NCBI GenBank assembly: GCA_019637955.1
Contig: JAHBUS010000003.1
Location: 124,001-188,000, forward strand
DNA from: Pseudobdellovibrionaceae bacterium
GTDB lineage: Bacteria > Bdellovibrionota > Bdellovibrionia > Bdellovibrionales > Bdellovibrionaceae
Direction of reading: 5' to 3'
DNA length: 64,000 nt
Shown here: piece after piece, positions 1-64,000 of the stretch
Numbering within the stretch: the stretch's first letter is position 1
How the letters are laid out: each line of letters opens with the position of its first letter
Notes under the pieces: model-generated
What the model saw: the letters and a program-made list of their open reading frames with translations, nothing else
The model's database searches: none
What the model was told of the DNA's origin: nothing
Program-made: the position numbers and the translations under genes

Positions 1-156
1 TAGGTTTTTCGGAAGGCTCACTTCCGATTCGGTGACGATAAGCGTAAATTTGCTGCGTGATGTGATTTCGATTCTCGGAAGCGCGAGGGGATCGGGCCGC
101 GATTCTTTTTCTGCGGTCTGCGCGCGTCCTTTGCTGAGCTGTCATGCGGAGGCGTG

Positions 157-1050
157 ATGCAGCTGCGGTCGATGAGCGATGATCAATTGGAACAAAATCT
201 GAAGGGCTATGTGGTGCGGGAGCGCAAGCTCCTTTACTGGGTTCTCGAGCATATTCGGGAGGTCGATCGAAGACGCCTTTACTTGGACCGGGCTTATCCT
301 TCGCTCTATGAGTATCTGATCAAGGAGTGCAGGTACTCGGGAGCCGCGGCCATGCGCCGGCTCGAGGCCGCGCGGCTGTTAGGCGAAGTTCCCGAAATGG
401 CGGTGCCGCTGCGTGAGGGGTCGCTCAATCTTTCGCAAATCGGCGAATTGGCGCGTGCCGTGAAGCAAAAGGAGCGTCTCACCGGAGAGACGGTGACCGC
501 CGCCGAGAAACGCGGGTTATTGATGAGAGTCGAGGGGCAAGATTTGCGTGAGACGCAGTTTCGGTTGGCTGGGGCGCTGGGGATTCCGATTCAGAAGACG
601 GAGGTTTTGCGGGTTCAGCGAGACGGCTCCGTTCTCATCGAGATGACGTTTTCACGTCGTCAGTACGAGAGTTTGCTTCGATGTCGAGATCAATTGTCGC
701 GCCGACCGGGGGCCTCTGTTTTGATCGCGACGTGGGCGGGTTTGATCGAGTCTTTGTCTCTAGAGTTTTTGGCTGAGCCTGTCGCGAGGAGGCCCATGAG
801 TTCGAGGCCCGTGAAAACGGATCCGATCCATGTTTCCGAGCAAGCGCGAGCGGATCTTTTGCGTGAAGGCTGCTGCGAGTATGTGGATCAAAAAACCGGA
901 CGGATTTGCGGAAGCACTTACGGTCTGCAGATTGATCATCGCGTGCCGCGGTGGGCGGGCGGCCTCTCGGGGCGCGAAAATTTGCAGGTCTTGTGCGCCG
1001 TTCACAACCGCCATCGTTACCACAAGCAGGCAGGCCTGCGGCTTCACTAA
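157..1050 (+). CDS. HNH endonuclease domain protein (DUF222-like N-terminus)
   Basis: The last 60 residues form an HNH nuclease module: a Cys pair (CCEY, ICGS), the IDHRVP core, then NLQVLCAVHNRHR. The N-terminal 200 residues are helical and rich in Arg/Glu, as in the DUF222-HNH proteins often found in many copies in Bdellovibrio-type genomes. GGAGG at 148-152 serves an ATG at 157; a GTG at 154 and an ATG at 172 are alternatives. The family is predicted to bind and nick DNA, but its cellular role is mostly unknown. It stands alone; the next gene is convergent. No phage or transposon genes adjoin it. Confidence 0.85.
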   Translation: MQLRSMSDDQLEQNLKGYVVRERKLLYWVLEHIREVDRRRLYLDRAYPSLYEYLIKECRYSGAAAMRRLEAARLLGEVPEMAVPLREGSLNLSQIGELARAVKQKERLTGETVTAAEKRGLLMRVEGQDLRETQFRLAGALGIPIQKTEVLRVQRDGSVLIEMTFSRRQYESLLRCRDQLSRRPGASVLIATWAGLIESLSLEFLAEPVARRPMSSRPVKTDPIHVSEQARADLLREGCCEYVDQKTGRICGSTYGLQIDHRVPRWAGGLSGRENLQVLCAVHNRHRYHKQAGLRLH

Positions 1051-1129
1051 CGAGGAGTTTTTTGATGGCAGAAGGATAACGCGAACAGTCTCCGAATCGG
1101 AAGTCGCAGTGCGTGAGCTGAAGACAAAA

Positions 1130-2194
1130 TCAAACCGGCTCGATCCAGCCCATGTTGTCGGGTTTCTCGCCGTATTGGATGCCGGTGATTTCTTGCAGCA
1201 GGCGCGAGCTCAAAGGCCCCACTTGCGCATTGTTGATGACGTATTTTTCGTTTCGGTGCGCGAGTTCGCCGACGGGCGAGATCACCGCGGCGGTGCCGGT
1301 GCCGAAGACTTCGAGCAGCTCGCCGGATTTGTGCGCGCTCACGACTTCGGTCATCGTCAGGCGGCGCTCGCTCAGCGGCAAATTCCACGCCTTCAACAGC
1401 TGGATCACGCAGTCACGCGTTCCGCCCGGCAGGATGCTGCCGTTGAGTGCGGGCGTGACGATCTCGTTTTTGAAAACGAAGAACACGTTCATGGTGCCCA
1501 CTTCCTCAATACCTTCGCGGGCGGTGTCGAGCCAGAGAACTTGCGCGTAGCCTTTTTTCTTGGCTTCGAAAGCGGCTTTGAGGCTGCCGGCGTAATTGGC
1601 GCCCGCTTTAACGGCGCCCAGGCCTCCGGGGGCGGCACGCAAGTAATGGTCTTCGACCCAGATCTTCACGGTCTGCGCGCCCTCACCGTAGTAAGCGCCC
1701 ACGGGCGAGAGCATGATGAAGTACAAATAAGTGCGCGACGGACGAACGCCCAAAAAAGCTTCGGTGCCGATCAGCGTGGGGCGGATGTAGAGCGAGGTCC
1801 CTTTGCCTTCAGGCACCCAGCGCTCATCCACTTGAACCAGTTCGCGAACGGCTTGCAGCGTGAGATCGAGCGGAGGCGGCGCCATGCACAGACGCTCGGC
1901 GCCCTCTTGAATGCGGCGGGCGTTGAATTCGGGACGGTACAAAACGACGCGGCCATTTTTTTGACGGAACGCTTTGAGGCCCTCGAACAAGGCCTGGCCG
2001 TAGTGAAACACCGAGGCGCCCGGATCGAGACTAAAATTTTGATAGGGTTTGATCTCGGCGGAGTGCCAGCCTTCACCTTCGGTGTAGTTCACCGTAAAGA
2101 TGTGATCCGTAAAATATTGGCCGAATCCCAGTTTCTCGTTCGCAGGGAGCGAACGGGACGAGGCGGACACGGTCTTTTTGATCGTGTAAGTCAC
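1130..2194 (-). CDS. ilvE: Branched-chain amino acid aminotransferase
   Basis: PLP-dependent fold-type IV transaminase that interconverts Val, Leu and Ile with their 2-oxoacids, using glutamate/2-oxoglutarate. The 354 residues match the longer (type II) bacterial/eukaryotic BCAT length. The PLP lysine is K196 in GAVKAGANYA, and EEVGTMNVFF (about 230-239) carries the conserved Glu and cofactor-contact region. HYGQALFEGLKAFR (about 64-77) is the typical N-terminal signature. It lies 32 bp downstream of ahpD on the same strand, so it is probably the last gene of the peroxide-defence operon, which is an unusual place for it. Confidence 0.93.
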   Translation of the reverse strand: MTYTIKKTVSASSRSLPANEKLGFGQYFTDHIFTVNYTEGEGWHSAEIKPYQNFSLDPGASVFHYGQALFEGLKAFRQKNGRVVLYRPEFNARRIQEGAERLCMAPPPLDLTLQAVRELVQVDERWVPEGKGTSLYIRPTLIGTEAFLGVRPSRTYLYFIMLSPVGAYYGEGAQTVKIWVEDHYLRAAPGGLGAVKAGANYAGSLKAAFEAKKKGYAQVLWLDTAREGIEEVGTMNVFFVFKNEIVTPALNGSILPGGTRDCVIQLLKAWNLPLSERRLTMTEVVSAHKSGELLEVFGTGTAAVISPVGELAHRNEKYVINNAQVGPLSSRLLQEITGIQYGEKPDNMGWIEPV

Positions 2195-2226
2195 GCCCCG
2201 TTTTTACCTGCCGTCGGTGAAGCCGG

Positions 2227-2763
2227 TCAAGGCTTCAGCATCGAAAGGCCTTTGGAAATCGAGGCCATGCGCGCCAGATCGTGAATCTTGTCCGCCGAAA
2301 CGCCGATTTGGGTCAGCGCTTTCTCGTGTGAGGAGACGCACGTGGGGCAGCCGTTGATCACGCTGACCGAAAAGGCCATCTGCTCCCAGCGCGCTTTGCC
2401 ATTCACGGGCTTCATCAGCGCCTGCATGCGAAGGCCCGCGCGAGCGTAGTTTTCGAGCACTGCGGGATCCAAATAGCCTTTGAATTTGTAGTAGGTGTTG
2501 AGCATGCCCATCATTGCGGCACTTTCGCGCGCCTCGAGGATCATTTCGTCCGAGAGGCCCTGCTCTTTGAGCACGCCGGTCGCGAATTCCATCATCGCCT
2601 TGTCGTGCAAAGCGGTCGCGATCGCGAGCAGGTTCAAATAGCGCTCTTGATCTTCAAGAGGGCTGTCCTCGAGAACCTTTTTGAAATTCAAATGCAAATC
2701 GCGTTGGATCGACGTGTTCGGTTCGCCGTAAGCCGAAGCCAGATAAGAATCAACAGTTGCCAT
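2227..2763 (-). CDS. ahpD: Alkyl hydroperoxide reductase AhpD
   Basis: All-helical AhpD (carboxymuconolactone-decarboxylase-like) protein that re-reduces AhpC. The catalytic motif C139-P-T-C142-V-S-S-H146 has the CxxC and the His four residues on, as in mycobacterial AhpD. The 178-residue length is normal. It follows ahpC on the same strand after a 106-bp spacer with several hairpins. No ahpF is seen nearby, which fits AhpD being the reductant. Confidence 0.93.
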   Translation of the reverse strand: MATVDSYLASAYGEPNTSIQRDLHLNFKKVLEDSPLEDQERYLNLLAIATALHDKAMMEFATGVLKEQGLSDEMILEARESAAMMGMLNTYYKFKGYLDPAVLENYARAGLRMQALMKPVNGKARWEQMAFSVSVINGCPTCVSSHEKALTQIGVSADKIHDLARMASISKGLSMLKP

Positions 2764-2777
2764 AACTCCTCTATTCC

Positions 2778-2868
2778 GCGCGCGGACCGCGCGCCATCAG
2801 ATGTTCCAGCGAGAAGGCCTTCTGGTGAAGGCCCGCTCAAGCAACATCCCTTGAAGGGACGAAGCGGG
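2778..2868 (-). other. Hairpin-rich spacer between ahpC and ahpD
   Basis: Three dyads lie in the 106-bp spacer. The first is GCGCGCGG-A-CCGCGCGC (2778-2794). The second is the 12-bp palindrome AGAAGGCCTTCT (about 2812-2823). The third is an outer stem CCCGCT/AGCGGG (2832-2837 with 2863-2868) around TCCCTT-G-AAGGGA (2847-2859). No U-tract follows on the minus strand, so this is more likely an RNA-processing or stability element, or a partial terminator that lowers ahpD relative to ahpC. The dyads are seen; the role is inferred. Confidence 0.5.
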
Positions 2869-2869
2869 A

Positions 2870-3412
2870 TTAGCCCAAGGTCTCTTGGCCTTTTTCCCAG
2901 TTACAGGGGCAGAGTTCGTCCGTTTGCAAAGCGTCCAACGTGCGAACGACTTCTTTCACGTTACGGCCGACCGAAAGGTCATTGACCGACACCCAGCGAA
3001 CGATGCCGTCGGGATCAACGATGTAAGTCGCGCGCAAGGGAGCGCCGTTGTCTTTCGAGAGGATGCCCAGCTCGTTCGACAGAGTTTTGTTGTAGTCCGC
3101 CAGCATGGGGAACGTGAGATCTTTCAGATCTTCGTGGTTGTTGCGCCAAGCCAGGTGAGTGAAGTGCGAATCCGCGCTCACGCCGAAAAGCTTCGCTTCA
3201 CGGTTCTGGAAGTCTTTCGAAGACTTGTTGAACTCCGCGATTTCGGTGGGGCAAACGAAAGTAAAATCGAGAGGCCAGAAGAAATAAACGGCCCAAGCGC
3301 CTTTGGCGTTGGCGTTCGAAACTTCGGCGAACTCTTTACCCTTTTCGCGCGAAACGCAGGCTTGCAGTTTGAATTCCGGAAATTTTTCTCCGATGCCGAG
3401 AAAACGTCCCAT
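2870..3412 (-). CDS. ahpC: Alkyl hydroperoxide reductase AhpC (2-Cys peroxiredoxin)
   Basis: Thiol peroxidase that reduces H2O2, organic peroxides and peroxynitrite. The peroxidatic Cys is C54 in DFTFVCPTE. Two C-terminal cysteines (C168 and C170 in ELCPCNW) match the AhpD-dependent mycobacterial type, consistent with ahpD next door. A good ribosome site (AGGAG, 8 nt before ATG) lies in the 27-bp gap after the Fur-like gene. That gap also holds the dyad TAGGTC-TGT-GACCTA (3428-3442), which overlaps the regulator's stop codon. Confidence 0.96.
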   Translation of the reverse strand: MGRFLGIGEKFPEFKLQACVSREKGKEFAEVSNANAKGAWAVYFFWPLDFTFVCPTEIAEFNKSSKDFQNREAKLFGVSADSHFTHLAWRNNHEDLKDLTFPMLADYNKTLSNELGILSKDNGAPLRATYIVDPDGIVRWVSVNDLSVGRNVKEVVRTLDALQTDELCPCNWEKGQETLG

Positions 3413-3439
3413 GTGATGCTCCTTTTCTAGGTCTGTGAC

Positions 3440-3883
3440 CTATGGTTTAACGGTTCCTTTTAATAAAATTTCGTAACCTTCAACTTTGAACGGCTTTCCT
3501 AGATTCATGCTGAGCTCCAGGTTCTGCACGGGAATGTCGTGAATCAATCCCGTTTTGACGTCAAAGAAGTGGTGGTGCTCGTCGAGATTGTTGTCGTAAA
3601 TGGATTTCTCCGAATGCGAAAATTTCAACTCGCGTAAGAGCCCCACGTCCACCAAGCTGCCGAGCGTATTGTAGATGGTGGCGAGCGAAATCTTGCCCAG
3701 ATTTTGCTCGGCCCACGCATGCACGTCCTCGGCCGTCGGGTGGTCGGCCATGCACAGCACGAACTGGCAAATACCCACGCGCTGAAGCGTGGGCTGCAGG
3801 CCTTTGTCTCGCAAAGACTGCTCGATATCCTGACGGGACATCTGCATTTTGATGTGCGTTTTTGCGCGTCGTTTGTGCGGCAT
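3440..3883 (-). CDS. Fur-family peroxide-type regulator (PerR/Irr-like)
   Basis: Winged-helix Fur-family repressor of 147 residues. The DNA-binding part includes the recognition helix ISLATIYNTL (about 65-74), and the metal site contains the HHH cluster at 103-105 in DEHHHFFDVKTG. The two CxxC pairs of the structural zinc site in classical Fur and PerR are absent, which recalls Irr-like members. It is the first gene of the operon with ahpC, ahpD and ilvE, and a perfect PerR-type palindrome lies 10 bp before its start, so autoregulation in response to peroxide is likely. Internal ATGs at codons 13 and 15 are alternative starts. Confidence 0.9.
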   Translation of the reverse strand: MPHKRRAKTHIKMQMSRQDIEQSLRDKGLQPTLQRVGICQFVLCMADHPTAEDVHAWAEQNLGKISLATIYNTLGSLVDVGLLRELKFSHSEKSIYDNNLDEHHHFFDVKTGLIHDIPVQNLELSMNLGKPFKVEGYEILLKGTVKP

Positions 3884-3892
3884 CCGCCAACA

Positions 3893-3907
3893 TTAGAATG
3901 ATTCTAA
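3893..3907. promoter_or_regulatory. PerR-type operator
   Basis: TTAGAATGATTCTAA is a perfect 7-1-7 palindrome and fits the PerR-box pattern TTAnAATnATTnTAA at every defined position. A further half-site (TTAGAATC) follows at 3910-3917. It lies just upstream of the Fur-like gene that heads the ahpC/ahpD operon, so it is the likely autoregulatory operator. Confidence 0.8.
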
Positions 3908-3930
3908 ACTTAGAATCAAGATGAATCTGG

Positions 3931-3954
3931 GCGGGACCCGATTGGGGGTCCCGC
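3931..3954 (-). terminator. Strong hairpin after the arginase gene
   Basis: GCGGGACCC and GGGTCCCGC pair perfectly over 9 bp with a 6-nt loop. It starts 9 bp past the arginase stop codon. No clear U-tract follows on the minus strand, so it may be an RNA 3' end stabiliser or a Rho-assisted terminator that also insulates the regulator's promoter. Confidence 0.45.
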
Positions 3955-3962
3955 GGCAAAAA

Positions 3963-4874
3963 TCAGGTCCCAGTTGCGGTGCACGCCAGCAGCTCCGCAT
4001 CTTGGCGCGCCCGCAGCGTCGAGGCGAGAATCTCGATCACCATCGTGGCCGAAAGTCCGCTTTCGTCCAAGGAAGGATTGTACTCCACGATCTCCAACGC
4101 GCAAAAGCGCGGATCGAAGGCGAGCGACTCCAGCCCCCGCTTGACCGCATCGTACCGAAGGCCAAAGTCGACCGGACTTCCCACCGACGGAAAGTGCACG
4201 GGGTCCAAAGCATCGAGATCCAGCGTGATCCCAAAGCCCGCCGTGGCGCGGGTGATCTGGGCGTGCGCTTCGCGCAGGCAAATTTGAAAACCCCGGCTCT
4301 CGATCTCGTCGATCCCGTAAACGCGCACGCCCAGCTCTTTGAGAAGACGCGCTTCGCCCTCTTCAAAAGAGCGAACGCCCAAAAGGCACACGTTCTCGGG
4401 TTTGAGTTTGGCTTTCGCGGTTCCGATTTGAGACAGCCCCACCTCGCCGTGGCCGAGCAGGGCCGCGAGCGGCATGCCGTGCACGGCGCCGGTCTCGCTG
4501 GATTCAACCGTGTGCGAATCCATATGGGCATCGATCCATAAAAGACCGAGGTCGCCGCCGAGCGAGTTGGCGATGCCGCTCCAGGTGCCGGCCGCAATTG
4601 AGTGATCGCCGCCGATCACCACCGGAAATTCGCCGCGCAGAAAGTGCGTGCCGACTTTGGCGGCGAGTCCTTTGTTAAAAGCGGCGATGAGCGGAAGTGC
4701 CTCAAGATAAGACGCCTGCCCGAATGAATTTAAAATCGGGAAGTCGCCGACCTCGAGGCCCTTCGTCTTTAAGGTCTCGATCAGCCGGCTTTCGTGAAGA
4801 GCCGAGGGGCCTTGGGCGCATCGCTGGTCTTGAGCGCCGGCTCCCAGAGCGGCGCCGATCATTTGGATCTTCAT
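3963..4874 (-). CDS. rocF: Arginase
   Basis: Ureohydrolase-fold protein (303 residues, normal for arginase) that hydrolyses arginine to ornithine and urea with two Mn ions. Metal ligands are visible in GGDHS, in WIDAHMDSHT and in LDLDALDP; AVHGMPLA is the usual substrate-loop sequence. Agmatinase or formiminoglutamase activity cannot be excluded, but the HGMPLA loop favours arginase. It is transcribed toward the PerR-like operon and separated from it by a hairpin, so it is probably a separate unit. Confidence 0.9.
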   Translation of the reverse strand: MKIQMIGAALGAGAQDQRCAQGPSALHESRLIETLKTKGLEVGDFPILNSFGQASYLEALPLIAAFNKGLAAKVGTHFLRGEFPVVIGGDHSIAAGTWSGIANSLGGDLGLLWIDAHMDSHTVESSETGAVHGMPLAALLGHGEVGLSQIGTAKAKLKPENVCLLGVRSFEEGEARLLKELGVRVYGIDEIESRGFQICLREAHAQITRATAGFGITLDLDALDPVHFPSVGSPVDFGLRYDAVKRGLESLAFDPRFCALEIVEYNPSLDESGLSATMVIEILASTLRARQDAELLACTATGT

Positions 4875-4938
4875 GACTTGATGTTCACGGAAAAAGGGGT
4901 CTCAGGACGAGACAAGATTGCGACAAGAGAGTGTCAGG

Positions 4939-4970
4939 ATGAGATCGGTTTGGGAACTCTTCGATCTCAT
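4939..4970. promoter_or_regulatory. Inverted repeat in the divergent arginase/lipoprotein spacer
   Basis: ATGAGATCG and CGATCTCAT form a 9-bp dyad with a 14-nt spacer, inside the 292-bp gap (4875-5166) between two divergent genes. Imperfect copies of CAGGAnGAGA also occur at about 4904 and 4936. It may be an operator or a 5' UTR hairpin for the arginase transcript. I see no coding sequence in the gap. Confidence 0.4.
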
Positions 4971-5166
4971 CTCGAAATAAACCCCCATCTTCGTGCCGAA
5001 GTCTTTGACGAGTGACTGTCAGGTGGTCAGCTGCGAAGCCGGTGCACAACTGTTTGTCGGGTAGGCAAGTGCCTAATCGCTCAAGGTTTTCTCGTCCTAG
5101 ACCGATCAGAATGAGATAGGCAAGGGGATTGCTCTCTTAGCCTGTAGAACGTGACTGGGGGGTCAA

Positions 5167-6429
5167 ATGAATCGTGTGCAAGCCGTACAACTGATGGTGA
5201 TCGGAACGGGCCTGGCGATTACGATCGCGATGAATGCCTGCAACTCGACGCCGGAAGGATTGTCGCTCGGGAGCGGTGAATCCGCGCTGGCCAGCAGCAA
5301 GCTCGAGGCACAAATGGTCTTTGACGGCACCACGGGCTCGACTCGCGGTAAAACCGAAGTCGAAGTCATCCCCGAAACTCCTTGGCAAAATATCGTGATC
5401 GATACGCCCATTAAATACGCGTGCTCGAGCCACTTCAATAACAATGAGCGCTCGTCGCTGACGCAAACCACGAACGTCGAAGTTCAGGTGCGCAAGCTCG
5501 ATGGCACCGTGATGTGCCGTCAGAACACCAACGTTTACGCCAACCTCATCAATCACAAGCTGCTGAAAATCACGTCTTGCGAAAATCTTCCCAATGGTCA
5601 GTACGAAATCAAGATCATGGCGCCCGACCTCACCACACGCGTGGATGGCGGAAATATGCTCGTGGCCGGTAACGGTTACGTCCAGCCCGATCTTCTCTTC
5701 GTGACGAAACAGACCGACAAGTTCTTCTTCTCGGCCAAGAACGTTCCCGACGTGGCGATTCAGCCCGAAGTTTGGGTTCTCTACCAAACGGATCACAGCA
5801 AAGACGTTCTTCGCGCCACCGAGAAGTGTGAAGTGATCGGTTCGCCCCTCGTCGTGGACACTCACGCCGCGGTGGAGAACGCTCAAGCCGTTCAACTCTC
5901 GGCGCCCACCGACGGGATCATGTTCAATATCTTCGGTTGGAATGCGCTGCCGACGGCCAACACGCCCAAGCGCATCTCGTGGGTTCAGAACTTCAACCGT
6001 TACAAGTTCCTGGTTCTGGCCGATGCCAACGGGAAAGTTCTCGGTGTCGACCAAATGTTCGGTGACAACACCCTGGGACCGGACGGCAAATTCGCCACCA
6101 ACGGTTTCACGGCTCTGGCGAAGTATGACGGTAAAGACGCTTGGGGACGCCGCCAAATCCGCGCCGCCGACGGCAAGATTGACGCGAGCGACGACGTGTA
6201 CAGCCGCCTGAGCCTCTGGGCCGACCGCAACATGAACGGCAAAGTCGAAGCGGGCGAACTCACCTCGCTGCGTGACGCGGGCCTGACCGAGATCGACCTG
6301 AACTACGATCCCAACTTCAAAGAAGAGGATCGTTACGGCAACCGCACCGAGCTCAAATCGGTGGTCAGCTTCGCCGATGGCCGCAAACGTTTGATCTTCG
6401 ACTTGTGGTTCCGCGCGCTCGATAAGTAA
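5167..6429 (+). CDS. Secreted lipoprotein with EF-hand/dockerin-like Ca-binding tail
   Basis: The N-terminus has a hydrophobic signal ending in IAMNAC, a weak lipobox with Cys at about 25. Residues about 275-375 contain Asp/Asn/Gly loops (DANGKVLGVDQ, AADGKIDASDD, DRNMNGKVEAGEL) and the LWADRN pattern of bacterial Ca-binding modules that end with a GEL step. The middle part is beta-rich and has no family I recognise. GGGGGG at 5157-5162 serves as ribosome site. It is monocistronic, with a strong terminator after it, and its function is unknown. Confidence 0.8.
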   Translation: MNRVQAVQLMVIGTGLAITIAMNACNSTPEGLSLGSGESALASSKLEAQMVFDGTTGSTRGKTEVEVIPETPWQNIVIDTPIKYACSSHFNNNERSSLTQTTNVEVQVRKLDGTVMCRQNTNVYANLINHKLLKITSCENLPNGQYEIKIMAPDLTTRVDGGNMLVAGNGYVQPDLLFVTKQTDKFFFSAKNVPDVAIQPEVWVLYQTDHSKDVLRATEKCEVIGSPLVVDTHAAVENAQAVQLSAPTDGIMFNIFGWNALPTANTPKRISWVQNFNRYKFLVLADANGKVLGVDQMFGDNTLGPDGKFATNGFTALAKYDGKDAWGRRQIRAADGKIDASDDVYSRLSLWADRNMNGKVEAGELTSLRDAGLTEIDLNYDPNFKEEDRYGNRTELKSVVSFADGRKRLIFDLWFRALDK

Positions 6430-6471
6430 AATTGAAAGCCCACCAATGGTGGGAGAGTGAATGAAACCGGG

Positions 6472-6507
6472 AAAGCCCCTTCAAGACGAAGGGGCTTTTT
6501 CAATTTT
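6472..6507 (+). terminator. Rho-independent terminator
   Basis: AAAGCCCCTTC and GAAGGGGCTTT pair over 11 bp around AAGAC, followed by TTCAATTTT. It lies 40 bp past the lipoprotein stop. Confidence 0.9.
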
Positions 6508-6568
6508 AGGGGCGTAACTCGTCGAGTTAGGGAGTGTCGGCTCTGGCGTACAGGCTTACGATGGCTCC

Positions 6569-7273
6569 ATGACGGATTCAGCTGATTCTCGTGACCATTT
6601 TATCCAATTGAAGAACGTGAGTAAGACCTACCAGCTGGGAGAGACCCAGGTGCCCGCGCTCAAGGATCTCAATCTCGAGCTGCGCAAAGGGGAGTTCACC
6701 GCGCTCATTGGGGCGAGCGGTTCGGGCAAAACGACGCTCCTCAACCTGATTGGTTGCTTGGACCGGGCCGATAGCGGCGAGATCATCTTGGACGGGCAGC
6801 CGGTGTCCCGCCTCAGCGAACGCGAGCTGGGCGATCTGCGCAACCACAAGATCGGTTTTATCTTTCAGTCTTTTCATTTGATCCCCGTGCTCAACGTTTT
6901 TGAAAACGTCGAGCTGCCGCTCACGATCCGGCCCGAGATTCCCGAGAGCGAACGCAAGTCGTTGGTGGAGCAAGCCCTCAAAGATGTGGGGCTCGAGACG
7001 TTCGCGCACCACCGGCCCGATCAGTTGTCGGGCGGGCAGCGCCAACGCGTGGCGATCGCGCGCGCGCTCGTGAAACGGCCGGCTTTGATTTTGGCCGACG
7101 AGCCGACCGCGAATTTGGACTCCGAAACCACCCGTAAAATGATCGATCTTCTCTTCGAGCTCAATCAAAAGCGCCAAATCACGTTCTTCTTCTGTTCGCA
7201 CGACGACAAGCTCATCAGCCGGGTCGCGCGCATTTTGCGCATCCGTGACGGTCAGATCGAGTCGGTGTCATGA
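6569..7273 (+). CDS. ABC transporter ATP-binding protein (LolD/MacB type)
   Basis: Complete ABC ATPase: Walker A GASGSGKTT, Q-loop region FIFQSFHLIP, signature LSGGQRQRVAIARAL, Walker B LILADEPTANLD and switch His in FFCSHDD. The 234-residue length matches the LolD/MacB/FtsE group, whose partners are FtsX-type permeases. It heads a five-gene operon and its last 4 bases overlap the first permease (ATGA). The neighbours suggest it powers extraction of a lipoprotein or lipid from the inner membrane rather than import. Confidence 0.93.
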   Translation: MTDSADSRDHFIQLKNVSKTYQLGETQVPALKDLNLELRKGEFTALIGASGSGKTTLLNLIGCLDRADSGEIILDGQPVSRLSERELGDLRNHKIGFIFQSFHLIPVLNVFENVELPLTIRPEIPESERKSLVEQALKDVGLETFAHHRPDQLSGGQRQRVAIARALVKRPALILADEPTANLDSETTRKMIDLLFELNQKRQITFFFCSHDDKLISRVARILRIRDGQIESVS

Positions 7274-8574
7274 GCCTGCTCTGGAAGCTCTCGCTCCGAA
7301 ACTTGCTCCGCAACCGCCGCCGGTCGCTCACGACCGGGATCGCGATTGCCGCGGGCTTCGTGGGCCTGTCGCTTCTGGGAGCGTACATCTTTCGCGTGCA
7401 GAAGGCCCTTGAGGTCAGCGTGGTCTTCGTCAACATGAACGGGCACGTGCAGGTGCACAAGACCGATTCGCTCGAGAGGTTCTCGATCTCGCCGCGCAAA
7501 TACCTGATCGACGACGCGCTCGAGGCGCAAATGCAAGAGGTGCTTCGGGGGTTTTCCGACGAGATCGAATTTGAGAGCCGCTTTTTGACGGGCTCGGGTC
7601 TTTTGATGGTGGACAAAACCGCGCAGCCTTTTCTGGGTCAAAGTTTTGACCGCGAAATCTACTACCGCGCCATCCGCCACGACACGGTCTCGCGTTGGGC
7701 CAAGAATTGGATCCGTGAGCGTGATTTTGATCTGACGCCCGAAACGCTGGCCCGCCCGGATTTGATTTCGATCACCCCGCGGATCGCGCAGATTCTCGGG
7801 CACGACCGCGATCTCAAAGATTTGAATGAGGCCAACAAGAATGTGCAGCTCGTCACGCGCACGTTTCACAACGATCTCAATGCGGTGAACGCCGAACTCG
7901 GTTTGATCCACTCCACCGGCATCGCGATGGCCGAAGACAGTTCGGTCCGGCTGCCGCTGGCGCTTTTGCGAGATCTGCTTCAGGCCGAGGGCTATCAGTA
8001 CAAGGCTCTGTTCTTGAAAGACTCGGCCGGGTCGCGCAAGTTCGTTTCGAAACTCCAAGTGGAGTTTGACCGCCGCCGCCTGCCGCTCAAAGCCTATCAC
8101 TTCACCCAGGATGGGATCGGCGACTTCTACACCGGCTCGATGAACTTTTTGTACGTGATGGCCGCTTTTTTCGTGGTGTTGATCTGCGGCATGGTGGCCC
8201 TCTCGATCGTCAACTCGCTCACGCTCGGAATCTTGGAGCGCGCCAAGGAGTTGGGGACGCTCAAGGCGCTGGGGTTTTCGACGGAACAGATCGTGACGCT
8301 CTTTGTGCGCGAAACGATTTGGCTTTCGATTTTCAGCCTGACCGCCGCCTTCGTGATCTCGCAGGTGATCGCGACCTTGGTGAATTCGGCGAACATCCGG
8401 TTTTCGCCGCCCGGGATCGAAGGCGACTTGCAATTCATGCTCGCGCCCGAAGTGCTTTTGTACACCGGCCTTGCGGTTCTTTTGTTTTTGATCGCCGTGG
8501 TCACGGCCCGTGTCGTGTCCAAACGCAAACTGCAACTCTCGGCCATCGATCTTTTGAGCGATGCGGGAGTTTAA
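7270..8574 (+). CDS. FtsX-like ABC permease, copy 1 (LolC/E type)
   Basis: Typical MacB/LolCE layout: one N-terminal membrane segment (about 17-40), a large periplasmic domain, and three C-terminal membrane segments (about 295-320, 345-375, 395-420). The coupling motif ERAKELGTLKALGFSTEQI occupies the first cytoplasmic loop. The start ATG overlaps the ATPase stop. Together with the second permease at 9319 it could form a LolC/LolE-like heterodimer. Confidence 0.9.
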   Translation: MSLLWKLSLRNLLRNRRRSLTTGIAIAAGFVGLSLLGAYIFRVQKALEVSVVFVNMNGHVQVHKTDSLERFSISPRKYLIDDALEAQMQEVLRGFSDEIEFESRFLTGSGLLMVDKTAQPFLGQSFDREIYYRAIRHDTVSRWAKNWIRERDFDLTPETLARPDLISITPRIAQILGHDRDLKDLNEANKNVQLVTRTFHNDLNAVNAELGLIHSTGIAMAEDSSVRLPLALLRDLLQAEGYQYKALFLKDSAGSRKFVSKLQVEFDRRRLPLKAYHFTQDGIGDFYTGSMNFLYVMAAFFVVLICGMVALSIVNSLTLGILERAKELGTLKALGFSTEQIVTLFVRETIWLSIFSLTAAFVISQVIATLVNSANIRFSPPGIEGDLQFMLAPEVLLYTGLAVLLFLIAVVTARVVSKRKLQLSAIDLLSDAGV

Positions 8575-8584
8575 GGAGAGACTT

Positions 8585-9319
8585 ATGAAAACACTCTTAT
8601 CGGCTTTCATCCTCGGCGTCGGTGTTTCGACGTTCGCGGCCGGTCCTTCGGCTCAAGACCTCTTGCAGGCTTCGGACCGGGGCCGGGGCGGCATCCGAGA
8701 AGGCATCACGTGGAACATCACCCTCACGACCACCGAAGAGGGCGACACCACGGTTCGCGGCTTTCGCGTCAAGGCGAAGGAGCACAATGCCTTTGTCGAA
8801 GCGCTTTCACCCGCGCGCAATAAAGGCGAAGTCTATCTCTTCAATGACCGCAACATGTGGTTCTTCAAGCCCAGCCTCAAAAAGCCCGTGGCCATTTCAT
8901 CAAGGCAAAAGCTCAGCGGGCAGGCCGCCAACGGTGACATCGCCAGCACGCACTACGCCCGCGACTACACGCCCACGCTCGAAAAAACCGAGGTCCTTGG
9001 CGGCGAAAAGATGCACGTGCTGCTCTTAAAGGCCAAGGCCGACAACCTCACGTACGATCAAATCCGCTACTGGATCAGCGATAAAGACAAACTCGCCAAG
9101 AAGGCCGAGTTTCTGACCTTGCAAGGCAAGGCTTTTAAAGTGGCCAGCATGGAGTACGACAACCGTCTCCGTCTGGGCGGCAAAGAGTTTCCGTTTGTGA
9201 GCCGCCTCGTGATTGCGGATGCCAAATTTCCCGAGAACAAGAGCGTGATCGAGTACCAAGCGCCCAAAGTCGAAGATCATGCCGACAGTCTGTTTAACGT
9301 CAACCGGATGAGCCGCTAA
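8585..9319 (+). CDS. Outer-membrane lipoprotein-sorting (LolA-like) periplasmic protein
   Basis: The signal peptide (MKTLLSAFILGVGVSTFA) is followed by a mature domain of about 225 residues with the features of the LolA-like lipoprotein-sorting family: repeated amphipathic beta strands, VRGFRVKAKEHNAFVE, LFNDRNMWFFKPSLKKP and FKVASMEYDNR. This family adopts the half-barrel LolA/LolB fold. GGAGAG sits 6 nt before the ATG at 8585. Its position between two LolCE-type permeases argues for a periplasmic acceptor of the transported substrate. Its last base is the first base of the next gene (TAATG). Confidence 0.85.
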   Translation: MKTLLSAFILGVGVSTFAAGPSAQDLLQASDRGRGGIREGITWNITLTTTEEGDTTVRGFRVKAKEHNAFVEALSPARNKGEVYLFNDRNMWFFKPSLKKPVAISSRQKLSGQAANGDIASTHYARDYTPTLEKTEVLGGEKMHVLLLKAKADNLTYDQIRYWISDKDKLAKKAEFLTLQGKAFKVASMEYDNRLRLGGKEFPFVSRLVIADAKFPENKSVIEYQAPKVEDHADSLFNVNRMSR

Positions 9320-10635
9320 TGCTGAACAAGATCGCCCTTCGCAACGTGCTGAGCCACTGGCGCCAGAGTTTGGCGGCGCTGCTCTCCATTTCGGCGGCGT
9401 TCTTTTGCTTGGTGATCTTTCAAGGTTACATGCTCGATGTCGAGCGGTTGTATTGGGACGGGTATCGCAACCGCAGCATGTACGGCGACGTGATCCTTGA
9501 AAACCGCGAGGCCACCAGCGTGCAGGCGCAAAGCGAGCCTTGGCGCTTCGAGCTGGACGAAAAAGACCAAGAACTGATCGGCGCTTACCTGAACGCAGAG
9601 GGCGCAAGCCAGGTGCAAGAGCACGTGCGTTTTTTAAACTTTAGCGGGCTCGTCACCACCGGCATCTCCTCGAAAATCTTCTTGGCCCAGGCGTTCGATC
9701 TCGATCGCGGCGAGCGGATGCGCGAGCAGTGGAGCTGGAACGTTTTGTACGGCAAACCTTTGCACAAAGCGGTGGATGAGAACCCGCTCCTGGTCGGGCA
9801 GAGCTTGGGATTTCAATTGGGCTGCGAGCCCGAAAAAAAAGAATACTCGCTTTTGCCTGAAGGCGGGTACAAGCCGGTCTTGCGCCCTTTCAATTGCCGC
9901 CGTCCCGACGTGCAGCTCTCGGTCACCACCGAAAGCGGCAATTTGAACGCCATGGATTTTACCATCGTGGGCTTGATGGACTCCGGCTATAAAGACTTGG
10001 ACTCGCGCTACCTGACCCTGCCTTTGCCTCTGGCGCAGCAGCTCTTGAACACCAAAAAGCTCTCGTACTGGTCGGTGAAGCTCAAGCCTGGCGTTTCGGT
10101 TTCGAGCTGGATCGACGGGATGAACCGTCAGTTTCAAAACAAAGCCCCGCATCTTCATGCTATCGCTTGGCAGGACCACCGCTTGGGCGAGATGTACCTG
10201 AAGACCATGAGTCTCCTGAACATCTTCCGCAATTTTGTCACCATCGTGGTCGCGTTCATCTCGGTTCTCTCGGTCACCAACACCATGTTCAAGATCGTCA
10301 AAGAGCGCACGCGTGAGATCGGCACGCTCTTGAGTCTCGGGTTTCAGCGCAGCCAGGTGCTTTCGATCTTTTTGCGCGAGGCTTTGTTTTTGTCGCTCAT
10401 CGGCTGTATTTGCGGTGCGCTGCTGGCTCTAGGGGTCACGGCGGTCGTGAACAACGCTTCGATCACCTACAAGGCCGGGGTTCTTTCGGAGCCCGCGCTG
10501 TTTCGGATCATGACCAATTTGGATTTGTACGTCGTCGCGCTGGCGCTGCTCATGCTCGTCACCGTTGTCACCAGCTACGTGTCGTGCCGTTCAACCGTTC
10601 AACGAAAGATCGTGGATTGTCTCGGGCACGTGTAG
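9319..10635 (+). CDS. FtsX-like ABC permease, copy 2 (LolC/E type)
   Basis: Second permease with the same layout as the copy at 7270: N-terminal membrane segment (about 18-40), a periplasmic domain to about 295, and three C-terminal membrane segments. The coupling motif is VKERTREIGTLLSLGFQRSQV. The periplasmic part differs strongly from copy 1, as expected for an asymmetric LolC/LolE-like pair. Translation is coupled to the LolA-like gene. Confidence 0.9.
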   Translation: MLNKIALRNVLSHWRQSLAALLSISAAFFCLVIFQGYMLDVERLYWDGYRNRSMYGDVILENREATSVQAQSEPWRFELDEKDQELIGAYLNAEGASQVQEHVRFLNFSGLVTTGISSKIFLAQAFDLDRGERMREQWSWNVLYGKPLHKAVDENPLLVGQSLGFQLGCEPEKKEYSLLPEGGYKPVLRPFNCRRPDVQLSVTTESGNLNAMDFTIVGLMDSGYKDLDSRYLTLPLPLAQQLLNTKKLSYWSVKLKPGVSVSSWIDGMNRQFQNKAPHLHAIAWQDHRLGEMYLKTMSLLNIFRNFVTIVVAFISVLSVTNTMFKIVKERTREIGTLLSLGFQRSQVLSIFLREALFLSLIGCICGALLALGVTAVVNNASITYKAGVLSEPALFRIMTNLDLYVVALALLMLVTVVTSYVSCRSTVQRKIVDCLGHV

Positions 10636-11951
10636 CGGCCACGCTCTTTTTGCTCTTGGCCGCCGGCGAGGTTTGGGCTCAATCGGCCCGGCCGCTCCGC
10701 CGCTTGCGGCCCGCGCCGCGTGCCGAGTGGTCGATCAATGCCGAACTCATCGGCGTGGGCGGCGCGCTCACGCCCACCGCTTCGGTGATCAACCCGGCGA
10801 ACCGGGCATTGGCCACGCCGTCGAACGAGGCCTTTCTTGATGCCCGCGCGGATTTGCGATGGTCGCTCGGCGCGTTTAAGACGGTCGCGCGTCCGCGTTG
10901 GACGGGGACTTGGACCCGCGTGCAGATGGACAGCACCGTGCCGGGCGGCGCGGGTGAAGACAAAACCGACTCCGAAGGCAAGGCCGACCTCACGGACTTG
11001 TACGCCGAGTGGCAAGCCTTCCCGACGCTGCAATTGACGGCGGGGCTTCTCGTTGATGGGTGGGGGCCGGCGGAGTTCGTGAACCCGACGAATCCGTTTT
11101 TTCACCTCACGGGCAAGAGCAAAAGTTTCTTCTTCAAAGAAAAAGGCCATGTCTTCACCAAAATGGTGTGGACGCCCTCCATGAATACGAGCGTGAGCCT
11201 GCTCGCGGAGCCGGTCTCGAACAATGAGCCTTCGTTCCGGCAGGATCAAAGTTTTTCGCCGCTCTGGGCGGTGCGCGGAGAGTGGCAGAGCGATTCGGCG
11301 GCCGTCCTGATCGGTGGGATCCTGGGGCAGGAGGCCGATGCGGCCAGCTTCTTTGGTGAGTACCTTCAGCTGCGCAGCGATTCGACCGGTTTTTCAGTCT
11401 ACGGCGAAGCCCGGCACACCGTGGATGCGAAAAAATTTGAACTCGTGAACACCGGCGGCTTTGAGCAGCTCGTGGAGCAAAGACGCGGCTCTTCGAAAGT
11501 CGACACCTATTCGGTTCTGGGTCTTCGCTGGGAGGGACGCATCGACGCGCGCCTGGAATGGATCCACTACGATCTCGGCTACACCGAAGGCGAGTGGGAG
11601 CGCCTCAAAACGGCGCTCACGCAGCTTTCACCGTATCTGCTCGAGAACTTGCGGCGCTTCTCGCGGCCGGGCCTTGAGTTTCTCACGCAAAATTTTTGGT
11701 CGGCCTCGGTGCGCTTTCCAGACTTGGGGCCGTCGTCGGATTGGCAGTGGATCAACCGCGTGCTTGTGGCCACGGGTGACGGCGCCGGCAGTGCGGTGCG
11801 CTCAGGACTTTTTCAAAGCACGATTGAAATCCCGGTCTTCGACGCCGGCACGCTGTATGGCGAAGCGCTCATCAACTCCGGGACTAAAGACACGGAGCTT
11901 TTGCTCACCACCGAAGCCGCCTATTATGCGGGGGCTCGTTGGGCCTGGTAA
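10617..11951 (+). CDS. Outer-membrane beta-barrel protein
   Basis: The signal peptide (VAATLFLLLAAGEVWAQS) is followed by about 420 residues of alternating polar/hydrophobic strands with aromatic girdles (for example LQLTAGLLVDGWGPAEF, SVSLLAEPVSNNEPSF) and a C-terminal strand ending in W-A-W. This indicates a porin-like barrel. The start is uncertain: TTG at 10617 and GTG at 10584 both lie inside the preceding permease gene. As the last gene of the ABC/LolA-like operon it could be the outer-membrane destination or exit for the same substrate. The family name is not recognised. Confidence 0.75.
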   Translation: MSRARVAATLFLLLAAGEVWAQSARPLRRLRPAPRAEWSINAELIGVGGALTPTASVINPANRALATPSNEAFLDARADLRWSLGAFKTVARPRWTGTWTRVQMDSTVPGGAGEDKTDSEGKADLTDLYAEWQAFPTLQLTAGLLVDGWGPAEFVNPTNPFFHLTGKSKSFFFKEKGHVFTKMVWTPSMNTSVSLLAEPVSNNEPSFRQDQSFSPLWAVRGEWQSDSAAVLIGGILGQEADAASFFGEYLQLRSDSTGFSVYGEARHTVDAKKFELVNTGGFEQLVEQRRGSSKVDTYSVLGLRWEGRIDARLEWIHYDLGYTEGEWERLKTALTQLSPYLLENLRRFSRPGLEFLTQNFWSASVRFPDLGPSSDWQWINRVLVATGDGAGSAVRSGLFQSTIEIPVFDAGTLYGEALINSGTKDTELLLTTEAAYYAGARWAW

Positions 11952-12019
11952 AGCACCGAGCGGGCACAGCGTTGGCCTCACTCCTGCAAATCAAAGAGGC
12001 ATGGAGACAGGAGGTCACC

Positions 12020-12088
12020 ATGAAATCCACCTTATTTGTTTTCGCAATGGTCGCCGTTTTCACCTTCAATATATTGATGCAAGGATAG
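12020..12088 (+). CDS. 22-residue hydrophobic peptide
   Basis: ATG preceded by a near-ideal AGGAGGT (12009-12015), giving MKSTLFVFAMVAVF plus eight residues. This is a single membrane segment with one Lys near the start. It lies 68 bp after the outer-membrane protein gene and about 135 bp before the MscS gene. The dyad GACCGG/CCGGTC follows at 12095-12114. It could be a small membrane protein or a leader peptide; the strong ribosome site is the main support. Confidence 0.45.
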   Translation: MKSTLFVFAMVAVFTFNILMQG

Positions 12089-12223
12089 TTTCAGGACCGG
12101 AATATTGCCCGGTCTGACTTGGGCATTCTGCCCCGAGAGGCTCTCTTCTTGCGCTGATTTTGCTGTCGTTTGGCATTCCCGTTTGCAAAGGTCACCTTGA
12201 ACCTTGTCACTTCGGGAGGACCT

Positions 12224-13630
12224 TTGAACGCGCACAATTTTCGACAGAAGAGCCTGACGATCACCCTGACTTTTTTTGTGGCGTTGATGCTGATCTTTGT
12301 CTTCTCGCCCGCCATCGCGCAAACCGAGAAGGCCGCCGAGGGCACCGGTCAAAATCTTCCCAAGTCCGTCGAAGCTCCCAAGTCGGTTGATGACCGCGAT
12401 CTGGAGCTGCGTCTGCAGCGGATCTTTGAGACCTCGGGTTGGGTGCCCGAGCTCAAGGTCGAAGTTCGAGAGGGTCTGGTGTTCTTAAGCGGGCGCATCC
12501 ACTCCGAGGCCAAAAAAACCTGGGTGCTCAAGATCATTGAACAGACCAAAGGCGTCGTGGCCGTGATCGACAACATCGAAGACAGCCGCAGCCGCGCCGT
12601 GCTCTCGCCGGTGCAAGAAGAGGTCGGCTCGATCATCGACAAGGCCGAGCGCATGACTCCTTACGTTTTGTCGGCTCTGATCATTTTGGTCCTCTTTGGA
12701 TTCTTGTCTTATTACGGCGCGCGCCTTTCACGGCGGATCGTCGACACCAAAACCCGCAACGTTCTTTTGTCCTCGTCGGTCGGCAACGTCGTCGCGCTCG
12801 TGATCATCGTTCTGGGCCTTTACTTCGCTTTGCGATCCAGCGGCTTGTCGACCTTGGCCGTGACCGTCCTTGGAGGTTCGAGCTTCGTGGGGATCGGGAT
12901 CGGTCTGGCGATGAAGAGCGTGTTCGAGAACTATTCCGCCAGCCTGATGATTTCGATGCGCGAAATTTTCCGGCAAGGGGAGTGGGTGCGTATCGACGAC
13001 GTCGAGGGGATCGTCCATTCGGTGACAACCCGCGGGACCAGCTTGATGGACTTTGACGGGACGGTCATCACCATTCCCAATTCGAAAGTCACCGACGCCA
13101 CGATTCGGAACTATACGCGCAATCCCGCCATGCGCACCGATTTCGTCGTGGGCGTCGACATTGGCAATTCCATCGAAGCCGTTCGAAAAGCGGCCCTCGA
13201 GGCCCTCAAGGGCGTCGAGGGCGTGCAGCAAGAGCCGGCGCCCATGGTCTTGGTGGCGGATCTTGCTCCGACGACGATCAAGATCCGCGTGTACTTCTGG
13301 TTCAATGCCGTCAAGCACGGGCGTGCCGGGATTCGATCGGCCGCCATCCAGTGCGTGCTTCGCGGATTGAAAGACGCGGGCATCGAGCTCGAGGCAGATT
13401 CGCGCGAAATTACGTTCAAGAATCCTTTGGCGCTGGGCCGCGCGCACACGATCGACGAGAAGGCTCAGGCGAACGACAGGGCGCCGGGCGATCGTCGAAA
13501 CTCGCCGTCCGTTTCCGCGCAGGCTCCTGCGGAAGCTCCTCCCGCGACGCCCTCGGAGATCGGAAATATCAAAAAACAAGCGGCGGCCACCGCTCCTCCC
13601 GAAAAGGGCGAGAATATTCTTGAAACCTGA
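12224..13630 (+). CDS. BON-domain mechanosensitive channel (MscS family)
   Basis: Order of parts: N-terminal signal or membrane segment (LTFFVALMLIFVFSPAIAQ), a BON domain (about 55-125, with LRLQRIFETSGW and VFLSGRIHSEAKK), then three MscS membrane segments including the pore helix region LGGSSFVGIGIGLAMKSVFENY. The cytoplasmic beta domain (GEWVRIDDVEGIVHSV, TVITIPNSKV) follows, then a long disordered Ala/Pro tail. The start is taken as TTG at 12224 because GGGAGGA (12214-12220) precedes it; an in-frame ATG at 12170 has no such site. It probably opens under membrane tension, and the BON part may bind lipid or envelope. Confidence 0.88.
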   Translation: MNAHNFRQKSLTITLTFFVALMLIFVFSPAIAQTEKAAEGTGQNLPKSVEAPKSVDDRDLELRLQRIFETSGWVPELKVEVREGLVFLSGRIHSEAKKTWVLKIIEQTKGVVAVIDNIEDSRSRAVLSPVQEEVGSIIDKAERMTPYVLSALIILVLFGFLSYYGARLSRRIVDTKTRNVLLSSSVGNVVALVIIVLGLYFALRSSGLSTLAVTVLGGSSFVGIGIGLAMKSVFENYSASLMISMREIFRQGEWVRIDDVEGIVHSVTTRGTSLMDFDGTVITIPNSKVTDATIRNYTRNPAMRTDFVVGVDIGNSIEAVRKAALEALKGVEGVQQEPAPMVLVADLAPTTIKIRVYFWFNAVKHGRAGIRSAAIQCVLRGLKDAGIELEADSREITFKNPLALGRAHTIDEKAQANDRAPGDRRNSPSVSAQAPAEAPPATPSEIGNIKKQAAATAPPEKGENILET

Positions 13631-13656
13631 AAAAACACGCGAGAGTGGGCAGCGGC

Positions 13657-13696
13657 TTGATCACTCAGGTCTAGGTTATTTATATACGGATATAAT
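13657..13696 (+). promoter_or_regulatory. Likely sigma-70 promoter for the secreted protein gene
   Basis: TTGATC (13657) and TATATA (13681) are separated by 18 bp in a very AT-rich stretch (13675-13712). A second -10-like hexamer TATAAT starts at 13691. The stretch stands out against the GC-rich surroundings and lies 60 bp before the next start codon. Confidence 0.5.
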
Positions 13697-13755
13697 TTAT
13701 TTATAATAAGTCTTCTCCCGGATTAGAGTGTCAGAAACTCATTTCGGGGGAACAA

Positions 13756-14187
13756 ATGATTCGACTTTTGGTGATCGCATTGGTTTTCATGGGCTTTCCG
13801 GCAGGGGCCCAAATGCAAGTTCGAGACGAAAATGGAAAAGTTCTTCAGCGGATTTCGAACAAAGAAATTGAAGACATGCTGAAGAAAAGCAAGAACGAGC
13901 AGAAGGCGCTCGAGCTCCGGGACGCCCAACGAAAGGCGTTTCTTCTTGAGAATGCCGAGAAAATTGAGGTCACTTTGACGGCACAGAGGCAGCCCGTTTA
14001 CGTGATCAAAATCAATGAACAGAAATTAAGCGTAGTCAGTAAAGAGGAATTGACCTGGGTGAGCCAGTCGATCTTGGACACCGCAAAGTCGGTTGTTTGT
14101 GACCTTCCGATCCTCCCGGAGACGGTCGACATCTCGATTTCGATCGTCTCGGGAACTTGGAGTACCAGCAAACTCTGCGGTAAATGA
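13756..14187 (+). CDS. Small secreted protein of unknown function
   Basis: 143 residues with a clear signal peptide (IRLLVIALVFMGFPAGAQ). The mature part begins MQVRDENGKVLQRIS, followed by a charged helix (about 38-72) and a beta-rich C-terminus with two Cys (VVCDLP and KLCGK) that may form a disulphide. GGGGGAACAA precedes the ATG. Its stop is 15 bp from the convergent dikinase gene's stop. I recognise no family. Confidence 0.75.
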   Translation: MIRLLVIALVFMGFPAGAQMQVRDENGKVLQRISNKEIEDMLKKSKNEQKALELRDAQRKAFLLENAEKIEVTLTAQRQPVYVIKINEQKLSVVSKEELTWVSQSILDTAKSVVCDLPILPETVDISISIVSGTWSTSKLCGK

Positions 14188-14201
14188 CTTGCGGAAGATC
14201 G

Positions 14202-16631
14202 TCACTTGATCTTTCTCACGATCCCGCTGTCACCATCGACTTCAAGAAGATCGCCGTCCTGAATCAGGCCGGTGATCCCCTCGATGCCCAAAACAGACGG
14301 GATGGAGTATTCGCGAGAGATGACGGCGGCGTGCGAGAGCAGGCCGCCCGTTTCAAGGACCACCGCTTTGGCCACCAAGAACAGCGGCGTCCATCCCGGG
14401 TCCGTGAACACCGCCACTAAGATATCACCGCTTTGAAGTTTCTGCGCCTCTTCCAGGGTGCGGATCACGCGCGCCGGGCCTTGGTACACGCCTTGGCTTG
14501 AAGCGATTCCGCTCCACTCTTTTTCCGACGGGTCTCGTTTTTTGGAAACCTGAAGGCCCACGCCGAGTTCATTCTGCCCTGGATGATGCCGGTACGAGAG
14601 CGGGTACCATTCGCGCCTCGCGGCTCGAGTCGACAATTCCAAAGCCCAGTGCGTTTTGGCCTCTGGAGTGACCGCGGACGCTAGCGCCTTCAGCGCTTGA
14701 ATCCAGTCCCCATCGGTCAGTTGAAAAACACGCTCGCGCCAAGACTGTCCAGAGGCGAGTTCGAAACGGCGCGCCGATTCGAGAGCGAGCTGGCGGATCA
14801 AGCCGTACATTTGCGTCGAGTGATCGCGCACCTCTTCGCGCAGGCCCGTGAAGTGGCGCACGCGCCCCAGCGTTTTGAAAAAGGACCCGGCGCGAAAGCG
14901 CCCGAGCACCGTCGATTGAAAATACTCCCGCGCTTTGATCATTTCGGCGGCTTCGTTTGAAGCTTGCGGGGGATTGGGCGGGTGCTTCAAGATTTGACGG
15001 AGCCAATCATGAATGAAACCGGGGTTTTCGCTCCAGCGGGGTTGGCGCAGATCGAGTTCCGAGACACTGTGGTGTCCGAAGTCTTCAAAGAATCTTTCGA
15101 GTTCTTGGCGGACCTGGGGCGCCTCGAGGTCCAGGTCTTCGCGGCGCATTTTTTCGGCGATACGGCCCAGAGCCTTGCTCGGCTGCAAAAAGGCCAAGTC
15201 GCCCAAACCCGCCATCAAGCGGCCATAGGAGAGCCCCGCTCCCTTTTGCTCGGCGCGGTCAAAATGAATTTTGAAATCTTGTTTCGCGGCCGAGGCCAAG
15301 AAGATCGTTCGAAAATAAAACTCTTCAAGTCGGGGGTAGGCCCGCATCAAGAGATCTTCAGAAAAGTCCGCGAACTCAGCGTCGCTCAGCGAACGCCAGT
15401 CGGTGCGCCGGAACTTGTCTTTGAGGTCCCGCAGCTCGCTGAAACGAAGCTGGGCCGCACCATCGTGGATTTTATAAAGCTTGTGCAAAGCCATCAAAAC
15501 CGGAACGGCCCGCACGATCCCGAGCAAGGAGACCGGCGTCGTTTCGCCGTCACCTTCATAGTCGGGTGAGATCGCCATGTCTTCGTCGAACGCGCGTTCA
15601 CGGTAACCCGGGAGCTGCTTCATCACATTTTTTGAAGCGGTCAGGTTCCAATAAAGCTTTCCGTAGAAGAGGCGGGTCCATTCGACCCCAGATTTTTCGC
15701 CGTCCTTGATTTGACGCGTGAGTTTTAAATCGGCCATGTAGTGGGCCATCGCCGAACCCAAGGTGCGTTTGTAGAGCGAAGCCATCAGCGTGCAGGGAAT
15801 CGAACTTGAAACGCCGCCATCGCGAAGGTCGGCGGTGGTCCACTGGCCCAGCGTCCGCGAGAATTGGATTTTGGTGATGGGACGCGATTGCACCAGCAAA
15901 ATTTGTTCCGAAGCTTCGACGACGAACTCAATGTCTTGGGGGCAGCCAAAATGGGCTTGAACCCGGCAGGCGGTGTCACGCAGCTGAGTCAAGATCCTCT
16001 CGCTCACGGGTAAGTTGCCTTCGCGGGCGCGGATGAGGGGGGCCTCGTCGTGCCAAGACAGCATCCACCGGCTGGGCGACACCAAGCCTGAAACCAGGCG
16101 GTCGCCGCGGCCCTCGATCATCTCGACCAACATCTCCTGATCGTCACCCGAGAGAGGAGAGACCGAGAAGCAAACGCCCGAGAATCGCGCGCGGACGAAA
16201 ACCTGAACGACCACCGCGACACGAAGGTCGTTGGGGTCGATGTCGGCCTTTTCGCAGTAGAGGCGGACGCGCTCGGTGTTTTTCGAGTCCAGAACGCCCA
16301 GCAACGACTCAAAGATCTCCTCTTCCGTGGCCAGATCCAGAAAGCTTTCGAAGAGACCGGCGAAGGAATGATCGCTGCCATCCTCTTTGCTGACCGAAGA
16401 GCGAACCGCCCAGGTCTGGCCGGGATGTTCGCGCAAAAGGTCGCGAATGTCTTTTCGCACCTCTTCAAGCTCCGCCGGCGAAAGAGTCTGCGCGCGGTCG
16501 GGAAGAACGTAAGTCAGCGGAATCGAGAAACCCGCTTCGAGCAAGTGCGCGAGGTGCCGGCCTTTGCCGCCGAAGGTGGCGGCGATCTTGAGGGACGTCG
16601 GTTCAGTTTTCAGCGCGAGGAGATGCTTCAT
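14202..16631 (-). CDS. PEP-synthase-like dikinase 1 (PPDK ATP-grasp + phospho-His domain)
   Basis: N-terminal PPDK/PEP-synthase ATP-grasp: GGKGRHLAHLLEAGFSIP (from about 21), WAVRSSVSKEDGSDHSFAG (about 74-92) and DIEFVVEA...LLVQSRPIT. A long helical middle region follows, then the swivelling phosphohistidine domain TGGLLSHAAVISRE with H767. The PEP-binding barrel of true PEP synthase is missing. The layout is that of rifampicin phosphotransferase or the PigC/TamQ condensing enzymes, which split ATP and phosphorylate a small molecule. ATG at 16631 overlaps the desaturase stop (ATGA), with GGAG upstream. A second relative lies at 20816. Substrate unknown. Confidence 0.88.
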   Translation of the reverse strand: MKHLLALKTEPTSLKIAATFGGKGRHLAHLLEAGFSIPLTYVLPDRAQTLSPAELEEVRKDIRDLLREHPGQTWAVRSSVSKEDGSDHSFAGLFESFLDLATEEEIFESLLGVLDSKNTERVRLYCEKADIDPNDLRVAVVVQVFVRARFSGVCFSVSPLSGDDQEMLVEMIEGRGDRLVSGLVSPSRWMLSWHDEAPLIRAREGNLPVSERILTQLRDTACRVQAHFGCPQDIEFVVEASEQILLVQSRPITKIQFSRTLGQWTTADLRDGGVSSSIPCTLMASLYKRTLGSAMAHYMADLKLTRQIKDGEKSGVEWTRLFYGKLYWNLTASKNVMKQLPGYRERAFDEDMAISPDYEGDGETTPVSLLGIVRAVPVLMALHKLYKIHDGAAQLRFSELRDLKDKFRRTDWRSLSDAEFADFSEDLLMRAYPRLEEFYFRTIFLASAAKQDFKIHFDRAEQKGAGLSYGRLMAGLGDLAFLQPSKALGRIAEKMRREDLDLEAPQVRQELERFFEDFGHHSVSELDLRQPRWSENPGFIHDWLRQILKHPPNPPQASNEAAEMIKAREYFQSTVLGRFRAGSFFKTLGRVRHFTGLREEVRDHSTQMYGLIRQLALESARRFELASGQSWRERVFQLTDGDWIQALKALASAVTPEAKTHWALELSTRAARREWYPLSYRHHPGQNELGVGLQVSKKRDPSEKEWSGIASSQGVYQGPARVIRTLEEAQKLQSGDILVAVFTDPGWTPLFLVAKAVVLETGGLLSHAAVISREYSIPSVLGIEGITGLIQDGDLLEVDGDSGIVRKIK

Positions 16632-17422
16632 CGCCGTCTCCAGTAAAACCAATGAGCCCCTTGCACCACGGGACGTTCGCTCTCCTGAGGCAGTTCGTGC
16701 CGCATCTCGCGCACGCGCGTCCAGTGGAGGCTTGGCCGGTAGTGATGCTCTTGGTGGTAGCCGTTGTTAAACCAAATCAGGTTGTACCAACCCGAGTAAC
16801 AGCTCACGGCATTTTTGAAGCGGTCTCCCGGAACCGCCTCCCAGTGCTCCCAATAATTTTCGGCCGCGGCAAAGACTTGGCCCAAATAGGAGATCAAGAG
16901 ATAAAACGTCAAACCACCCAGGCTCCAAAAGCCGACGGCCGCCACCACAAGGACGAAGAACGACAACTCGAAAACCTGGCGCGCCCGCGCGTGGGTGCTG
17001 CTCGACTCCACGAACAGAGTCCCTAGCGGCGTGCGCAAGGGCGAGAGAAAAGCGTAGGCCAGCAGAGACTCGGGTTTCTGGTTCCGGCCATAGCGCAGAG
17101 TTGAGGAGCGGTCTTCGGGGCCGTTGTTGAACTGATGATGATTCACGTGGTGCGCGTGGTACAAAAACGAGGGCACGCCCAAGTTCAATCCGTTGATCGC
17201 GGCGAACAGCGCATTGAGCGCGGGCGATTTGAAAAACTTTTGATGGATAAAATTGTGCGCGACGACCTGGTAGTTGGTGCAAATCAAAAAAATCAGAACG
17301 AGGGCCGCAAGCCCCAAGGCCCAAGACGGCCATCTTCCCACGCCGTTGATCGCAGATCCCATCAGCGCCAGTTGAAGGAGTGCGAGCACAATCAAAAGGG
17401 CGTCCGCACGGTGGCGCAGCAT
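16628..17422 (-). CDS. Membrane fatty-acid desaturase/hydroxylase family
   Basis: The three histidine boxes of the membrane diiron desaturase superfamily are present: H56NFIH60, H89-A-H-H-VNHH96 and H223QEHH227, with further His in ENYWEHWE. Hydrophobic segments lie at about 8-25, 35-55 and 150-185. The substrate should be an acyl chain, or the alkyl part of a product made by neighbouring genes. It starts one base after the amidohydrolase stop and overlaps the dikinase start, so the three are translated from one message. Confidence 0.85.
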   Translation of the reverse strand: MLRHRADALLIVLALLQLALMGSAINGVGRWPSWALGLAALVLIFLICTNYQVVAHNFIHQKFFKSPALNALFAAINGLNLGVPSFLYHAHHVNHHQFNNGPEDRSSTLRYGRNQKPESLLAYAFLSPLRTPLGTLFVESSSTHARARQVFELSFFVLVVAAVGFWSLGGLTFYLLISYLGQVFAAAENYWEHWEAVPGDRFKNAVSCYSGWYNLIWFNNGYHQEHHYRPSLHWTRVREMRHELPQESERPVVQGAHWFYWRRR

Positions 17423-17423
17423 T

Positions 17424-18374
17424 TTACCAGGCCGCCTTCCAGGCGCGGGCTTGGCTCAAGAGTGTCTTGGCGTTGCCCGACCAGATGAGCGCGCGCTCGT
17501 CTTGATCGAGCAAGCGTTCGTTCATCGCTTCGATGAGACGGTCCTTGATCACTTGCTGATTGCCGCCCAAGAGGGGCCAATCGCTGGCAAAGAGCAGACG
17601 CTCGGCACCGAGTTTCTCGATCGCGCGTCCCATGCTGCCCGCGGTCTGCCACGAGAGGGTCCACCAGACGTTGTCGAAATTCAAGTCGATGTCGAGCAGC
17701 TGTTCGGGGTCGTGGATGTTGAAGTGCGCGACCACGAAGTTGACTTTGGGGTACTGACGGAACCAATCGAAGAACAAGCGAGGATCCCCCAGCTTGGGGT
17801 CTTGAAATGCCAAATGCGAGCGCACGACGCCCGAGTGCAGAACCACGAGCCAGCCTTCTTTGGAGGCCACGTCGAGCAAGGCGCGGTAGCGCTCATCTTC
17901 GGGACCGAAGCCGTCGGCCATCGGGTGAATCTTCAAGACGCGCACGCCATTCGCCTTCATGTCGGCCACAAAGGCATCAATCGGCGCGCCCCGGTCCAAA
18001 AACGGAAACTGCCAGGCCGGAATCAGGTGCGGGCGGTCCTTGGCGCAGGCTTGGATAAAAGAGTTGGGAATCAAGGGCGGGTGGGCGACGAGCAGAGCGC
18101 CATCGATGCCGGATTTGCGGCAAGCGTCTTCAAAGTCACGAAAGCTGCTCTCGATCAACAGATGGCTCATCAAATAGCCCATCGAAAGCTCTTCGGTCAC
18201 GCCCCGGGCCCAAACGGGCGCGCGCCGAAGGCCCGCAGCGAGGGCCTGCGTTTGCCGTGTCCAAGGGGCGATCAGGGACCGGGCGCCCTTCTTGATCGAT
18301 TGCAAACCGAACGGCAGATCGGGGATCGGGTAGACATGCGTGTGAAAATCGAAGATGCGCGGGGATGTCGCCAT
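17424..18374 (-). CDS. Amidohydrolase family (ACMSD-like TIM barrel)
   Basis: Metal-dependent TIM-barrel hydrolase/decarboxylase of the amidohydrolase-2 group. Residues H11 and H13 in FDFHTHVYP, His in VVLHSGVVRSH, His in VVAHFNIHDP and Asp in LFASDWPLLGG are the expected metal and catalytic ligands. The 316-residue length is normal. Members hydrolyse lactones or decarboxylate aromatic or unsaturated acids. AAGGAA lies 5 nt before the ATG. It is the first gene of an amidohydrolase-desaturase-dikinase operon, divergent from the CarS-like operon. Confidence 0.85.
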   Translation of the reverse strand: MATSPRIFDFHTHVYPIPDLPFGLQSIKKGARSLIAPWTRQTQALAAGLRRAPVWARGVTEELSMGYLMSHLLIESSFRDFEDACRKSGIDGALLVAHPPLIPNSFIQACAKDRPHLIPAWQFPFLDRGAPIDAFVADMKANGVRVLKIHPMADGFGPEDERYRALLDVASKEGWLVVLHSGVVRSHLAFQDPKLGDPRLFFDWFRQYPKVNFVVAHFNIHDPEQLLDIDLNFDNVWWTLSWQTAGSMGRAIEKLGAERLLFASDWPLLGGNQQVIKDRLIEAMNERLLDQDERALIWSGNAKTLLSQARAWKAAW

Positions 18375-18379
18375 AGATA

Positions 18380-18443
18380 TTCCTTGAATCTGTCGAAGAC
18401 CTCTCGTCTGATTACAGTTAGATTTGTGGATTTCATCAAGGAA
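18380..18443. promoter_or_regulatory. Dyad in the divergent amidohydrolase/CarS-like promoter
   Basis: TTCCTTGA (18380-18387) and TCAAGGAA (18436-18443) form an 8-bp inverted repeat 48 bp apart inside the 89-bp divergent spacer. This could be a bipartite operator controlling both units. The left arm also contains the amidohydrolase ribosome site, so chance is possible. Confidence 0.3.
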
Positions 18444-18463
18444 ATTCAGAGGGAACGGCGCCT

Positions 18464-19003
18464 ATGACTGGTGTCTTGCTGCTCATTTTACCGCTCTTCA
18501 TTTCGGCGAGCCTGCACATGGCGATCGTCAAATGGGATCTGCTGGCTTTCGCGAAAAAGCCGCTCTCGCAGCCCTTGTTTGGACGCAATAAAACTTGGCG
18601 TGGATTTCTGGTCATGCCGCCGCTCACGCTGCTGGGGGTGGAGATCGCTCACCGGCTCACGCTCTTGTGGTTTGCGGATTGGGCATGGCTGTGGCCCGAG
18701 AATCCTGTGGACCGCTGGTTTCTGGGGCTCATGCTCGGTCTTGCCTATGTTTTGTTTGAACTCCCCAATTCGTGGTTCAAACGGCGCCGGGGAATCGCCG
18801 AGGGCGCGCGTGCCGAAAGAAACGCGTGGATTTTTATCGTCATCGATCAAGGCGACTCGGCACTGGGCTGCGCGCTTTGCTACGCTCTCTTGTGGCCGGA
18901 AACGGCGCCTTACGTTCCGATGCTGGTGTTGATCGGCCCTGCGGTGCACCTCTTTGGAAATTATCTTCTGTTCAAATTGAAACTGCGAAAAGAGCCCGTA
19001 TGA
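18464..19003 (+). CDS. CDP-archaeol synthase-like membrane protein (CarS/DUF46 family)
   Basis: 179 residues with about five membrane segments. The family motifs F39GRNKTWRG47 and D128-Q-G-D131-S are in the order seen in CarS, which transfers CMP from CTP onto a phosphorylated lipid. Archaeal CarS acts on digeranylgeranylglyceryl phosphate; bacterial relatives are poorly characterised and may act on diacylglycerol phosphate. The stop overlaps the start of psd (ATGA), so a CDP-lipid made here could feed head-group synthesis. GAGGGAA precedes the ATG. Confidence 0.82.
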   Translation: MTGVLLLILPLFISASLHMAIVKWDLLAFAKKPLSQPLFGRNKTWRGFLVMPPLTLLGVEIAHRLTLLWFADWAWLWPENPVDRWFLGLMLGLAYVLFELPNSWFKRRRGIAEGARAERNAWIFIVIDQGDSALGCALCYALLWPETAPYVPMLVLIGPAVHLFGNYLLFKLKLRKEPV

Positions 19004-19896
19004 GCCGCGAGGTGTGGGTCCGCAACCGCCGCACCGGCAGGATGGAGCGCGAGACGCAGTTTTCTGCGGGCCTTTTTCACTTTTTGTTCGACACCAAGTT
19101 GGGACTGCTGCTCTCGAAGTCATTTTTCGTCAAGCCGTGGTTCTCGAAACTCTACGGTGAGTACCAAGATTCGTCCCGAACGGCGGCGAACATCGAGCAG
19201 TTCGTTCAGGAGCATGGCATCCGCACCGAGGAGTATGAAGACGGTCCCTTCTCGTCGTTCAACCGCTTTTTCTACCGCCGCTTTCGCCCCGGTCAGCGTC
19301 CGTTTCCGAAAACTGAAAACGTGATGGGAGCGCCCGCCGAGGGGCGCGTGCTGGCGTATCAAAATTTAAGTGAATGTCCGTTGTTGGCGATCAAGGGGAG
19401 CCGCCTGACTCTTGAAGACTTGGTTCAAGACTCCGACTTGATCACCCCCCAAATGCGCGAGGGCCCGGTCTTGATTTTTCGTCTCTCGCCGCTCGACTAC
19501 CACCGGTTTCACGCACCCGACGATTTGAAAGTGCTCACCAAGCAAGACGTCCCGGGCGACCTGTTCACGGTGCACCCACTGGGGTGGAAAAACCGACCCG
19601 ACGTGTTTTTTCAAAATCAGCGCGAGTGGCTTCGGGCCGAGACGGCTCGCTTTGGTCCCGTTCTTTACGGCGCGATCGGCGGTTTCGTGGTGGGGCGCAT
19701 CCGTTGGGGCGCCGCGGAGTCGTTCGGTCGTGGTGAGGAGATGGGTTGGTTTGAGATGGGCGGCAGCACCATCGTCTTGGTCGGCGAGGCGGGGGCTTTC
19801 GAGATCGATGCGGACCTGCTGAAAAACACGAGCGAGGGCGTCGAGACTTTGGTTCGTCTCGGAGAACCCGTGGCGCTCGCGGCGAAATCACGCTAG
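19000..19896 (+). CDS. psd: Phosphatidylserine decarboxylase proenzyme
   Basis: PSD family, which self-cleaves to a pyruvoyl enzyme and makes phosphatidylethanolamine (or a relative). The cleavage motif is G254-G-S256-T, and the conserved histidines are H168 and H171 in DYHRFHAP. The usual PxDG acidic residue of the maturation triad is replaced: the sequence reads APAEGRV with E114. The 298-residue length is normal. It overlaps the CarS-like gene and precedes the diiron oxygenase gene by 12 bp. No phosphatidylserine synthase is visible in the window. Confidence 0.88.
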   Translation: MSREVWVRNRRTGRMERETQFSAGLFHFLFDTKLGLLLSKSFFVKPWFSKLYGEYQDSSRTAANIEQFVQEHGIRTEEYEDGPFSSFNRFFYRRFRPGQRPFPKTENVMGAPAEGRVLAYQNLSECPLLAIKGSRLTLEDLVQDSDLITPQMREGPVLIFRLSPLDYHRFHAPDDLKVLTKQDVPGDLFTVHPLGWKNRPDVFFQNQREWLRAETARFGPVLYGAIGGFVVGRIRWGAAESFGRGEEMGWFEMGGSTIVLVGEAGAFEIDADLLKNTSEGVETLVRLGEPVALAAKSR

Positions 19897-19908
19897 GCTC
19901 ATGCTGAC

Positions 19909-20844
19909 ATGGACACTCGGATTCTCACCCAGCTGAATCAGCAATCGCGAAGCGCCGCTCATCGGCACGCCGAGCTGCGTGTCCTGCTCGAGGCCGGTCA
20001 GCTGGCGCCCGACAAACTTTGGATCACCGAATCGATCTCGCATCTGGCTTACGCGCCTTTTTTTAAAGACCTCACCCCCGAAGAACGGCTCACGTACAAC
20101 CATCTCTTTGCGCTCACGACGGTGGAGCAGTTTATTTTTTTCGAAGGCCAGATCACGCCGATGCTGCACGCCGACCGTCTGGAAGCGCGCGGGGAGAAGT
20201 TCGAGGCGCCCGAGCGCGAAGCTCTGATCACGTTTGACCGCGAAGAGCGCGAGCACGTCGAGATGTTCCAAGCGTGGCTCAAGCTGGCCGCCCGCAAGTA
20301 TCCGCTTGGACGCGTCTTTGAAAAAACGCCGGCCACGCAGTGGATCGTGGAGATGATTTTTAAACGTCCACGTTTTTTGATTTTTTGGACCGTGGCTTTG
20401 ATGTACGTCGAAGAGCGCACCACCATCTTGAGCCGCCGCATGCTCAAAGAGGCGAACATGGACGAGGTCAGCCTCGAGATGCACGAAAAGCATCTCAAAG
20501 ATGAAATGCGCCATCTGGTCCTGACCGATGAGCTTCTAAAAGGCTATTGGGATCCCGCGCCGAAGTGGCTCAAGCGTTTGAACCTTTGGATTTTGAAGGC
20601 GTTTTTCTATCAGGTCTTTTTCAAGTCCTACTCGGCCCGGCACACGTTCAAGGCCCTGCTAAAATACCATCCCCGCCTCGAGAAGTACCAGAACGAGTTT
20701 GATCAGTTCATTGAGGATCTACCGAACAACCGCGCTTACTTGAGTCAGATGTTTTCGGCCGAGGCCTCGCCCCGACTTTTTCAGGCGCTGAGTGCGCGTC
20801 CCGAGTTTGCCGGGATCATGTCGTTTTTGCGGCTCGAACGATAA
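19909..20844 (+). CDS. AurF-type diiron N-oxygenase-like protein
   Basis: Ferritin-like helical protein of 311 residues. The spacing of likely iron ligands matches p-aminobenzoate N-oxygenase AurF/CmlI: E73, E113-x-x-H116, E168 or E169, then H195-xxx-E199-xx-H202. The third His distinguishes AurF-type enzymes, which oxidise amines to hydroxylamine, nitroso or nitro groups, from ordinary two-His ferritin-like oxidases. It is the third gene after CarS-like and psd. Its last 29 bases overlap the end of the convergent dikinase gene. Substrate unknown; an amine made by the aminotransferase fusion at 25275 is a candidate. Confidence 0.78.
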   Translation: MDTRILTQLNQQSRSAAHRHAELRVLLEAGQLAPDKLWITESISHLAYAPFFKDLTPEERLTYNHLFALTTVEQFIFFEGQITPMLHADRLEARGEKFEAPEREALITFDREEREHVEMFQAWLKLAARKYPLGRVFEKTPATQWIVEMIFKRPRFLIFWTVALMYVEERTTILSRRMLKEANMDEVSLEMHEKHLKDEMRHLVLTDELLKGYWDPAPKWLKRLNLWILKAFFYQVFFKSYSARHTFKALLKYHPRLEKYQNEFDQFIEDLPNNRAYLSQMFSAEASPRLFQALSARPEFAGIMSFLRLER

Positions 20845-23140
20845 GCCCCTCGGCATTCACCTCAATCCATTCGCCATCCTTGAGCAGCGAGAGCGCCCCC
20901 GGCACTTTCACTAAGAGAGGCTTTTTCAGTTCACGCGCGATGATCGCGACGTGGCTGAGAGCGCTGCCGCGCTCGGAGATCAAAGCCTGGCACTCCGACA
21001 AAAGGTAGACCCAGGCGGGGTCGGTGGTCTCGGTGACGAGCACGCAGGTGCGTAGGTCCAGACCCGCCGGGATGTCATTGGGATTTTTAACCTTGAGAAC
21101 TGAACCCGCGATGCGTCCGGCTGAGACCTGTTCGCCCTGCAAGGAGCGCGAACTTTTCTCGGAGGTTTCGTTCATGGGTGGGAGTGAGCGAGAGGAGCGG
21201 GGCACCAGCGCGAGCGCCGGGTAGTGCCGCTCATCGCTCATGTCGTTGAGCGCGCGGTTTTTGCGGGCCTGCGCCCAGAGTTCTTCGCGTGTCCACTCGC
21301 CTGAACGCCAGCGGTTGAGATCGTCAAAGCGCAAGAAAAAGACGTCCGTGCGTGAACCGGGAAAAAGAGCCGCGCCGAGAAGCAGGTACAAATCTCGGAA
21401 CCAGCCAAAGTAGCGGGTGCGCAGGAGCCGGCAGTGCTCGCGGTAAACCAACGCTTTTTCAAATTTGGACAGGCCGGTGGGTTCCACGGGCGGCGGCGGT
21501 TTTTTGGGAGACGGCTGGGCCCGCAAAAGCAGAAGTAAAAACGAGCGGGGATCCTGTCGGAGAGTCAGATTTTCGAGCTTCAAGTCGCCAAAAGAGCGCT
21601 CGCCAAATTGAATCAAGAAATCCGAAGCGTCTTGCGCGGCGTGGGGGCCGAAGCGGCTCCCGAGAATCTCAATCAGGTTGTCTTCGCTCAGCGTTTCATC
21701 CCTCAGGAGATCTTCGAGAGCTTTGCGCCGGTCGGCCGCGACGAAGTGCCGCGCGAGGTGGGCCAGTTCCAGCTGAGGGCGCACGGATTCGAGGTGCAAG
21801 TTCGTGGGGGCCGCCAGATTTTTTTTTCCCGCTTTGGACATCAAAAAATAGTCGTTGAAGATGCCCATGGCCAGATCTTGCGGCAACGACAGTTCGCGCT
21901 CGATCCGGTCGAAAATTTTCTGCGACGAAGCTTGGCCGCGTTTCAAATCTTGAAATTCCTGATGCAGCTCTGCCAAGCGCCGGTCGCTTCGGTCCAAGAA
22001 GCGTCTCGTCTCTTTTGTTTGTCGCATCGAGAGGCGGATCAATCGACCCAAGGTTCGCAGCTTTGCGAACGCCGTCGAAGATTTGAGTTTGGGAACGCGG
22101 ATGTCGAGGCGGTCCGAAAATCCGATCAGCTCCAACCAGGCTTTGAATTCGCGCGCGCCTCCGGGCAGTGCGCCCATGGCCGCCGCGTAGTTTTCGAGAT
22201 TGTAGTACAGGTGGCCATCGAGATCTTCGACGAGCTTGGCGTAGTGGGGAGCGAGCTCCCGCAGCTGCGCCGTGCTTGCTCCCAAGAGGCGGGCCGAATC
22301 GGTGAAGACGGCCTCGTACATGCGACTCACAAAATCGCACGTGAGCGGAGCGGTCAGCCCGGGATAGCTCTCGCTTAAATTGGCATCCGAAAGCGCTTTG
22401 AGCGGTTCGAAGCTTTGCGTGATGGGGCGCGACTGCAGGAGATAAAGCCGCCGGTTCGCCCAGGCCCATTCGATGTCGACGGGATGACCCGATTCATTCT
22501 CAATTTTAAGAAGCGCGGCTTCGATCCGTTCGAGCGCCTCACTCGGGAGAAGCTCGGGGCCGGTGCGTGAGAGCGCGGGAACGAGGCGCATCTTGAGAAT
22601 CGTTTCGGTTTCGGCCGTGCCGTCCACCACGCCCGTTCCCAAGCCCCGGCAGGCTTCGATGCGAAGCGGGGCCGAAGGCCCGGTGGGATTGCGGCTAAAC
22701 GCAACGCCCGCGAAGTCGGGCTCGATCATCTTTTGCAGAACCACCGCCATCTTTTGCGCCTTGGCGCTATAGCCTTTGTCGCGGGCGGCGTGGGCCGAGG
22801 TGAGCACGGTTTTGAGACTGGTTTCAAGCTGATAAGGTTCGACGTGCAAGAGCGTTTCGAAAAGACCCGCGTAACTTTGCGTGTGGCCATCTTCGAGGTG
22901 CGAGCTGCTGCGAACCGCGAAGGTCCCGCCTTGGGCCTGCATCCACTCGCGAGCGGCGGCGAGGGCCCCCGCGGGCAGTTGACCTCGGGCGCGTTCGAAC
23001 TCGTCGAAGAAAGCCGTCGTGAAGATCGAAAAAGGCGGAACGAGGTGACCCGCCTCGCGAAGCTGAACGAGCTGCCGGCCTTTACCGCCATACAAGGAGG
23101 TCGGTGAGCTTTGCGGGTCGGCGGTCCACAGCGCACTCAT
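20816..23140 (-). CDS. PEP-synthase-like dikinase 2 (PPDK ATP-grasp + phospho-His domain)
   Basis: Same layout as the protein at 14202, but diverged. The ATP-grasp parts are GGKGRQLVQLREAGHLVP, FAVRSSSHLEDGHTQSYAG and PVDIEWAWANRRLYLLQSRPIT. A long helical middle region follows, then the swivelling His domain ERGSALSHVAIIAREL with H730. There is no PEP barrel. It is the last gene of the UbiA, GNAT-like, dikinase operon, and its start overlaps the GNAT-like stop (ATGA). Two such enzymes in one locus suggest two ATP-driven activation or condensation steps, or two substrates. Confidence 0.87.
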   Translation of the reverse strand: MSALWTADPQSSPTSLYGGKGRQLVQLREAGHLVPPFSIFTTAFFDEFERARGQLPAGALAAAREWMQAQGGTFAVRSSSHLEDGHTQSYAGLFETLLHVEPYQLETSLKTVLTSAHAARDKGYSAKAQKMAVVLQKMIEPDFAGVAFSRNPTGPSAPLRIEACRGLGTGVVDGTAETETILKMRLVPALSRTGPELLPSEALERIEAALLKIENESGHPVDIEWAWANRRLYLLQSRPITQSFEPLKALSDANLSESYPGLTAPLTCDFVSRMYEAVFTDSARLLGASTAQLRELAPHYAKLVEDLDGHLYYNLENYAAAMGALPGGAREFKAWLELIGFSDRLDIRVPKLKSSTAFAKLRTLGRLIRLSMRQTKETRRFLDRSDRRLAELHQEFQDLKRGQASSQKIFDRIERELSLPQDLAMGIFNDYFLMSKAGKKNLAAPTNLHLESVRPQLELAHLARHFVAADRRKALEDLLRDETLSEDNLIEILGSRFGPHAAQDASDFLIQFGERSFGDLKLENLTLRQDPRSFLLLLLRAQPSPKKPPPPVEPTGLSKFEKALVYREHCRLLRTRYFGWFRDLYLLLGAALFPGSRTDVFFLRFDDLNRWRSGEWTREELWAQARKNRALNDMSDERHYPALALVPRSSRSLPPMNETSEKSSRSLQGEQVSAGRIAGSVLKVKNPNDIPAGLDLRTCVLVTETTDPAWVYLLSECQALISERGSALSHVAIIARELKKPLLVKVPGALSLLKDGEWIEVNAEGLIVRAAKTT

Positions 23141-24279
23141 GCGGGTTGCTCCTTTTCAAAAAGTGCGTAGCGGGTCACGTCGCGCAGGCCCCCCGGCAAG
23201 CTGGTAAAAATCGGGCTTTTGTCGGCGAGGTAGCAAATGTACGCCGATTCATAACCTTGGCGGAGGCCTTCGTCGGTGATTTTTTTTCCGAGCGCGGCTC
23301 CGAGCCAAGGTAAAGAGCTCGAAGGTTTTTTGCCAATGTAAAGAACGAGCAGGCGCCCGTGATGGGACTTGAGTTCGCCGAGAGCTTTGAGTTGAAACAA
23401 TCGGGCCAGCCAAGGCCATCGCCGGCTGCGCGTCTGAAGGCGCAAAAGAACGGGAAGCGCGTCCTTGACCGCAACCACGAAACCTTCCGTCTGTCCGTCC
23501 TTTTCGGCGAACAGCACGAGGCGCGGGTCCAGCAGAAAAGACAAATCGCGAAAGAGCGCTTCGAACGCCGGCCACGCCAGCGGCTCATAGTTGGGCATTT
23601 GGTTGAAGGTTTCGCTCAAGACGTCGTAAAGGCGGCGAAGCTCTTCGGGCCAGCGCTTCAAGTTCAGCGGGCGGATCTTGATGCCGCTGCGGTTCCAGCG
23701 CGGTTCGGTCGCCTTCCAGATGCGGTCAAAGGCCGGCACCGCTTGGTCTTTGCGGATCTCGACCGTGCGCCATTGCCCCGCCATCTGAAATCCGGCCCGG
23801 CGAAAATCCTCGGCATGGGAGGCCGGAAAAACGGGTTCACCAAAAAACGGGTCTTCGTGCGATTCGACCATCAACCGGTAGCTGTTAAAAAAGTGGCCCT
23901 GCATCGGCGCGCGCAAGGCAAGACGCTTGTCGCCTTGAACCCGAAAGAAGGGCTGCGTGCGCAAATCGGTTTCGATCCGCGCCAGAAGGTCGGCGCCGCT
24001 CTCGGCCTCCAACCGCTCGTAGTAACCCAAGGCGGTGAACTCCGCGGCGGCCCGGGCCACCGAAACGAGAGCGCGCGCCTGCACCTGACCTTGAGAGTCC
24101 CGCAGGAGGTAAGCGCGGAATTCGCGGCCGAGCGGGGAGTTGGGACCCCAAAGTTTTTCGAGATCGCTCAAGTGCTCATCGAGAGCCCAGGCGTGATCGC
24201 GGTACAAGGATTGACGAAAGGCCACAAAATCTTCGAAGAATTTTTTGTTCCAAGACGCCGTGACCTCGAGGCTCTTCAT
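23137..24279 (-). CDS. Probable GNAT-superfamily N-acyltransferase
   Basis: 380 residues beginning MKSLEVTASWNKKFFEDF; the ATG at 24279 overlaps the UbiA-like stop. The arrangement (WNKKFFEDFVAFRQSLYRDHAW, then ARALVSVARAAAEFTALGYYE, FFNSYRLMVESHEDPFFGEP and SHAEDFRRAGFQMAGQWRTVEIR) resembles the long YghO-like GNAT proteins. No single motif is decisive, so the family call is tentative. If correct, it would transfer an acyl group onto an amine, which fits an amine-making locus. An upstream extension to 24558 exists but lies wholly inside the UbiA-like gene. Confidence 0.65.
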   Translation of the reverse strand: MKSLEVTASWNKKFFEDFVAFRQSLYRDHAWALDEHLSDLEKLWGPNSPLGREFRAYLLRDSQGQVQARALVSVARAAAEFTALGYYERLEAESGADLLARIETDLRTQPFFRVQGDKRLALRAPMQGHFFNSYRLMVESHEDPFFGEPVFPASHAEDFRRAGFQMAGQWRTVEIRKDQAVPAFDRIWKATEPRWNRSGIKIRPLNLKRWPEELRRLYDVLSETFNQMPNYEPLAWPAFEALFRDLSFLLDPRLVLFAEKDGQTEGFVVAVKDALPVLLRLQTRSRRWPWLARLFQLKALGELKSHHGRLLVLYIGKKPSSSLPWLGAALGKKITDEGLRQGYESAYICYLADKSPIFTSLPGGLRDVTRYALFEKEQPA

Positions 24280-25238
24280 ACCGAAAGGACTCCCGCGTGC
24301 CACAACCAACTCCAAGCCAAGAACAGCAGCATCGAAAGGCCCACGGGCAGTGTCGGATCGGCGCTGGGGCGCCGCTCGAGATTCAAGACGAAGCGCAAAG
24401 ACTGAACCGTCACGAACAAAAATGCGAGCACCACGAGACCCACCGCGATCCAGGGAGAGGCCACAAAAGACGTGCGCTTGGCGAAAAGGCTCACCTGCAA
24501 GGCGATGCCGATCCCCAGCAGCAAGACGACCAGCAGGGCCGGAAGACGGGGGCCCCAAACTTTAGAATAAGTGACGTAGGTCGTTTCGTCGGCGGGGCGG
24601 CGGATCTTACGGCCAATCTCCCAAGCCGCCGCGAAAGCCCAGGCGCCCAAGGCAAAGACGAGGACATCACGGGTGTGCGTTTCGAGGTGCGCGGACATCA
24701 GGTAGAGCGAAATGATCAAGGCGCTCGGGTTGTGCGTGAGCAGGGCGAGCGGAAGCGAGGCGCGCAAAGTTCTTTCGATGAAAAACCATTTGAACATCAA
24801 AAAGATAAAAAACGCCGAGACCGAAAAGAGAATCCACGTCGCGGCGGACTGAATAAGAACGACGTTCAAAATCAACAGCAGCATCTCGAGGACCTGCGCC
24901 AAGATCACCAAGTCGCGGCGGTGAACCGCGCCGCGCGCGAGCGGGCGGTCCGGAAACAGGGTGCGGTCCACCTCTTCGTCTTTCAGCTCATCGGCAATGC
25001 GAATCAACAGGTAGAACATCGGCACCGAAAGACTCTGCGCGATCATCGGGAGCCAAGGCCAACTTTGGTCGGGGCCGGGGGGCGCCAGTAACGATGTCAT
25101 GAAGCCGAGACTCACCAGGCTTTGCAGGAACAGAGCAAGCATGACGGGATTCAGAGGGTAGCGCTCGCGCAAAAACACGCCCACGCGAGGCGCCCAGCCG
25201 GATACGGACCTTGGATTTGGCGAGGATGTCTTCGTCAT
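24276..25238 (-). CDS. UbiA-family membrane prenyltransferase-like protein
   Basis: About eight hydrophobic segments over 320 residues. The first Asp-rich motif is ADELKDEEVDRTLFPDRPL (D83, D87, D91), the variant DExKDxxxD form of the UbiA prenyl-diphosphate site. The second site reads EIGRKIRRPADE, also a variant. UbiA enzymes attach an isoprenoid to an aromatic ring, heme, or glyceryl lipid. It heads the operon with GNAT-like and dikinase 2, and only 36 bp separate it from the divergent aminotransferase fusion. The ribosome site is weak. Confidence 0.8.
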   Translation of the reverse strand: MTKTSSPNPRSVSGWAPRVGVFLRERYPLNPVMLALFLQSLVSLGFMTSLLAPPGPDQSWPWLPMIAQSLSVPMFYLLIRIADELKDEEVDRTLFPDRPLARGAVHRRDLVILAQVLEMLLLILNVVLIQSAATWILFSVSAFFIFLMFKWFFIERTLRASLPLALLTHNPSALIISLYLMSAHLETHTRDVLVFALGAWAFAAAWEIGRKIRRPADETTYVTYSKVWGPRLPALLVVLLLGIGIALQVSLFAKRTSFVASPWIAVGLVVLAFLFVTVQSLRFVLNLERRPSADPTLPVGLSMLLFLAWSWLWHAGVLSV

Positions 25239-25274
25239 GGAAATACTCTAATCTGAAGCTCGAGGGAAAGTCCA

Positions 25275-28013
25275 ATGTCAGAACCGAAATCTCCGTCGTC
25301 ATCAATGGCGGATTACATCCGCTTTGTTCGTCCCCACACCGGCGAGCAGATGCGTCTGCTCCAGCTGGATTGGCGCTTCTTCCGCGCCGAAGGCGATTGG
25401 ATTTGGGGCACCTCGCCGCGAGGATCCGACGTGCGCGTTTTGGATTTGCTCGGCGGCTATGGAACCAATCTGTGGGGGCACAATCCCGCGGATTGGATCG
25501 AAGACGTGAAGCAGTTCTTCGATGAAAAACAGGTGCAGCAAGCGCAGCTCTCTTTGCGGACCGAAGCCGCCGAAGCTTCACGCGAGATGAGCCGCGCCTT
25601 TGAGACCGTCTTTCGCGAGGAGTGCATCGTTCATTGGGCCAGTTCCGGTTCGGAAGCCGTGGAAGTGGCTTTGCAGCACGCCCTCATGAAGTACCAGTTC
25701 CGCCGCGACGACTTTCCGTCGTGTCAGCGCGGACTCTTGGATGCTCTGCGCACCAAGCGTCTCACCTGGGGTGAAAGCGGCGTCACGGTGGAGCAGATCC
25801 TGGAACGCCAGCACGAAGTTCTTTCGGGCGCTCCCATTGTGCTCACGCTCGAACGCTCGTTTCATGGACGCACCGTCGCGGCGATGGGCGCCTCCGACAG
25901 TCCCTTACTGAAATACCTCCCTCACACGATGGGCGTGCAAAAAATCACGCTCGATCTCGAAAAACCCGAGGCCTGGCTCGAGCAGGTGCAGCTTCTCACG
26001 CGGGAGCTGCCCTTTTTGGTTGAGCGCAAAGGTCAGGTCGTCGTTGATCGCGGCGAATGGAGCCCGGTGGTGGGTCTGCTCGTCGAACCCGTGCAGGGCG
26101 AAGGCGGTATTTATGCTTTGGCGGAAAAGCACGTCGCGGCTCTGCAAGAGATCGCGGGCGTGTTCTCGCTGGATTTGATCGCCGACGAAATTCAATGCGG
26201 CCTCGGTCGAACCGGGCACTTGAGCGCCTGCGAGAGCATCGGGCTTCGCCCCGACGTGATCGTGCTCGGAAAAGCCTTGGGCGTGGGTCTCACCAAGGTG
26301 TCGGCGGTGCTGATCCGGCGCAGCCGTTACCAAAAAAACCTGAGCCGCCTCGGCTCCACTTTTAGCGAAGATGATCTCTCGTGCCGTTTGGCCCGCGAAG
26401 CCGTGCAGCGAGCTGAATCCATCGATCACCTGAAGACCGTGCGAGAAAAAGGCCAATCGATGCTCTCCCGCCTTCAAGAGTTGCGCGCGGATTTTGCCGA
26501 CGTGCTGGTGGAGGCGCGCGGACGGGGGCTCATGCTCGGCCTTGAGTTCCGCTCGTGGCAGGACAATCCTTCGAACATGCTGCGCTTGTTTCAGGGCAAT
26601 CACTTGAGCGGCTATTTGATGGCAAGTTTTCTTTTGAACCGCCATGGCGTGCGCGTCGCGCCCTCGCTCAGCAATCCGGGCGTTTTGCGTTTCGAGCCCT
26701 CGGTGCACGTCGAGCCGGCGCAGGTGGAGCAATTGATCTCGGGACTGCGCGAACTCTGCGAGTGCGTTCGCCGCGGCGATTTTGCGATGATCACGAAACA
26801 TTTGTGGGACCCCGATCATAAAATTCTCTTCGATAAAACCGATCGCGATTTCCGCTCCCATCCGCGCGCGTCGCGCTTTGACCGGGGAGCGGTGTCTCGC
26901 CGGATCGGGTTTTTCGGTCACTTGCTGCGCTTTGAGGACCTCGGTCAGTTTGACCCCTCGATGGCCGCGGTTCCCCGCGAGGTGATCGAGCCTTGGTACC
27001 GCCAGGGCGAAGGCTTTTTCCGGCCCTCGCTCTTCGAGCGCGTGCACTTGCCCATGTCGGGCGGTGAGGTGCTCGAGGTCAATATCATCGGTCTTTACGA
27101 AACGCCCGCGTCGATGATCCACGCCTTTCGAAACCGTGAATCCAGTTTGATTCTGAACCGCCTGCAACAGGGCTTGGAGTTGGCGCGTGATTTGGGCTGC
27201 GAAGTGATGGGCCTCGGCGGCCTCACCTCGGTGCTCGCAAAAAACGGTTACGCGCTCGACAGTCTCGGGATGGGGCTCACCACGGGCAATACCTACACGC
27301 TCGTGACCAGTTGCCAAGCCTTGGAGCGGACCGCGAAGGAGATGAGCTTTCCTCTCGAAGAAGCCTGCGTCGCCGTTGTGGGCGCCTCGGGCAATATCGG
27401 TGAGGCGTACGCGCACTGGCTGGCCGGGAAAGCGCGCAAGGTGATTTTGGTGGGGCGCCCGGCGCGCGAGTCGCAGCTGCAAGAGGTCGCCAGCGAGCTT
27501 CGCCAGAAGTCCAAGACCGAAATTGCGGTTTCGACCGACATGAGCGTCCTCGCGGACTGCGACTTTGTGGCGTCGGTGACGAATGCTCCCGGTTACGTGA
27601 TCGCTCCGGAGGATCTCAGTTCGAAGGTGAAAGCGATTCTCGATGTGGCCACGCCTGCCGATGTGGACCCTCGTGTTTTGACCGAATGCCCGCACGTCCG
27701 CGTTTTGCAAGGCGGCTGGGTGAAGATCCCGGGCTTTGACGGTTACCTGGGTTCGGCGTTCCCCACGCCGCCGGGGCACACGCTCGCTTGCATGGCCGAG
27801 ACCATGCTCTTGGGCCTGCGCAGTCACCGCACGCCGTTCTCGTACGGTCCCCTCGAGAAAGACAAGATCAAGAAGATCACCGATTGGGCCCGCGAATCGG
27901 GCTTCGAACTCGGTCAATTGATCGGCGCCGAGGACGTCAAAAAAGACAAGAGCGTGAATCGCGAGAAGGCGACGAATGACTTTGCCCGGTCCAAGCGCGG
28001 CTCGGGACTGTAG
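25275..28013 (+). CDS. Class-III aminotransferase / acyl-ACP-reductase-like fusion
   Basis: Two enzymes in 912 residues. Residues about 15-500 form a class-III PLP aminotransferase: SSGSEAVEVAL, FHGRT, D304EIQCGLGRTG and the PLP lysine K333 in LGKALGVGL. Residues about 540-890 match cyanobacterial long-chain acyl-ACP reductase (AAR): RIGFFGHLLRFED at its start, GLGGLTSVL, TTGNTYTLVTSC, the NADPH loop G703ASGNIG709 and the end MAETMLLGL...FSYGPLEKDKI. The Cys that carries the acyl group in AAR appears absent: the GGVVEHCFD region reads GGWVKIPGFD. Expected chemistry is acyl thioester to aldehyde to amine, as with tambjamine TamH. It is transcribed alone. Confidence 0.85.
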   Translation: MSEPKSPSSSMADYIRFVRPHTGEQMRLLQLDWRFFRAEGDWIWGTSPRGSDVRVLDLLGGYGTNLWGHNPADWIEDVKQFFDEKQVQQAQLSLRTEAAEASREMSRAFETVFREECIVHWASSGSEAVEVALQHALMKYQFRRDDFPSCQRGLLDALRTKRLTWGESGVTVEQILERQHEVLSGAPIVLTLERSFHGRTVAAMGASDSPLLKYLPHTMGVQKITLDLEKPEAWLEQVQLLTRELPFLVERKGQVVVDRGEWSPVVGLLVEPVQGEGGIYALAEKHVAALQEIAGVFSLDLIADEIQCGLGRTGHLSACESIGLRPDVIVLGKALGVGLTKVSAVLIRRSRYQKNLSRLGSTFSEDDLSCRLAREAVQRAESIDHLKTVREKGQSMLSRLQELRADFADVLVEARGRGLMLGLEFRSWQDNPSNMLRLFQGNHLSGYLMASFLLNRHGVRVAPSLSNPGVLRFEPSVHVEPAQVEQLISGLRELCECVRRGDFAMITKHLWDPDHKILFDKTDRDFRSHPRASRFDRGAVSRRIGFFGHLLRFEDLGQFDPSMAAVPREVIEPWYRQGEGFFRPSLFERVHLPMSGGEVLEVNIIGLYETPASMIHAFRNRESSLILNRLQQGLELARDLGCEVMGLGGLTSVLAKNGYALDSLGMGLTTGNTYTLVTSCQALERTAKEMSFPLEEACVAVVGASGNIGEAYAHWLAGKARKVILVGRPARESQLQEVASELRQKSKTEIAVSTDMSVLADCDFVASVTNAPGYVIAPEDLSSKVKAILDVATPADVDPRVLTECPHVRVLQGGWVKIPGFDGYLGSAFPTPPGHTLACMAETMLLGLRSHRTPFSYGPLEKDKIKKITDWARESGFELGQLIGAEDVKKDKSVNREKATNDFARSKRGSGL

Positions 28014-28035
28014 AGTTTCAGAATCTGAAACAAGA

Positions 28036-28069
28036 AAAAGCGCGGTCCTTTGACCACGCTTTTGTTTTT
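28036..28069 (+). terminator. Rho-independent terminator
   Basis: AAAAGCGCGGTC and GACCACGCTTTT pair with one mismatch around a 4-nt loop, then GTTTTT. It ends the aminotransferase-fusion transcript. Confidence 0.8.
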
Positions 28070-28084
28070 CCGTAAGCTGACATC

Positions 28085-28297
28085 ATGAAGTGGATGATTT
28101 TGGCGTTCCTGATGCTGACCTTGGCTTCGTGCAACACCTATCAAATCGATGCGCAGAAAGGCTGCGCCAACTATGAGCCCATCTGCATCAGCGGCGGCAC
28201 CCGCCGCGAGTGCGTGACCACCAAAGAGGGTTGCCGCTCCTGCACCTGCGTGCCCTCAAGCACCCTCACCACCGACCCCGGCCAACCCTGGCCCTAA
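28085..28297 (+). CDS. Small Cys-rich lipoprotein
   Basis: 70 residues with signal MKWMILAFLMLTLASC; the lipobox is LASC, with Cys at 16. The mature part has six further Cys (GCANYEPIC, RECVTT, GCRSCTC), suggesting a disulphide-rich knot. Starts 15 bp after the terminator. No ribosome site stands out. Function unknown. Confidence 0.6.
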   Translation: MKWMILAFLMLTLASCNTYQIDAQKGCANYEPICISGGTRRECVTTKEGCRSCTCVPSSTLTTDPGQPWP

Positions 28298-28315
28298 ACG
28301 ACGCGCCGTTCCCCT

Positions 28316-28332
28316 AAAAGGTGCCTGGCACC
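28316..28332. repeat. Palindromic repeat copy 1 (GGTGCC-n-GGCACC)
   Basis: AAAA then GGTGCC-T-GGCACC, at the 3' end of the phosphatase gene. A second copy with the same arms lies at 29518. The form resembles REP-like palindromes of many bacteria. Confidence 0.6.
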
Positions 28333-28334
28333 CG

Positions 28335-29444
28335 CTACATTTTGTGGATGGTTTCGGAGACGGGTTTGCCTTCGAGATTGATGAGTTGGAGTTTGACCTC
28401 TTTTTTCTTCCAGTCGATGTCGGCCAGCCCGAAGTTTTCGGGGTTGTACTTGTCGCCGATGCGGTGGCGGTTTTTCTCGCCCTCGATGGTGCTGGTTTTG
28501 TTGATGCCGCTCGCGGTGATATCGGTGATGACGGTTCCTTGCGGCGTTTTCATGCGGCTGATCTCGCCGGCGTGACGGTCCCCACTGATGATGAGCACGC
28601 TTTTGAGACGGCGTTTTTTGAAGAGTTCGAACATGCGCTCGCGTTCATGCGGAAAGTTCATCCATTTTTCAAAGCCGTGGTCTTCGCCCAAAAACTGGAT
28701 GGAGCTGATGAGGATGCGAAGATCCGCGGGCTTCTTGAGCTCCTTGTCGAGCCAAGTCCACTGCTCGTCACCAAGGATCGTTTTGCTTTTGTCCTTCGTG
28801 GCCTGAAAGATATCCAGCGCGTGCTTGGGAGTTTGGTTCTTTTCGAGCGGACTGCGGTTGTAGCGCGTGTCCAAAAAGAGGATTTGCACTTTGTGCCCAA
28901 GTTTCCCGATGATCACCGAGTGGTAAACGCCCTTGCGGCCTTCGGGGATCATGGCCGAATCGACCGGATAAAACGCCCGGAAGTCTTTGAGCGCTTCGTC
29001 TTTGACGGGGTTGTCGGCGCCGCCATCGTTTTGGCCGTAATCGTGGTCGTCCCAAGTTGAAAGCATCGGCACCACGGAGCGGAACGCGATGTACTCGGGG
29101 AGCTTCGCCTGCTTGGCGTAAACCTTCAGCAAGGGCCGCTCGTCCGGTTTCGATGCGTAGATGTTGTCGCCCAAATTCAAGTGCAGCTGCGGTTTGAAGG
29201 TTAAGATGGTCGTCCACAGAGGTTGCGGACGCTTTTGATCCGAGCAAGAGCCGAAGGTGATGCGCTCGAGATCTTTTTTCTCGTCGAAGGTCATCGACGG
29301 CAGGCTCGCGATCACGTCGGCATCCGTGGGGCCAAGCTCCTGATCGGGCGGCGTGGCGGTGGGGTCGGCCTTGGGAAGCTGCGAACAAGCGCCGAGCGAA
29401 AAGGCCAGGGTCAGAAGCAGCAGAAGATTCACGATCGATTTCAT
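28335..29444 (-). CDS. phoD: PhoD-like alkaline phosphatase/phosphodiesterase lipoprotein
   Basis: Lipoprotein signal with lipobox LGAC (Cys at 20), then a PhoD-type metallophosphatase. Metal ligands sit in FGSCSD, LGDNIY, TWDDHDYGQND and SGDRHAGE. The 369-residue length is near that of compact PhoD relatives. It should release phosphate from phosphomono- or diesters in the envelope. The gene sits between two copies of a palindromic repeat and has no operon partner on its strand within 80 bp. Confidence 0.9.
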   Translation of the reverse strand: MKSIVNLLLLLTLAFSLGACSQLPKADPTATPPDQELGPTDADVIASLPSMTFDEKKDLERITFGSCSDQKRPQPLWTTILTFKPQLHLNLGDNIYASKPDERPLLKVYAKQAKLPEYIAFRSVVPMLSTWDDHDYGQNDGGADNPVKDEALKDFRAFYPVDSAMIPEGRKGVYHSVIIGKLGHKVQILFLDTRYNRSPLEKNQTPKHALDIFQATKDKSKTILGDEQWTWLDKELKKPADLRILISSIQFLGEDHGFEKWMNFPHERERMFELFKKRRLKSVLIISGDRHAGEISRMKTPQGTVITDITASGINKTSTIEGEKNRHRIGDKYNPENFGLADIDWKKKEVKLQLINLEGKPVSETIHKM

Positions 29445-29465
29445 GGAACGCCTTTCAAAAGGATG

Positions 29466-29496
29466 AAAAAGAAAAGGGCGCGTTTCTCACGCGCCC
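29466..29496 (-). terminator. Terminator of the prp operon
   Basis: GGGCGCG and CGCGCCC pair over 7 bp with a 7-nt loop. On the minus strand the stem is followed by TTTTCTTTTTC. It lies 37 bp past the prpC stop. Confidence 0.85.
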
Positions 29497-29517
29497 TCCG
29501 CTAACGCGAATGCTCGG

Positions 29518-29534
29518 AAGGTGCCAGGCACCTT
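29518..29534. repeat. Palindromic repeat copy 2 (AAGGTGCC-A-GGCACCTT)
   Basis: Perfect 8-1-8 palindrome overlapping the last two bases of the prpC stop codon. The central 6+1+6 matches the copy at 28320 with the middle base complemented, so the two copies are in opposite orientation around phoD. Confidence 0.6.
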
Positions 29535-30693
29535 AGCGTTCGGACATGGGTTTTACGTGGCGCTCGGGAGCGCCGATGTATTCCGAGAGCGGTCGGATGA
29601 TGCGGTTGTTGTTCGCTTGCTCGATCACGTGCGCCGACCAGCCGGTCGTGCGCGCCATCACGAAGATGGGCGTGAAGAAGTCGATTTCAAAACCCATCAT
29701 GTAGTACGCCGGGCCCGCGGGGAAATCCAAGTTCGGGTGAATCTTCTTCGCCGCGACCATGGTTTTTTCGAGAGCGTCGTACATTTTCATCCATTTTTGC
29801 TCGCCGGTCACATCGGCCATGACTTGGGCGTACTTCTTCATGGTCGGAACGCGCGAGTCGCCGTAGCGGTACACGCGGTGACCGAAGCCCATGACTTTAC
29901 GTTTTTGCGCGAGCGCGTCTTTCATCCACTGCTCGGCTTTGGCGGGATCGGCGATCTCGATCATCATGTGCATGACCTGCTCGTTGGCGCCGCCGTGGAG
30001 CGGGCCTTTCAGCGCGCCGATACCGGCGACGGTGGCCGAGTAGATGTCCGACTCCGTCGACGTCACGACGCGAGTCGTGAAGGTCGAAGCGTTGAAACTG
30101 TGCTCCGCGTACAGCGTGAGCGAAACGTCAAACGCACGAACCACTTTCGCGTCCGGCACTTTGCCGAAGCACATGTGGAAGAAGTTCTCGGCGAACGAAA
30201 GGTTGGGGTTCGGAGGAATGAAATCCAAACCTTTTTTGAAGCGGTAATCGGCGGCGACCATCGTCGGAATTTTCGACAGCATCATCATGGCTTTGTCGAG
30301 GTTCGACGTTTTGTCCCAGATGCGCGTATCTTCGCAGCCCAAGAAGCTCACGCCCGTGCGGATCGAATCCATGGGGTGGCACTTTTTGGGAAGCATGCGG
30401 ATGACTTCGAGGTTGGCTTTGGTGATTTCACGGTAGCCGCGCTCGGTTTTTTCGAATTCGGCGAGCTGCGCTTTGGTGGGGAGTTCGCCGTTGTACAAGA
30501 GGTACGCGACCTCTTCGAATTTGCAGTTTTCAGCGAGTTCTTGCACCGGGTAGCCGCGGTAGACGAGCGAGCTCGTGTCGGGCGTGACCTTCGAGATGGA
30601 CGTCGTGTCGATCACGGCGCCGTCGAGGCCTTTTTTCACGTTCATCTTCTCGGGTTCAGCGACGTAGTCCGGATTGACGATTCTTTCGGTCAT
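29533..30693 (-). CDS. prpC: 2-Methylcitrate synthase / citrate synthase
   Basis: Type II citrate-synthase family, 386 residues. The catalytic region is visible in GALKGPLHGGANEQVM, VMGFGHRVYR (active-site His and Arg) and LDFPAGPAYYMMG (catalytic Asp). It condenses propionyl-CoA (or acetyl-CoA) with oxaloacetate. Position directly after prpB and prpD makes methylcitrate synthase the better call. GGAG lies 6 nt before the ATG. It is the last gene of the operon. Confidence 0.92.
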   Translation of the reverse strand: MTERIVNPDYVAEPEKMNVKKGLDGAVIDTTSISKVTPDTSSLVYRGYPVQELAENCKFEEVAYLLYNGELPTKAQLAEFEKTERGYREITKANLEVIRMLPKKCHPMDSIRTGVSFLGCEDTRIWDKTSNLDKAMMMLSKIPTMVAADYRFKKGLDFIPPNPNLSFAENFFHMCFGKVPDAKVVRAFDVSLTLYAEHSFNASTFTTRVVTSTESDIYSATVAGIGALKGPLHGGANEQVMHMMIEIADPAKAEQWMKDALAQKRKVMGFGHRVYRYGDSRVPTMKKYAQVMADVTGEQKWMKMYDALEKTMVAAKKIHPNLDFPAGPAYYMMGFEIDFFTPIFVMARTTGWSAHVIEQANNNRIIRPLSEYIGAPERHVKPMSER

Positions 30694-30703
30694 GGAAAAC
30701 TCC

Positions 30704-31615
30704 TTACTTTTGTGTCTGTTCTACTTTGAAATTAAAAAGATTCGAGTCGAACGAATTGTACGCCTCATAGTTGGTCAAGTCGTACAACTGCTGACGCGTT
30801 TGCATTTCGGCCACGACACCCTCTTGGGTGCCATCGGCGGCAATGCGCTTCAGGCCCTTTTCGACGATGCCCATCGCCAGGCGCAGGGTGGTCACGGGGT
30901 AAATCACCATGTTAAAGCCAACGCCCTCGAGTTCTTTGGTCGTGAAGAGTTTGGATTTTCCGAACTCAGTCATGTTCGCCAAAAGCGGAACACTCACGGC
31001 TTTGCGGAACGTCTCAAACTCTTTCAAATCCGCCAACGCTTCGGGAAAGATCATCTCAGCCCCTGCATCGATATACGCCTTGGCACGGTCGATCGCTTTG
31101 TCCAGACCTTCGCTCGCGCGGGCATCCGTGCGGGCGATGATCAAGAAGTTGGAATCCAACGTCTTGGCATCCGCTGCGGCTTTCACCTTGCGGATCATGT
31201 CGACGGGAGCCACGAGCGCCTTGCCATCGAGATGGCCGCAGCGCTTGGGGTTGATCTGATCTTCGAGATGGCACCCGGCCAGGCCCAGTTCGATGAACTC
31301 TTGAATCGTGCGGGCCGCGCTCATCGGCTCGCCAAAGCCGGTGTCGGCATCGATGATCGAGGGGAGCTTGGTCGCGCGCGCGATCTGGCGGCCGCGTTGA
31401 CCGACTTCGGTCAGCGTGGTGAGGCCGATATCGGGGTAGCCCAAGTCATTCGAAAGGACCGAACCCGAAATGTAAACGCCCTCGAAGCCGAGCTTTTCGA
31501 TTTGCATGGCCACCAGGGGCGAGAACGCCCCGGGGAAGCGCAAAAGTTTTCCCGACTTCAGAGCGGCACGGAACTGTTTTCGTTTTTCAGCGGCGGTCAG
31601 TGTCGGGAACAGCAT
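30704..31615 (-). CDS. prpB: 2-Methylisocitrate lyase
   Basis: Isocitrate-lyase/PEP-mutase superfamily, 303 residues, normal for PrpB. The Mg/substrate residues lie in SIIDADTGFGEP and HLEDQINPKRCGHLDG, which contains the catalytic Cys in the KRCGH loop. It cleaves 2-methylisocitrate to pyruvate and succinate. Its start shares one base with the prpD stop (TAATG), so the operon order is prpD-prpB-prpC. Confidence 0.94.
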   Translation of the reverse strand: MLFPTLTAAEKRKQFRAALKSGKLLRFPGAFSPLVAMQIEKLGFEGVYISGSVLSNDLGYPDIGLTTLTEVGQRGRQIARATKLPSIIDADTGFGEPMSAARTIQEFIELGLAGCHLEDQINPKRCGHLDGKALVAPVDMIRKVKAAADAKTLDSNFLIIARTDARASEGLDKAIDRAKAYIDAGAEMIFPEALADLKEFETFRKAVSVPLLANMTEFGKSKLFTTKELEGVGFNMVIYPVTTLRLAMGIVEKGLKRIAADGTQEGVVAEMQTRQQLYDLTNYEAYNSFDSNLFNFKVEQTQK

Positions 31616-33120
31616 TAGAAGATTCCTTTGGTGTCGCGAACGTTCGAGGTGAGACCTTTTTCGATCTGCACGTTCAATTGGCCCACTTCTTCGGCGCTGA
31701 GTTCAGGCAAACGCTGAACCAGGTTGATGAAGCGGTCGCGCTCGGCCTTGGTGATGATGCCTTCGGTGAGCGTGTCAAACTTGCGGATGTAGTCCGCGCG
31801 TTTGAAGGGTTTGGCGCCCGCGGGGTGGGCGTTCGCCACTCCGAGTTCGTCGACGATTTTCTCGCCGTTGTTCATCGTGATCTCGACGCGTCCGCCGAAC
31901 ATTTTTTTGTTCGGGTCTTGATCGTGGTAAGCCGCCGTCCACTTGGGATCTTCGAGCGTGCTGATCTTGTGCCACAGGGCCACGGTGTCGGGGCGCTGCG
32001 CGCGCTCGGGCGCGTACGAGTGAACGTGGTGCCATTTGCCGTCTTGCAGGGCCACGGCAAAGATGTACATGATCGAGTGATCGAGCGTTTCGCGCGACGC
32101 TTTGGGATCCATTTTTTGCGGATCGCCGGCGCCGGTGCCGATCACGTAGTGCGTGTGGTGCGAGGTGTGGATCACGATGCTCTTGATGTCGTCGAAGTTT
32201 TTAATCTTCTCTTTCATGCGGGCCGCGAGATCGATCAAAGCCTGAGACTGGTACTCCGCCGAGTGTTCTTTGGTGTAGGTCTCAAGAATCGCTTTTTTCT
32301 CTTCGCCGACTTCAGGGAGCGGAACTTCGTATTTGCCGTCTTTGCCATCGAGCATGTAAGCGATGACCGAGTCTTCGCCTTCGTAAATGGGCGAGGGCGC
32401 GCCTTCACCGCGCATCACGCGGTCCACGGCTTCAACGGCGAGTTTGCTCGAGTGCGCGGGCGCGTAGGCTTTCCACGACGAGATTTCGCCTTTGCGCGAT
32501 TGACGGGTCGTGAACGACACGTGCACGGCTTGCTGAATCGCTTGGTAGATCGTCTCTTTGGGGAGATTGAGCAGCGTCGAGATGCCGGCGGCCGAAGCGG
32601 GGCACAAGTGCGCGATGTGATCTTTTTTGTGTTTGTGCAGGCAGATCGCTTTGACGAGATTCACGTGAATTTCGTAAGCGGTGACGATCCCTTTCAAGAG
32701 ATCTTTGCCGTTTTTTCCCATCTGCTGAGCCACGGCCAAAATCGGCGGAATGCTGTCACCCGGGTGCGAGTAATCGGCGGCCAAGAACGTGTCGTGAAAA
32801 TCAAGTTCGCGAACCGCGGTGCCGTTCGCCCACGCCGCCCACTCACAATCAAAACGTTGATCATTGGGCATCCCGAAAACGGTCGCGCCTTTGGCGCGGG
32901 GGTGCGCGATCGCCATCGCGCGGGCCGAAGCCACGGGACGGCGGTTCGCCGCCGCGATCGCGACCGAGGCGTTGTCGATGATGCGGTTGATGACCATGTC
33001 GATGACCGCGTCACCGATGGGCGCGTTGTCGGCCGAAATCTCGGCCATTTTCCACGCGAGTTGGTTTTCGCGGGCGAGTTTTTCTTTCGAGGGGTACACA
33101 CGGACGGCGTGTTTGCGCAT
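31615..33120 (-). CDS. prpD: 2-Methylcitrate dehydratase (MmgE/PrpD family)
   Basis: 501 residues from the ATG at 33120, preceded by AAGGA. The frame stays open to 33414, but that extension has no PrpD similarity. Family features include [45 protein letters not shown] and [10 protein letters not shown]. PrpD dehydrates 2-methylcitrate. It is the first gene of the prp operon. No prpE (propionyl-CoA synthetase) or prpR-type regulator is next to it. Confidence 0.93.
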
Positions 33121-33343
33121 GAGAGATTCCTTCGTCGTTGAGTTGTTGAACCGGTCAAATCTAGCCATCCCTAAGGGGGGTGTCATGGGAGTCCGCATCA
33201 GCTTGAAAACACGCCGATTTTGCCGTTTCTGGGGTCCCTGCTTAAAACATAGACAGAGCCCGTCCCGTGGAGGGCTGCCGGGAGCAATTGGTTGATCGCC
33301 GTGACGGCGGCGTGTGGCATTTTTATTGGAATAACGAGGTTTT

Positions 33344-34765
33344 ATGAGTTTCCTCGTGCTCCTTCTCATGGTGTTTGCGTCGATGACGGCCTTCGGGACC
33401 GTTCTGGAACTCACGCCTATGGAGCCTTACCAGAGCGGACCCGCCATCCGCGAGGGCCTGCTGAACAGCGACTTCCGCCTCGGTTTCGAAAAAGAGATCG
33501 GCCGCTTCGTCAGCGTCCCGCTGCACTACGAAGTGGCCGACAGCCTTCAGACACAGATCTACACGTTCACTTTGAAGCCGTTCGACCCCAAGCTGCCGTC
33601 GATGATGTTCTTCAGCGGCGGTCCCGGGCAAAACTCGCACGGGCAAGGGGCGCTTTCGCGCGCTCTTCCGGGATGGAACGTGATTTTCTTTGATCAACGC
33701 GGCACCGGTTTTTCGAAACCCGACACCTTTCTCATCTTGAAGAGCCGCGCCTACACCAGCTCCGAAACCGTGGCCCGCGACGCCGACGAGGTTCGAAAAT
33801 CTTACGGCATCGACAAGATCTCGGTTTACGGGCATTCGTACGGAACCGTCCCCGCGACCATTTACGGGAACAAGTTCGCCAAAAACACGCGCGCGGTGGT
33901 TCTGGAGGGCGTGGTGAGTAAAGGCGGCCGCGAACTGTGGGCCGCGCCTTTTCGATTGGCCCTGCTTCGTAAAGCGTGGGATGAGTTTTCTCCCGAACTG
34001 CGCGCAAAAGTGATCGAGGTTTCAAAAAATCCGGATCTTCCCAAGACCTGGTTTCACGACGTCGCACGGAGTTTGATGTACGAGGACAATTTCGAGACGG
34101 CGCTGCGGACATTCTTGGAGCAGGCGCTCAGCGACGACGAGCCTTTGATTTATCTGAGCCGGTACAGCGACCAATCGTTTTATTACAATGACTCGTTTCT
34201 TTTTGGCGCTTTCACGTTCGGTCACATCGCGTGCCGCGAGTTGGGAATGACCGATGAGGGTTCGACGTGGGAGTTCGTTTTCAACGACGGTGAGTTCACG
34301 CCGGTGCAAAATCATCTTCGGGCCGGTCTTTGCGGTGCCCTGGGGTGGATGACCGAACAAACGCAGCCCTACAATTCGAAACTCTACCCCTTACGCGTTC
34401 CGGTCACGTACTTCCAGGGCCACACCGATGGCGCCACCACGGCGCCCGGGGCTTTGGAGCACTTTCAAGAAACCGCTCGCGGCTCTGCGCAGCTGTACCT
34501 CGCCCGCCGTGGTGGGCATTCACCGATGAACCGTTTGTTTCCCGAAAGTCCGGGTGGGGAGCGACTGCGCGACGCCGCGATTCAAGTTTTTGAGGCCGGT
34601 CTTCGCGGGCAAATGATTTTGAAAAACAACTGGATCACGTTCGTGAATGACAACACCGAGATGCGCGAGTGGCGGCAGTACATCAAGATCGTGCCCGCCG
34701 GCCTGTTCGCGCCGCCCCTGCGCTACGGCCGACAGCTGATTCCGTCACCGGAACCGTTGCAATAA
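33344..34765 (+). CDS. Secreted alpha/beta hydrolase (proline iminopeptidase/TAP-like)
   Basis: The signal peptide ([17 protein letters not shown]) is followed by an alpha/beta-hydrolase of about 455 residues. The oxyanion region is [12 protein letters not shown], then [12 protein letters not shown], with nucleophile elbow GHSYG. The probable Asp is in GHTDGATT and the His in GGHSP. This is the layout of tripeptidyl/prolyl aminopeptidase-type serine hydrolases that trim peptides outside the cell. Divergent from prpD across a 223-bp spacer. Confidence 0.85.
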
Positions 34766-34785
34766 ACCCTTAGAAGGGGTCAACC

Positions 34786-37590
34786 TTAGAATGTCCCAAT
34801 AGAAAAGTGGAAGACCGCAGGGTCTTCGCGCCGGTCGCCGTTGGCTTTGAGTTTCCACCCGTACTCGAGAGAGACCGCGCCGACGGGCGTGATGTAACGA
34901 ATGGCGAGGCCCACGCTGTCGCGCCAACCGATCTTGACGTTGTTGCAAGGGACATCGTCGGCGTTGCAATCGAGCTTCACTTGGCCGCCATCGTAGAAAA
35001 CGGCGCCGCCCAAGTTGGCGTAAACCGGAATCGGAAAGCGGATCTCCGACTTGAGCAAGGTCATCACGGCCGAATTTTTCATGTTGTACCGGTCGATGCC
35101 GAAGTCGAGAACCGTTGGGAACGCTTCATCGGGCGAGAAACCGCGAATGGTGCCCTGGCCGCCGAGAATGAATCCTTTTTTGTCGTAGGGAACCGCGCCG
35201 TTTGAGCGGTCGGACATGTTCTTGATGTACCCGCCGCGCAGGGAATTCGCCCACACCAAGTTGGGAGTGTTCAAAAGCGGCAGGTAATGCGTGAACAGAC
35301 CGTAGGCACGGCTGTACTCGATTTGCTCGGAGCTGCCCAGGAAAGGGGCGCCGTACTCGAGATTCACCCGCGTGAACGTGCCGGCGGTGGGGTTGAATGG
35401 GTGGTTGCGGTGATCGAGATCGGCGGTGACCGCGGTGGAGCCGATGTTCAAAGTTTCGGAGGTTGTGGCCTCCTCGCGGATCACGAAGTCCCGGATGGTC
35501 GCGATGTTGACCACGTCCCAGGTCACCAGCAAGTGAGACGTGATGTCCTGCTCGAGCGACCACGTGGTCTGATTCACTTCTGAAGCCCGGCGCTTGTCGA
35601 AATCCGAGATGGCGGTTTGACGGGTCAGGTTCACGCGCCCGCGGATACGGGAGTTGAAAAGATAAGGCTCGACGTAGCCGAGCGTGACTTTGTTCTCGAG
35701 GAATCTGATTTCGTTCACGTTGTAGTTTCCCTCGAGGCGCAAGGAGCCGCCGCGGCCCGTGCCCGCGATGTTGCGGTAGGCGATGCCCGTGTAGCCGCGA
35801 ACGGTGAGGCCGCGCTCGTTGTTGACGCCCGCGCCGAAGTTGAACAATCCCGGGTCGCGGTCGCTCACACGCACGAGCACCGTGCGCTCAGAAACCATGG
35901 TTTTTTCTTCGAGCGTGCGGATCTCCACCGAGTTGAAGAATCCCAGGCGCTGCAGACGCGAAATCGACTCGTCGATCAGTTGGGGCGTCAGAACGTCGCC
36001 GCGCGAGAACTCGAGCTCTTTGTAGATGACCTCTTCGCGGGTGAGCGAGTTGCCTTCGATCAAAATGGAGGCGACGCGAACTTGCGGACCTTCGTAGATC
36101 TTAAAGTTCAAATGCACCAAGGTGTTGTCCTCGTTGTACGAGACCAAGCCCTCTTTCTCGTTCACGAGCGACATTTCGAGGAAGCCGCGCGAACGGTAGA
36201 ACTCCTTGATTTTGATAATGGCCTGATCCAACGCCGAAAGACTCAAGGGCTTGCCGGCCTCGATCTTGAGGACCTCGATCAGCTGGGCATCGGTGAAGGC
36301 CTTGGTGTCTTCGAAGCTGATCTTTTGCACGTGAGTGAGGGGGCCTTCGTCCAAATTGACGAGAACGCTCACCTCGGTGCGGTCCTTGTTGTAGACCGTG
36401 CGGGTCGAGACGATGCGTGCCCGCAGGTAGCCTTGGTTCCAACGGTCGGTGACCAAGTTCTTGAGGCCCGTGTCGATATCGTCTTTGACGTAATTGTTTT
36501 TCGAAACCTGCTCGCTCGAGTGGTCCTTGATAAAGTTCACGTAGAATTTTTGCGGCTGCGAGTAGTTGCCGCTGATTTCGAACTTGTCGATCTTAATCTT
36601 AGGGCCTTCATTGATTCGAAGCAGAACCCGCTTGGTGTTGGGGCGGGCGCCGTCGCTCTCTTGAGCCTCGATTTCAACGCGGGCGTAGCCCTGTGACAGG
36701 TAGAAGGAGCGCGCCTTGCTGGCGAGCTCGCCGGCCACGCTGGGATTGCTGGTGTAGTAGTTTTCGAGGTTCAGTGCACCCGGGTTGTCGCCTTTGAGTT
36801 CGGCGTAACTGATTCCCAGAGAGCCTTCGGTGTCAAAGTAGTACTTGTCCGAATTTTTGATCACGAAGGTCAATTCGGCTTCGGACTCTTCGAAGTTGCG
36901 CTTGATCTCGGGTTCGGGAATTTCGGTGCGCCAATAGCTGTCCTTGGACAGGTCATTGCGCATGCGCGCCCGCAATTTTGCGAGCGTCTGCTCGTTGAGC
37001 GGATCGCCCTCAAAGCGGCCCGCGAGGCGGGTCAGCTTGGCTTTCAGTTCGGGGTTTGAGGACTCGATGTTGATCTTTTTAATCTCGGTGCGCGGGCCTT
37101 CGCGGATCTCGACCGCGACGTTCACGTCTGTCGGCGAGGTGTCGAAGTACTTCACGTCGACTTGGGTGCGCGGGAACCCCATGCCTTCATACAGGGTGCG
37201 AATCTTCTCTCCCGCTTCGACCAGCTGGCTGGGGTCGAACTGGGCCTTTTCGGCCAGGCCCGTCTCGCGGCGCAAAGTCGCGTCGTTGATCATGGTGTTG
37301 CCGGTGAATTGCAAGGTGTGCACGCGGCGGATCTTGCCGACAACCACGCGGTAGTCGCTCTCCGAGAGCCGCTCGACGCGCGCGGAATCGTACTGCTCAT
37401 CTTTGATCAGGAACTGGAGCAAAACATCCAAGTCGCCGTAGGTCCACGCGCCGGATTTGAGACCCGGAAGACGTTGGTAGAGTTTTTCACGGGTGCTTTC
37501 GGAGAAGGCCGAGAGATCCAGTTTGCGCGTCTGCGCGAAAGCGGTGGTCTGCAAAATCAAGAGAAGCGCGGGCAGGAGCAGGCGGATCAT
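34786..37590 (-). CDS. tamA: Omp85-family outer-membrane assembly protein (TamA-like)
   Basis: Signal peptide (IRLLLPALLLILQTTAFAQ), then a long series of POTRA-like units to about residue 590 (for example RVHTLQFTGNTMIND, IKIDKFEISGNYSQP, HVQKISFEDTKAFTD, RVASILIEGNSLTRE). The C-terminal 16-strand barrel carries the loop-6 motif GGQGTIRGF and ends in F. At 934 residues it is much longer than E. coli TamA, mainly from extra periplasmic units. The ATGA overlap with tamB upstream identifies it as the TamA partner rather than BamA. Confidence 0.92.
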   Translation of the reverse strand: MIRLLLPALLLILQTTAFAQTRKLDLSAFSESTREKLYQRLPGLKSGAWTYGDLDVLLQFLIKDEQYDSARVERLSESDYRVVVGKIRRVHTLQFTGNTMINDATLRRETGLAEKAQFDPSQLVEAGEKIRTLYEGMGFPRTQVDVKYFDTSPTDVNVAVEIREGPRTEIKKINIESSNPELKAKLTRLAGRFEGDPLNEQTLAKLRARMRNDLSKDSYWRTEIPEPEIKRNFEESEAELTFVIKNSDKYYFDTEGSLGISYAELKGDNPGALNLENYYTSNPSVAGELASKARSFYLSQGYARVEIEAQESDGARPNTKRVLLRINEGPKIKIDKFEISGNYSQPQKFYVNFIKDHSSEQVSKNNYVKDDIDTGLKNLVTDRWNQGYLRARIVSTRTVYNKDRTEVSVLVNLDEGPLTHVQKISFEDTKAFTDAQLIEVLKIEAGKPLSLSALDQAIIKIKEFYRSRGFLEMSLVNEKEGLVSYNEDNTLVHLNFKIYEGPQVRVASILIEGNSLTREEVIYKELEFSRGDVLTPQLIDESISRLQRLGFFNSVEIRTLEEKTMVSERTVLVRVSDRDPGLFNFGAGVNNERGLTVRGYTGIAYRNIAGTGRGGSLRLEGNYNVNEIRFLENKVTLGYVEPYLFNSRIRGRVNLTRQTAISDFDKRRASEVNQTTWSLEQDITSHLLVTWDVVNIATIRDFVIREEATTSETLNIGSTAVTADLDHRNHPFNPTAGTFTRVNLEYGAPFLGSSEQIEYSRAYGLFTHYLPLLNTPNLVWANSLRGGYIKNMSDRSNGAVPYDKKGFILGGQGTIRGFSPDEAFPTVLDFGIDRYNMKNSAVMTLLKSEIRFPIPVYANLGGAVFYDGGQVKLDCNADDVPCNNVKIGWRDSVGLAIRYITPVGAVSLEYGWKLKANGDRREDPAVFHFSIGTF

Positions 37591-40500
37591 CTGAACTCCC
37601 GTCTGAATTCGAGATCCAGGCCCAAGACGTTCTCAATTTTTTGCACTTCTTGAATGGTCTGAGTTTCGGAGCGGTTCTTTTGTTCAAAGGTGCCGATCGC
37701 CGAGACGTTCGGGGTCAAGAGGTACTCGAAGCGGTACTCGTCGGGCTGCTTGTCGGGCGGGAAGGCGACCGAGATCTTGGTTTTTTCGGTGAGCTGCTTG
37801 GTCACGGTGAACTTGCGGACTTCGACGTTGCGGGTGTTGTCGTACGAGGACGAGTACTGCACGTTGATGCCGGCGGCTTTCTGAAATTTTTTGACGGGTT
37901 CGAACTGCTGCAAGAGCGCCGTGCCGACCTGGTACTGTCCCGACTGCTCCTGGTCTTTTTGCTGCAAACGTTTGTCCACGTCGGCGGATGTCACGCCGAG
38001 GGCGAGCAGCGACACGATGTCTTGTTCCGACAAAGGCGGCGTGCTCGAGGTCCGGATGACCGGATTCTTCGCGGTTCCTTGCACCAGCAAGTTGACGTCG
38101 TACTCGTTCACGCGCGCGCTCGCCGAAACGTAGAGTTCGGGATTGAGCTCTTTCGGGTCGTTAAAACGGATGTTCGCGCTATTGACGTCGAAGGTCTTGT
38201 CGCGGAAGAGCAGCTTGGTGCCGCGCTCGGCGGTGATCGCGCCAAAAAGCAGCGGGCTTGAGGGAGGGCCTTTCACTTGAATTTGTCCCGTGATCGTCCC
38301 GTCCACCATGGAGTTCTGAATGGCGAGCGGGTTGTTGATCAAAATCTGCAAATCCAAAATCACGGGTTCGAACGAGCGCTGCAAAATCACTTTCGGCAGA
38401 TAGCTGCTCTGACGGATCTGGTTCGAAATGTCGTCGCCGCCCAACTCTTTGTCGATAAAGCCGTTCTGCACCCGGTACACGCCCGACAGCGTAAAGGGAA
38501 ACCAGTTGCCCGAGAAGCTCAGGTCTCCCGAGCCGGTCGTGCGCACGTGCTCCGGCACGATGAGCGTGACGTTGTTCACCTGCGCGCGGATCTGCGTGGG
38601 AAGGTCGCGAGGGCCGTTGATCGAAATGGTGCCGTCCGCATTGAAGGTTCCTCCGCCCAGCTCGCCGCGCGCGCCGTTGATGAGGATGCGGCTTTGCGAG
38701 AACTGAACGTCGGTGTCGATTTTTTCGAACGGATGCGGAAAGCCCTTGATCTTCACGAAGGCGGCCTGCGTTTGCGCCGAGCCGAGGATCTCGGGTTTAA
38801 AGATGCCGCCGCCGATATTAACCGAGGCTTTCGCGCGGCCCGAGAACTCCTCCATGAAGGGCAAAAAGATCTGGAACAAGCGCAGCTCGGCCTCGGCTTT
38901 GATGCGCGCATCGAGACGGTCGCGGGTCGAGCCTTGCGTTTCGACTTCGATGCGCGCGCCGCTGCCGGTGAGCAAAAAGTTTTCAAACGCGAAGGAACCG
39001 GCGCGCACGTTGATCGAGATGGGCTTGGGGTTCTCCAGGTTCAGGCTTCCGCGCCGCAGGTACAGCTTGGCGATCTCGCTCTTGCCGGTCGAGTTCCAAA
39101 AACCGCCCGTGTCCGAACGCAGATCCAACGTGCCGGTCACGCCGGCTTGGTACTCGCTGATCAGGTTGCCCGCGCCGAGCAGCGTGAAGAGCGAAACGAA
39201 GTTCCACTCTTTGGCGTCGACGCTCAGGCGGAAGTCTTCATTGTTTTCGAAAGGAAACTTGAACTTCGATACCAGGCGCCCGCCGACGAGGCTCGCGGTG
39301 CCCTCCATCGCGCGTTCGGTGATCTTCACTTCGGCATTGGTCTCGGGAAGCTCTTGCTCGTCGACGACCAAGTTTTGCGCGTTGGCCTTGAGCAAGAGAC
39401 TGGGCGATTTGAGCTGCCCGGCGATGTCCAGGGTGAAGTTTAAGATTCCGCTCACGTTCGAGCCCAGGCGCGAGATGTTCTCGGACTGCTCGAGCGGAAG
39501 CTCTTGGCCGCGCACCAAAAATTGAATCTCGCCGGAGGGGTGGCCCACGCCGGACAGTTCGATCTGATGTTTGCCTTTGGTGGCGACGGCCTTTTCGAAA
39601 CGGAACTCACCCGCATCGGAAGCGACCTGCGCTTCGACTTGATCAAAGGTTTCGCCGGCCGCCGTCACTTTGCTGAACTGCGCGCGGCCGCGGTAGGTGA
39701 GCTTGTTCACTTCGAGCGGGCCTTCAAGTTCGATGCTGCCCACGCCCGACCCCGTGATCTCGACGGGGATCTTGATCCGGCGGGCGAGGATCTGCGTGAT
39801 GTCGATCAAATCCGCGCGGTCCGTGCGGGCATTCACGCGCATGCGGTCGTGCTGCAGGTCCACGATGACCTGGCCCGCGTACGTGGTCGCACCCACCGAG
39901 CCGCTGGCATTTTCAAAGTAAAGCGTGCCCTTGTCGTACCGGAGCCCGGTTCTGAGCTGGCCCAAGAAAAAGTCTTCGAAGTAAATGTCCTGTCCTTCGG
40001 CTTGCAGCGAGAAGCGCGCCCCGTCACTATTGCCGAGCGTTTTGCCCGTGATGCGTGAGGAGCCTTGCAGTTTGAGTCCGACCAAGTGGCGGATGTTGCC
40101 AAAGTTGAGGCGGGGCGTGGAGAAGTCGATTTCAAATCCGGTCGCGTAACGGATCACGCCCGAGCTTTTGCCTTGATCTTGTCCCACATGCAGGTTCGCT
40201 TCATAAACGACTTTTTCAAGGTCCAGAGTCACCTTGCCGTCGGTCTCGACATGTTCGATCTGCACGATGGTTTTCTTCAGGCCTTCGCCCGAGCGCACTT
40301 CGATCTGATCGCCCTCGGCCTTGCCTTCGCAGGCGATCGACAGACCCGGCCACAAAGGGCCTTGGCATTTCACATTGGCGGTGAGAAAGGCCTCGAGCGG
40401 CAAATCGCCAATGCCGAGCTTGAGCAGCAGCTCGTGAAGATCCAGCGCCTCGGCATTCAACGTGGCCTTCAGGTCGCCGCCCGCGATCTTGTCGTTTTCG

Positions 40501-41543
40501 CGTCGGAGCTTGAGTTCGATGTCGCGCACGTCGGCGGTGCCGGCGTCGTGGGTGAGCATGAGCTTGTCCACCTGAACGGTGTCATTGAACAGACGTCCTT
40601 CGGTCTCGACCTGTCCGACATTGAACTGATCGATTTTTAAGTTTGAACCGAACAGGCGAAAGCCCCCGCTGACGATCGAGCCTTGCGCGAGTTCGAGGTG
40701 GCCTTTCATTTCGGCCGCGCCTTCAAGTTTCGGCGCGGATTTGATTTTCTTGAGCAGTTGGCCAATTTGCGGGAGCGCCGCTTTGACTTCCCACTGGGCC
40801 GAACCCTCGGGCGCGATCAGCAGGTACGGAAGATTGGTGAAGCTCGCGGTGCCGCGGATCAGGCTTCCCAAACCCAAGATGCGCAGATCCGTCACGTCCA
40901 AACCTTGCGGGCTCAGCGAGGCATCGGCCTGCATCCGCAGCGGCGAAGCCAGGTCGCTCCAAGCCAGATCGGCATCTTGCAAATCCAGGCGGATCTGCAA
41001 ACGGTCTTGTTCGTTGAGCGCGAGCACGTCGAACTCGATCAAGTCGACATCGATCTCGCGCTTGGCGCTGACGAGGTGCACGCTCGCGCTTTGCAAGGCC
41101 AGGCGGCTCACCGGAATTTTTTTGAGGGCGCGAAAGATGGGTCCCCAGTCAATCGGTTTGGGTTCCGACTTCGAATCGAGCAGGGGATCCAAATCCACCT
41201 GGGTGCCCAAGCCCTCGACGGTCACGCCCGACAGGCGCAGGCGGCCCGCCAAGATCTGCAAGAGATCGAGCTTGGCGCTGACGCGGTCAACGTCGATGAC
41301 CATCGGGCCCATGTCGAGCTCGGGTTTGAGCTGCACGCGCACGCCGGTGAGCTGAGCTTGCGGCAAGAAGTATTCGAACGTGAACCCCTGCGCGGTCACG
41401 ATCACGGGCGCGTTTTCGCGCGAGAGCGACTCCAGATTTTTGAGCACCCACGATTCGACGCGGGGTTTTGCGAGCTGAGCCAAGGTGACCATCAAGGCGA
41501 TCAAAAAAACGGCGGGCGCCAGAATCAGGATCCAGCGTCTCAT
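37587..41543 (-). CDS. tamB: TamB-family translocation and assembly protein
   Basis: About 1318 residues: one N-terminal membrane anchor (WILILAPAVFLIALMVTLAQL), then a very long repetitive beta structure, and a C-terminal DUF490 domain ending VLGLDLEFRREFR. This is the AsmA/TamB-type groove protein that spans the periplasm and moves lipids or assists outer-membrane protein insertion with TamA. ATG at 41543 overlaps the upstream stop; a TTG six codons earlier is less likely. Confidence 0.92.
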   Translation of the reverse strand: MRRWILILAPAVFLIALMVTLAQLAKPRVESWVLKNLESLSRENAPVIVTAQGFTFEYFLPQAQLTGVRVQLKPELDMGPMVIDVDRVSAKLDLLQILAGRLRLSGVTVEGLGTQVDLDPLLDSKSEPKPIDWGPIFRALKKIPVSRLALQSASVHLVSAKREIDVDLIEFDVLALNEQDRLQIRLDLQDADLAWSDLASPLRMQADASLSPQGLDVTDLRILGLGSLIRGTASFTNLPYLLIAPEGSAQWEVKAALPQIGQLLKKIKSAPKLEGAAEMKGHLELAQGSIVSGGFRLFGSNLKIDQFNVGQVETEGRLFNDTVQVDKLMLTHDAGTADVRDIELKLRRENDKIAGGDLKATLNAEALDLHELLLKLGIGDLPLEAFLTANVKCQGPLWPGLSIACEGKAEGDQIEVRSGEGLKKTIVQIEHVETDGKVTLDLEKVVYEANLHVGQDQGKSSGVIRYATGFEIDFSTPRLNFGNIRHLVGLKLQGSSRITGKTLGNSDGARFSLQAEGQDIYFEDFFLGQLRTGLRYDKGTLYFENASGSVGATTYAGQVIVDLQHDRMRVNARTDRADLIDITQILARRIKIPVEITGSGVGSIELEGPLEVNKLTYRGRAQFSKVTAAGETFDQVEAQVASDAGEFRFEKAVATKGKHQIELSGVGHPSGEIQFLVRGQELPLEQSENISRLGSNVSGILNFTLDIAGQLKSPSLLLKANAQNLVVDEQELPETNAEVKITERAMEGTASLVGGRLVSKFKFPFENNEDFRLSVDAKEWNFVSLFTLLGAGNLISEYQAGVTGTLDLRSDTGGFWNSTGKSEIAKLYLRRGSLNLENPKPISINVRAGSFAFENFLLTGSGARIEVETQGSTRDRLDARIKAEAELRLFQIFLPFMEEFSGRAKASVNIGGGIFKPEILGSAQTQAAFVKIKGFPHPFEKIDTDVQFSQSRILINGARGELGGGTFNADGTISINGPRDLPTQIRAQVNNVTLIVPEHVRTTGSGDLSFSGNWFPFTLSGVYRVQNGFIDKELGGDDISNQIRQSSYLPKVILQRSFEPVILDLQILINNPLAIQNSMVDGTITGQIQVKGPPSSPLLFGAITAERGTKLLFRDKTFDVNSANIRFNDPKELNPELYVSASARVNEYDVNLLVQGTAKNPVIRTSSTPPLSEQDIVSLLALGVTSADVDKRLQQKDQEQSGQYQVGTALLQQFEPVKKFQKAAGINVQYSSSYDNTRNVEVRKFTVTKQLTEKTKISVAFPPDKQPDEYRFEYLLTPNVSAIGTFEQKNRSETQTIQEVQKIENVLGLDLEFRREFR

Positions 41544-42589
41544 CGAGCTCGTCCCCGCCAAACCGAGAGCAGGGTGATCGCGGCCATGTAGTTGGGCTTG
41601 ATGTTCACGAGGCCTTCCAGCAAATCAATCGCTTCAAAACGGCGACCCAGTCCCCAAAGGGCTTGGGCGCGCAGGTAAGTGATCGCGATCGTCGCATCGG
41701 GATTGTCGAAGACATTTTTCTCGAGAGCGATCAAATCGGCGAGCAGTTGCACGTACCGTCTGGTTCTTAGCAAAGCTTCGAGCCGAAGCCAAACAGCGCT
41801 GTCAGAACCTGGCGGTGTGACAAAGGCCAGAACGCCCTCGGGGTTCTCCCACATCATGTGCGCGACGCCGAAATCGGTGCCCATTTGCGCCGGTTGGCCC
41901 TCTTGGCTCCAAATCTCCTGCATCGAGGCCTGAATCGCGCTCAGAATGCCCAAGCTCTCGGCATCGTGGGTGGCCTCGTACTCGTCGTAGTTGCGCTCGG
42001 GCGGCTTGGACATTTTGTGTTCAAGCAAGCGAAGCGCCTTGCGGGTGCGGTGCTCTTGATACTGATCTTGGATCTGCGGGTCGCGCGGAAACATTTTCAG
42101 CACTTTTTCGAGCAGGCGCCCCTCTTCGTCGTCCATTTCCTGCGAGCGCAAAGTGTCGATCTGCATGAGCAGCTCGCGTTTGTGATGCAAAACTTTTTCG
42201 TTCAAGGCGCGCCGGCGCAGTTCGCGTTCTTTGGCGAGCGTGTCGCTAAAAGAATCCAGCGCGTGGCTGCGCGCCAAGTGCCAACCCAGCATCTGCTCTT
42301 CGGCGGCTTCGAGAAGGGCGGTCATGATTTCGTTTTCGAGGCGGCCGCCATCGGCCATCGTGAGCGCTTCGGCAAAATGGCCCCACGGAATCGGCGAACC
42401 CGTTTCGATTTGGCCGCACAAAAAATCGAGCAGCGAAGCGGGAAGACCCGCGTGCATAAAAAACGTGGCGATGAGTTCGCTCTGCGCGAGCGTGAGGTTC
42501 TGTGACCGGTATTTTTCGGTCAAAGCGCGGGCGGCGCCTTCGGCATTGCCGTGCAAAATAAGAAGGGACTGAATCTCAAGTTCAAGCAC
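41540..42589 (-). CDS. Helical cytoplasmic protein co-transcribed with tamB/tamA
   Basis: 349 residues with no signal or membrane segment. It is helix-rich: a coiled-coil-like stretch at about 115-200 (KERELRRRALNEKVLHHKREL...) and TPR-like repeats near the end (ITYLRAQALWGLGRRFEAIDLLEGLVNIKPNY). It overlaps the tamB start by 4 bases, so it is the first gene of a three-gene unit with tamB and tamA. I recognise no named family; a scaffold or regulatory role is inference. Confidence 0.75.
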   Translation of the reverse strand: MLELEIQSLLILHGNAEGAARALTEKYRSQNLTLAQSELIATFFMHAGLPASLLDFLCGQIETGSPIPWGHFAEALTMADGGRLENEIMTALLEAAEEQMLGWHLARSHALDSFSDTLAKERELRRRALNEKVLHHKRELLMQIDTLRSQEMDDEEGRLLEKVLKMFPRDPQIQDQYQEHRTRKALRLLEHKMSKPPERNYDEYEATHDAESLGILSAIQASMQEIWSQEGQPAQMGTDFGVAHMMWENPEGVLAFVTPPGSDSAVWLRLEALLRTRRYVQLLADLIALEKNVFDNPDATIAITYLRAQALWGLGRRFEAIDLLEGLVNIKPNYMAAITLLSVWRGRAR

Positions 42590-42647
42590 CCTTCTATTTT
42601 GCTGAAAATTTCAGTGAAAATGCAGACTTGCTGCGAAGTATTAGGAC

Positions 42648-43211
42648 TTAAGTCGTCACGCGTGAAACATATTCGCCGGTCGACGAATCTACACGCAAAA
42701 TGTCGCCCTCATTGATGTGAAGGGGGACCTTCACAACTAGACCTGTTTCCAGGGTCGCGGGCTTGGTGGCGCCGGTCACGGTGTCACCGCGCATGCCGGG
42801 GTCCGTCTGCGTGACTTTCAGGTTCACAGCTTTGGGCACATCACAAGACACGGGACGTTCGTTGTAGAACAAAATCACGACTTCGAGGTTCTCGGTCAGG
42901 TAGTTTTTGGCGTCGCCGATCTCGTTTTCCATGACGGTGATCTGTTCGAACGACTCTTTGTCCATGAAGTTGTAACCGGTGTCGTCTTTGTACAGGAACG
43001 ACATCTCTTTGTTCATGACGTCGGGAACTTCAAAACGCTCACCCGATTTGAAGGTGCGCTCGAGTTGTTGGCCGGTGAGCAGGTTGCGCATTTTGGTGCG
43101 GGTGAACTGATTGCCCTTGCCGGGTTTCACGTGTTGGAAATCCAGAACTTGATAGGGCGAGCCTTCAACCATCACGCGAAGACCTTTTTTAAAATCCGAC
43201 AAATCGTACAT
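42648..43211 (-). CDS. efp: Translation elongation factor P
   Basis: 187 residues starting MYDLSDFKKGLRVMVEG. The AGGAGCAGGT ribosome site just before ATG 43211 fixes this start over an upstream extension. The tip loop is HVKPGKGNQF with K32, the position that is modified in many species. All three beta-barrel domains are present (ending EGDILRVDSSTGEYVSRV). EF-P relieves ribosome stalling at polyproline. No epmA/epmB modification genes are nearby. Confidence 0.96.
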   Translation of the reverse strand: MYDLSDFKKGLRVMVEGSPYQVLDFQHVKPGKGNQFTRTKMRNLLTGQQLERTFKSGERFEVPDVMNKEMSFLYKDDTGYNFMDKESFEQITVMENEIGDAKNYLTENLEVVILFYNERPVSCDVPKAVNLKVTQTDPGMRGDTVTGATKPATLETGLVVKVPLHINEGDILRVDSSTGEYVSRVTT

Positions 43212-43313
43212 ACCTGCTCCTGAAATGAAGAAAAGAACCGTCAAAGTAGGCTGGCTCCGAAGCGAAATCAAGCCTGGGCTCGGGGCGGCGCGTCCGGTCG
43301 GTAGTGCCTAAAA

Positions 43314-44126
43314 TTATCGCAGTTCGCGCATCTCTTCGAGCTTGCGCAGGATCTTTTGCAGACTCTGGATTTGTTTGTCGACGACCGCGCGTTCGCGCGA
43401 CAGCAGGGGCCGCAAGGTCTCGGCTTCGGCCTCCTCCTCGTCATCACGCAGAAGCTCCCAGCGCTTTCGCACCTGAGGATTTTCGGGATGCTCTTGGAAG
43501 AGTTCCTCCACCATATGCTTGGCTTTTTTGAGTTCGTTGCGAACCAAGAGGGCATCGATCAACGAGAGCTGACGTTCGATCCGGCGCGAGGGGTCTTCGG
43601 TTGGCGCCTTGGGGATCGGTTTGGCGACGGGGATCTGGGGCGAAGTTAGGTCCAAAGCCTCCAAGGCTTTGGGAAGCGGCTTCATCTGGAACAGATCGTC
43701 TTCGTAATCGGTCGCCGACAGGGACTCCAATTTTTGAACCGCTTTTTGCGAGCGTTCGCTCGTGGGGTTCAAAAACAGCGCCATTTTGTGGGCTTTCAGG
43801 GCGTCATGCGGGCGTTGCAACTCGATGTAAGCCTGACCCAAAAGTTGGTAGGCCAGCAGGTTTTCGGGCGAGATCTGCACCGCTTTGTTCAGATGCGGCA
43901 AGGCCTCTTCGAAACGTTTGAGGGTGCACAAGAGTCGGCCGAGCGCCACGTAGCCGCCGATGTAGTGCGGGTGGCGTTCGATTCCCTTGCGCGCTGTCGC
44001 CTCGGCTTCTTTGTAAAACCCTTTTTCTCGATAGGCGTCAGCAAGCGCCGCAAAGACCTTCGAGTTGGGGTCTTTCTGGAGAATTTCTTGGTATTTCTCG
44101 AGAGTTGCGGCGGAGATCTGACTCAT
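43314..44126 (-). CDS. TPR-repeat protein with C-terminal coiled coil
   Basis: 270 residues from ATG 44126 (GGGGAG upstream). At least three TPR units lie at about 8-130 (SKVFAALADAYREKGFYKEAE, GGYVALGRLLCTLKRFEEAL, LLAYQLLGQAYIELQRPHDAL). A Pro-rich linker follows, then a helical region and a terminal coiled coil. No signal peptide. It is divergent from ruvC. A protein-interaction scaffold is likely, but its partner is unknown. Confidence 0.8.
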   Translation of the reverse strand: MSQISAATLEKYQEILQKDPNSKVFAALADAYREKGFYKEAEATARKGIERHPHYIGGYVALGRLLCTLKRFEEALPHLNKAVQISPENLLAYQLLGQAYIELQRPHDALKAHKMALFLNPTSERSQKAVQKLESLSATDYEDDLFQMKPLPKALEALDLTSPQIPVAKPIPKAPTEDPSRRIERQLSLIDALLVRNELKKAKHMVEELFQEHPENPQVRKRWELLRDDEEEAEAETLRPLLSRERAVVDKQIQSLQKILRKLEEMRELR

Positions 44127-44206
44127 GACTTTAGACTCCCCGAAAATGGCAAGGGTCGCAACATTTTCTTTTGACCCGTGCGTTCTCGCTCGCTTCAATG
44201 ACAGGG

Positions 44207-44716
44207 ATGAGTGACACACCCTTGATTATTCTGGGCATCGATCCCGGATCGCACCGCACTGGTTTTGGCTTGATTGAAGTGACGGGCGAAAAAATCCGCC
44301 ATTTGAATCATGGCGTCATTGTGCTTTCGGACGAAGCCAGCTTCCCTGCAAGGATGCTCGCCTTGGGCGACAGCTTGCACATGCTCATGAAGAAACACGT
44401 CCCTCAGATCATCTCGGTCGAAAAGATTTTCTTGGGAAAATCCCCCGAAAGTGCCTTTCAATTGGGCCATGCGAGGGGAGTGGTGCTCGCCGAATCCGCG
44501 CGCAGTGGCGCGCAGATCCACGAATACGCCACCCGTGCCGTGAAAAAAGGCGTGACCGGCAATGGCGGCGCCAGCAAAGAAGACGTGCAAACAGCCTTGC
44601 AAAAGCTGCTGGGACTTGTGAAGCTCGTCAACCTGGATGCCTCGGACGCCTTGGCCCTGGCGGTTTTCCAGAGCCAAAAGACATTGGCCGAAGGCCGAAT
44701 GGAGAGACTGAAGTGA
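44207..44716 (+). CDS. ruvC: Holliday junction resolvase RuvC
   Basis: RNase-H-fold endonuclease, 169 residues. Catalytic acids are in LGIDPGSHRTGFG, ISVEKIFLGKSPESA and the C-terminal DASDALALAV. The start is uncertain (ATG 44198 or 44207; neither has a good ribosome site). It cuts Holliday junctions after branch migration by RuvAB. The stop overlaps the ruvA start (GTGA). Confidence 0.95.
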   Translation: MSDTPLIILGIDPGSHRTGFGLIEVTGEKIRHLNHGVIVLSDEASFPARMLALGDSLHMLMKKHVPQIISVEKIFLGKSPESAFQLGHARGVVLAESARSGAQIHEYATRAVKKGVTGNGGASKEDVQTALQKLLGLVKLVNLDASDALALAVFQSQKTLAEGRMERLK

Positions 44717-45291
44717 TCGGATCGCTGCGCGGAAAAATTCAGGAAGTGTCGTCAGAACACGTGCTGATCGAAGTCGGCGGGATCGGTTACGAGTGCCTGG
44801 CGTCTTTGGGCACGCTCGCCGAACTTTCGGTGAAGCGCGGACAAGAGATTTTCGTGCAAACCTACACGCACGTGCGTGAGGACGCTTTGCAGCTCTTCGC
44901 CTTCACGGACCGCGCCGAAAAAAATCTGTTTTTGTCTTTGCTCAAGGTGAACGGCATCGGTCCGAAGATGGCCCTGAACATCCTCTCCGGTGACCGGGTC
45001 GAGAGAATTTTGAACATGATCGAGCAGGGCGACGCCAAGGCCCTCTCGAAATTCCCGAAAGTCGGCAAAAAAACCGCCGAGCAAATGGTGCTCACGCTCA
45101 AAGGCAAACTCGTGTTGATCGAGAGCGCCGCTCCGGCTGTGGCTCCCGGCAAGAACCGTGAGTTGACGTCGGCGCTCGTCAATTTGGGCTTCCGCGTGAG
45201 CGACGTTGAGAAGGTCGTTGAAGACCTGCCGAAAGATGTCGATTTGCAAGAGGGCATCCGCCAAGGTTTGGCCGCTCTGACCACGATGTGA
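44713..45291 (+). CDS. ruvA: Holliday junction DNA helicase subunit RuvA
   Basis: 192 residues with the OB-fold N-terminus (MIGSLRGKIQEVSSEHVLIEVGGIGYEC), two helix-hairpin-helix units (LLKVNGIGPKMALNIL and LSKFPKVGKKTAEQMVL), and the C-terminal RuvB-contact domain. It starts with GTG inside the ruvC stop. RuvA tetramers hold the junction for RuvB. Confidence 0.96.
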   Translation: MIGSLRGKIQEVSSEHVLIEVGGIGYECLASLGTLAELSVKRGQEIFVQTYTHVREDALQLFAFTDRAEKNLFLSLLKVNGIGPKMALNILSGDRVERILNMIEQGDAKALSKFPKVGKKTAEQMVLTLKGKLVLIESAAPAVAPGKNRELTSALVNLGFRVSDVEKVVEDLPKDVDLQEGIRQGLAALTTM

Positions 45292-45299
45292 GGTGAACG

Positions 45300-46349
45300 A
45301 TGGTGAAAATTATCGAAGCAACGTCTGAAGAATTTCTGTTCACCTCGAGTGCGGACGTGCGTCAGCAGATCTCGTCCGTCTCGATCGAAGGCGACATTTC
45401 TTGGGAAAACACGCTCCGTCCGCACCGGTTCGAAGAGTTTCCGGGCCAAGACGAGGTCAAAGAAAAGCTGCGCGTTTTTCTGCAGGCGGCTCAGGCTCGC
45501 AAAGAGCCGCTCGATCACGTGCTGTTCTCGGGCCCTCCGGGCCTGGGGAAGACGACGCTCGCGCAAATTCTCGCCGCCGAAATGGGCGTCGACATCAAAG
45601 TCACCTCGGCCCCCGCGATCGAAAAAAAGGGCGATCTCGCCGCGATCCTGACCAGTCTCAAACCGTTTTCGGTTTTGTTCATCGACGAGATTCACCGCTT
45701 GAGCCGCGCGATCGAAGAGTACCTCTACACGGCGATGGAAGATTACTATCTCGACATCGTGACCGGCGAAGGCCTGGGCGCGCGCTCGATGAAATTTCAA
45801 CTGGTGCCGTTCACGCTCGTCGGTGCCACCACGCGCGCGGGACTTCTCAATGGCCCGTTCCGTGACCGTTTCGGCATCGTCGAACGCTTGCAGTTCTATG
45901 ACCGCAAAGCTTTGCAGCAAATTCTCGCGCGTTCGTCCCAGATCCTCGGCATCGAGGGTGACGACGACGGTTTCGCCGAAATTGCCAACCGCGCCCGCGG
46001 CACACCTCGGATCGCGAACCGCCTGCTCAAACGCGTGCGCGACTACGCGCAGGTCAAAGGCTCGGGCCGGATCGACGCCGAGATGTCCAAATACGCGTTG
46101 GATAAATTGGGCGTGGACAGGCGCGGTCTCGACCCGATGGACCGCCGGATCTTGCAACTGATCGGTGAGAAGTTTGGCGGCGGCCCCGTCGGCATCGAAA
46201 CCATGGCGGCGGCTCTCAGCGAAGAGCGCGACACGCTTGAAGAGGTCTACGAACCGTTCTTGATTCAAGAGGGCTTGCTGCAAAAAACCCAGCGCGGCCG
46301 CGTGCTCACCGAGCACGGCAAAAAGCACTTGGGCCTTCCTGAAGTCTAA
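45300..46349 (+). CDS. ruvB: Holliday junction DNA helicase RuvB
   Basis: 349-residue AAA+ motor: Walker [10 protein letters not shown], Walker [10 protein letters not shown], sensor GATTRAG, arginine finger region FRDRFGI, and the C-terminal winged helix with [12 protein letters not shown] and [14 protein letters not shown]. Starts 8 bp after ruvA. Its stop overlaps the next start (TAATG), tying the TfoX-like gene into the ruvCAB operon. Confidence 0.97.
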
Positions 46350-47176
46350 TGAAAAATCCGGACACCCTGGCCTGGGTTGAAGAGCTCTTAACTCCCGGCT
46401 ACCGGCGCAAGCCCATGTTCGGAGGCTTCACCTATTCCTATGACGACGTGATGGTGATGGCGCTTTTCGAAAGCGAAGGCAGCCGCAGTCACCGCGGACA
46501 AACTTATCCTTATGAGCTTTGGTTCGGTTGCATGTTTCCCGTCGAGCGCGAAAAACAAGACGAGGCGCGCGCGCAGTTTCCATTTTTGGTGCAGCACCCC
46601 GTGCTCGGGAAGTGGCTTTATCTTCCCAGCGAGACCGAGGACTTTGAATCGAACGCCGAGGCTGTTCTGCGCGAAATCCGCCGGCGCAATCCTCTGTTGG
46701 GGACGATTCCCAATTCAAAAAGACCCAAAAAAGGCCGCGCCGTGAAAGAAGACGCGGGGACTTACTCGCGAACGCCGATGATGTTTCGCGAGGAGCTGCC
46801 GGCCGAAAAGCTCAAAAAAGCCAAGCGCCTCTCGGACCTGCTGGGGCTGGGGCCCGTGATGGAGAAGCGCATGATTCAGGCGGGCATCCGCTCCGTTGAA
46901 CATTTCGTCAAGATGGGATGGCAGGAGGCCGCGAAGCGCTTGGTCGATCTGCATCCGCGGCACTTGAACGCGATCTACGCGTACGTGTTGATCGGCGCCC
47001 TTGGCAATGTCGGATTCAACGAAATTTCCGAAGCCGAAAAAAAAGAAGCCGTCGCCCTCATGGCCCAGTGGCGCCAGGAGATGAAAGCGGCCAAAAAGAA
47101 AGCGCCCCCCAAAAAGAAAGCGGCGCCTCGAAAGGCGCCGTCAAAGACAAAAATCTCTCGCGCTAAAAAACGTTAG
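46349..47176 (+). CDS. TfoX-like protein (N- and C-domains) with basic tail
   Basis: Residues about 1-110 form a TfoX N-terminal-like domain (KPMFGGFTYSYDDVMVMALFE). Residues about 155-240 form the TfoX C-terminal helix-hairpin-helix domain (LSDLLGLGPVMEKRMIQAGIRSV, LNAIYAYVLIGAL). A Lys/Ala/Pro tail (about 245-275) resembles histone-H1-like DNA-binding tails. TfoX/Sxy controls competence in gamma-proteobacteria; here, in the ruvCAB operon, a direct role in recombination or competence is possible. Its last 4 bases overlap the convergent gene's stop. Confidence 0.82.
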   Translation: MKNPDTLAWVEELLTPGYRRKPMFGGFTYSYDDVMVMALFESEGSRSHRGQTYPYELWFGCMFPVEREKQDEARAQFPFLVQHPVLGKWLYLPSETEDFESNAEAVLREIRRRNPLLGTIPNSKRPKKGRAVKEDAGTYSRTPMMFREELPAEKLKKAKRLSDLLGLGPVMEKRMIQAGIRSVEHFVKMGWQEAAKRLVDLHPRHLNAIYAYVLIGALGNVGFNEISEAEKKEAVALMAQWRQEMKAAKKKAPPKKKAAPRKAPSKTKISRAKKR

Positions 47177-48120
47177 TTCCGACAGATGCCGCCGCGGGAA
47201 GTTTGAATGAAATTAGTGCCCACGAACTTGATCCCTTCGATCTCGGTTTCGATGCGCTCAACACGGACCGTGTCGCAGTCTTGCTGGTCGCCGCGAGAGG
47301 TGGTCCACAGACGGCGGTTGCCGGTCAGGTCCACCGTGAGCCATGTGCGGCCGCGCGCTTCCAGATTCTGCGACAGCGCCGTGAGCGCATCGGTGCAGGC
47401 CTCTTCATCCGCGAAGACGCGGCGGAGCTGGATTTCGTTGTTCAAATCCGATTCGCGCGCCTTAAAAACCAGGTTCACGCGGTTTTCGATGCGTCGGCAC
47501 TCCAGTCCATTCTGCGCGTCGGTGGTCAGGCGCAGGTCTTTCTGCTCAAAGTTTTGAAACTCGTTCAAAAGCGAGTTGTCGAACGGACGTTTGGGATCAA
47601 AGGCCCCTTCGGGCACAACCCAGTCGGTCCACCTGTTGGAGCCGGTCAGGGTGAGCTTCGGCGACAAAATCATATCCACGTTTTCGGTGATGAGGCCGGC
47701 GCGTTGATGGCCATTCACGGCAACGGCCTGGCCCGTGACCACGCGCTTAAACTCTACGTAAAGGTTCGACTGCGGAAGTTCGCCGGCGTAGTCGGCGCAG
47801 TTTTCATTTTGGGGAAGAATTTTGCTGAAGCGCTTAATACGCGTCACGCGTTGGTCGTAGTCGGTGATTTTGTTCCACCACCAACCGGTGTCGCCTTTCA
47901 TGGGTTCGAGCGAAATCACGCCCGGGATGTGCTGGCCGAAGCCGCCTTGGTGGGCCTCCACGCAGGTGATGTCGCCGGGGCGCAGTTGCACCAAAAGGCG
48001 CATCTGGTGGCCGCCGAGCTCGACGGGGACCGAAACGGGGATTGATGCGGATTCTTGGCTGGCCGCCTGAAGGCTCCAGGTCAAAAAGGTGATGGCGAAT
48101 AGGGATTTGAATGGGGTCAT
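47173..48120 (-). CDS. Secreted protein of unknown function
   Basis: 315 residues from the ATG at 48120, with AGGAG 6 nt upstream. Signal peptide PFKSLFAITFLTWSLQAASQ. The mature part is beta-rich and has six Cys (ITCVEA, ENCADY, LECRR, EACTD, QDCDT, GGICRN) that may pair as disulphides. No lipobox. No family is recognised. Monocistronic and convergent with the TfoX-like gene. Confidence 0.75.
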   Translation of the reverse strand: MTPFKSLFAITFLTWSLQAASQESASIPVSVPVELGGHQMRLLVQLRPGDITCVEAHQGGFGQHIPGVISLEPMKGDTGWWWNKITDYDQRVTRIKRFSKILPQNENCADYAGELPQSNLYVEFKRVVTGQAVAVNGHQRAGLITENVDMILSPKLTLTGSNRWTDWVVPEGAFDPKRPFDNSLLNEFQNFEQKDLRLTTDAQNGLECRRIENRVNLVFKARESDLNNEIQLRRVFADEEACTDALTALSQNLEARGRTWLTVDLTGNRRLWTTSRGDQQDCDTVRVERIETEIEGIKFVGTNFIQTSRGGICRN

Positions 48121-48229
48121 GATCGTCTCCTCTGCCGTTCTTTTACGCAAAGGAGTGACCAAGGTAAAATTGATGGTGAGAAGGCTCACCATAGATGAAA
48201 GGTATGGTGAGCCGTCGACTTTTATCTCG

Positions 48230-48748
48230 TTAATGTCGGAGTTCGTCGGCCTTCGGCAGATCCGGGCTGATTCGCGGTGGGTGCAGGTCACCGACGTTCT
48301 TTTCGCCGCCCACTTGACGGGCGATCAAGATCGCGCGCTCAAAACCAATTTCGTCTTGGGTTCGGTACCCGAGGTGTCGCAGTCCCGGAACGGCGAGGCT
48401 CCAGCCGGTGGTGGAGTTTTGAAACAGCACGCCCGCCATCAGCAGCGGGAGGGCAAACCAGCGCTTATTCATCGTGAGGCCGAGGGTGATTCCTGAGGCC
48501 GCCAGGATCCCCGCGTGGACTTTGAGGGCGCGGTCCAAGTCCCATTCGCGATCCAGTTCCACCAAACGCTGAGCGATTTTGTCTTGATCAAAACCGATCT
48601 GGTCGAGGCGCTGGTTCATCTCGGCTTGAAGTTGGTCTTTGATCTGCTTGTCGCTCATCAGACGTGAAAGCAAGCTGGGCTTCAGTTCGCTCATGGCCTG
48701 GTGAAGACGTCGGGCTTCTTTTTGATTGGCGGCATCGATGTAACTCAT
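48230..48748 (-). CDS. Small inner-membrane protein (DUF2892-like)
   Basis: 172 residues from ATG 48748 (AAGGA upstream). An amphipathic helical N-terminus (about 1-70) is followed by the DUF2892 pattern: DRALKVHAGILAASGITLGL, two membrane helices, and a C-terminal RHLGYRTQDEIGFERA. In rhodanese-linked relatives (YgaP) this domain forms a membrane anchor; here it stands alone. Function unknown. Confidence 0.65.
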   Translation of the reverse strand: MSYIDAANQKEARRLHQAMSELKPSLLSRLMSDKQIKDQLQAEMNQRLDQIGFDQDKIAQRLVELDREWDLDRALKVHAGILAASGITLGLTMNKRWFALPLLMAGVLFQNSTTGWSLAVPGLRHLGYRTQDEIGFERAILIARQVGGEKNVGDLHPPRISPDLPKADELRH

Positions 48749-48778
48749 CTGTCGTCCTTTTAGGTGGGTGGTTCCAGC

Positions 48779-48811
48779 CTTGCGATTTTGCAAAGCGAAG
48801 GCCATCGCAAG
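48779..48811. promoter_or_regulatory. Inverted repeat upstream of the DUF2892-like gene
   Basis: CTTGCGAT and ATCGCAAG are a perfect 8-bp dyad with a 17-nt spacer, 30 bp upstream of the minus-strand gene. The 205-bp spacer (48749-48953) otherwise shows no gene. Possible operator or leader hairpin. Confidence 0.35.
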
Positions 48812-48953
48812 ACTCTCGAAATCACCGGTGCGTGGGGTCTTCGGGGCAAAGCGGGCCGCGGGAAAGAACCGAATTGCCCCGAAAGACGTGCGCGGGACCG
48901 CTGTTTCCCTGGCCCGAATACTTGCAAGAATGAATCATCAGGAGGGACACGCG

Positions 48954-49160
48954 ATGGAAGCGATCCGGACTTACTGCAAACAGGGCGCGTGGATGTCAGT
49001 TCAGTGTTTAACGATTGCCGCTCTTTGCGCGATCGCATGTTTGCTTTTTGTTAAAATCGGGCAGACCACCTACGTTCTGGCCGCACGAATGACTGGAGCT
49101 CAGACCCAACAGACAGCGGACGTTTCCGACCAACGCCTTGGCCCTGGGGTTGCAAAATAA
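48954..49160 (+). CDS. 68-residue single-pass membrane protein
   Basis: Strong AGGAGGG 8 nt before the ATG. The protein has a short charged N-terminus, one membrane helix (about 14-34, VQCLTIAALCAIACLLFV) and a soluble Gln/Thr-rich tail. It is first of three very small genes in a row, each with its own strong ribosome site. No family is recognised. Confidence 0.6.
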   Translation: MEAIRTYCKQGAWMSVQCLTIAALCAIACLLFVKIGQTTYVLAARMTGAQTQQTADVSDQRLGPGVAK

Positions 49161-49204
49161 TTCATTCAAAAGAAACAAACGATCACCAAGCAAAGGAGAC
49201 GCGA

Positions 49205-49342
49205 ATGAGACTTGAGATCGAAAACGACGCCCGCCCTGTCGATGGGCCCGTGATCCAATTACGACACGTTGAAGAGCCTCCCGTGCTCATGACCCGCGAG
49301 TGGGTCTTTATCCACTGGGCCCATACGTGGGAATGCCCGTAA
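49205..49342 (+). CDS. 45-residue small protein
   Basis: AAAGGAGA lies 5 nt before the ATG. The peptide starts MRLEIENDARPVDGP and ends WVFIHWAHTWECP. It is hydrophilic at first, then Trp/His-rich, with a C-terminal Cys. It lies 44 bp after the 68-residue gene and 39 bp before the next. Support comes from the ribosome site and context only. Confidence 0.45.
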   Translation: MRLEIENDARPVDGPVIQLRHVEEPPVLMTREWVFIHWAHTWECP

Positions 49343-49381
49343 TTTTGAAACATCCGCACAACCATCCACAAAGGAGGCCCC

Positions 49382-49606
49382 ATGCCCAGCCAAAATCGTA
49401 ACGTCGGCCCCCAGGGTCCCAATGACCGTCATCAAGAGGGACGGTTTCTGGATCCTTCACAAGACTCCAGCGACGCGCCGGCCGAAGGTAGTCGCAACGC
49501 CGAAATGACCGGTACGCCCAATGGGACGGTCGAATCCACCAAGTCTGGTGCGCGCGAAAAGAATCAGAGCGAGGGTGTGAACCACTCCGGCGTTGGCCCC
49601 CTCTGA
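49382..49606 (+). CDS. 74-residue hydrophilic, probably disordered protein
   Basis: AAAGGAGG lies 5 nt before the ATG. The composition is rich in Asn, Gln, Ser, Gly, Pro and charged residues (MPSQNRNVGPQGPNDRHQEG), with no hydrophobic core, Cys or Trp. It looks intrinsically disordered, as in small stress-type proteins. Third of the small-gene trio. Confidence 0.6.
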   Translation: MPSQNRNVGPQGPNDRHQEGRFLDPSQDSSDAPAEGSRNAEMTGTPNGTVESTKSGAREKNQSEGVNHSGVGPL

Positions 49607-49681
49607 TCCTTGGCAAAAAGCCCCTCCAAGATCCAGCTTTTTAAGAGCGCCTCACAAAGCCATTGTCTCTCTGAAAAACAG

Positions 49682-49700
49682 ATGTAAATTATATGTAAAT
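49682..49700 (+). promoter_or_regulatory. Direct repeat ATGTAAAT x2, 11-bp period
   Basis: ATGTAAAT at 49682 and 49693, one helical turn apart, in a short AT-rich patch 38 bp before a tiny membrane-peptide gene. This could be a tandem regulator site or part of a promoter. Confidence 0.3.
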
Positions 49701-49737
49701 CAGGGGGATGGTGGGGCGTCCCGGAAGGGGCATTTCA

Positions 49738-49830
49738 ATGGTGGGATTTCGTGAGGATGCGATGAAAATGGTGTTGGTGTTTTTTGTGGTTTTAGCCGTG
49801 GTTCTGATTCGAGTTTTGGGTGTCGCTTAA
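49738..49830 (+). CDS. 30-residue membrane peptide
   Basis: It begins MVGFREDA and continues into one hydrophobic helix (MVLVFFVVLAVVLIRVLGVA). GGAAGGGG precedes the ATG at 49738; GAGGA precedes an inner ATG at 49762. Its end overlaps the convergent gene by 39 bases. It resembles the 22-residue peptide at 12020 in design but not in sequence. Confidence 0.35.
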   Translation: MVGFREDAMKMVLVFFVVLAVVLIRVLGVA

Positions 49831-50127
49831 GCGCTTTTCAAATTCGCTTCGTAAGACCGAAAAGTACTGCGAGTCCTGAGCGGCGAGAGCTTCGGCGCGG
49901 GCCTCGCAGTACGCGCGTTGAATTCGTTTTTGCTGCAGATCCAATTCGAATGAGCGGCCTTGGAGGTCGCAGTCACGCTCGATCTTGAGCAAAGCACTCG
50001 TCTTGAGAAAACTCTCCGAATGGCGCAAGTTCATGCGCCAGAACAGAAGCGCGGTCACAAAGCACAGGATAAAAAACAACACGGCGAGCGCGGCGAGCAG
50101 GTCAAACAAGTTCGTTTGTGGGATCAC
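49792..50127 (-). CDS. Small membrane-anchored coiled-coil protein
   Basis: 111 residues starting with GTG at 50127, preceded by GGAGG. One membrane helix (about 8-31, FDLLAALAVLFFILCFVTALLFW), then a charged helical region (about 35-105) of coiled-coil type with two Cys. No family is recognised. It may be an inner-membrane adaptor. Confidence 0.6.
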   Translation of the reverse strand: MIPQTNLFDLLAALAVLFFILCFVTALLFWRMNLRHSESFLKTSALLKIERDCDLQGRSFELDLQQKRIQRAYCEARAEALAAQDSQYFSVLRSEFEKRLSDTQNSNQNHG

Positions 50128-50343
50128 CTTGATTCCTCCATGAAATCATTCGGCCCAAGGACCTCAAGTCTTGAACCAATATTGAACTAAAATACTTTAA
50201 ATTTTTGCCTTGAGCGTGCGGTCAGGATGGAGTTTTCGCCATGTGCTGGATTGAGCGCTGCGCCACGACGCGACGATGGACGGGTGCCCGCAAAGGTTTT
50301 ATCGTCAGACCAGAGGTCCTTTGTCAGCCGGGAGAATCGATCG

Positions 50344-50736
50344 GTGAAATATGGGGTGGGACTCCTCGTGGTTATGGTCATGCTCGCCGGAGCCGTGCTC
50401 TTCAACAAGAAGAGCGGGGAGCGCTCGCGTGCCCAAGAAGACACTCGTGAAGCGATCAAGCATGTGGAGGCCGCGCTCCGGTCGTACCAACGCGATTGCG
50501 GCGGCTTTCCTTCGCAGGCCGAGAGTTATCGAGGCCTGACGGCCAAGACGAAATGCAAAGGTTGGAAGGGGCCCTACCTCGAAGAGACGCATTTGCGCGA
50601 CGGTTGGGGCCACGAGCTCGGTTATCGCTTTGATGACGTCCATCCCGAAATTTTCTCGCTCGGGGCCGACGGCCGTGAGGGCGGCACGGGCTTGGACACA
50701 GACCTGAGCTCCGCGGTGGGCGATAGCGGACCCTGA
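50344..50736 (+). CDS. T2SS GspG-like pseudopilin domain protein without prepilin signal
   Basis: The C-terminal region has the GspG core: EAALRSYQRDCGGFPSQAE, GLTAKTKCKGWKGPYLE, RDGWGHELGYRF and IFSLGADGREGGTGLDTDL, including the calcium-loop-like end. The N-terminus has one membrane helix (VGLLVVMVMLAGAVLF) but lacks the G-F-x-x-x-E prepilin peptidase site. Start chosen as GTG 50344, after GGGAGA; the frame is open from 50227. No other secretion genes adjoin it. It may be a non-polymerising relative or a periplasm-facing anchored domain. Confidence 0.7.
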   Translation: MKYGVGLLVVMVMLAGAVLFNKKSGERSRAQEDTREAIKHVEAALRSYQRDCGGFPSQAESYRGLTAKTKCKGWKGPYLEETHLRDGWGHELGYRFDDVHPEIFSLGADGREGGTGLDTDLSSAVGDSGP

Positions 50737-50737
50737 A

Positions 50738-51307
50738 TCACCGCCAGCAATCTTCGTAATCTTCGGGAGACTCCGACGCGAGGAGTTCGGGCGGCTGGCG
50801 AAGATGAAACGCATGCCCGAGCAGCGCGCCCTCTTTGGGTGTGAGCTCTTGGCAGTTTTTCGAAAAGAAATCTTCACAGACTTGATCGACGTGTTGCTTG
50901 CCAAAAATATTGGCGAGCAAGGCCAAATAAATGGATTCGAGCGTGTCGCGGCCATATTTGAGGCGGACCGCGAGTCCTCGCAAGTGATGATCCAAGTCCC
51001 AAAACAGTTTTGACCCGGCTTGGGTGACCAAATTTTCGGCGACGAAGGACGACATCGCATGCGCGCAGCTTTGGTGGAGGGAGGCGTTGGCCTTGCACGC
51101 GGTGCAAATCACGCGTTGATCCGCGGTTCCGGACCGGATCTGCGAGGAGAACTTCACCTCGTGACGCGAGAACAAGTCGCTCAGATGCGTGAGCTCGGTG
51201 TAAGCTTCGGCGGGCCTCAGGGTGCTGAAGAAGTGCAGCGCGGGGAGGGTGAGAAGACAGAAGATCAAAAAAATCAAAACCAAGCCTATTTTTGCGACTG
51301 TCTTCAT
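50738..51307 (-). CDS. Membrane-anchored, GT51-like degenerate glycosyltransferase domain
   Basis: 189 residues with an N-terminal membrane helix (about 5-25). The second half follows the peptidoglycan glycosyltransferase (PBP1/MtgA) pattern: LKYGRDTLESIYLALLANIFGKQ aligns with the family's SKxxILExYLNxxyxG region, and DFFSKNCQELTPKEGALLGHA with the YFGK...LtxxEaALLA region. The catalytic EDxxFxxHxG part is not found, and seven Cys are present, unusual for GT51. It is probably a non-catalytic relative. It stops 2 bp from the convergent GspG-like stop. Confidence 0.5.
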   Translation of the reverse strand: MKTVAKIGLVLIFLIFCLLTLPALHFFSTLRPAEAYTELTHLSDLFSRHEVKFSSQIRSGTADQRVICTACKANASLHQSCAHAMSSFVAENLVTQAGSKLFWDLDHHLRGLAVRLKYGRDTLESIYLALLANIFGKQHVDQVCEDFFSKNCQELTPKEGALLGHAFHLRQPPELLASESPEDYEDCWR

Positions 51308-51399
51308 CGGCCCTCGGCGCCCTTTGTAAATTAAAGGACTTTAAAGATCGCGCCGGCGTCAGAAAAAGGCAAGAACATTTCGCTCCGAGGTCCTTAAGT

Positions 51400-52019
51400 T
51401 TAGCGCGGCCGTGAGATGTTGGTCGTGCTGGACGGCGGCGACCAGATGAGCATCAGTTGGATCTCGGTGTTGTCGGCCGAGGAGTTGTGCCCGATCGCGG
51501 GGTTTTCGTTTTGTTTGATGGATCCCGTTTTGTACCAGGCACCAAAGCCCGCGTACCAGCTCGTGCCGATCGGAAATTCGGCGCCGACGCCGAGACCTGC
51601 GATGTTGGCGCTGATCGCGGCCTCCTGAGAGCCCGTGTTCTGCACGCGAAGTCCCAAGCGCCCAAGTCCCGCCGCCAAGAAAAGTTTGGAGTTTGGAAAC
51701 ACCTTGAGGCCAAAAAAAGATTCGTCGCGCTTCGCCGTGTTGCTGGACGGGTCTCCCTTGGTTTCACCGACCATGTAGCTGCCAAAAAAGCGAACCTCGC
51801 TCGTCTCTTCGCCCCAAACCTGCACATCCAGGCCGAGGCCCGCCTGACCGCCCTTGTAGGTGGCCTGGGAGCCATCCGAGTTGAGCAGGCGCGTCTCGAG
51901 ATACGAGATCGGAAACGACAGTGAGAAGTTCCGCGGCGGGTGTAGGTGGACGAAGCTTGTCCCCAGCAAAGGGCACCGGGCAGCGTAAAAACGAGAATCA
52001 GCGCCCCCCATGTATTCAT
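51400..52019 (-). pseudogene. Outer-membrane beta-barrel protein with apparent frameshift
   Basis: The start at 52019 overlaps the upstream stop (ATGA) and encodes a good signal peptide (NTWGALILVFTLPGALCWG). That frame then loses sense, while a neighbouring frame carries a clear barrel from SFVHLHPPRNFSLSFPISYLE to LMLIWSPPSS. The frames join if one G is added to the GGGG run at 51961-51964 (CCCC on the plus strand). The barrel part has periodic strands (FGLKVFPNSKLFLAAGLGRLG, WYAGFGAWYKTGS). It is either a real frameshift, a phase-variable tract or a base-calling error. Confidence 0.6.
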
Positions 52020-52984
52020 GGAACCACCGTGATCGAGGTGGGATTTTGCGAAAAAGCGCCCGGGCCGATCAACGGTCCGGTGATGGCGCGCACGGCAGAG
52101 CCCGTGCCGGACCAGTAAAGTTTTTCGATGGTGTCCGTGCCGCTGCTGCCAACGTAAAGAAAGCCATCGGCGTCGGCGGCGATCGCGCGCGGCGTATTGA
52201 TGATCGAGGAGTTTAAAAAGATCGTCGTTGGATTGCTCCCGTCGGGATCCACGGCAATTAAAGCGTGCGAACCGGCAAAGGTGACGATCAGTTTATTCGA
52301 CGGCGCATGGTAGGCCACGGCCACCGGCGTTCCGGTGTTGAAGGGCGCCGCGGTCACGTGATTGAGGCACGTGCCGTCTTTTGAGTACCGCGAGAAGCGG
52401 CCGGCAGCGGCCGACGAAATGACCACCACCTGTTCGGTCGATGGAATGACAGCCACGCCCCAAGGATTGGCGAGCACGCAACCGCCGGAGGTGGTCGGCA
52501 GAAAAGGCGCCCCGATGCGCTGACCGGTGACCGAGAATTTTTCGACCGTGTTGATATTGGCTTCGGCCACGTAAATCGAGTTGTCCGCCGGGTTCACGGC
52601 GACGTGTTTGAGCGTCGTGGCCGTGAGGTTCACATTGGTGATGCTCGCGGAGGTGCTGTTGGAAAGATTCAACAGTTCGAGCCGGTCCACGCCTTCAACG
52701 GCGATGACGAATTTGTCGGGCGAAATAAAGCCCGAGCCCGACACCCATTCGCCGCCCGGGTAGAGATCGCGGAGCGTGGCCTTGAAGGCGCCGTCCTTCG
52801 TCCACCAAGACGCGAGACCGGGGCCCGTGGCCGGGTCCGTCGCGACGGTCGAAATCAGCAGGGTGCCCGAGTAACTTGTCGATGCGACCAGGCCATCAAA
52901 CGGTTTTTCGCCGGCGCAGCCAGCGGTCAAAATCGAAAGACTGAGGCAAATAAACAAATTTCTCACGTCATCTTGTTCGGCCAT
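52016..52984 (-). CDS. Lipoprotein with NHL/beta-propeller-like repeats
   Basis: 322 residues. The signal has lipobox LTAGC (Cys at 23). The body is built of repeats of about 40-50 residues such as LKHVAVNPADNSIYVAEANINTVEKFS, NPWGVAVIPSTEQVVVISSA and TPRAIAADADGFLYVGSSGTDTIEKLY, typical of NHL/SMP-30-like propellers. Start may be ATG 52984 or GTG 52966. Coupled by ATGA to the frameshifted barrel gene downstream. Confidence 0.75.
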   Translation of the reverse strand: MAEQDDVRNLFICLSLSILTAGCAGEKPFDGLVASTSYSGTLLISTVATDPATGPGLASWWTKDGAFKATLRDLYPGGEWVSGSGFISPDKFVIAVEGVDRLELLNLSNSTSASITNVNLTATTLKHVAVNPADNSIYVAEANINTVEKFSVTGQRIGAPFLPTTSGGCVLANPWGVAVIPSTEQVVVISSAAAGRFSRYSKDGTCLNHVTAAPFNTGTPVAVAYHAPSNKLIVTFAGSHALIAVDPDGSNPTTIFLNSSIINTPRAIAADADGFLYVGSSGTDTIEKLYWSGTGSAVRAITGPLIGPGAFSQNPTSITVVP

Positions 52985-53078
52985 GCGGCCGCAAAACTCT
53001 CTGGACGTGAGTCGAGTCTCTTAACGTTTTCTAAAGAAAACTCGGCACGGCGGCCAACCAAGGTCGAGGGGGCGGGCG

Positions 53079-53477
53079 CTACCGGGAGTGTTTTTGAGCC
53101 AAAACGGCGAGCGACATCTGCTCCCCACCGTCATCGCCCACGGTGATGCTCGCGGGGATGTTTTCACGCGCCACGATTCTGGGGCGGCCCAGATCGAGCC
53201 GTTCGCCCTTTTTGCTCATTTGTCCCACGAGAAACTGCAGATCGACACCGCCATCCGCGGTTCTGTCGGCAAGCACCTCGATGAAGGTTTCTTGTCCGTC
53301 GACGTTTTCAGAAATCCGGGCGCGTTCACCGGCGGTCACGACGAGACCGAAGGAGGAGGCCGGGCGGCCCTCAAGCGAGAGGTCGATTTTCAGTTTATAA
53401 ACCGGAGCCGCCATCCGGGGACTCGAGGCCAAAGAGATCGAAGCGAACAGGGACATGAAAATCAGGATGAGTCTCAA
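53079..53477 (-). CDS. Small secreted beta-rich protein
   Basis: 132 residues starting with TTG at 53477, supported by GGAGGTG 5 nt upstream. Signal peptide MRLILIFMSLFASISLA. The mature part has strands ending RPRIVARENIPASITVGDDGG, a sequence that recalls the last strands of secretin-type domains, but there is no barrel. Function unknown. It lies 58 bp downstream of the endonuclease-like gene on the same strand. Confidence 0.65.
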   Translation of the reverse strand: MRLILIFMSLFASISLASSPRMAAPVYKLKIDLSLEGRPASSFGLVVTAGERARISENVDGQETFIEVLADRTADGGVDLQFLVGQMSKKGERLDLGRPRIVARENIPASITVGDDGGEQMSLAVLAQKHSR

Positions 53478-53535
53478 CGAGCACCTCCACGTTTCTTCAG
53501 ATGCTGCGCCCGAAAATCGCGGCCGTCAATCTGGC

Positions 53536-54345
53536 TCAAGGGCAGTTGAGCTGCGCCTGCAAAGGCTTGTGGTCGGAGGAGCGGATCGACTCGAGGACGA
53601 CCAAACGCGCGCTCGGACAGCCGCGCACGAAAACGTGATCCAGGGGCATGGACTCGGTTCGACCCTCCGGAATCAGTTCCCGCAAACCCAGCGACTGCGT
53701 GAGCGTTTGCAAAAAGCGGCGGCGGCCGCCGTTCCAGGTGTTAAAATCGCCCGCCCAAACGAGGGGACCGGCGTGCGCTTCAAGAACCTGGGCGATGTCG
53801 CGCATTTGAGTTTCGAACTTCGAGCCGTCGACAAAGTTGATCCCGTGGGTGTTGACGAACAAGATCGAAGGGCCGGCGGCCTGGGGCAAGGTCACGAAAA
53901 GGGACATCTTCGGCGTGTTGGTCACCGGTTCGCGGTGGGGGCTGCGCCGAAAGTGGATCGAGCTGGGCCGCACCGTCGAAGCCGAAATCACGCCGGTCGA
54001 GGTGCCATCGTTGTTGGTGAAGCTCGTCGCGAGAAAGGCGTCGAGATTGTTCATCGAATCCAGGACCGCGGGCATGAACGAGTCGCGCATGCCCTCTTGC
54101 AAGAGAAGAACATCGGCATTTGCGCTCAGCGTGCGAAAATCTCGAGCCCAGGCCTCGCCGCGCTCGCCTTTGAGAACATTCCACACCAAGAGTTCAAAAC
54201 GGGCGGGCAGGGCGCTCGCCCGGGCGCGCAGACTCAGGGGATGCAAGACTTGAGAATCCGGAGGGACGGTTTGCGCGCGGACCGAGGTGCCCGCAAAGAG
54301 AATCGGCGCGAAGATCAGCGGCAGAAAAAGGCGTGTTAAGAGCAT
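53536..54345 (-). CDS. Secreted endonuclease/exonuclease/phosphatase-family enzyme
   Basis: The signal peptide (LTRLFLPLIFAPILFAGTSVRA) is followed by an EEP (DNase I/synthetase-like) fold. Catalytic motifs are VWNVLKG, LLLQEGM, VNTHGINF, WAGDFNTW, LDHVFVRG and SSDHKPL. The 269-residue length is normal. Substrate could be nucleic acid, a phospholipid or an inositol phosphate; the motifs alone do not decide. Confidence 0.85.
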   Translation of the reverse strand: MLLTRLFLPLIFAPILFAGTSVRAQTVPPDSQVLHPLSLRARASALPARFELLVWNVLKGERGEAWARDFRTLSANADVLLLQEGMRDSFMPAVLDSMNNLDAFLATSFTNNDGTSTGVISASTVRPSSIHFRRSPHREPVTNTPKMSLFVTLPQAAGPSILFVNTHGINFVDGSKFETQMRDIAQVLEAHAGPLVWAGDFNTWNGGRRRFLQTLTQSLGLRELIPEGRTESMPLDHVFVRGCPSARLVVLESIRSSDHKPLQAQLNCP

Positions 54346-54419
54346 AAACCCAACCTCGTTGAAGTTGAGTTTGCGTTGATGTTTTCGCTTTTGGCAAGAG
54401 GCTTCGCCCCGCGCGTCGT

Positions 54420-55112
54420 TTAGGCCGCGGCTTTGCGAATCGTGTCGAGCTTGTCTTTCATGGTTTGCAGCTGCTGTTTCAGAAGCTGGTTTTCTTGCGT
54501 CAGGCTCACGATTTTTTTGCGCAGGAGCATCAACTCTTCGCTCGAGGAGCCGCCGCCCGAAGCGGGAACGCCGGCGCTCGCCGCCACGGAATCAAAGGCC
54601 ACATCGATGTCTTTGGCCGAGGCCGAGGGGCTCATACCGGAGTTGAGTTGATCTTCGATGTTCTCGGGAATCGCCAGTTCCGCGTCGACCTTGTCGAGCT
54701 TGAGCGCGCCTTGCGAAACCATGGCGCGCACCTCATTGATGATCTTCATTTGGCAAGACGCCACTTCGCCCGGCTGGGGTTTGGCCTCTTTTAAAAAGTC
54801 TTCGACTTTGCGGCGCTCCGAGAAGGCGAGCGCGCCCAAAAAGATTTGCTTCTTCTCTTCAGGGAGTGACGAGAGGGCGGTGCCGATCACGTTCGGCGTG
54901 AGGCGGGGAAACACTTCCATCAAGTACGTTTGGTTCCACGTGGACATGCGGTCAAGCGAGATGCATTTTTTGCGGATCTCGGCCTCCCACACGGGACTTT
55001 CCTCGGCGATCATCTGCAAGAATTTTTCGGCTTTCGCGGGCGCGGTGGTCTCGATCAAATTGAGCAATTGAACGAAGCCGCCTTTTTTCTTGTAACGATC
55101 AATCATGGCCAT
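54420..55112 (-). CDS. FliG-domain-like protein with C-terminal coiled coil
   Basis: 230 residues with no signal. Residues about 10-135 are helical and resemble FliG middle/C repeats (AEKFLQMIAEESPVWEAEIRKK, RLTPNVIGTALSSLPEEKKQIFLGAL). A Ser/Gly-rich linker follows, then a coiled coil (EELMLLRKKIVSLTQENQLLK) to the end. No flagellar genes lie nearby. It may be an adaptor that borrows the FliG fold. Confidence 0.65.
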   Translation of the reverse strand: MAMIDRYKKKGGFVQLLNLIETTAPAKAEKFLQMIAEESPVWEAEIRKKCISLDRMSTWNQTYLMEVFPRLTPNVIGTALSSLPEEKKQIFLGALAFSERRKVEDFLKEAKPQPGEVASCQMKIINEVRAMVSQGALKLDKVDAELAIPENIEDQLNSGMSPSASAKDIDVAFDSVAASAGVPASGGGSSSEELMLLRKKIVSLTQENQLLKQQLQTMKDKLDTIRKAAA

Positions 55113-55211
55113 GCGGGACTCCTTTTCTCCAAAATTCTTGTCGGAAAAAGGGACGCGCGGCTGAAGAGGGGTGGAGCCCGATTTAGGTCGGGTTTTGAGG
55201 ATCGAAATCCC

Positions 55212-55481
55212 TTATTGAGGCTCGGAGCACTCCCAGTCCTGAGAGCTGGGGTAGGGCGAGCGTCCCGAAAGATTGCAGTGCTTGTAAAAGAAATCCAGCG
55301 GGCGCGGCTTGTCTCGGTCGGGAAATTCAAGGTCGTTGTAAAAGCCGTCCATGCCGTAGGTGGCGGGACTGGGGCGCGCGCTGCTCTGCCGGGCTTCCAT
55401 GCGCTCACGCAAGGTGGGTGACCGGCAACCGATCAAGAGCGAAAACAGTAAAAAAGTCACGGTGACGAGGCGCCAGTCCAT
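55212..55481 (-). CDS. Small lipoprotein
   Basis: 89 residues. Signal DWRLVTVTFLLFSLLIGC with lipobox LIGC. The mature part is Arg/Pro/Ser-rich with two Cys (KHCNLS and WECSEP). No family is recognised; divergent from lpxC with a 72-bp spacer. Confidence 0.55.
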   Translation of the reverse strand: MDWRLVTVTFLLFSLLIGCRSPTLRERMEARQSSARPSPATYGMDGFYNDLEFPDRDKPRPLDFFYKHCNLSGRSPYPSSQDWECSEPQ

Positions 55482-55553
55482 CCCCTGATTTTAGCAGGAA
55501 AGGCGGGGCAAATGGAACTTGTGCCCAGCCTTTTCGCGGGGTAAAGTCGCCGA

Positions 55554-56456
55554 ATGTTCTTGCAGAAGACCATTCGCAATCGCGTTCAAGTCCAAGGCAT
55601 CGGCCTGCACTCCGGGAAACCCTGCACCCTTTCGTTCGTTCCGGCTCCCGCCGGCACCGGGGTTTCGTTCGTGCGCGCCGATCTGCCGGGCCGTCCTTCT
55701 CTGAAAGTGGCGGCGGGCAACGTGGCGGCGACGGGCTACGCCACCACTCTCGGCGGCCCCGCCTTTTCGGTGGCCACCGTGGAGCATTGCCTCTCGGCGC
55801 TGAGCGCGCTTCGCATCGACAATCTCGTCATCGAACTCGACGGCCCCGAAATTCCGATCACCGATGGCAGCGCGCGCGACTTCTTGGCGGGCCTGCAAAA
55901 AGTCGGACTCGTCGAGCAGGATCAACCGCGCAAATACTTTTTGATCACGCAGCCCGTGCACTTCGCCGAAGGCGACAAGCAGGCCTCGATCTTTCCGTAC
56001 CAAGGCTTGCGCGTGACCGTGACGGTGGACTTTCCGCACCCGACGATCGGCAAACAAAAAATGGATCTCGACATCAACGAGCAGTCGTTCGGCCGCGAAC
56101 TCGCAAACGCCCGCACGTTCGGCTTCTTAAAAGACGTTGAAGCCCTGCAGTCCCGCGGTCTCGCTCTGGGGGGCAGTCTCGAAAACGCCATCGTTCTGGA
56201 CGACAAAGGGGTCGTCAATCCGGGGGGGCTGCGCTGGCCCGACGAATTCGTGCGGCATAAAACTCTGGACGCTCTCGGTGATCTCGTCACGCTCGGCTAC
56301 CCCCTGATGGGCCACTTGGTGCTCTACAAAGCCGGCCACGACCTCATGAACAAATTTGTCCGCCAGCTGCTGCAATCGGAAGACTGCTACCGTCTGGTCG
56401 AACTCGGCGCCGACCTCTCCGAAGAGGCCCGTCTGCGCAATGCCGGCTGGGCCTGA
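55554..56456 (+). CDS. lpxC: UDP-3-O-acyl-N-acetylglucosamine deacetylase
   Basis: Zinc deacetylase that commits UDP-GlcNAc to lipid A synthesis. The zinc ligands and catalytic residues are in ATVEHCLSAL, FVRHKTLDALGD and YKAGHDLMNKF. The start matches the family (FLQKTIRNRVQVQGIGLHSGKP). The 300-residue length is normal. VEHC replaces the more common VEHL, a harmless change. It proves a lipid-A-type outer membrane. Confidence 0.95.
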   Translation: MFLQKTIRNRVQVQGIGLHSGKPCTLSFVPAPAGTGVSFVRADLPGRPSLKVAAGNVAATGYATTLGGPAFSVATVEHCLSALSALRIDNLVIELDGPEIPITDGSARDFLAGLQKVGLVEQDQPRKYFLITQPVHFAEGDKQASIFPYQGLRVTVTVDFPHPTIGKQKMDLDINEQSFGRELANARTFGFLKDVEALQSRGLALGGSLENAIVLDDKGVVNPGGLRWPDEFVRHKTLDALGDLVTLGYPLMGHLVLYKAGHDLMNKFVRQLLQSEDCYRLVELGADLSEEARLRNAGWA

Positions 56457-56570
56457 CGCGCTCGGTCTCCAGGGCGGTAACGCAAGGCACATCGGTTCAC
56501 TTTCGGGGACCTTCTGGCAATATCGCCTCTCAAGTTTCGATTTTTGTTCCGAGGATGAGGGAGGCTCTCC

Positions 56571-57677
56571 ATGATTATCGGTGTACCCAAAGAGATTAAA
56601 ATCAGTGAAAACCGCGTCGGCATGACCGAAGCGGGCGTGAAGCAGCTCGTGAAAGAGGGCCACACGTTGTTCGTCGAAAAAGATGCGGGCGTGGGCTCGG
56701 GCATCTCGAATCAACAGTACGAGCAAGCGGGCGCGAAAATTTTGGACACCAAGGCCGAAGTTTACGCCAAGGCCGATATGATCGTGAAAGTGAAAGAGCC
56801 GCTTCCCGACGAATACAATCTTATGAAGGAAAACCAAATCCTTTACACCTACCTGCATTTGGCCGCCGAGCCCAAGCTCACCAAAGTTTTGGCCGAGCGC
56901 AAAGTGAAGTCGATCGCTTACGAAACCATTCAAAAAGAAGACGGCTCGCTCCCGCTCTTGACGCCGATGTCGGAAGTCGCGGGCCGCATGGCGACCCAAA
57001 TCGGTGCGTACTACTTGCAGCGCGATCACGGCGGCAAAGGCATCTTGATGGGCGGCGTGACGGGCGTTCGTCCCGGTAAAGTCACCATCATCGGCGGCGG
57101 CGTCGTCGGCACCAACGCGGCAAAAATGGCCGTGGGTCTTGGCGCCAGCGTCACCATTCTCGACGTGAGCACCGCTCGCCTTGAGTACCTCGATGATATC
57201 TTCGGCGGGCGCGTGACCACTTTGTTCTCGAACGTGCAAAACATCGAGACGGCGGTGGCCGAGTCGGATCTGTTGATCGGCGCGGTTTTGATCACCGGTC
57301 ACAAGGCCCCCACGCTCGTGTCGAAACAAATGGTTTCGACCATGGGCCGCGGCAGCGTCGTCGTTGACGTCGCGGTCGATCAAGGTGGTTGTATCGAAAC
57401 GTGCAAACCCACGTCGCACACGAGCCCCACTTACGAAGTGGACGGCGTGATTCACTACTGCGTTCCCAACATGCCCGGCGTCGTGTCGCGCACGTCGACC
57501 TATGCATTGACCAACGTCACGCTGAAATATGCGTCGATGCTGGCCGCCATGGGTGTTGAAGACGCCATCGCCAAAGACAAGGCGCTCTTCAAAGGCCTGA
57601 ACGTGTACGGTGGATACGTTTGCTACGAGCCCGTGGCTCGCGATTTGGGGATGGAGTACCGTCCTTACCGCCAATAA
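56571..57677 (+). CDS. ald: Alanine dehydrogenase
   Basis: NAD-dependent conversion of L-alanine and pyruvate/ammonia, 368 residues. The catalytic Lys is in VKVKEPLP, His in YLHLAAE and Asp in [13 protein letters not shown]. The NAD loop is [18 protein letters not shown]-like upstream region (GAGGGAGGC) 6-12 nt before the ATG. Monocistronic, with a strong terminator after it. Confidence 0.95.
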
Positions 57678-57795
57678 TCGACGCGGGAAGATTCAAATTC
57701 GTTTTTAAAGGGAGAACCGGCGGTTCTCCCTTTTTCTTTTCGGGCCAAGCCGGCGTGAGCAGCGTCAGGATCAAAAGCAAAACCGCGGCATTCAT
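57589..57795 (-). CDS. 68-residue protein coupled to the ComEC-like gene
   Basis: The ATG at 57795 overlaps the ComEC-like stop (ATGA). It begins NAAVLLLILTLLTPAWP, a signal-like segment, then a basic Pro-rich tail. The gene runs antisense through the ald terminator and into the last 89 bases of ald, so its tail may have no selected sequence. The coupling favours a real start; the length is doubtful. Confidence 0.3.
   Translation of the reverse strand: MNAAVLLLILTLLTPAWPEKKKGEPPVLPLKTNLNLPASIIGGKDGTPSPNREPRARSKRIHRTRSGL
57706..57740 (+). terminator. Rho-independent terminator of ald
   Basis: GGGAGAACC and GGTTCTCCC pair perfectly over 9 bp around GGC, with AAA/TTT extension and TTTTTCTTTT after it. 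Confidence 0.92.
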
Positions 57796-58655
57796 GGCGC
57801 GCGCCTCTTTGCGCGCACGCTCCAGGCGTGCAGGGACAGAAAGATCAGCACGACGTAAAAAGGTCCCCACAGGCGCGCGTGCGAGGTCAGCTTAATCACG
57901 GGCGGGGCGAGCGTGCCGGCTTCGGCCAACAGCGCCTCCCACAAGCGGTTCATCTCGGTGAGCCAGCCCCAACCCGGGGGGACCACCAGTTCCACCGCGC
58001 CGATCAGAAACCAAAGGGCGAGACTCGGCGGCGCGAGCACCACGCCGATGAGCGCGAGCCAGGGATTGGAGACGCTCCAGCCCGCCAGGAGCGGGAGCAA
58101 GAGGACAAAAATCAAGAGCGCGCGCTGAGCTTCATTTTGGAGTTTCGGCACGAGCGCGAGCCGCGCGGTGACCGAAAGCAGGAGCGACGAGGAGAGGACC
58201 CAGGACGGGTGTAGAGCCAAGCACCAGAGCCAGCTATCGAAAACGTGACGGGCGGGCTCTCGGCGGCTCAGGCGTGACATCGATTCGAAAAAGGCGCGCA
58301 CGACCGGCGGCTGCCAGTTGCTCATCAGCGCGAACGCGAACAAGACGGGCGGCACCAACCATTTGGAGAGACGTGCTCCCAAAAGCCGCTCGAGCACCTT
58401 TTCGAGAAAGGACAGATGGCTTCCCGACACCACGAGCAGGTGAAAGAGGCCGGACTCAATGTAGAGCCGCTTCATCGCGAGAGATTCGGGCGTCTTGCCA
58501 CAAAAAAGTGCAGAGTTTAAAGCCGCATGCTCGCTATTTGACAGTTTTAAGAGACAGAAATCATGAATTGACAGCGAGAGGGCTGCAAAGTTCTTCAGCA
58601 GCGAGAGTGACTCGGGCAGGGCCCATGATGCCAGGAAGGCGGCAAATATAGACAT
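57792..58655 (-). CDS. Minimal ComEC/Rec2-family competence channel
   Basis: 287 residues with about seven membrane segments. The ComEC core motif is visible as ESGLFHLLVVSGSHLSFLEKVL (about 68-89), which matches the family's GlxHllaiSGxH pattern. The usual N-terminal OB-like domain and the C-terminal metallo-beta-lactamase domain are both absent, so this is roughly the membrane core alone. It lies 2.4 kb from dprA, consistent with a DNA-uptake role. An unrelated secondary use cannot be excluded. Confidence 0.75.
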   Translation of the reverse strand: MSIFAAFLASWALPESLSLLKNFAALSLSIHDFCLLKLSNSEHAALNSALFCGKTPESLAMKRLYIESGLFHLLVVSGSHLSFLEKVLERLLGARLSKWLVPPVLFAFALMSNWQPPVVRAFFESMSRLSRREPARHVFDSWLWCLALHPSWVLSSSLLLSVTARLALVPKLQNEAQRALLIFVLLLPLLAGWSVSNPWLALIGVVLAPPSLALWFLIGAVELVVPPGWGWLTEMNRLWEALLAEAGTLAPPVIKLTSHARLWGPFYVVLIFLSLHAWSVRAKRRAP

Positions 58656-58970
58656 GAATCAAGCAGTTAGCAATTTGCGCGAAATGCCCCAGAGATGACA
58701 GGTTCTTAAAGAGCCCAAGTCGAAACCCAAAGACGGACATAAACAAAATTTCAGTTTCTTAAATAAGAGGATTTCACATTTGTCGAAAATCACATGTTTT
58801 CTGAGTAAAAACAAAGAGATAACCAGTGCTGTGAATGGCAGCAAATCGCTGAAACCCTTGCCCAGTCAATGGTCCAGGTCAATTCACTCAATTCTATCCC
58901 CAAATTTTGTGGATAACTTAATCGAGCAGAGGTGTTGGCGTTTCATGAGTCCTTGTGTCATGCTTTTTAC
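58656..58970. other. AT-richer divergent spacer with a perfect DnaA box
   Basis: 315 bp without a gene between the ComEC-like gene and the TPR lipoprotein. It is clearly less GC-rich than its surroundings. TGTGGATAA at 58908-58916 is a perfect DnaA box (TTATCCACA on the minus strand), with a 7/9 match (CTATCCCCA) just before it. I saw no full cluster of boxes and no dnaA nearby, so an origin is not claimed. Confidence 0.45.
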
Positions 58971-59636
58971 ATGAGAATTTTCATCTTTGTTCTGGCCGCG
59001 ATGCTGATGTCTTGTGCGCAAAAGCCTGTCAAATCAAAGCCCTCGGCGAAAAATGCCCCGGCGGTCTCAAAGTCTTTGGCCCAACGCCGGGACACGGGCG
59101 CGTCGGCCGAGTTTGCCCGCGAAAAACAAATGGTGATGCAGAAAAAACCCACGGCGGGTCAGGCCTCGCGCTCCACGCGTCCCGCGCCGGTGAGCGTGAA
59201 TCCTCAGAACAAACGGCTGGTGCTGGATTTGAAAGCACAAAAAACTCCCGTGGTGTCCGAGGCCAAACTGATGGCCGAGTTGCAAGAGCAGTTCGATTTG
59301 AACAACCAGATCGGTTTTCAATCGCGCTATCAGGCCTTCACGCAGCGCTACTCCAAGAGCGCTCGGATCAATGAAGTCCACTACATGTCGGGATTGCTCG
59401 CGCTCAGCTACAAGAACTACGGTGGGGCGCTGCGCGCCTTCGATCTCATCTTGAAAAACCCGCGCAGCCCTCAATCCTCCAAAGCGATGTTCGCCAAGGC
59501 GATGACCTACCGGCGCATGAACTTGAACGAAGCCGCCAATAAACTGCTGGCGCAGATTCCCGCGCGTTATCCCAAAACGCTCGAAGCGCAGCGCGCTCAA
59601 GTCGAACTGAAGATCGCGGAGAAACGTTTTCAATGA
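58971..59636 (+). CDS. TPR-type lipoprotein
   Basis: 221 residues from the ATG at 58971. Signal RIFIFVLAAMLMSC, lipobox LMSC (Cys at 13). A long low-complexity Lys/Ala/Ser linker (about 15-90) is followed by tetratricopeptide-like helices (FNLNNQIGFQ-type start, ALSYKNYGGALRAFDLILKNP, AMTYRRMNLNEAANKLL). It resembles the tail of CpoB/YbgF-type or BamD-like outer-membrane lipoproteins. It overlaps the LysM gene by 4 bases. Confidence 0.75.
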   Translation: MRIFIFVLAAMLMSCAQKPVKSKPSAKNAPAVSKSLAQRRDTGASAEFAREKQMVMQKKPTAGQASRSTRPAPVSVNPQNKRLVLDLKAQKTPVVSEAKLMAELQEQFDLNNQIGFQSRYQAFTQRYSKSARINEVHYMSGLLALSYKNYGGALRAFDLILKNPRSPQSSKAMFAKAMTYRRMNLNEAANKLLAQIPARYPKTLEAQRAQVELKIAEKRFQ

Positions 59637-60979
59637 GCCGCCTGTCGAGATGCCTTCATCCCGCGGTTTTAGCAGCCTTGTTGATGACGGGCCCGGCCCG
59701 CGCGCACGCGCAGGACGCCCCCGATTTGCGCCGCGAGCGCCGCTTGCACCAAACCTACAAGAAATTCGCGCAGACGCCCACGCCGCAAGAAGAGTGGCAA
59801 GAGGCGCTTTCGGGCGTGACCGAGCAGAATTACCAAATCCAACAGGGCGACACGCTCTGGGACATCTCCGAAACCTTCTTTGGAGATGCCGAGTTCTGGC
59901 CGAAAATTTGGTCTTTGAATAAAGAGGGCATCTTCAATCCGCACGAAATCGAACCCGGAGACGCGGTTCAGTTTGTTCCGGGAACGCTGGGTGAGGCTCC
60001 GAGCTTCGCCGCGACGGAGGGCGAAGGCGGCGGTGCCGCCACGGCCGCGGCGACTGGCGCCAAAAAAGAAGACGACGTTCTCACCGTGGAGCCGGAGGAG
60101 AGCGCGGGTGAAGGCAAAGACCCCGCGATCCGCCAAAAAAAGCCGCAATTTATCGAGGCCGACATTTCGGGAGTGAAGCTCCCGGCTCCGTATAAAAAAG
60201 GTCCTCGCGGCGCCGTGAATCTGCCCGCGAGTCTGCCGACGTGGAGTCTGCGTCAGAATCCCGACCGTCCGTACTCGATGCAAATCCGTCCCGTCACCCG
60301 CAACCCGGGGGCGTCGGAAATCACGCTGCTCTCGTACCTGACCGAAGAGGGGGCTTCGAGCGTCGGCGAGATCGTTGAAGCCGAAGCGGGGATGCACGCC
60401 GCGCACGAAAATCAGTACGTGGTGGTCAAATCCAAAGGCGCGGCGGCCGGTCAGAAGCTGCTCGTCGTTCGTGACACCGGCACCCTCAAAGTGGGTGAGC
60501 GCGCCGGAACCATTTTGCAGATCGAGGGTGAACTCACGTTGCAAGAGCCGGTGAAGTCCTCGGATGGTTTGTACCGGGCGATGGTGAACCGGGCGTTTGG
60601 TCCCGTGCAAGTCGGCTCGCAGTTGATGTCGGGCGAGGTTCAGCGCGTCGTCGTTGATGACAGTGGCGGCGGCGGTTCGGACGCCAACACCAAAGTCATC
60701 GGCGGACCGGGCGGCGAAAGCCGCGAGATCTTTGGCCCTGGCGACGTTCTCTTTTTGGATGCGGGCGCATCGGGCGGCCTCTCGCCCGGTCAGACGGTCA
60801 ACATGTACCGACGTGAGCACATCCGCGACGAAGATTCGAACCAACCCGAGAATCCGCGATTGATCGGCACCGTGCGCATCGTGCGCACGAGCCCCGGATT
60901 CGCGACGGGATTCGTGTCGTCGGCGATCGAAGCCATCCACGTCGGAGATTCGGCCAACCGCACGCCTCACGTGAAATAA
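59633..60979 (+). CDS. LysM-domain secreted protein
   Basis: 448 residues. The signal region HPAVLAALLMTGPARAHAQ is followed by one LysM domain (about 65-115: YQIQQGDTLWDISETFFGDAEFWPKIW). An Ala/Glu-rich linker and a large beta-rich domain of about 270 residues follow, with repeats of VGxx motifs. LysM binds peptidoglycan. Coupled by ATGA to the TPR lipoprotein, suggesting an envelope complex. Confidence 0.85.
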   Translation: MSRLSRCLHPAVLAALLMTGPARAHAQDAPDLRRERRLHQTYKKFAQTPTPQEEWQEALSGVTEQNYQIQQGDTLWDISETFFGDAEFWPKIWSLNKEGIFNPHEIEPGDAVQFVPGTLGEAPSFAATEGEGGGAATAAATGAKKEDDVLTVEPEESAGEGKDPAIRQKKPQFIEADISGVKLPAPYKKGPRGAVNLPASLPTWSLRQNPDRPYSMQIRPVTRNPGASEITLLSYLTEEGASSVGEIVEAEAGMHAAHENQYVVVKSKGAAAGQKLLVVRDTGTLKVGERAGTILQIEGELTLQEPVKSSDGLYRAMVNRAFGPVQVGSQLMSGEVQRVVVDDSGGGGSDANTKVIGGPGGESREIFGPGDVLFLDAGASGGLSPGQTVNMYRREHIRDEDSNQPENPRLIGTVRIVRTSPGFATGFVSSAIEAIHVGDSANRTPHVK

Positions 60980-61025
60980 AACCGCACGCACGCGTGGCGG
61001 CCGCTTTGAAGAGAGTCGAAGTCTC

Positions 61026-61958
61026 ATGCAGACCGACTCTCTTTTTCATTTCGTCAGTTACTTAGCGGCTCACAAGCTGCGTTTCAAATTCGCCGACCGC
61101 CCTCGCCTGGTGAGCGCATGGTCCCGGGGCCTGCGGCCGCCGTCGCCCGATTTTTTTCGCGAGCTTCCCGAGTTCGAAATTTGGCGCGAGCGCGCCGCTT
61201 CCTTCTGGGAGAAGGGCGCTTTTGAACTCGCGCGCGAAGCGGAGCGCGGAACGCGCTTTTTAACCCCCGAAGATCCCGAGTTTCCAGAGACGCTGAAAAG
61301 TCTCGAGGAGCCGCCGTGGGTGCTCTCGGTCCGTGGCTCGATCGAGGCTCTGTCGGCGCCGAGTCTCTCGGTGGTGGGGGCACGTGAACCGTTACCGGGT
61401 TCGCTCGCGTGGATGCAGGAGCATTTGGGTTTTGTCTTGAAGCGTGCGCCGCTCGCGTTGGCGAGCGGCGGAGCGAGGGGCGTGGATCAGATGGCGCACC
61501 GATTGTGTCTTCGCTACGAGCGGCCGACGTTGATCTTCGTGCCGTCGGGACTGGGCGCACTTTATCCCGAAAACCTGAAGGACTGGGTGCTGCCGGTGCT
61601 CGAGTGCTCAGGCGCGTTGGTGAGTGAGTTTCATCCGCGCGCGCCGATGCGTAAGTGGCATTTTCAAATGAGAAACCGGCTGATCGCGGGTGTGTCGCGC
61701 GGCACATTGGTGGTGGAAGCCCGTCACCGCAGTGGCACGTGGCTCACGGCGCAATTGGCCCTGGATCTGCCGCGCCCCCTCGGGGTTTTGCCCGGATCGG
61801 CGATCGAACCCCGACAAAGCGGCAATGTGCTTTTGATAAACGCTGGCGCGACGCCCATTTGCGATGCCCAAGATCTTGTCATGTTTTTGAAAGGGCCTTG
61901 TCAGCGTCCGACAGAGTTTTCATCCTCCCTAGGTGCTAGTTTCGATGTGGCCCACTAG
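61026..61958 (+). CDS. dprA: DNA-processing protein DprA
   Basis: 310 residues with the Rossmann-like DprA/Smf core: SVVGAREP, LALASGGARGVDQMAHR, TLIFVPSGLGALYPENL, MRKWHFQMRNRLIAGVSRGTLVVEA, SGTWLTAQLALDLPRPLGVLPGS. This loads RecA on incoming single-stranded DNA. The N-terminal helical domain is shortened and the C-terminal winged helix is absent. It follows the LysM gene by 46 bp. Confidence 0.9.
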   Translation: MQTDSLFHFVSYLAAHKLRFKFADRPRLVSAWSRGLRPPSPDFFRELPEFEIWRERAASFWEKGAFELAREAERGTRFLTPEDPEFPETLKSLEEPPWVLSVRGSIEALSAPSLSVVGAREPLPGSLAWMQEHLGFVLKRAPLALASGGARGVDQMAHRLCLRYERPTLIFVPSGLGALYPENLKDWVLPVLECSGALVSEFHPRAPMRKWHFQMRNRLIAGVSRGTLVVEARHRSGTWLTAQLALDLPRPLGVLPGSAIEPRQSGNVLLINAGATPICDAQDLVMFLKGPCQRPTEFSSSLGASFDVAH

Positions 61959-61968
61959 ATCTAGTGGG
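61951..61968. repeat. 18-bp perfect palindrome at the dprA stop codon
   Basis: CCCACTAGATCTAGTGGG, symmetrical with no spacer. The dprA stop (TAG 61956-61958) lies inside it. Candidate operator or RNA hairpin; no U-tract follows. The spacer to the next gene (61959-62136) shows no convincing long gene. Confidence 0.5.
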
Positions 61969-62136
61969 ATTGGTTGAACCTTAAGAGTGGATCAATGAAA
62001 GTGAAAAAAACTAAAAAAAGCCTTTGAATTTTTGCGCAAACACTTCAACAATCAAATGCAAGGGAGGGGCGATGTGGGTCACGGACGACCGACGTAGTAA
62101 GGACGCTACTGCATCGCTCTGTTTTTCTTCCCGGCA

Positions 62137-63240
62137 CTAATTCCAAATTTTCTTCAGACGATAAGCCGCAAATCCAGCAAAAAGCACATTCGGAATCCAC
62201 AGGGCCACGGCCACCGGGAGCTGACCGCTGCGCGCGGTGCCCTCAAGGCTCACGTACAAGATCCAATACGCCATGATGACCACGAGGCTCAAGATCAGGC
62301 CATTGCCTTTGGTGCGGCGGTTGGTTTGCGTTCCCAGGCCCACGCCCAGGGCACCAAAGATGATGCAGGCGATGGAAATCGCCCAACGCTTATGGACCTC
62401 GGTTTTGAGCCGGCGGATGTCTTCGGGCTGTTTGTCTCCCGGATTTTTGATCTGCTCCTGCACCTCTTCGATGGTCATCGATTGCGGCGATTTCTCGCGC
62501 TGTTCGATCTGCACGGGGTCCAGCAGGCGGATGTCGAAATCTTGGAATTTGATCTTCGTGTGCGCATCGCCCTTGCGGTGAATATCGCCGTCCGTGAGTT
62601 GCAGCAAGATGCTCTGACCCGGGCGCTCGGGATCGGGAATGATGCGCCCCGATTTGGCGATGATGGTGAGCGGGGAGTTGGGATCGCGTTCATCGTAGAT
62701 AAACACCTTCGACAGTTCTCCGCGCTGACTGTCGACTTCGTTGGCGTAAATCACCAGGTCAAAAAATCCTTCCGAAAAGGTGCCTTCTTTGAGAGTGGCC
62801 GCCGCTTTGGTTTGCCCGAGTTCGTTGATCAAAAGTTCGAACTGGCGGTTGCCCCAGGGCGCGAGGTGAAACGAGGTCTGCGCCGAGATCAGGGCGACCA
62901 TGATCCCGAGCGCCACGGCGGGGGCGAGCAGAAGACCTTGCGAGTACCCGAGCGATTTCATCGCCACGATTTCGGAGTCTTGACTGAGTCGGCTGTAGGT
63001 CAGCACCACCGCGAAGAGCAGCGACATCGGAAAGAGCGCGGGCAAAAAGCTGATGGCGAGGTACAAGATGATCTCGGCGATGACCTTGATGCCGATGCCG
63101 TGCACGAGAAAAAATTCGGTCAGGCGCAGGGCCTGGAACATCAACAAAATCAGGACGAAGACGATGAGACCGAGGATGAGCCCGGGCCACATTTCAAAAA
63201 ACAGATACTGGATGGCTTTGCGTCCAAAAAGCGCCTTCAT
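62137..63240 (-). CDS. lptF: LptF/LptG-family permease
   Basis: 367 residues with the YjgP/YjgQ layout: three membrane segments at the N-terminus (to about 120), a periplasmic jellyroll-like domain (about 130-270), and three at the C-terminus. The N-terminal YLFFEMWPGLILGLIVFVLI and the SRLSQDSEIVAMKSLGYS coupling-helix region are typical. It moves LPS from the inner membrane with LptB. Only one of the two partners is seen here, so F versus G is unsure. Confidence 0.9.
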   Translation of the reverse strand: MKALFGRKAIQYLFFEMWPGLILGLIVFVLILLMFQALRLTEFFLVHGIGIKVIAEIILYLAISFLPALFPMSLLFAVVLTYSRLSQDSEIVAMKSLGYSQGLLLAPAVALGIMVALISAQTSFHLAPWGNRQFELLINELGQTKAAATLKEGTFSEGFFDLVIYANEVDSQRGELSKVFIYDERDPNSPLTIIAKSGRIIPDPERPGQSILLQLTDGDIHRKGDAHTKIKFQDFDIRLLDPVQIEQREKSPQSMTIEEVQEQIKNPGDKQPEDIRRLKTEVHKRWAISIACIIFGALGVGLGTQTNRRTKGNGLILSLVVIMAYWILYVSLEGTARSGQLPVAVALWIPNVLFAGFAAYRLKKIWN

Positions 63241-63323
63241 GCGGTCTTTAGTCTACTCGCCACAAATTCAGGATGTCACGGCACCTCTTGCCTATTTAGA
63301 AGCCGGGTTTTAACCTCGAGGGG

Positions 63324-63965
63324 ATGTCGAGAAAGATTCTTCTGGTCTATGACGACTACGCCGAAATGATTCGCACCCAAACCGATCTGATGAAGGTGGG
63401 GTTTGATGTCGTGGGGATCGTCAACGAAGCCCTCCTGTCGGATCAGTTGATCACGTTCAACCCTGAGTTGGTCATGACCGCGGGCCGGGGCGGCAAAGTG
63501 TCGGCGGTCAACGTCGCCCAACGCCTCAAAGAGAACTCGCGGTTCACCGGCAAGGTTGTGATTCTCCTGCCGGTCACGCAGCGCCCGACGACCGATGAGT
63601 TGGCCAAGATCCGCATGGACTCACTTCTGGAGCTGCCATCGCCCATGGGAAAGATGCTGCAAACACTGGCACGTCTGTTCAAGCTGAGCGCCGAGCAGTT
63701 GATCGAGAAATACTCCAAAGCCCGCCTCGCCGAGGGGGCCAGTCCCACCGAAATCCAGGCCATCAAGAGCGTGCTCAATGACCGCGCCAGCCGCTATGAA
63801 CGCGCCCTGAAGGGTCTTGAAATCGACACCAAATCCACCACTTTTGACCGGCAAAAGGTCCGAGATCGCCAAAAGGAATTGGAAAAGGATTGGGACCCCC
63901 AAGAGCTCGAGCAATCAGATGAACTTCGGCGTCAATTTGCTGAGGCCTTGTTTAAAAAGAGCTGA
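63324..63965 (+). CDS. Pseudo-receiver protein with helical C-terminus
   Basis: 213 residues. About 1-125 fold like a CheY receiver: acidic pair D10-D11 in LLVYDDY, and VVILLPV and SLLELPSPM at later strands. The phospho-acceptor Asp is missing: the strand reads PELVMTAGRGG (about 47-57). About 130-213 is a charged helical tail. Phosphorylation-independent signalling or protein binding is likely. Start ATG 63324 has GAGGGG immediately before it. Confidence 0.75.
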   Translation: MSRKILLVYDDYAEMIRTQTDLMKVGFDVVGIVNEALLSDQLITFNPELVMTAGRGGKVSAVNVAQRLKENSRFTGKVVILLPVTQRPTTDELAKIRMDSLLELPSPMGKMLQTLARLFKLSAEQLIEKYSKARLAEGASPTEIQAIKSVLNDRASRYERALKGLEIDTKSTTFDRQKVRDRQKELEKDWDPQELEQSDELRRQFAEALFKKS

Positions 63966-64000
63966 GGACCGTTCCGCCCGGGTGAGTGTCCCACAACATT

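Follow-up and report, generated by a model that had tools for sequence, protein, structure and literature searches.

The ten genes at positions 14202-28013 of the window, by which is meant the whole 64,000-nucleotide stretch of DNA that was analysed, from a relative of predatory Bdellovibrio, are a member of a conserved, uncharacterised family of lipid-type gene clusters. On balance, we lean toward the view that these genes encode a pathway dedicated to a polar lipid not described before, built on an alkyl amine, bearing a head group that is CDP-activated and probably of the phosphoethanolamine type, and exported to the outer membrane. The kinds of enzyme encoded are all known; in the literature searched, no description of their combination was found, nor any account of such clusters in Bdellovibrio.

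Organization of the locus and its predicted products

All ten open reading frames (ORFs) of the originally predicted locus were found to be intact and uninterrupted; their families were checked with Pfam and NCBIfam, and catalytic residues lie where expected. As also predicted, the genes form four units, which alternate in strand: A-B-C (minus), D-E-F (plus), G-H-I (minus), and J (plus), with divergent spacers of 89 bp between C and D and 36 bp between I and J. ATGA overlaps had been claimed for five gene pairs and were counted in four (B/A, D/E, I/H, and H/G); gaps of 1 and 12 bp separate C from B and E from F, respectively, while F and G converge with an overlap of 29 bp. The start codon of A was placed at ATG 16631, replacing TTG 16652. 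With a G+C content of 0.591, compared to 0.570 and 0.577 for its surroundings, the locus bears no compositional sign of recent import. Adjoining J, a gene at 28335-29444 encodes a PhoD-like phosphatase lipoprotein, a 45% identical homolog of which is found approximately 27 kb from J in G059 (locus L021).

The product of J (25275-28013, plus strand; 912 amino acids) is a fusion of the TamH type. Its N-terminal part is a class-III transaminase (Aminotran_3) with the PLP lysine at Lys333, invariant in the alignment, and its C-terminal part is an acyl-ACP reductase (AAR)-type domain (TIGR04058, E 9e-23, under the equivalog cut-off) with a nucleotide motif and a catalytic residue, Cys839, that aligns with Cys294 of SeAAR; both Lys333 and Cys839 are kept in 26/26 colinear sequences aligned. 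The best solved relatives of the two parts are CrmG and cyanobacterial AAR/SeAAR, respectively. CrmG and SeAAR are likewise the closest structures named for PtTamH of tambjamine YP1 biosynthesis (PMC9594044), which supports the TamH-type identity of J. PtTamH, together with the ligase-ACP PtTamA, was shown biochemically to convert fatty acids to amines with glutamate as the donor, and it shares with J both the N-terminal class-III transaminase and the C-terminal reductase with its catalytic Cys, at a similar length (941 versus 912 amino acids; PMC9594044). Unlike the setting of PtTamH, that of J consists of phospholipid-type genes without pyrrole genes, and no gene of the locus was found to encode a TamA-like ligase-ACP. 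The top NCBIfam match of J (NF053554; 228 bits, cut-off 850) is PigE of prodigiosin biosynthesis (4ppm), which has the same two domains but in reversed order, reductase first. The proposal that a reductase-transaminase makes an alkyl amine here, which J would do from acyl-ACP, is thus well supported by its domain order and catalytic residues. TamH-type fusions were also observed to adjoin export genes elsewhere, in two uncharacterised amine-forming clusters: one of Leisingera (L136, 7624-15032), with LolA-like and MMPL genes, and one of Photobacterium (L016, 8928-23035), with ORFs that resemble ketosynthase, ACP, and RND genes on visual inspection.

Two proteins, A (14202-16631, minus strand; 809 amino acids) and G (20816-23140, minus strand; 774 amino acids), had been described as PEP-synthase-like dikinases, a description which holds for the dikinase part but not for the PEP synthase type. 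In both, the ATP-grasp domain (PPDK_N) comes first and the phospho-His domain (PEP-utilizers) last, as assigned with Pfam and NCBIfam, and no Pfam match to a PEP-binding barrel follows the His domain. This domain order excludes housekeeping PEP synthase and pyruvate phosphate dikinase and identifies A and G, from sequence, as ATP-dependent His-phosphotransferases of the RPH/PigC layout. The alignment of A with RPH extends from the ATP-grasp domain through the His domain, and the catalytic His (His767 in A; His730 in G) and the ATP-site Arg (Arg77 in A) are invariant among the orthologs of each protein. With RPH and the PigC/RedH ligases, A and G thus have in common the ATP-grasp, substrate, and C-terminal phospho-His domains and the conserved His and Arg; they differ in scoring far under all of these equivalog cut-offs (A, 227 bits for RPH, cut-off 999, and 207 bits for PigC, cut-off 1300; G lower; NCBIfam) and in occurring as two dikinase copies within one lipid-type cluster.

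The genes D (18464-19003, plus strand; 179 amino acids) and E (19000-19896, plus strand; 298 amino acids) encode a predicted CarS-like, CTP-dependent CDP-lipid synthase and a phosphatidylserine decarboxylase (Psd) homolog, respectively. D matches PF01864 above its cut-off and conserves the motifs KTxRG, ELPNSxxKRxxG, and DQxDSxxG. In E (PS_Dcarbxylase), the GGST site, which holds the GST self-cleavage motif (Ser256), and the catalytic His168 are intact; another Psd is encoded away from the locus, and E would accordingly be an accessory one. The genome also carries two CDP-alcohol transferases and two CTP_transf_1 (CdsA-type) proteins. The product of I (24276-25238, minus strand; 320 amino acids) is a UbiA-like membrane protein with putative transferase activity that resembles prenyltransferase model PRK13592 (E 2e-39, under its cut-off). 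Its first Asp-rich motif is present (RxxDExKDxxxD, with DExKDxxxD invariant), a second is absent and replaced by WExxRKxR...YxTYxK, and no match to I was found on plasmids.

The best solved relative of I is DGGGP synthase (E 1.2e-6) and E also exceeds the cut-off of TIGR00163, a model that bears the name archaetidylserine decarboxylase. Together with the CarS-like nature of D, which is likewise reminiscent of archaeal CDP-archaeol synthase, these matches could be read as a bacterial version of the archaeal route to isoprenoid ether lipids, comprising DGGGP synthase, CDP-archaeol synthase, and archaetidylserine decarboxylase. Unlike in the archaeal system, however, no GGGP synthase was found in the host genome, which is 99.9% complete, and the second motif of I is different; such a route would also leave J, H, A, and G unexplained. 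We consider it very improbable, and the canonical archaeal pathway was set aside for want of GGGP synthase.

B (16628-17422, minus strand; 264 amino acids) is a membrane protein of the fatty-acid-desaturase family (PF00487, E 4.5e-30) with three His boxes, and homologs of 36-39% identity occur in clusters L071, L074, and L123. F (19909-20844, plus strand; 311 amino acids) is an AurF-like diiron protein with two ExxH motifs, only distantly related to its family (PF11583, 33.4 bits against a cut-off of 29.6); comparison with solved structures gave no significant match, and no characterised close relative was found. Homologs of F were detected in five other genomes, each adjoining a dikinase gene, and F is therefore a probable member of this pathway family, with a likely role in oxidation of the chain or the amine. 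The N-oxidation of an amine originally predicted for F is unsupported, given the distance of the AurF match and the presence in the g105 and g112 clusters of a P450 beside H, without F. In loci L164 (2898-5249), L165 (13009-15354), and L168 (3367-5784), a homolog of HMG-CoA reductase fused to an APH-type kinase (by similarity in L168) adjoins both a dikinase gene and one of the AurF-like type; two of these loci also hold a UbiA-like gene.

H (23137-24279, minus strand; 380 amino acids) has no family match in Pfam or NCBIfam, and a sequence search against solved proteins returned nothing significant. Its AlphaFold2 model (mean pLDDT 81) adopts a tandem-GNAT fold, with 7q3a retrieved at Z 22.5 (rmsd 3.9 over 303 residues) and N-myristoyltransferases at Z of approximately 15. 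The original suggestion of a GNAT-like acyltransferase agrees with this predicted fold, and by fold H is a candidate acyltransferase. Homology to the bacterial ceramide synthase CCNA_01212 is conceivable. Finally, C (17424-18374, minus strand; 316 amino acids) is a hydrolase of the Amidohydro_2 family (PF04909).

Conservation and variation across the phylum

Orthologs of J were detected in 6/141 genomes of the order and in at least 35/369 of the phylum, the latter being a lower bound since two candidates were scored per genome. Orthologs of I occur in 30/369 genomes of the phylum at a threshold of >185 bits, a cut-off that is partly a choice, with generic UbiA proteins starting at 177 bits and continuing downward. 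J and I are found together in 18/369 genomes (Fisher p 1.3e-13), and some contigs with I stop before J could be reached. Within the related loci, whose ORFs were called by a simple longest-ORF script, G lies next to I, with both read in one direction, in 22 loci that span six genera; adjacency was also counted for D and I (18 loci) and for H and J (13 loci). A adjoins J on one strand in 11 loci of seven genera, often without D, I, or G, and D on one strand in five loci of four genera; in g85 (L123), the three genes E, A, and D make up a single compact operon. Orthologs of J, I, G, D, and A are clustered in other families of the phylum despite identities to the window proteins of 26-34% (41-48% for D), and H, E, and B recur in subsets of these loci, with orthologs of H in the g105, g112, and g85 clusters. 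Linkage kept at such divergence indicates that the genes very likely work together. Moreover, when matrices of pairwise identity were compared among J, I, G, D, and A, the correlation was 0.88-0.96, a level reached in 0/2000 permutations; common descent of the host genomes would give the same correlation, and hence it shows joint inheritance rather than contact.

The original prediction had proposed a search for co-occurrence of the ten families in other genomes and had been made to depend on the genes being kept together in relatives. The core of J, I, G, D, and A does recur clustered in many genera, and it stays together. The same prediction called the locus one with no known match, which applies to the full ten-gene set but not beyond it, since related clusters are widespread in the phylum. 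These findings also bear on whether the ten genes are simply unrelated operons that are neighbours by chance. The four separate blocks on alternating strands would fit this explanation, as would C, which had been proposed as a pathway member; no homolog of C was seen in any related locus in the annotations across the phylum, and its membership is doubtful. Against chance stand the co-occurrence, the adjacency, and the parallel divergence of the other genes across several families, and we regard it as a highly improbable account of the locus as a whole.

The order of genes in the g105 clusters is J, followed on the other strand by H, a P450 (missing in some), G, I, and D, then a divergent set encoding two permeases, an ABC ATPase, a LolA-like protein, and a 404-amino-acid protein of no known family, and then A. 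In g105, g112, and g85, A is located further along the same cluster, past the exporter or other genes. A different arrangement is present in G258, where D, I, G, H, and the exporter are kept and J is replaced by DAGK, a NAD_binding_4 reductase, and an AAR-like reductase without a transaminase match. The amine is thus not essential to the module, and other lipid precursors can feed it. This replacement favours a reading in which the core module of D, I, G, H, and the exporter produces a phospholipid whose backbone is an alcohol or an ether, with J serving mainly to supply an aldehyde and its transaminase giving a variant amine in some species. However, the transaminase lysine is intact in every colinear homolog of J aligned, and J diverges in parallel with I, G, D, and A; this reading is therefore judged to be quite unlikely.

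The head group varies among the clusters of relatives. In genus g19, which belongs to the same family, loci L019, L022, and L028 combine the A-J pair with a methyltransferase, Psd, a BtaA-like DUF3419 protein, and an MMPL-like protein; an aminocarboxypropyl group derived from SAM and then decarboxylated would leave either an aminopropyl head group or an N-alkyl-1,3-diamine. Phosphonate genes are found in the cluster of G250; in L133 (4547-18998), an ortholog of the UbiA-like gene is accompanied by genes for PEP mutase, a TPP enzyme, an Fe-ADH, a ketosynthase, a PlsC-like acyltransferase, Psd, a BtaA-like protein, and an exporter, a gene set that suggests a phosphonolipid. Among the J loci L058-L060 and L071, a PAPS-reductase-family protein and a CysN-like GTPase (L071, with homologs in L060), a sulfotransferase (L058), and an Aminotran_1_2 enzyme (L071, with homologs in L059) suggest sulfated, perhaps sphingoid-like lipids. 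Elsewhere in the phylum, L169, L170, L174, L175, and L176 hold genes for a UbiA-like protein, an RPH-type dikinase, a formyltransferase-like protein, and a fusion of an alpha/beta-hydrolase to an AMP-ligase (the fusion in L169, by Pfam); some of these loci add a BtaA-like DUF3419 protein, a protein of 680-737 amino acids with an AAR-like C-terminus, a NAD_binding_4 reductase, or DAGK.

A proposed pathway for an alkyl-amine-based lipid

In the pathway that we favour, homology and intact residues support J as the source of the amine, A and G as His-phosphotransferases, D as the enzyme of CDP-activation, and E as a decarboxylase, whereas the order of the steps, the kind of lipid formed, and the partner of A and G are inferred. 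The first step, well supported by homology, would see the C-terminal reductase of J convert acyl-ACP to a fatty aldehyde, from which its N-terminal transaminase would generate a long-chain primary amine. The tandem-GNAT protein H may then N-acylate this amine or a derivative of it, and B and F may desaturate or hydroxylate the chain, a P450 occupying a similar place in relatives. A and/or G would next pass a phosphate from ATP via histidine to a lipid hydroxyl or, alternatively, activate a carbonyl so that it condenses with the amine, in the manner of PigC. With the lipid phosphate converted by D to a CDP-lipid, a general CDP-alcohol transferase could add serine, and E would decarboxylate the product to yield an ethanolamine-type head group; the UbiA-like I presumably adds or moves a group. 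The originally proposed modified alkyl amine or aminolipid with a phospholipid-type head group is therefore retained as regards the amine step of J and the head group, in that D and E travel with the dikinases, while its N-oxidation is dropped.

The two roles considered for A draw on different neighbours. Its repeated association with D and the E-A-D operon of g85 favour A supplying the phosphate ester needed by D, whereas the A-J pairs lacking D favour a PigC-like condensation. These same pairs, together with the nearly equal scores of A for PigC and RPH, could indicate that the product is not a membrane lipid but a secreted small-molecule alkaloid, with the amine made by J and condensed by A with an aldehyde partner, as for TamH and TamQ/PigC in tambjamine and prodigiosin biosynthesis. 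As originally predicted, though, a scan of the ten genes and of flanking genes turned up no PKS or pyrrole gene, and no ACP gene, by which a tambjamine/prodiginine cluster proper is rejected; the enzymes D and E are of the kind that forms phospholipid head groups, and A lies beside D in four genera. An alkaloid thus appears unlikely, if still deserving of serious consideration.

Returning to the alkyl-amine-based lipid, its transport would involve a Lol-like ABC transporter and LolA-like carrier leading to the outer membrane, in relatives and possibly here. The g105 and g112 clusters have embedded within them an exporter composed of an ABC ATPase, two permeases, and a LolA-like carrier, components in common with Lol-type lipoprotein/lipid exporters (ABC ATPase, two FtsX/MacB-like permeases, and LolA-like carrier); unlike these, the exporter of the relatives is linked to a lipid-type biosynthetic cluster. 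By virtue of this embedding, a similar set on the plus strand of the window (6569-10635) may belong to the pathway and possibly exports its product. It consists of an ABC ATPase (6569-7273), FtsX-like permeases (7270-8574 and 9319-10635), and a LolA-like carrier (8561-9319). Several observations count against the pathway: the window exporter bears only a weak resemblance to the one in relatives, with two genes lying between it and A, the core occurs without J in G258, C has no partner elsewhere, and no lipid hydroxyl was identified for A or G to phosphorylate.

More tentatively, and with the odds against it, members of the Bdellovibrionota may build membrane lipids of a new class, whose backbone would be a fatty amine in place of glycerol or a sphingoid base. 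The amine would arise when an aldehyde derived from acyl-ACP is transaminated, lipid kinases of the RPH/PigC type would feed a CarS-type CDP-lipid synthase, and a dedicated Lol-like system would deliver the product to the outer membrane. If the proposed pathway is right, RPH/PigC-type dikinases would gain a role in the assembly of lipid head groups, and TamH-type amine synthesis outside of pigment alkaloids would become a testable question. It would also represent an uncharacterised lipid pathway in a phylum of predatory bacteria, the envelope of which must survive in or on another bacterium.
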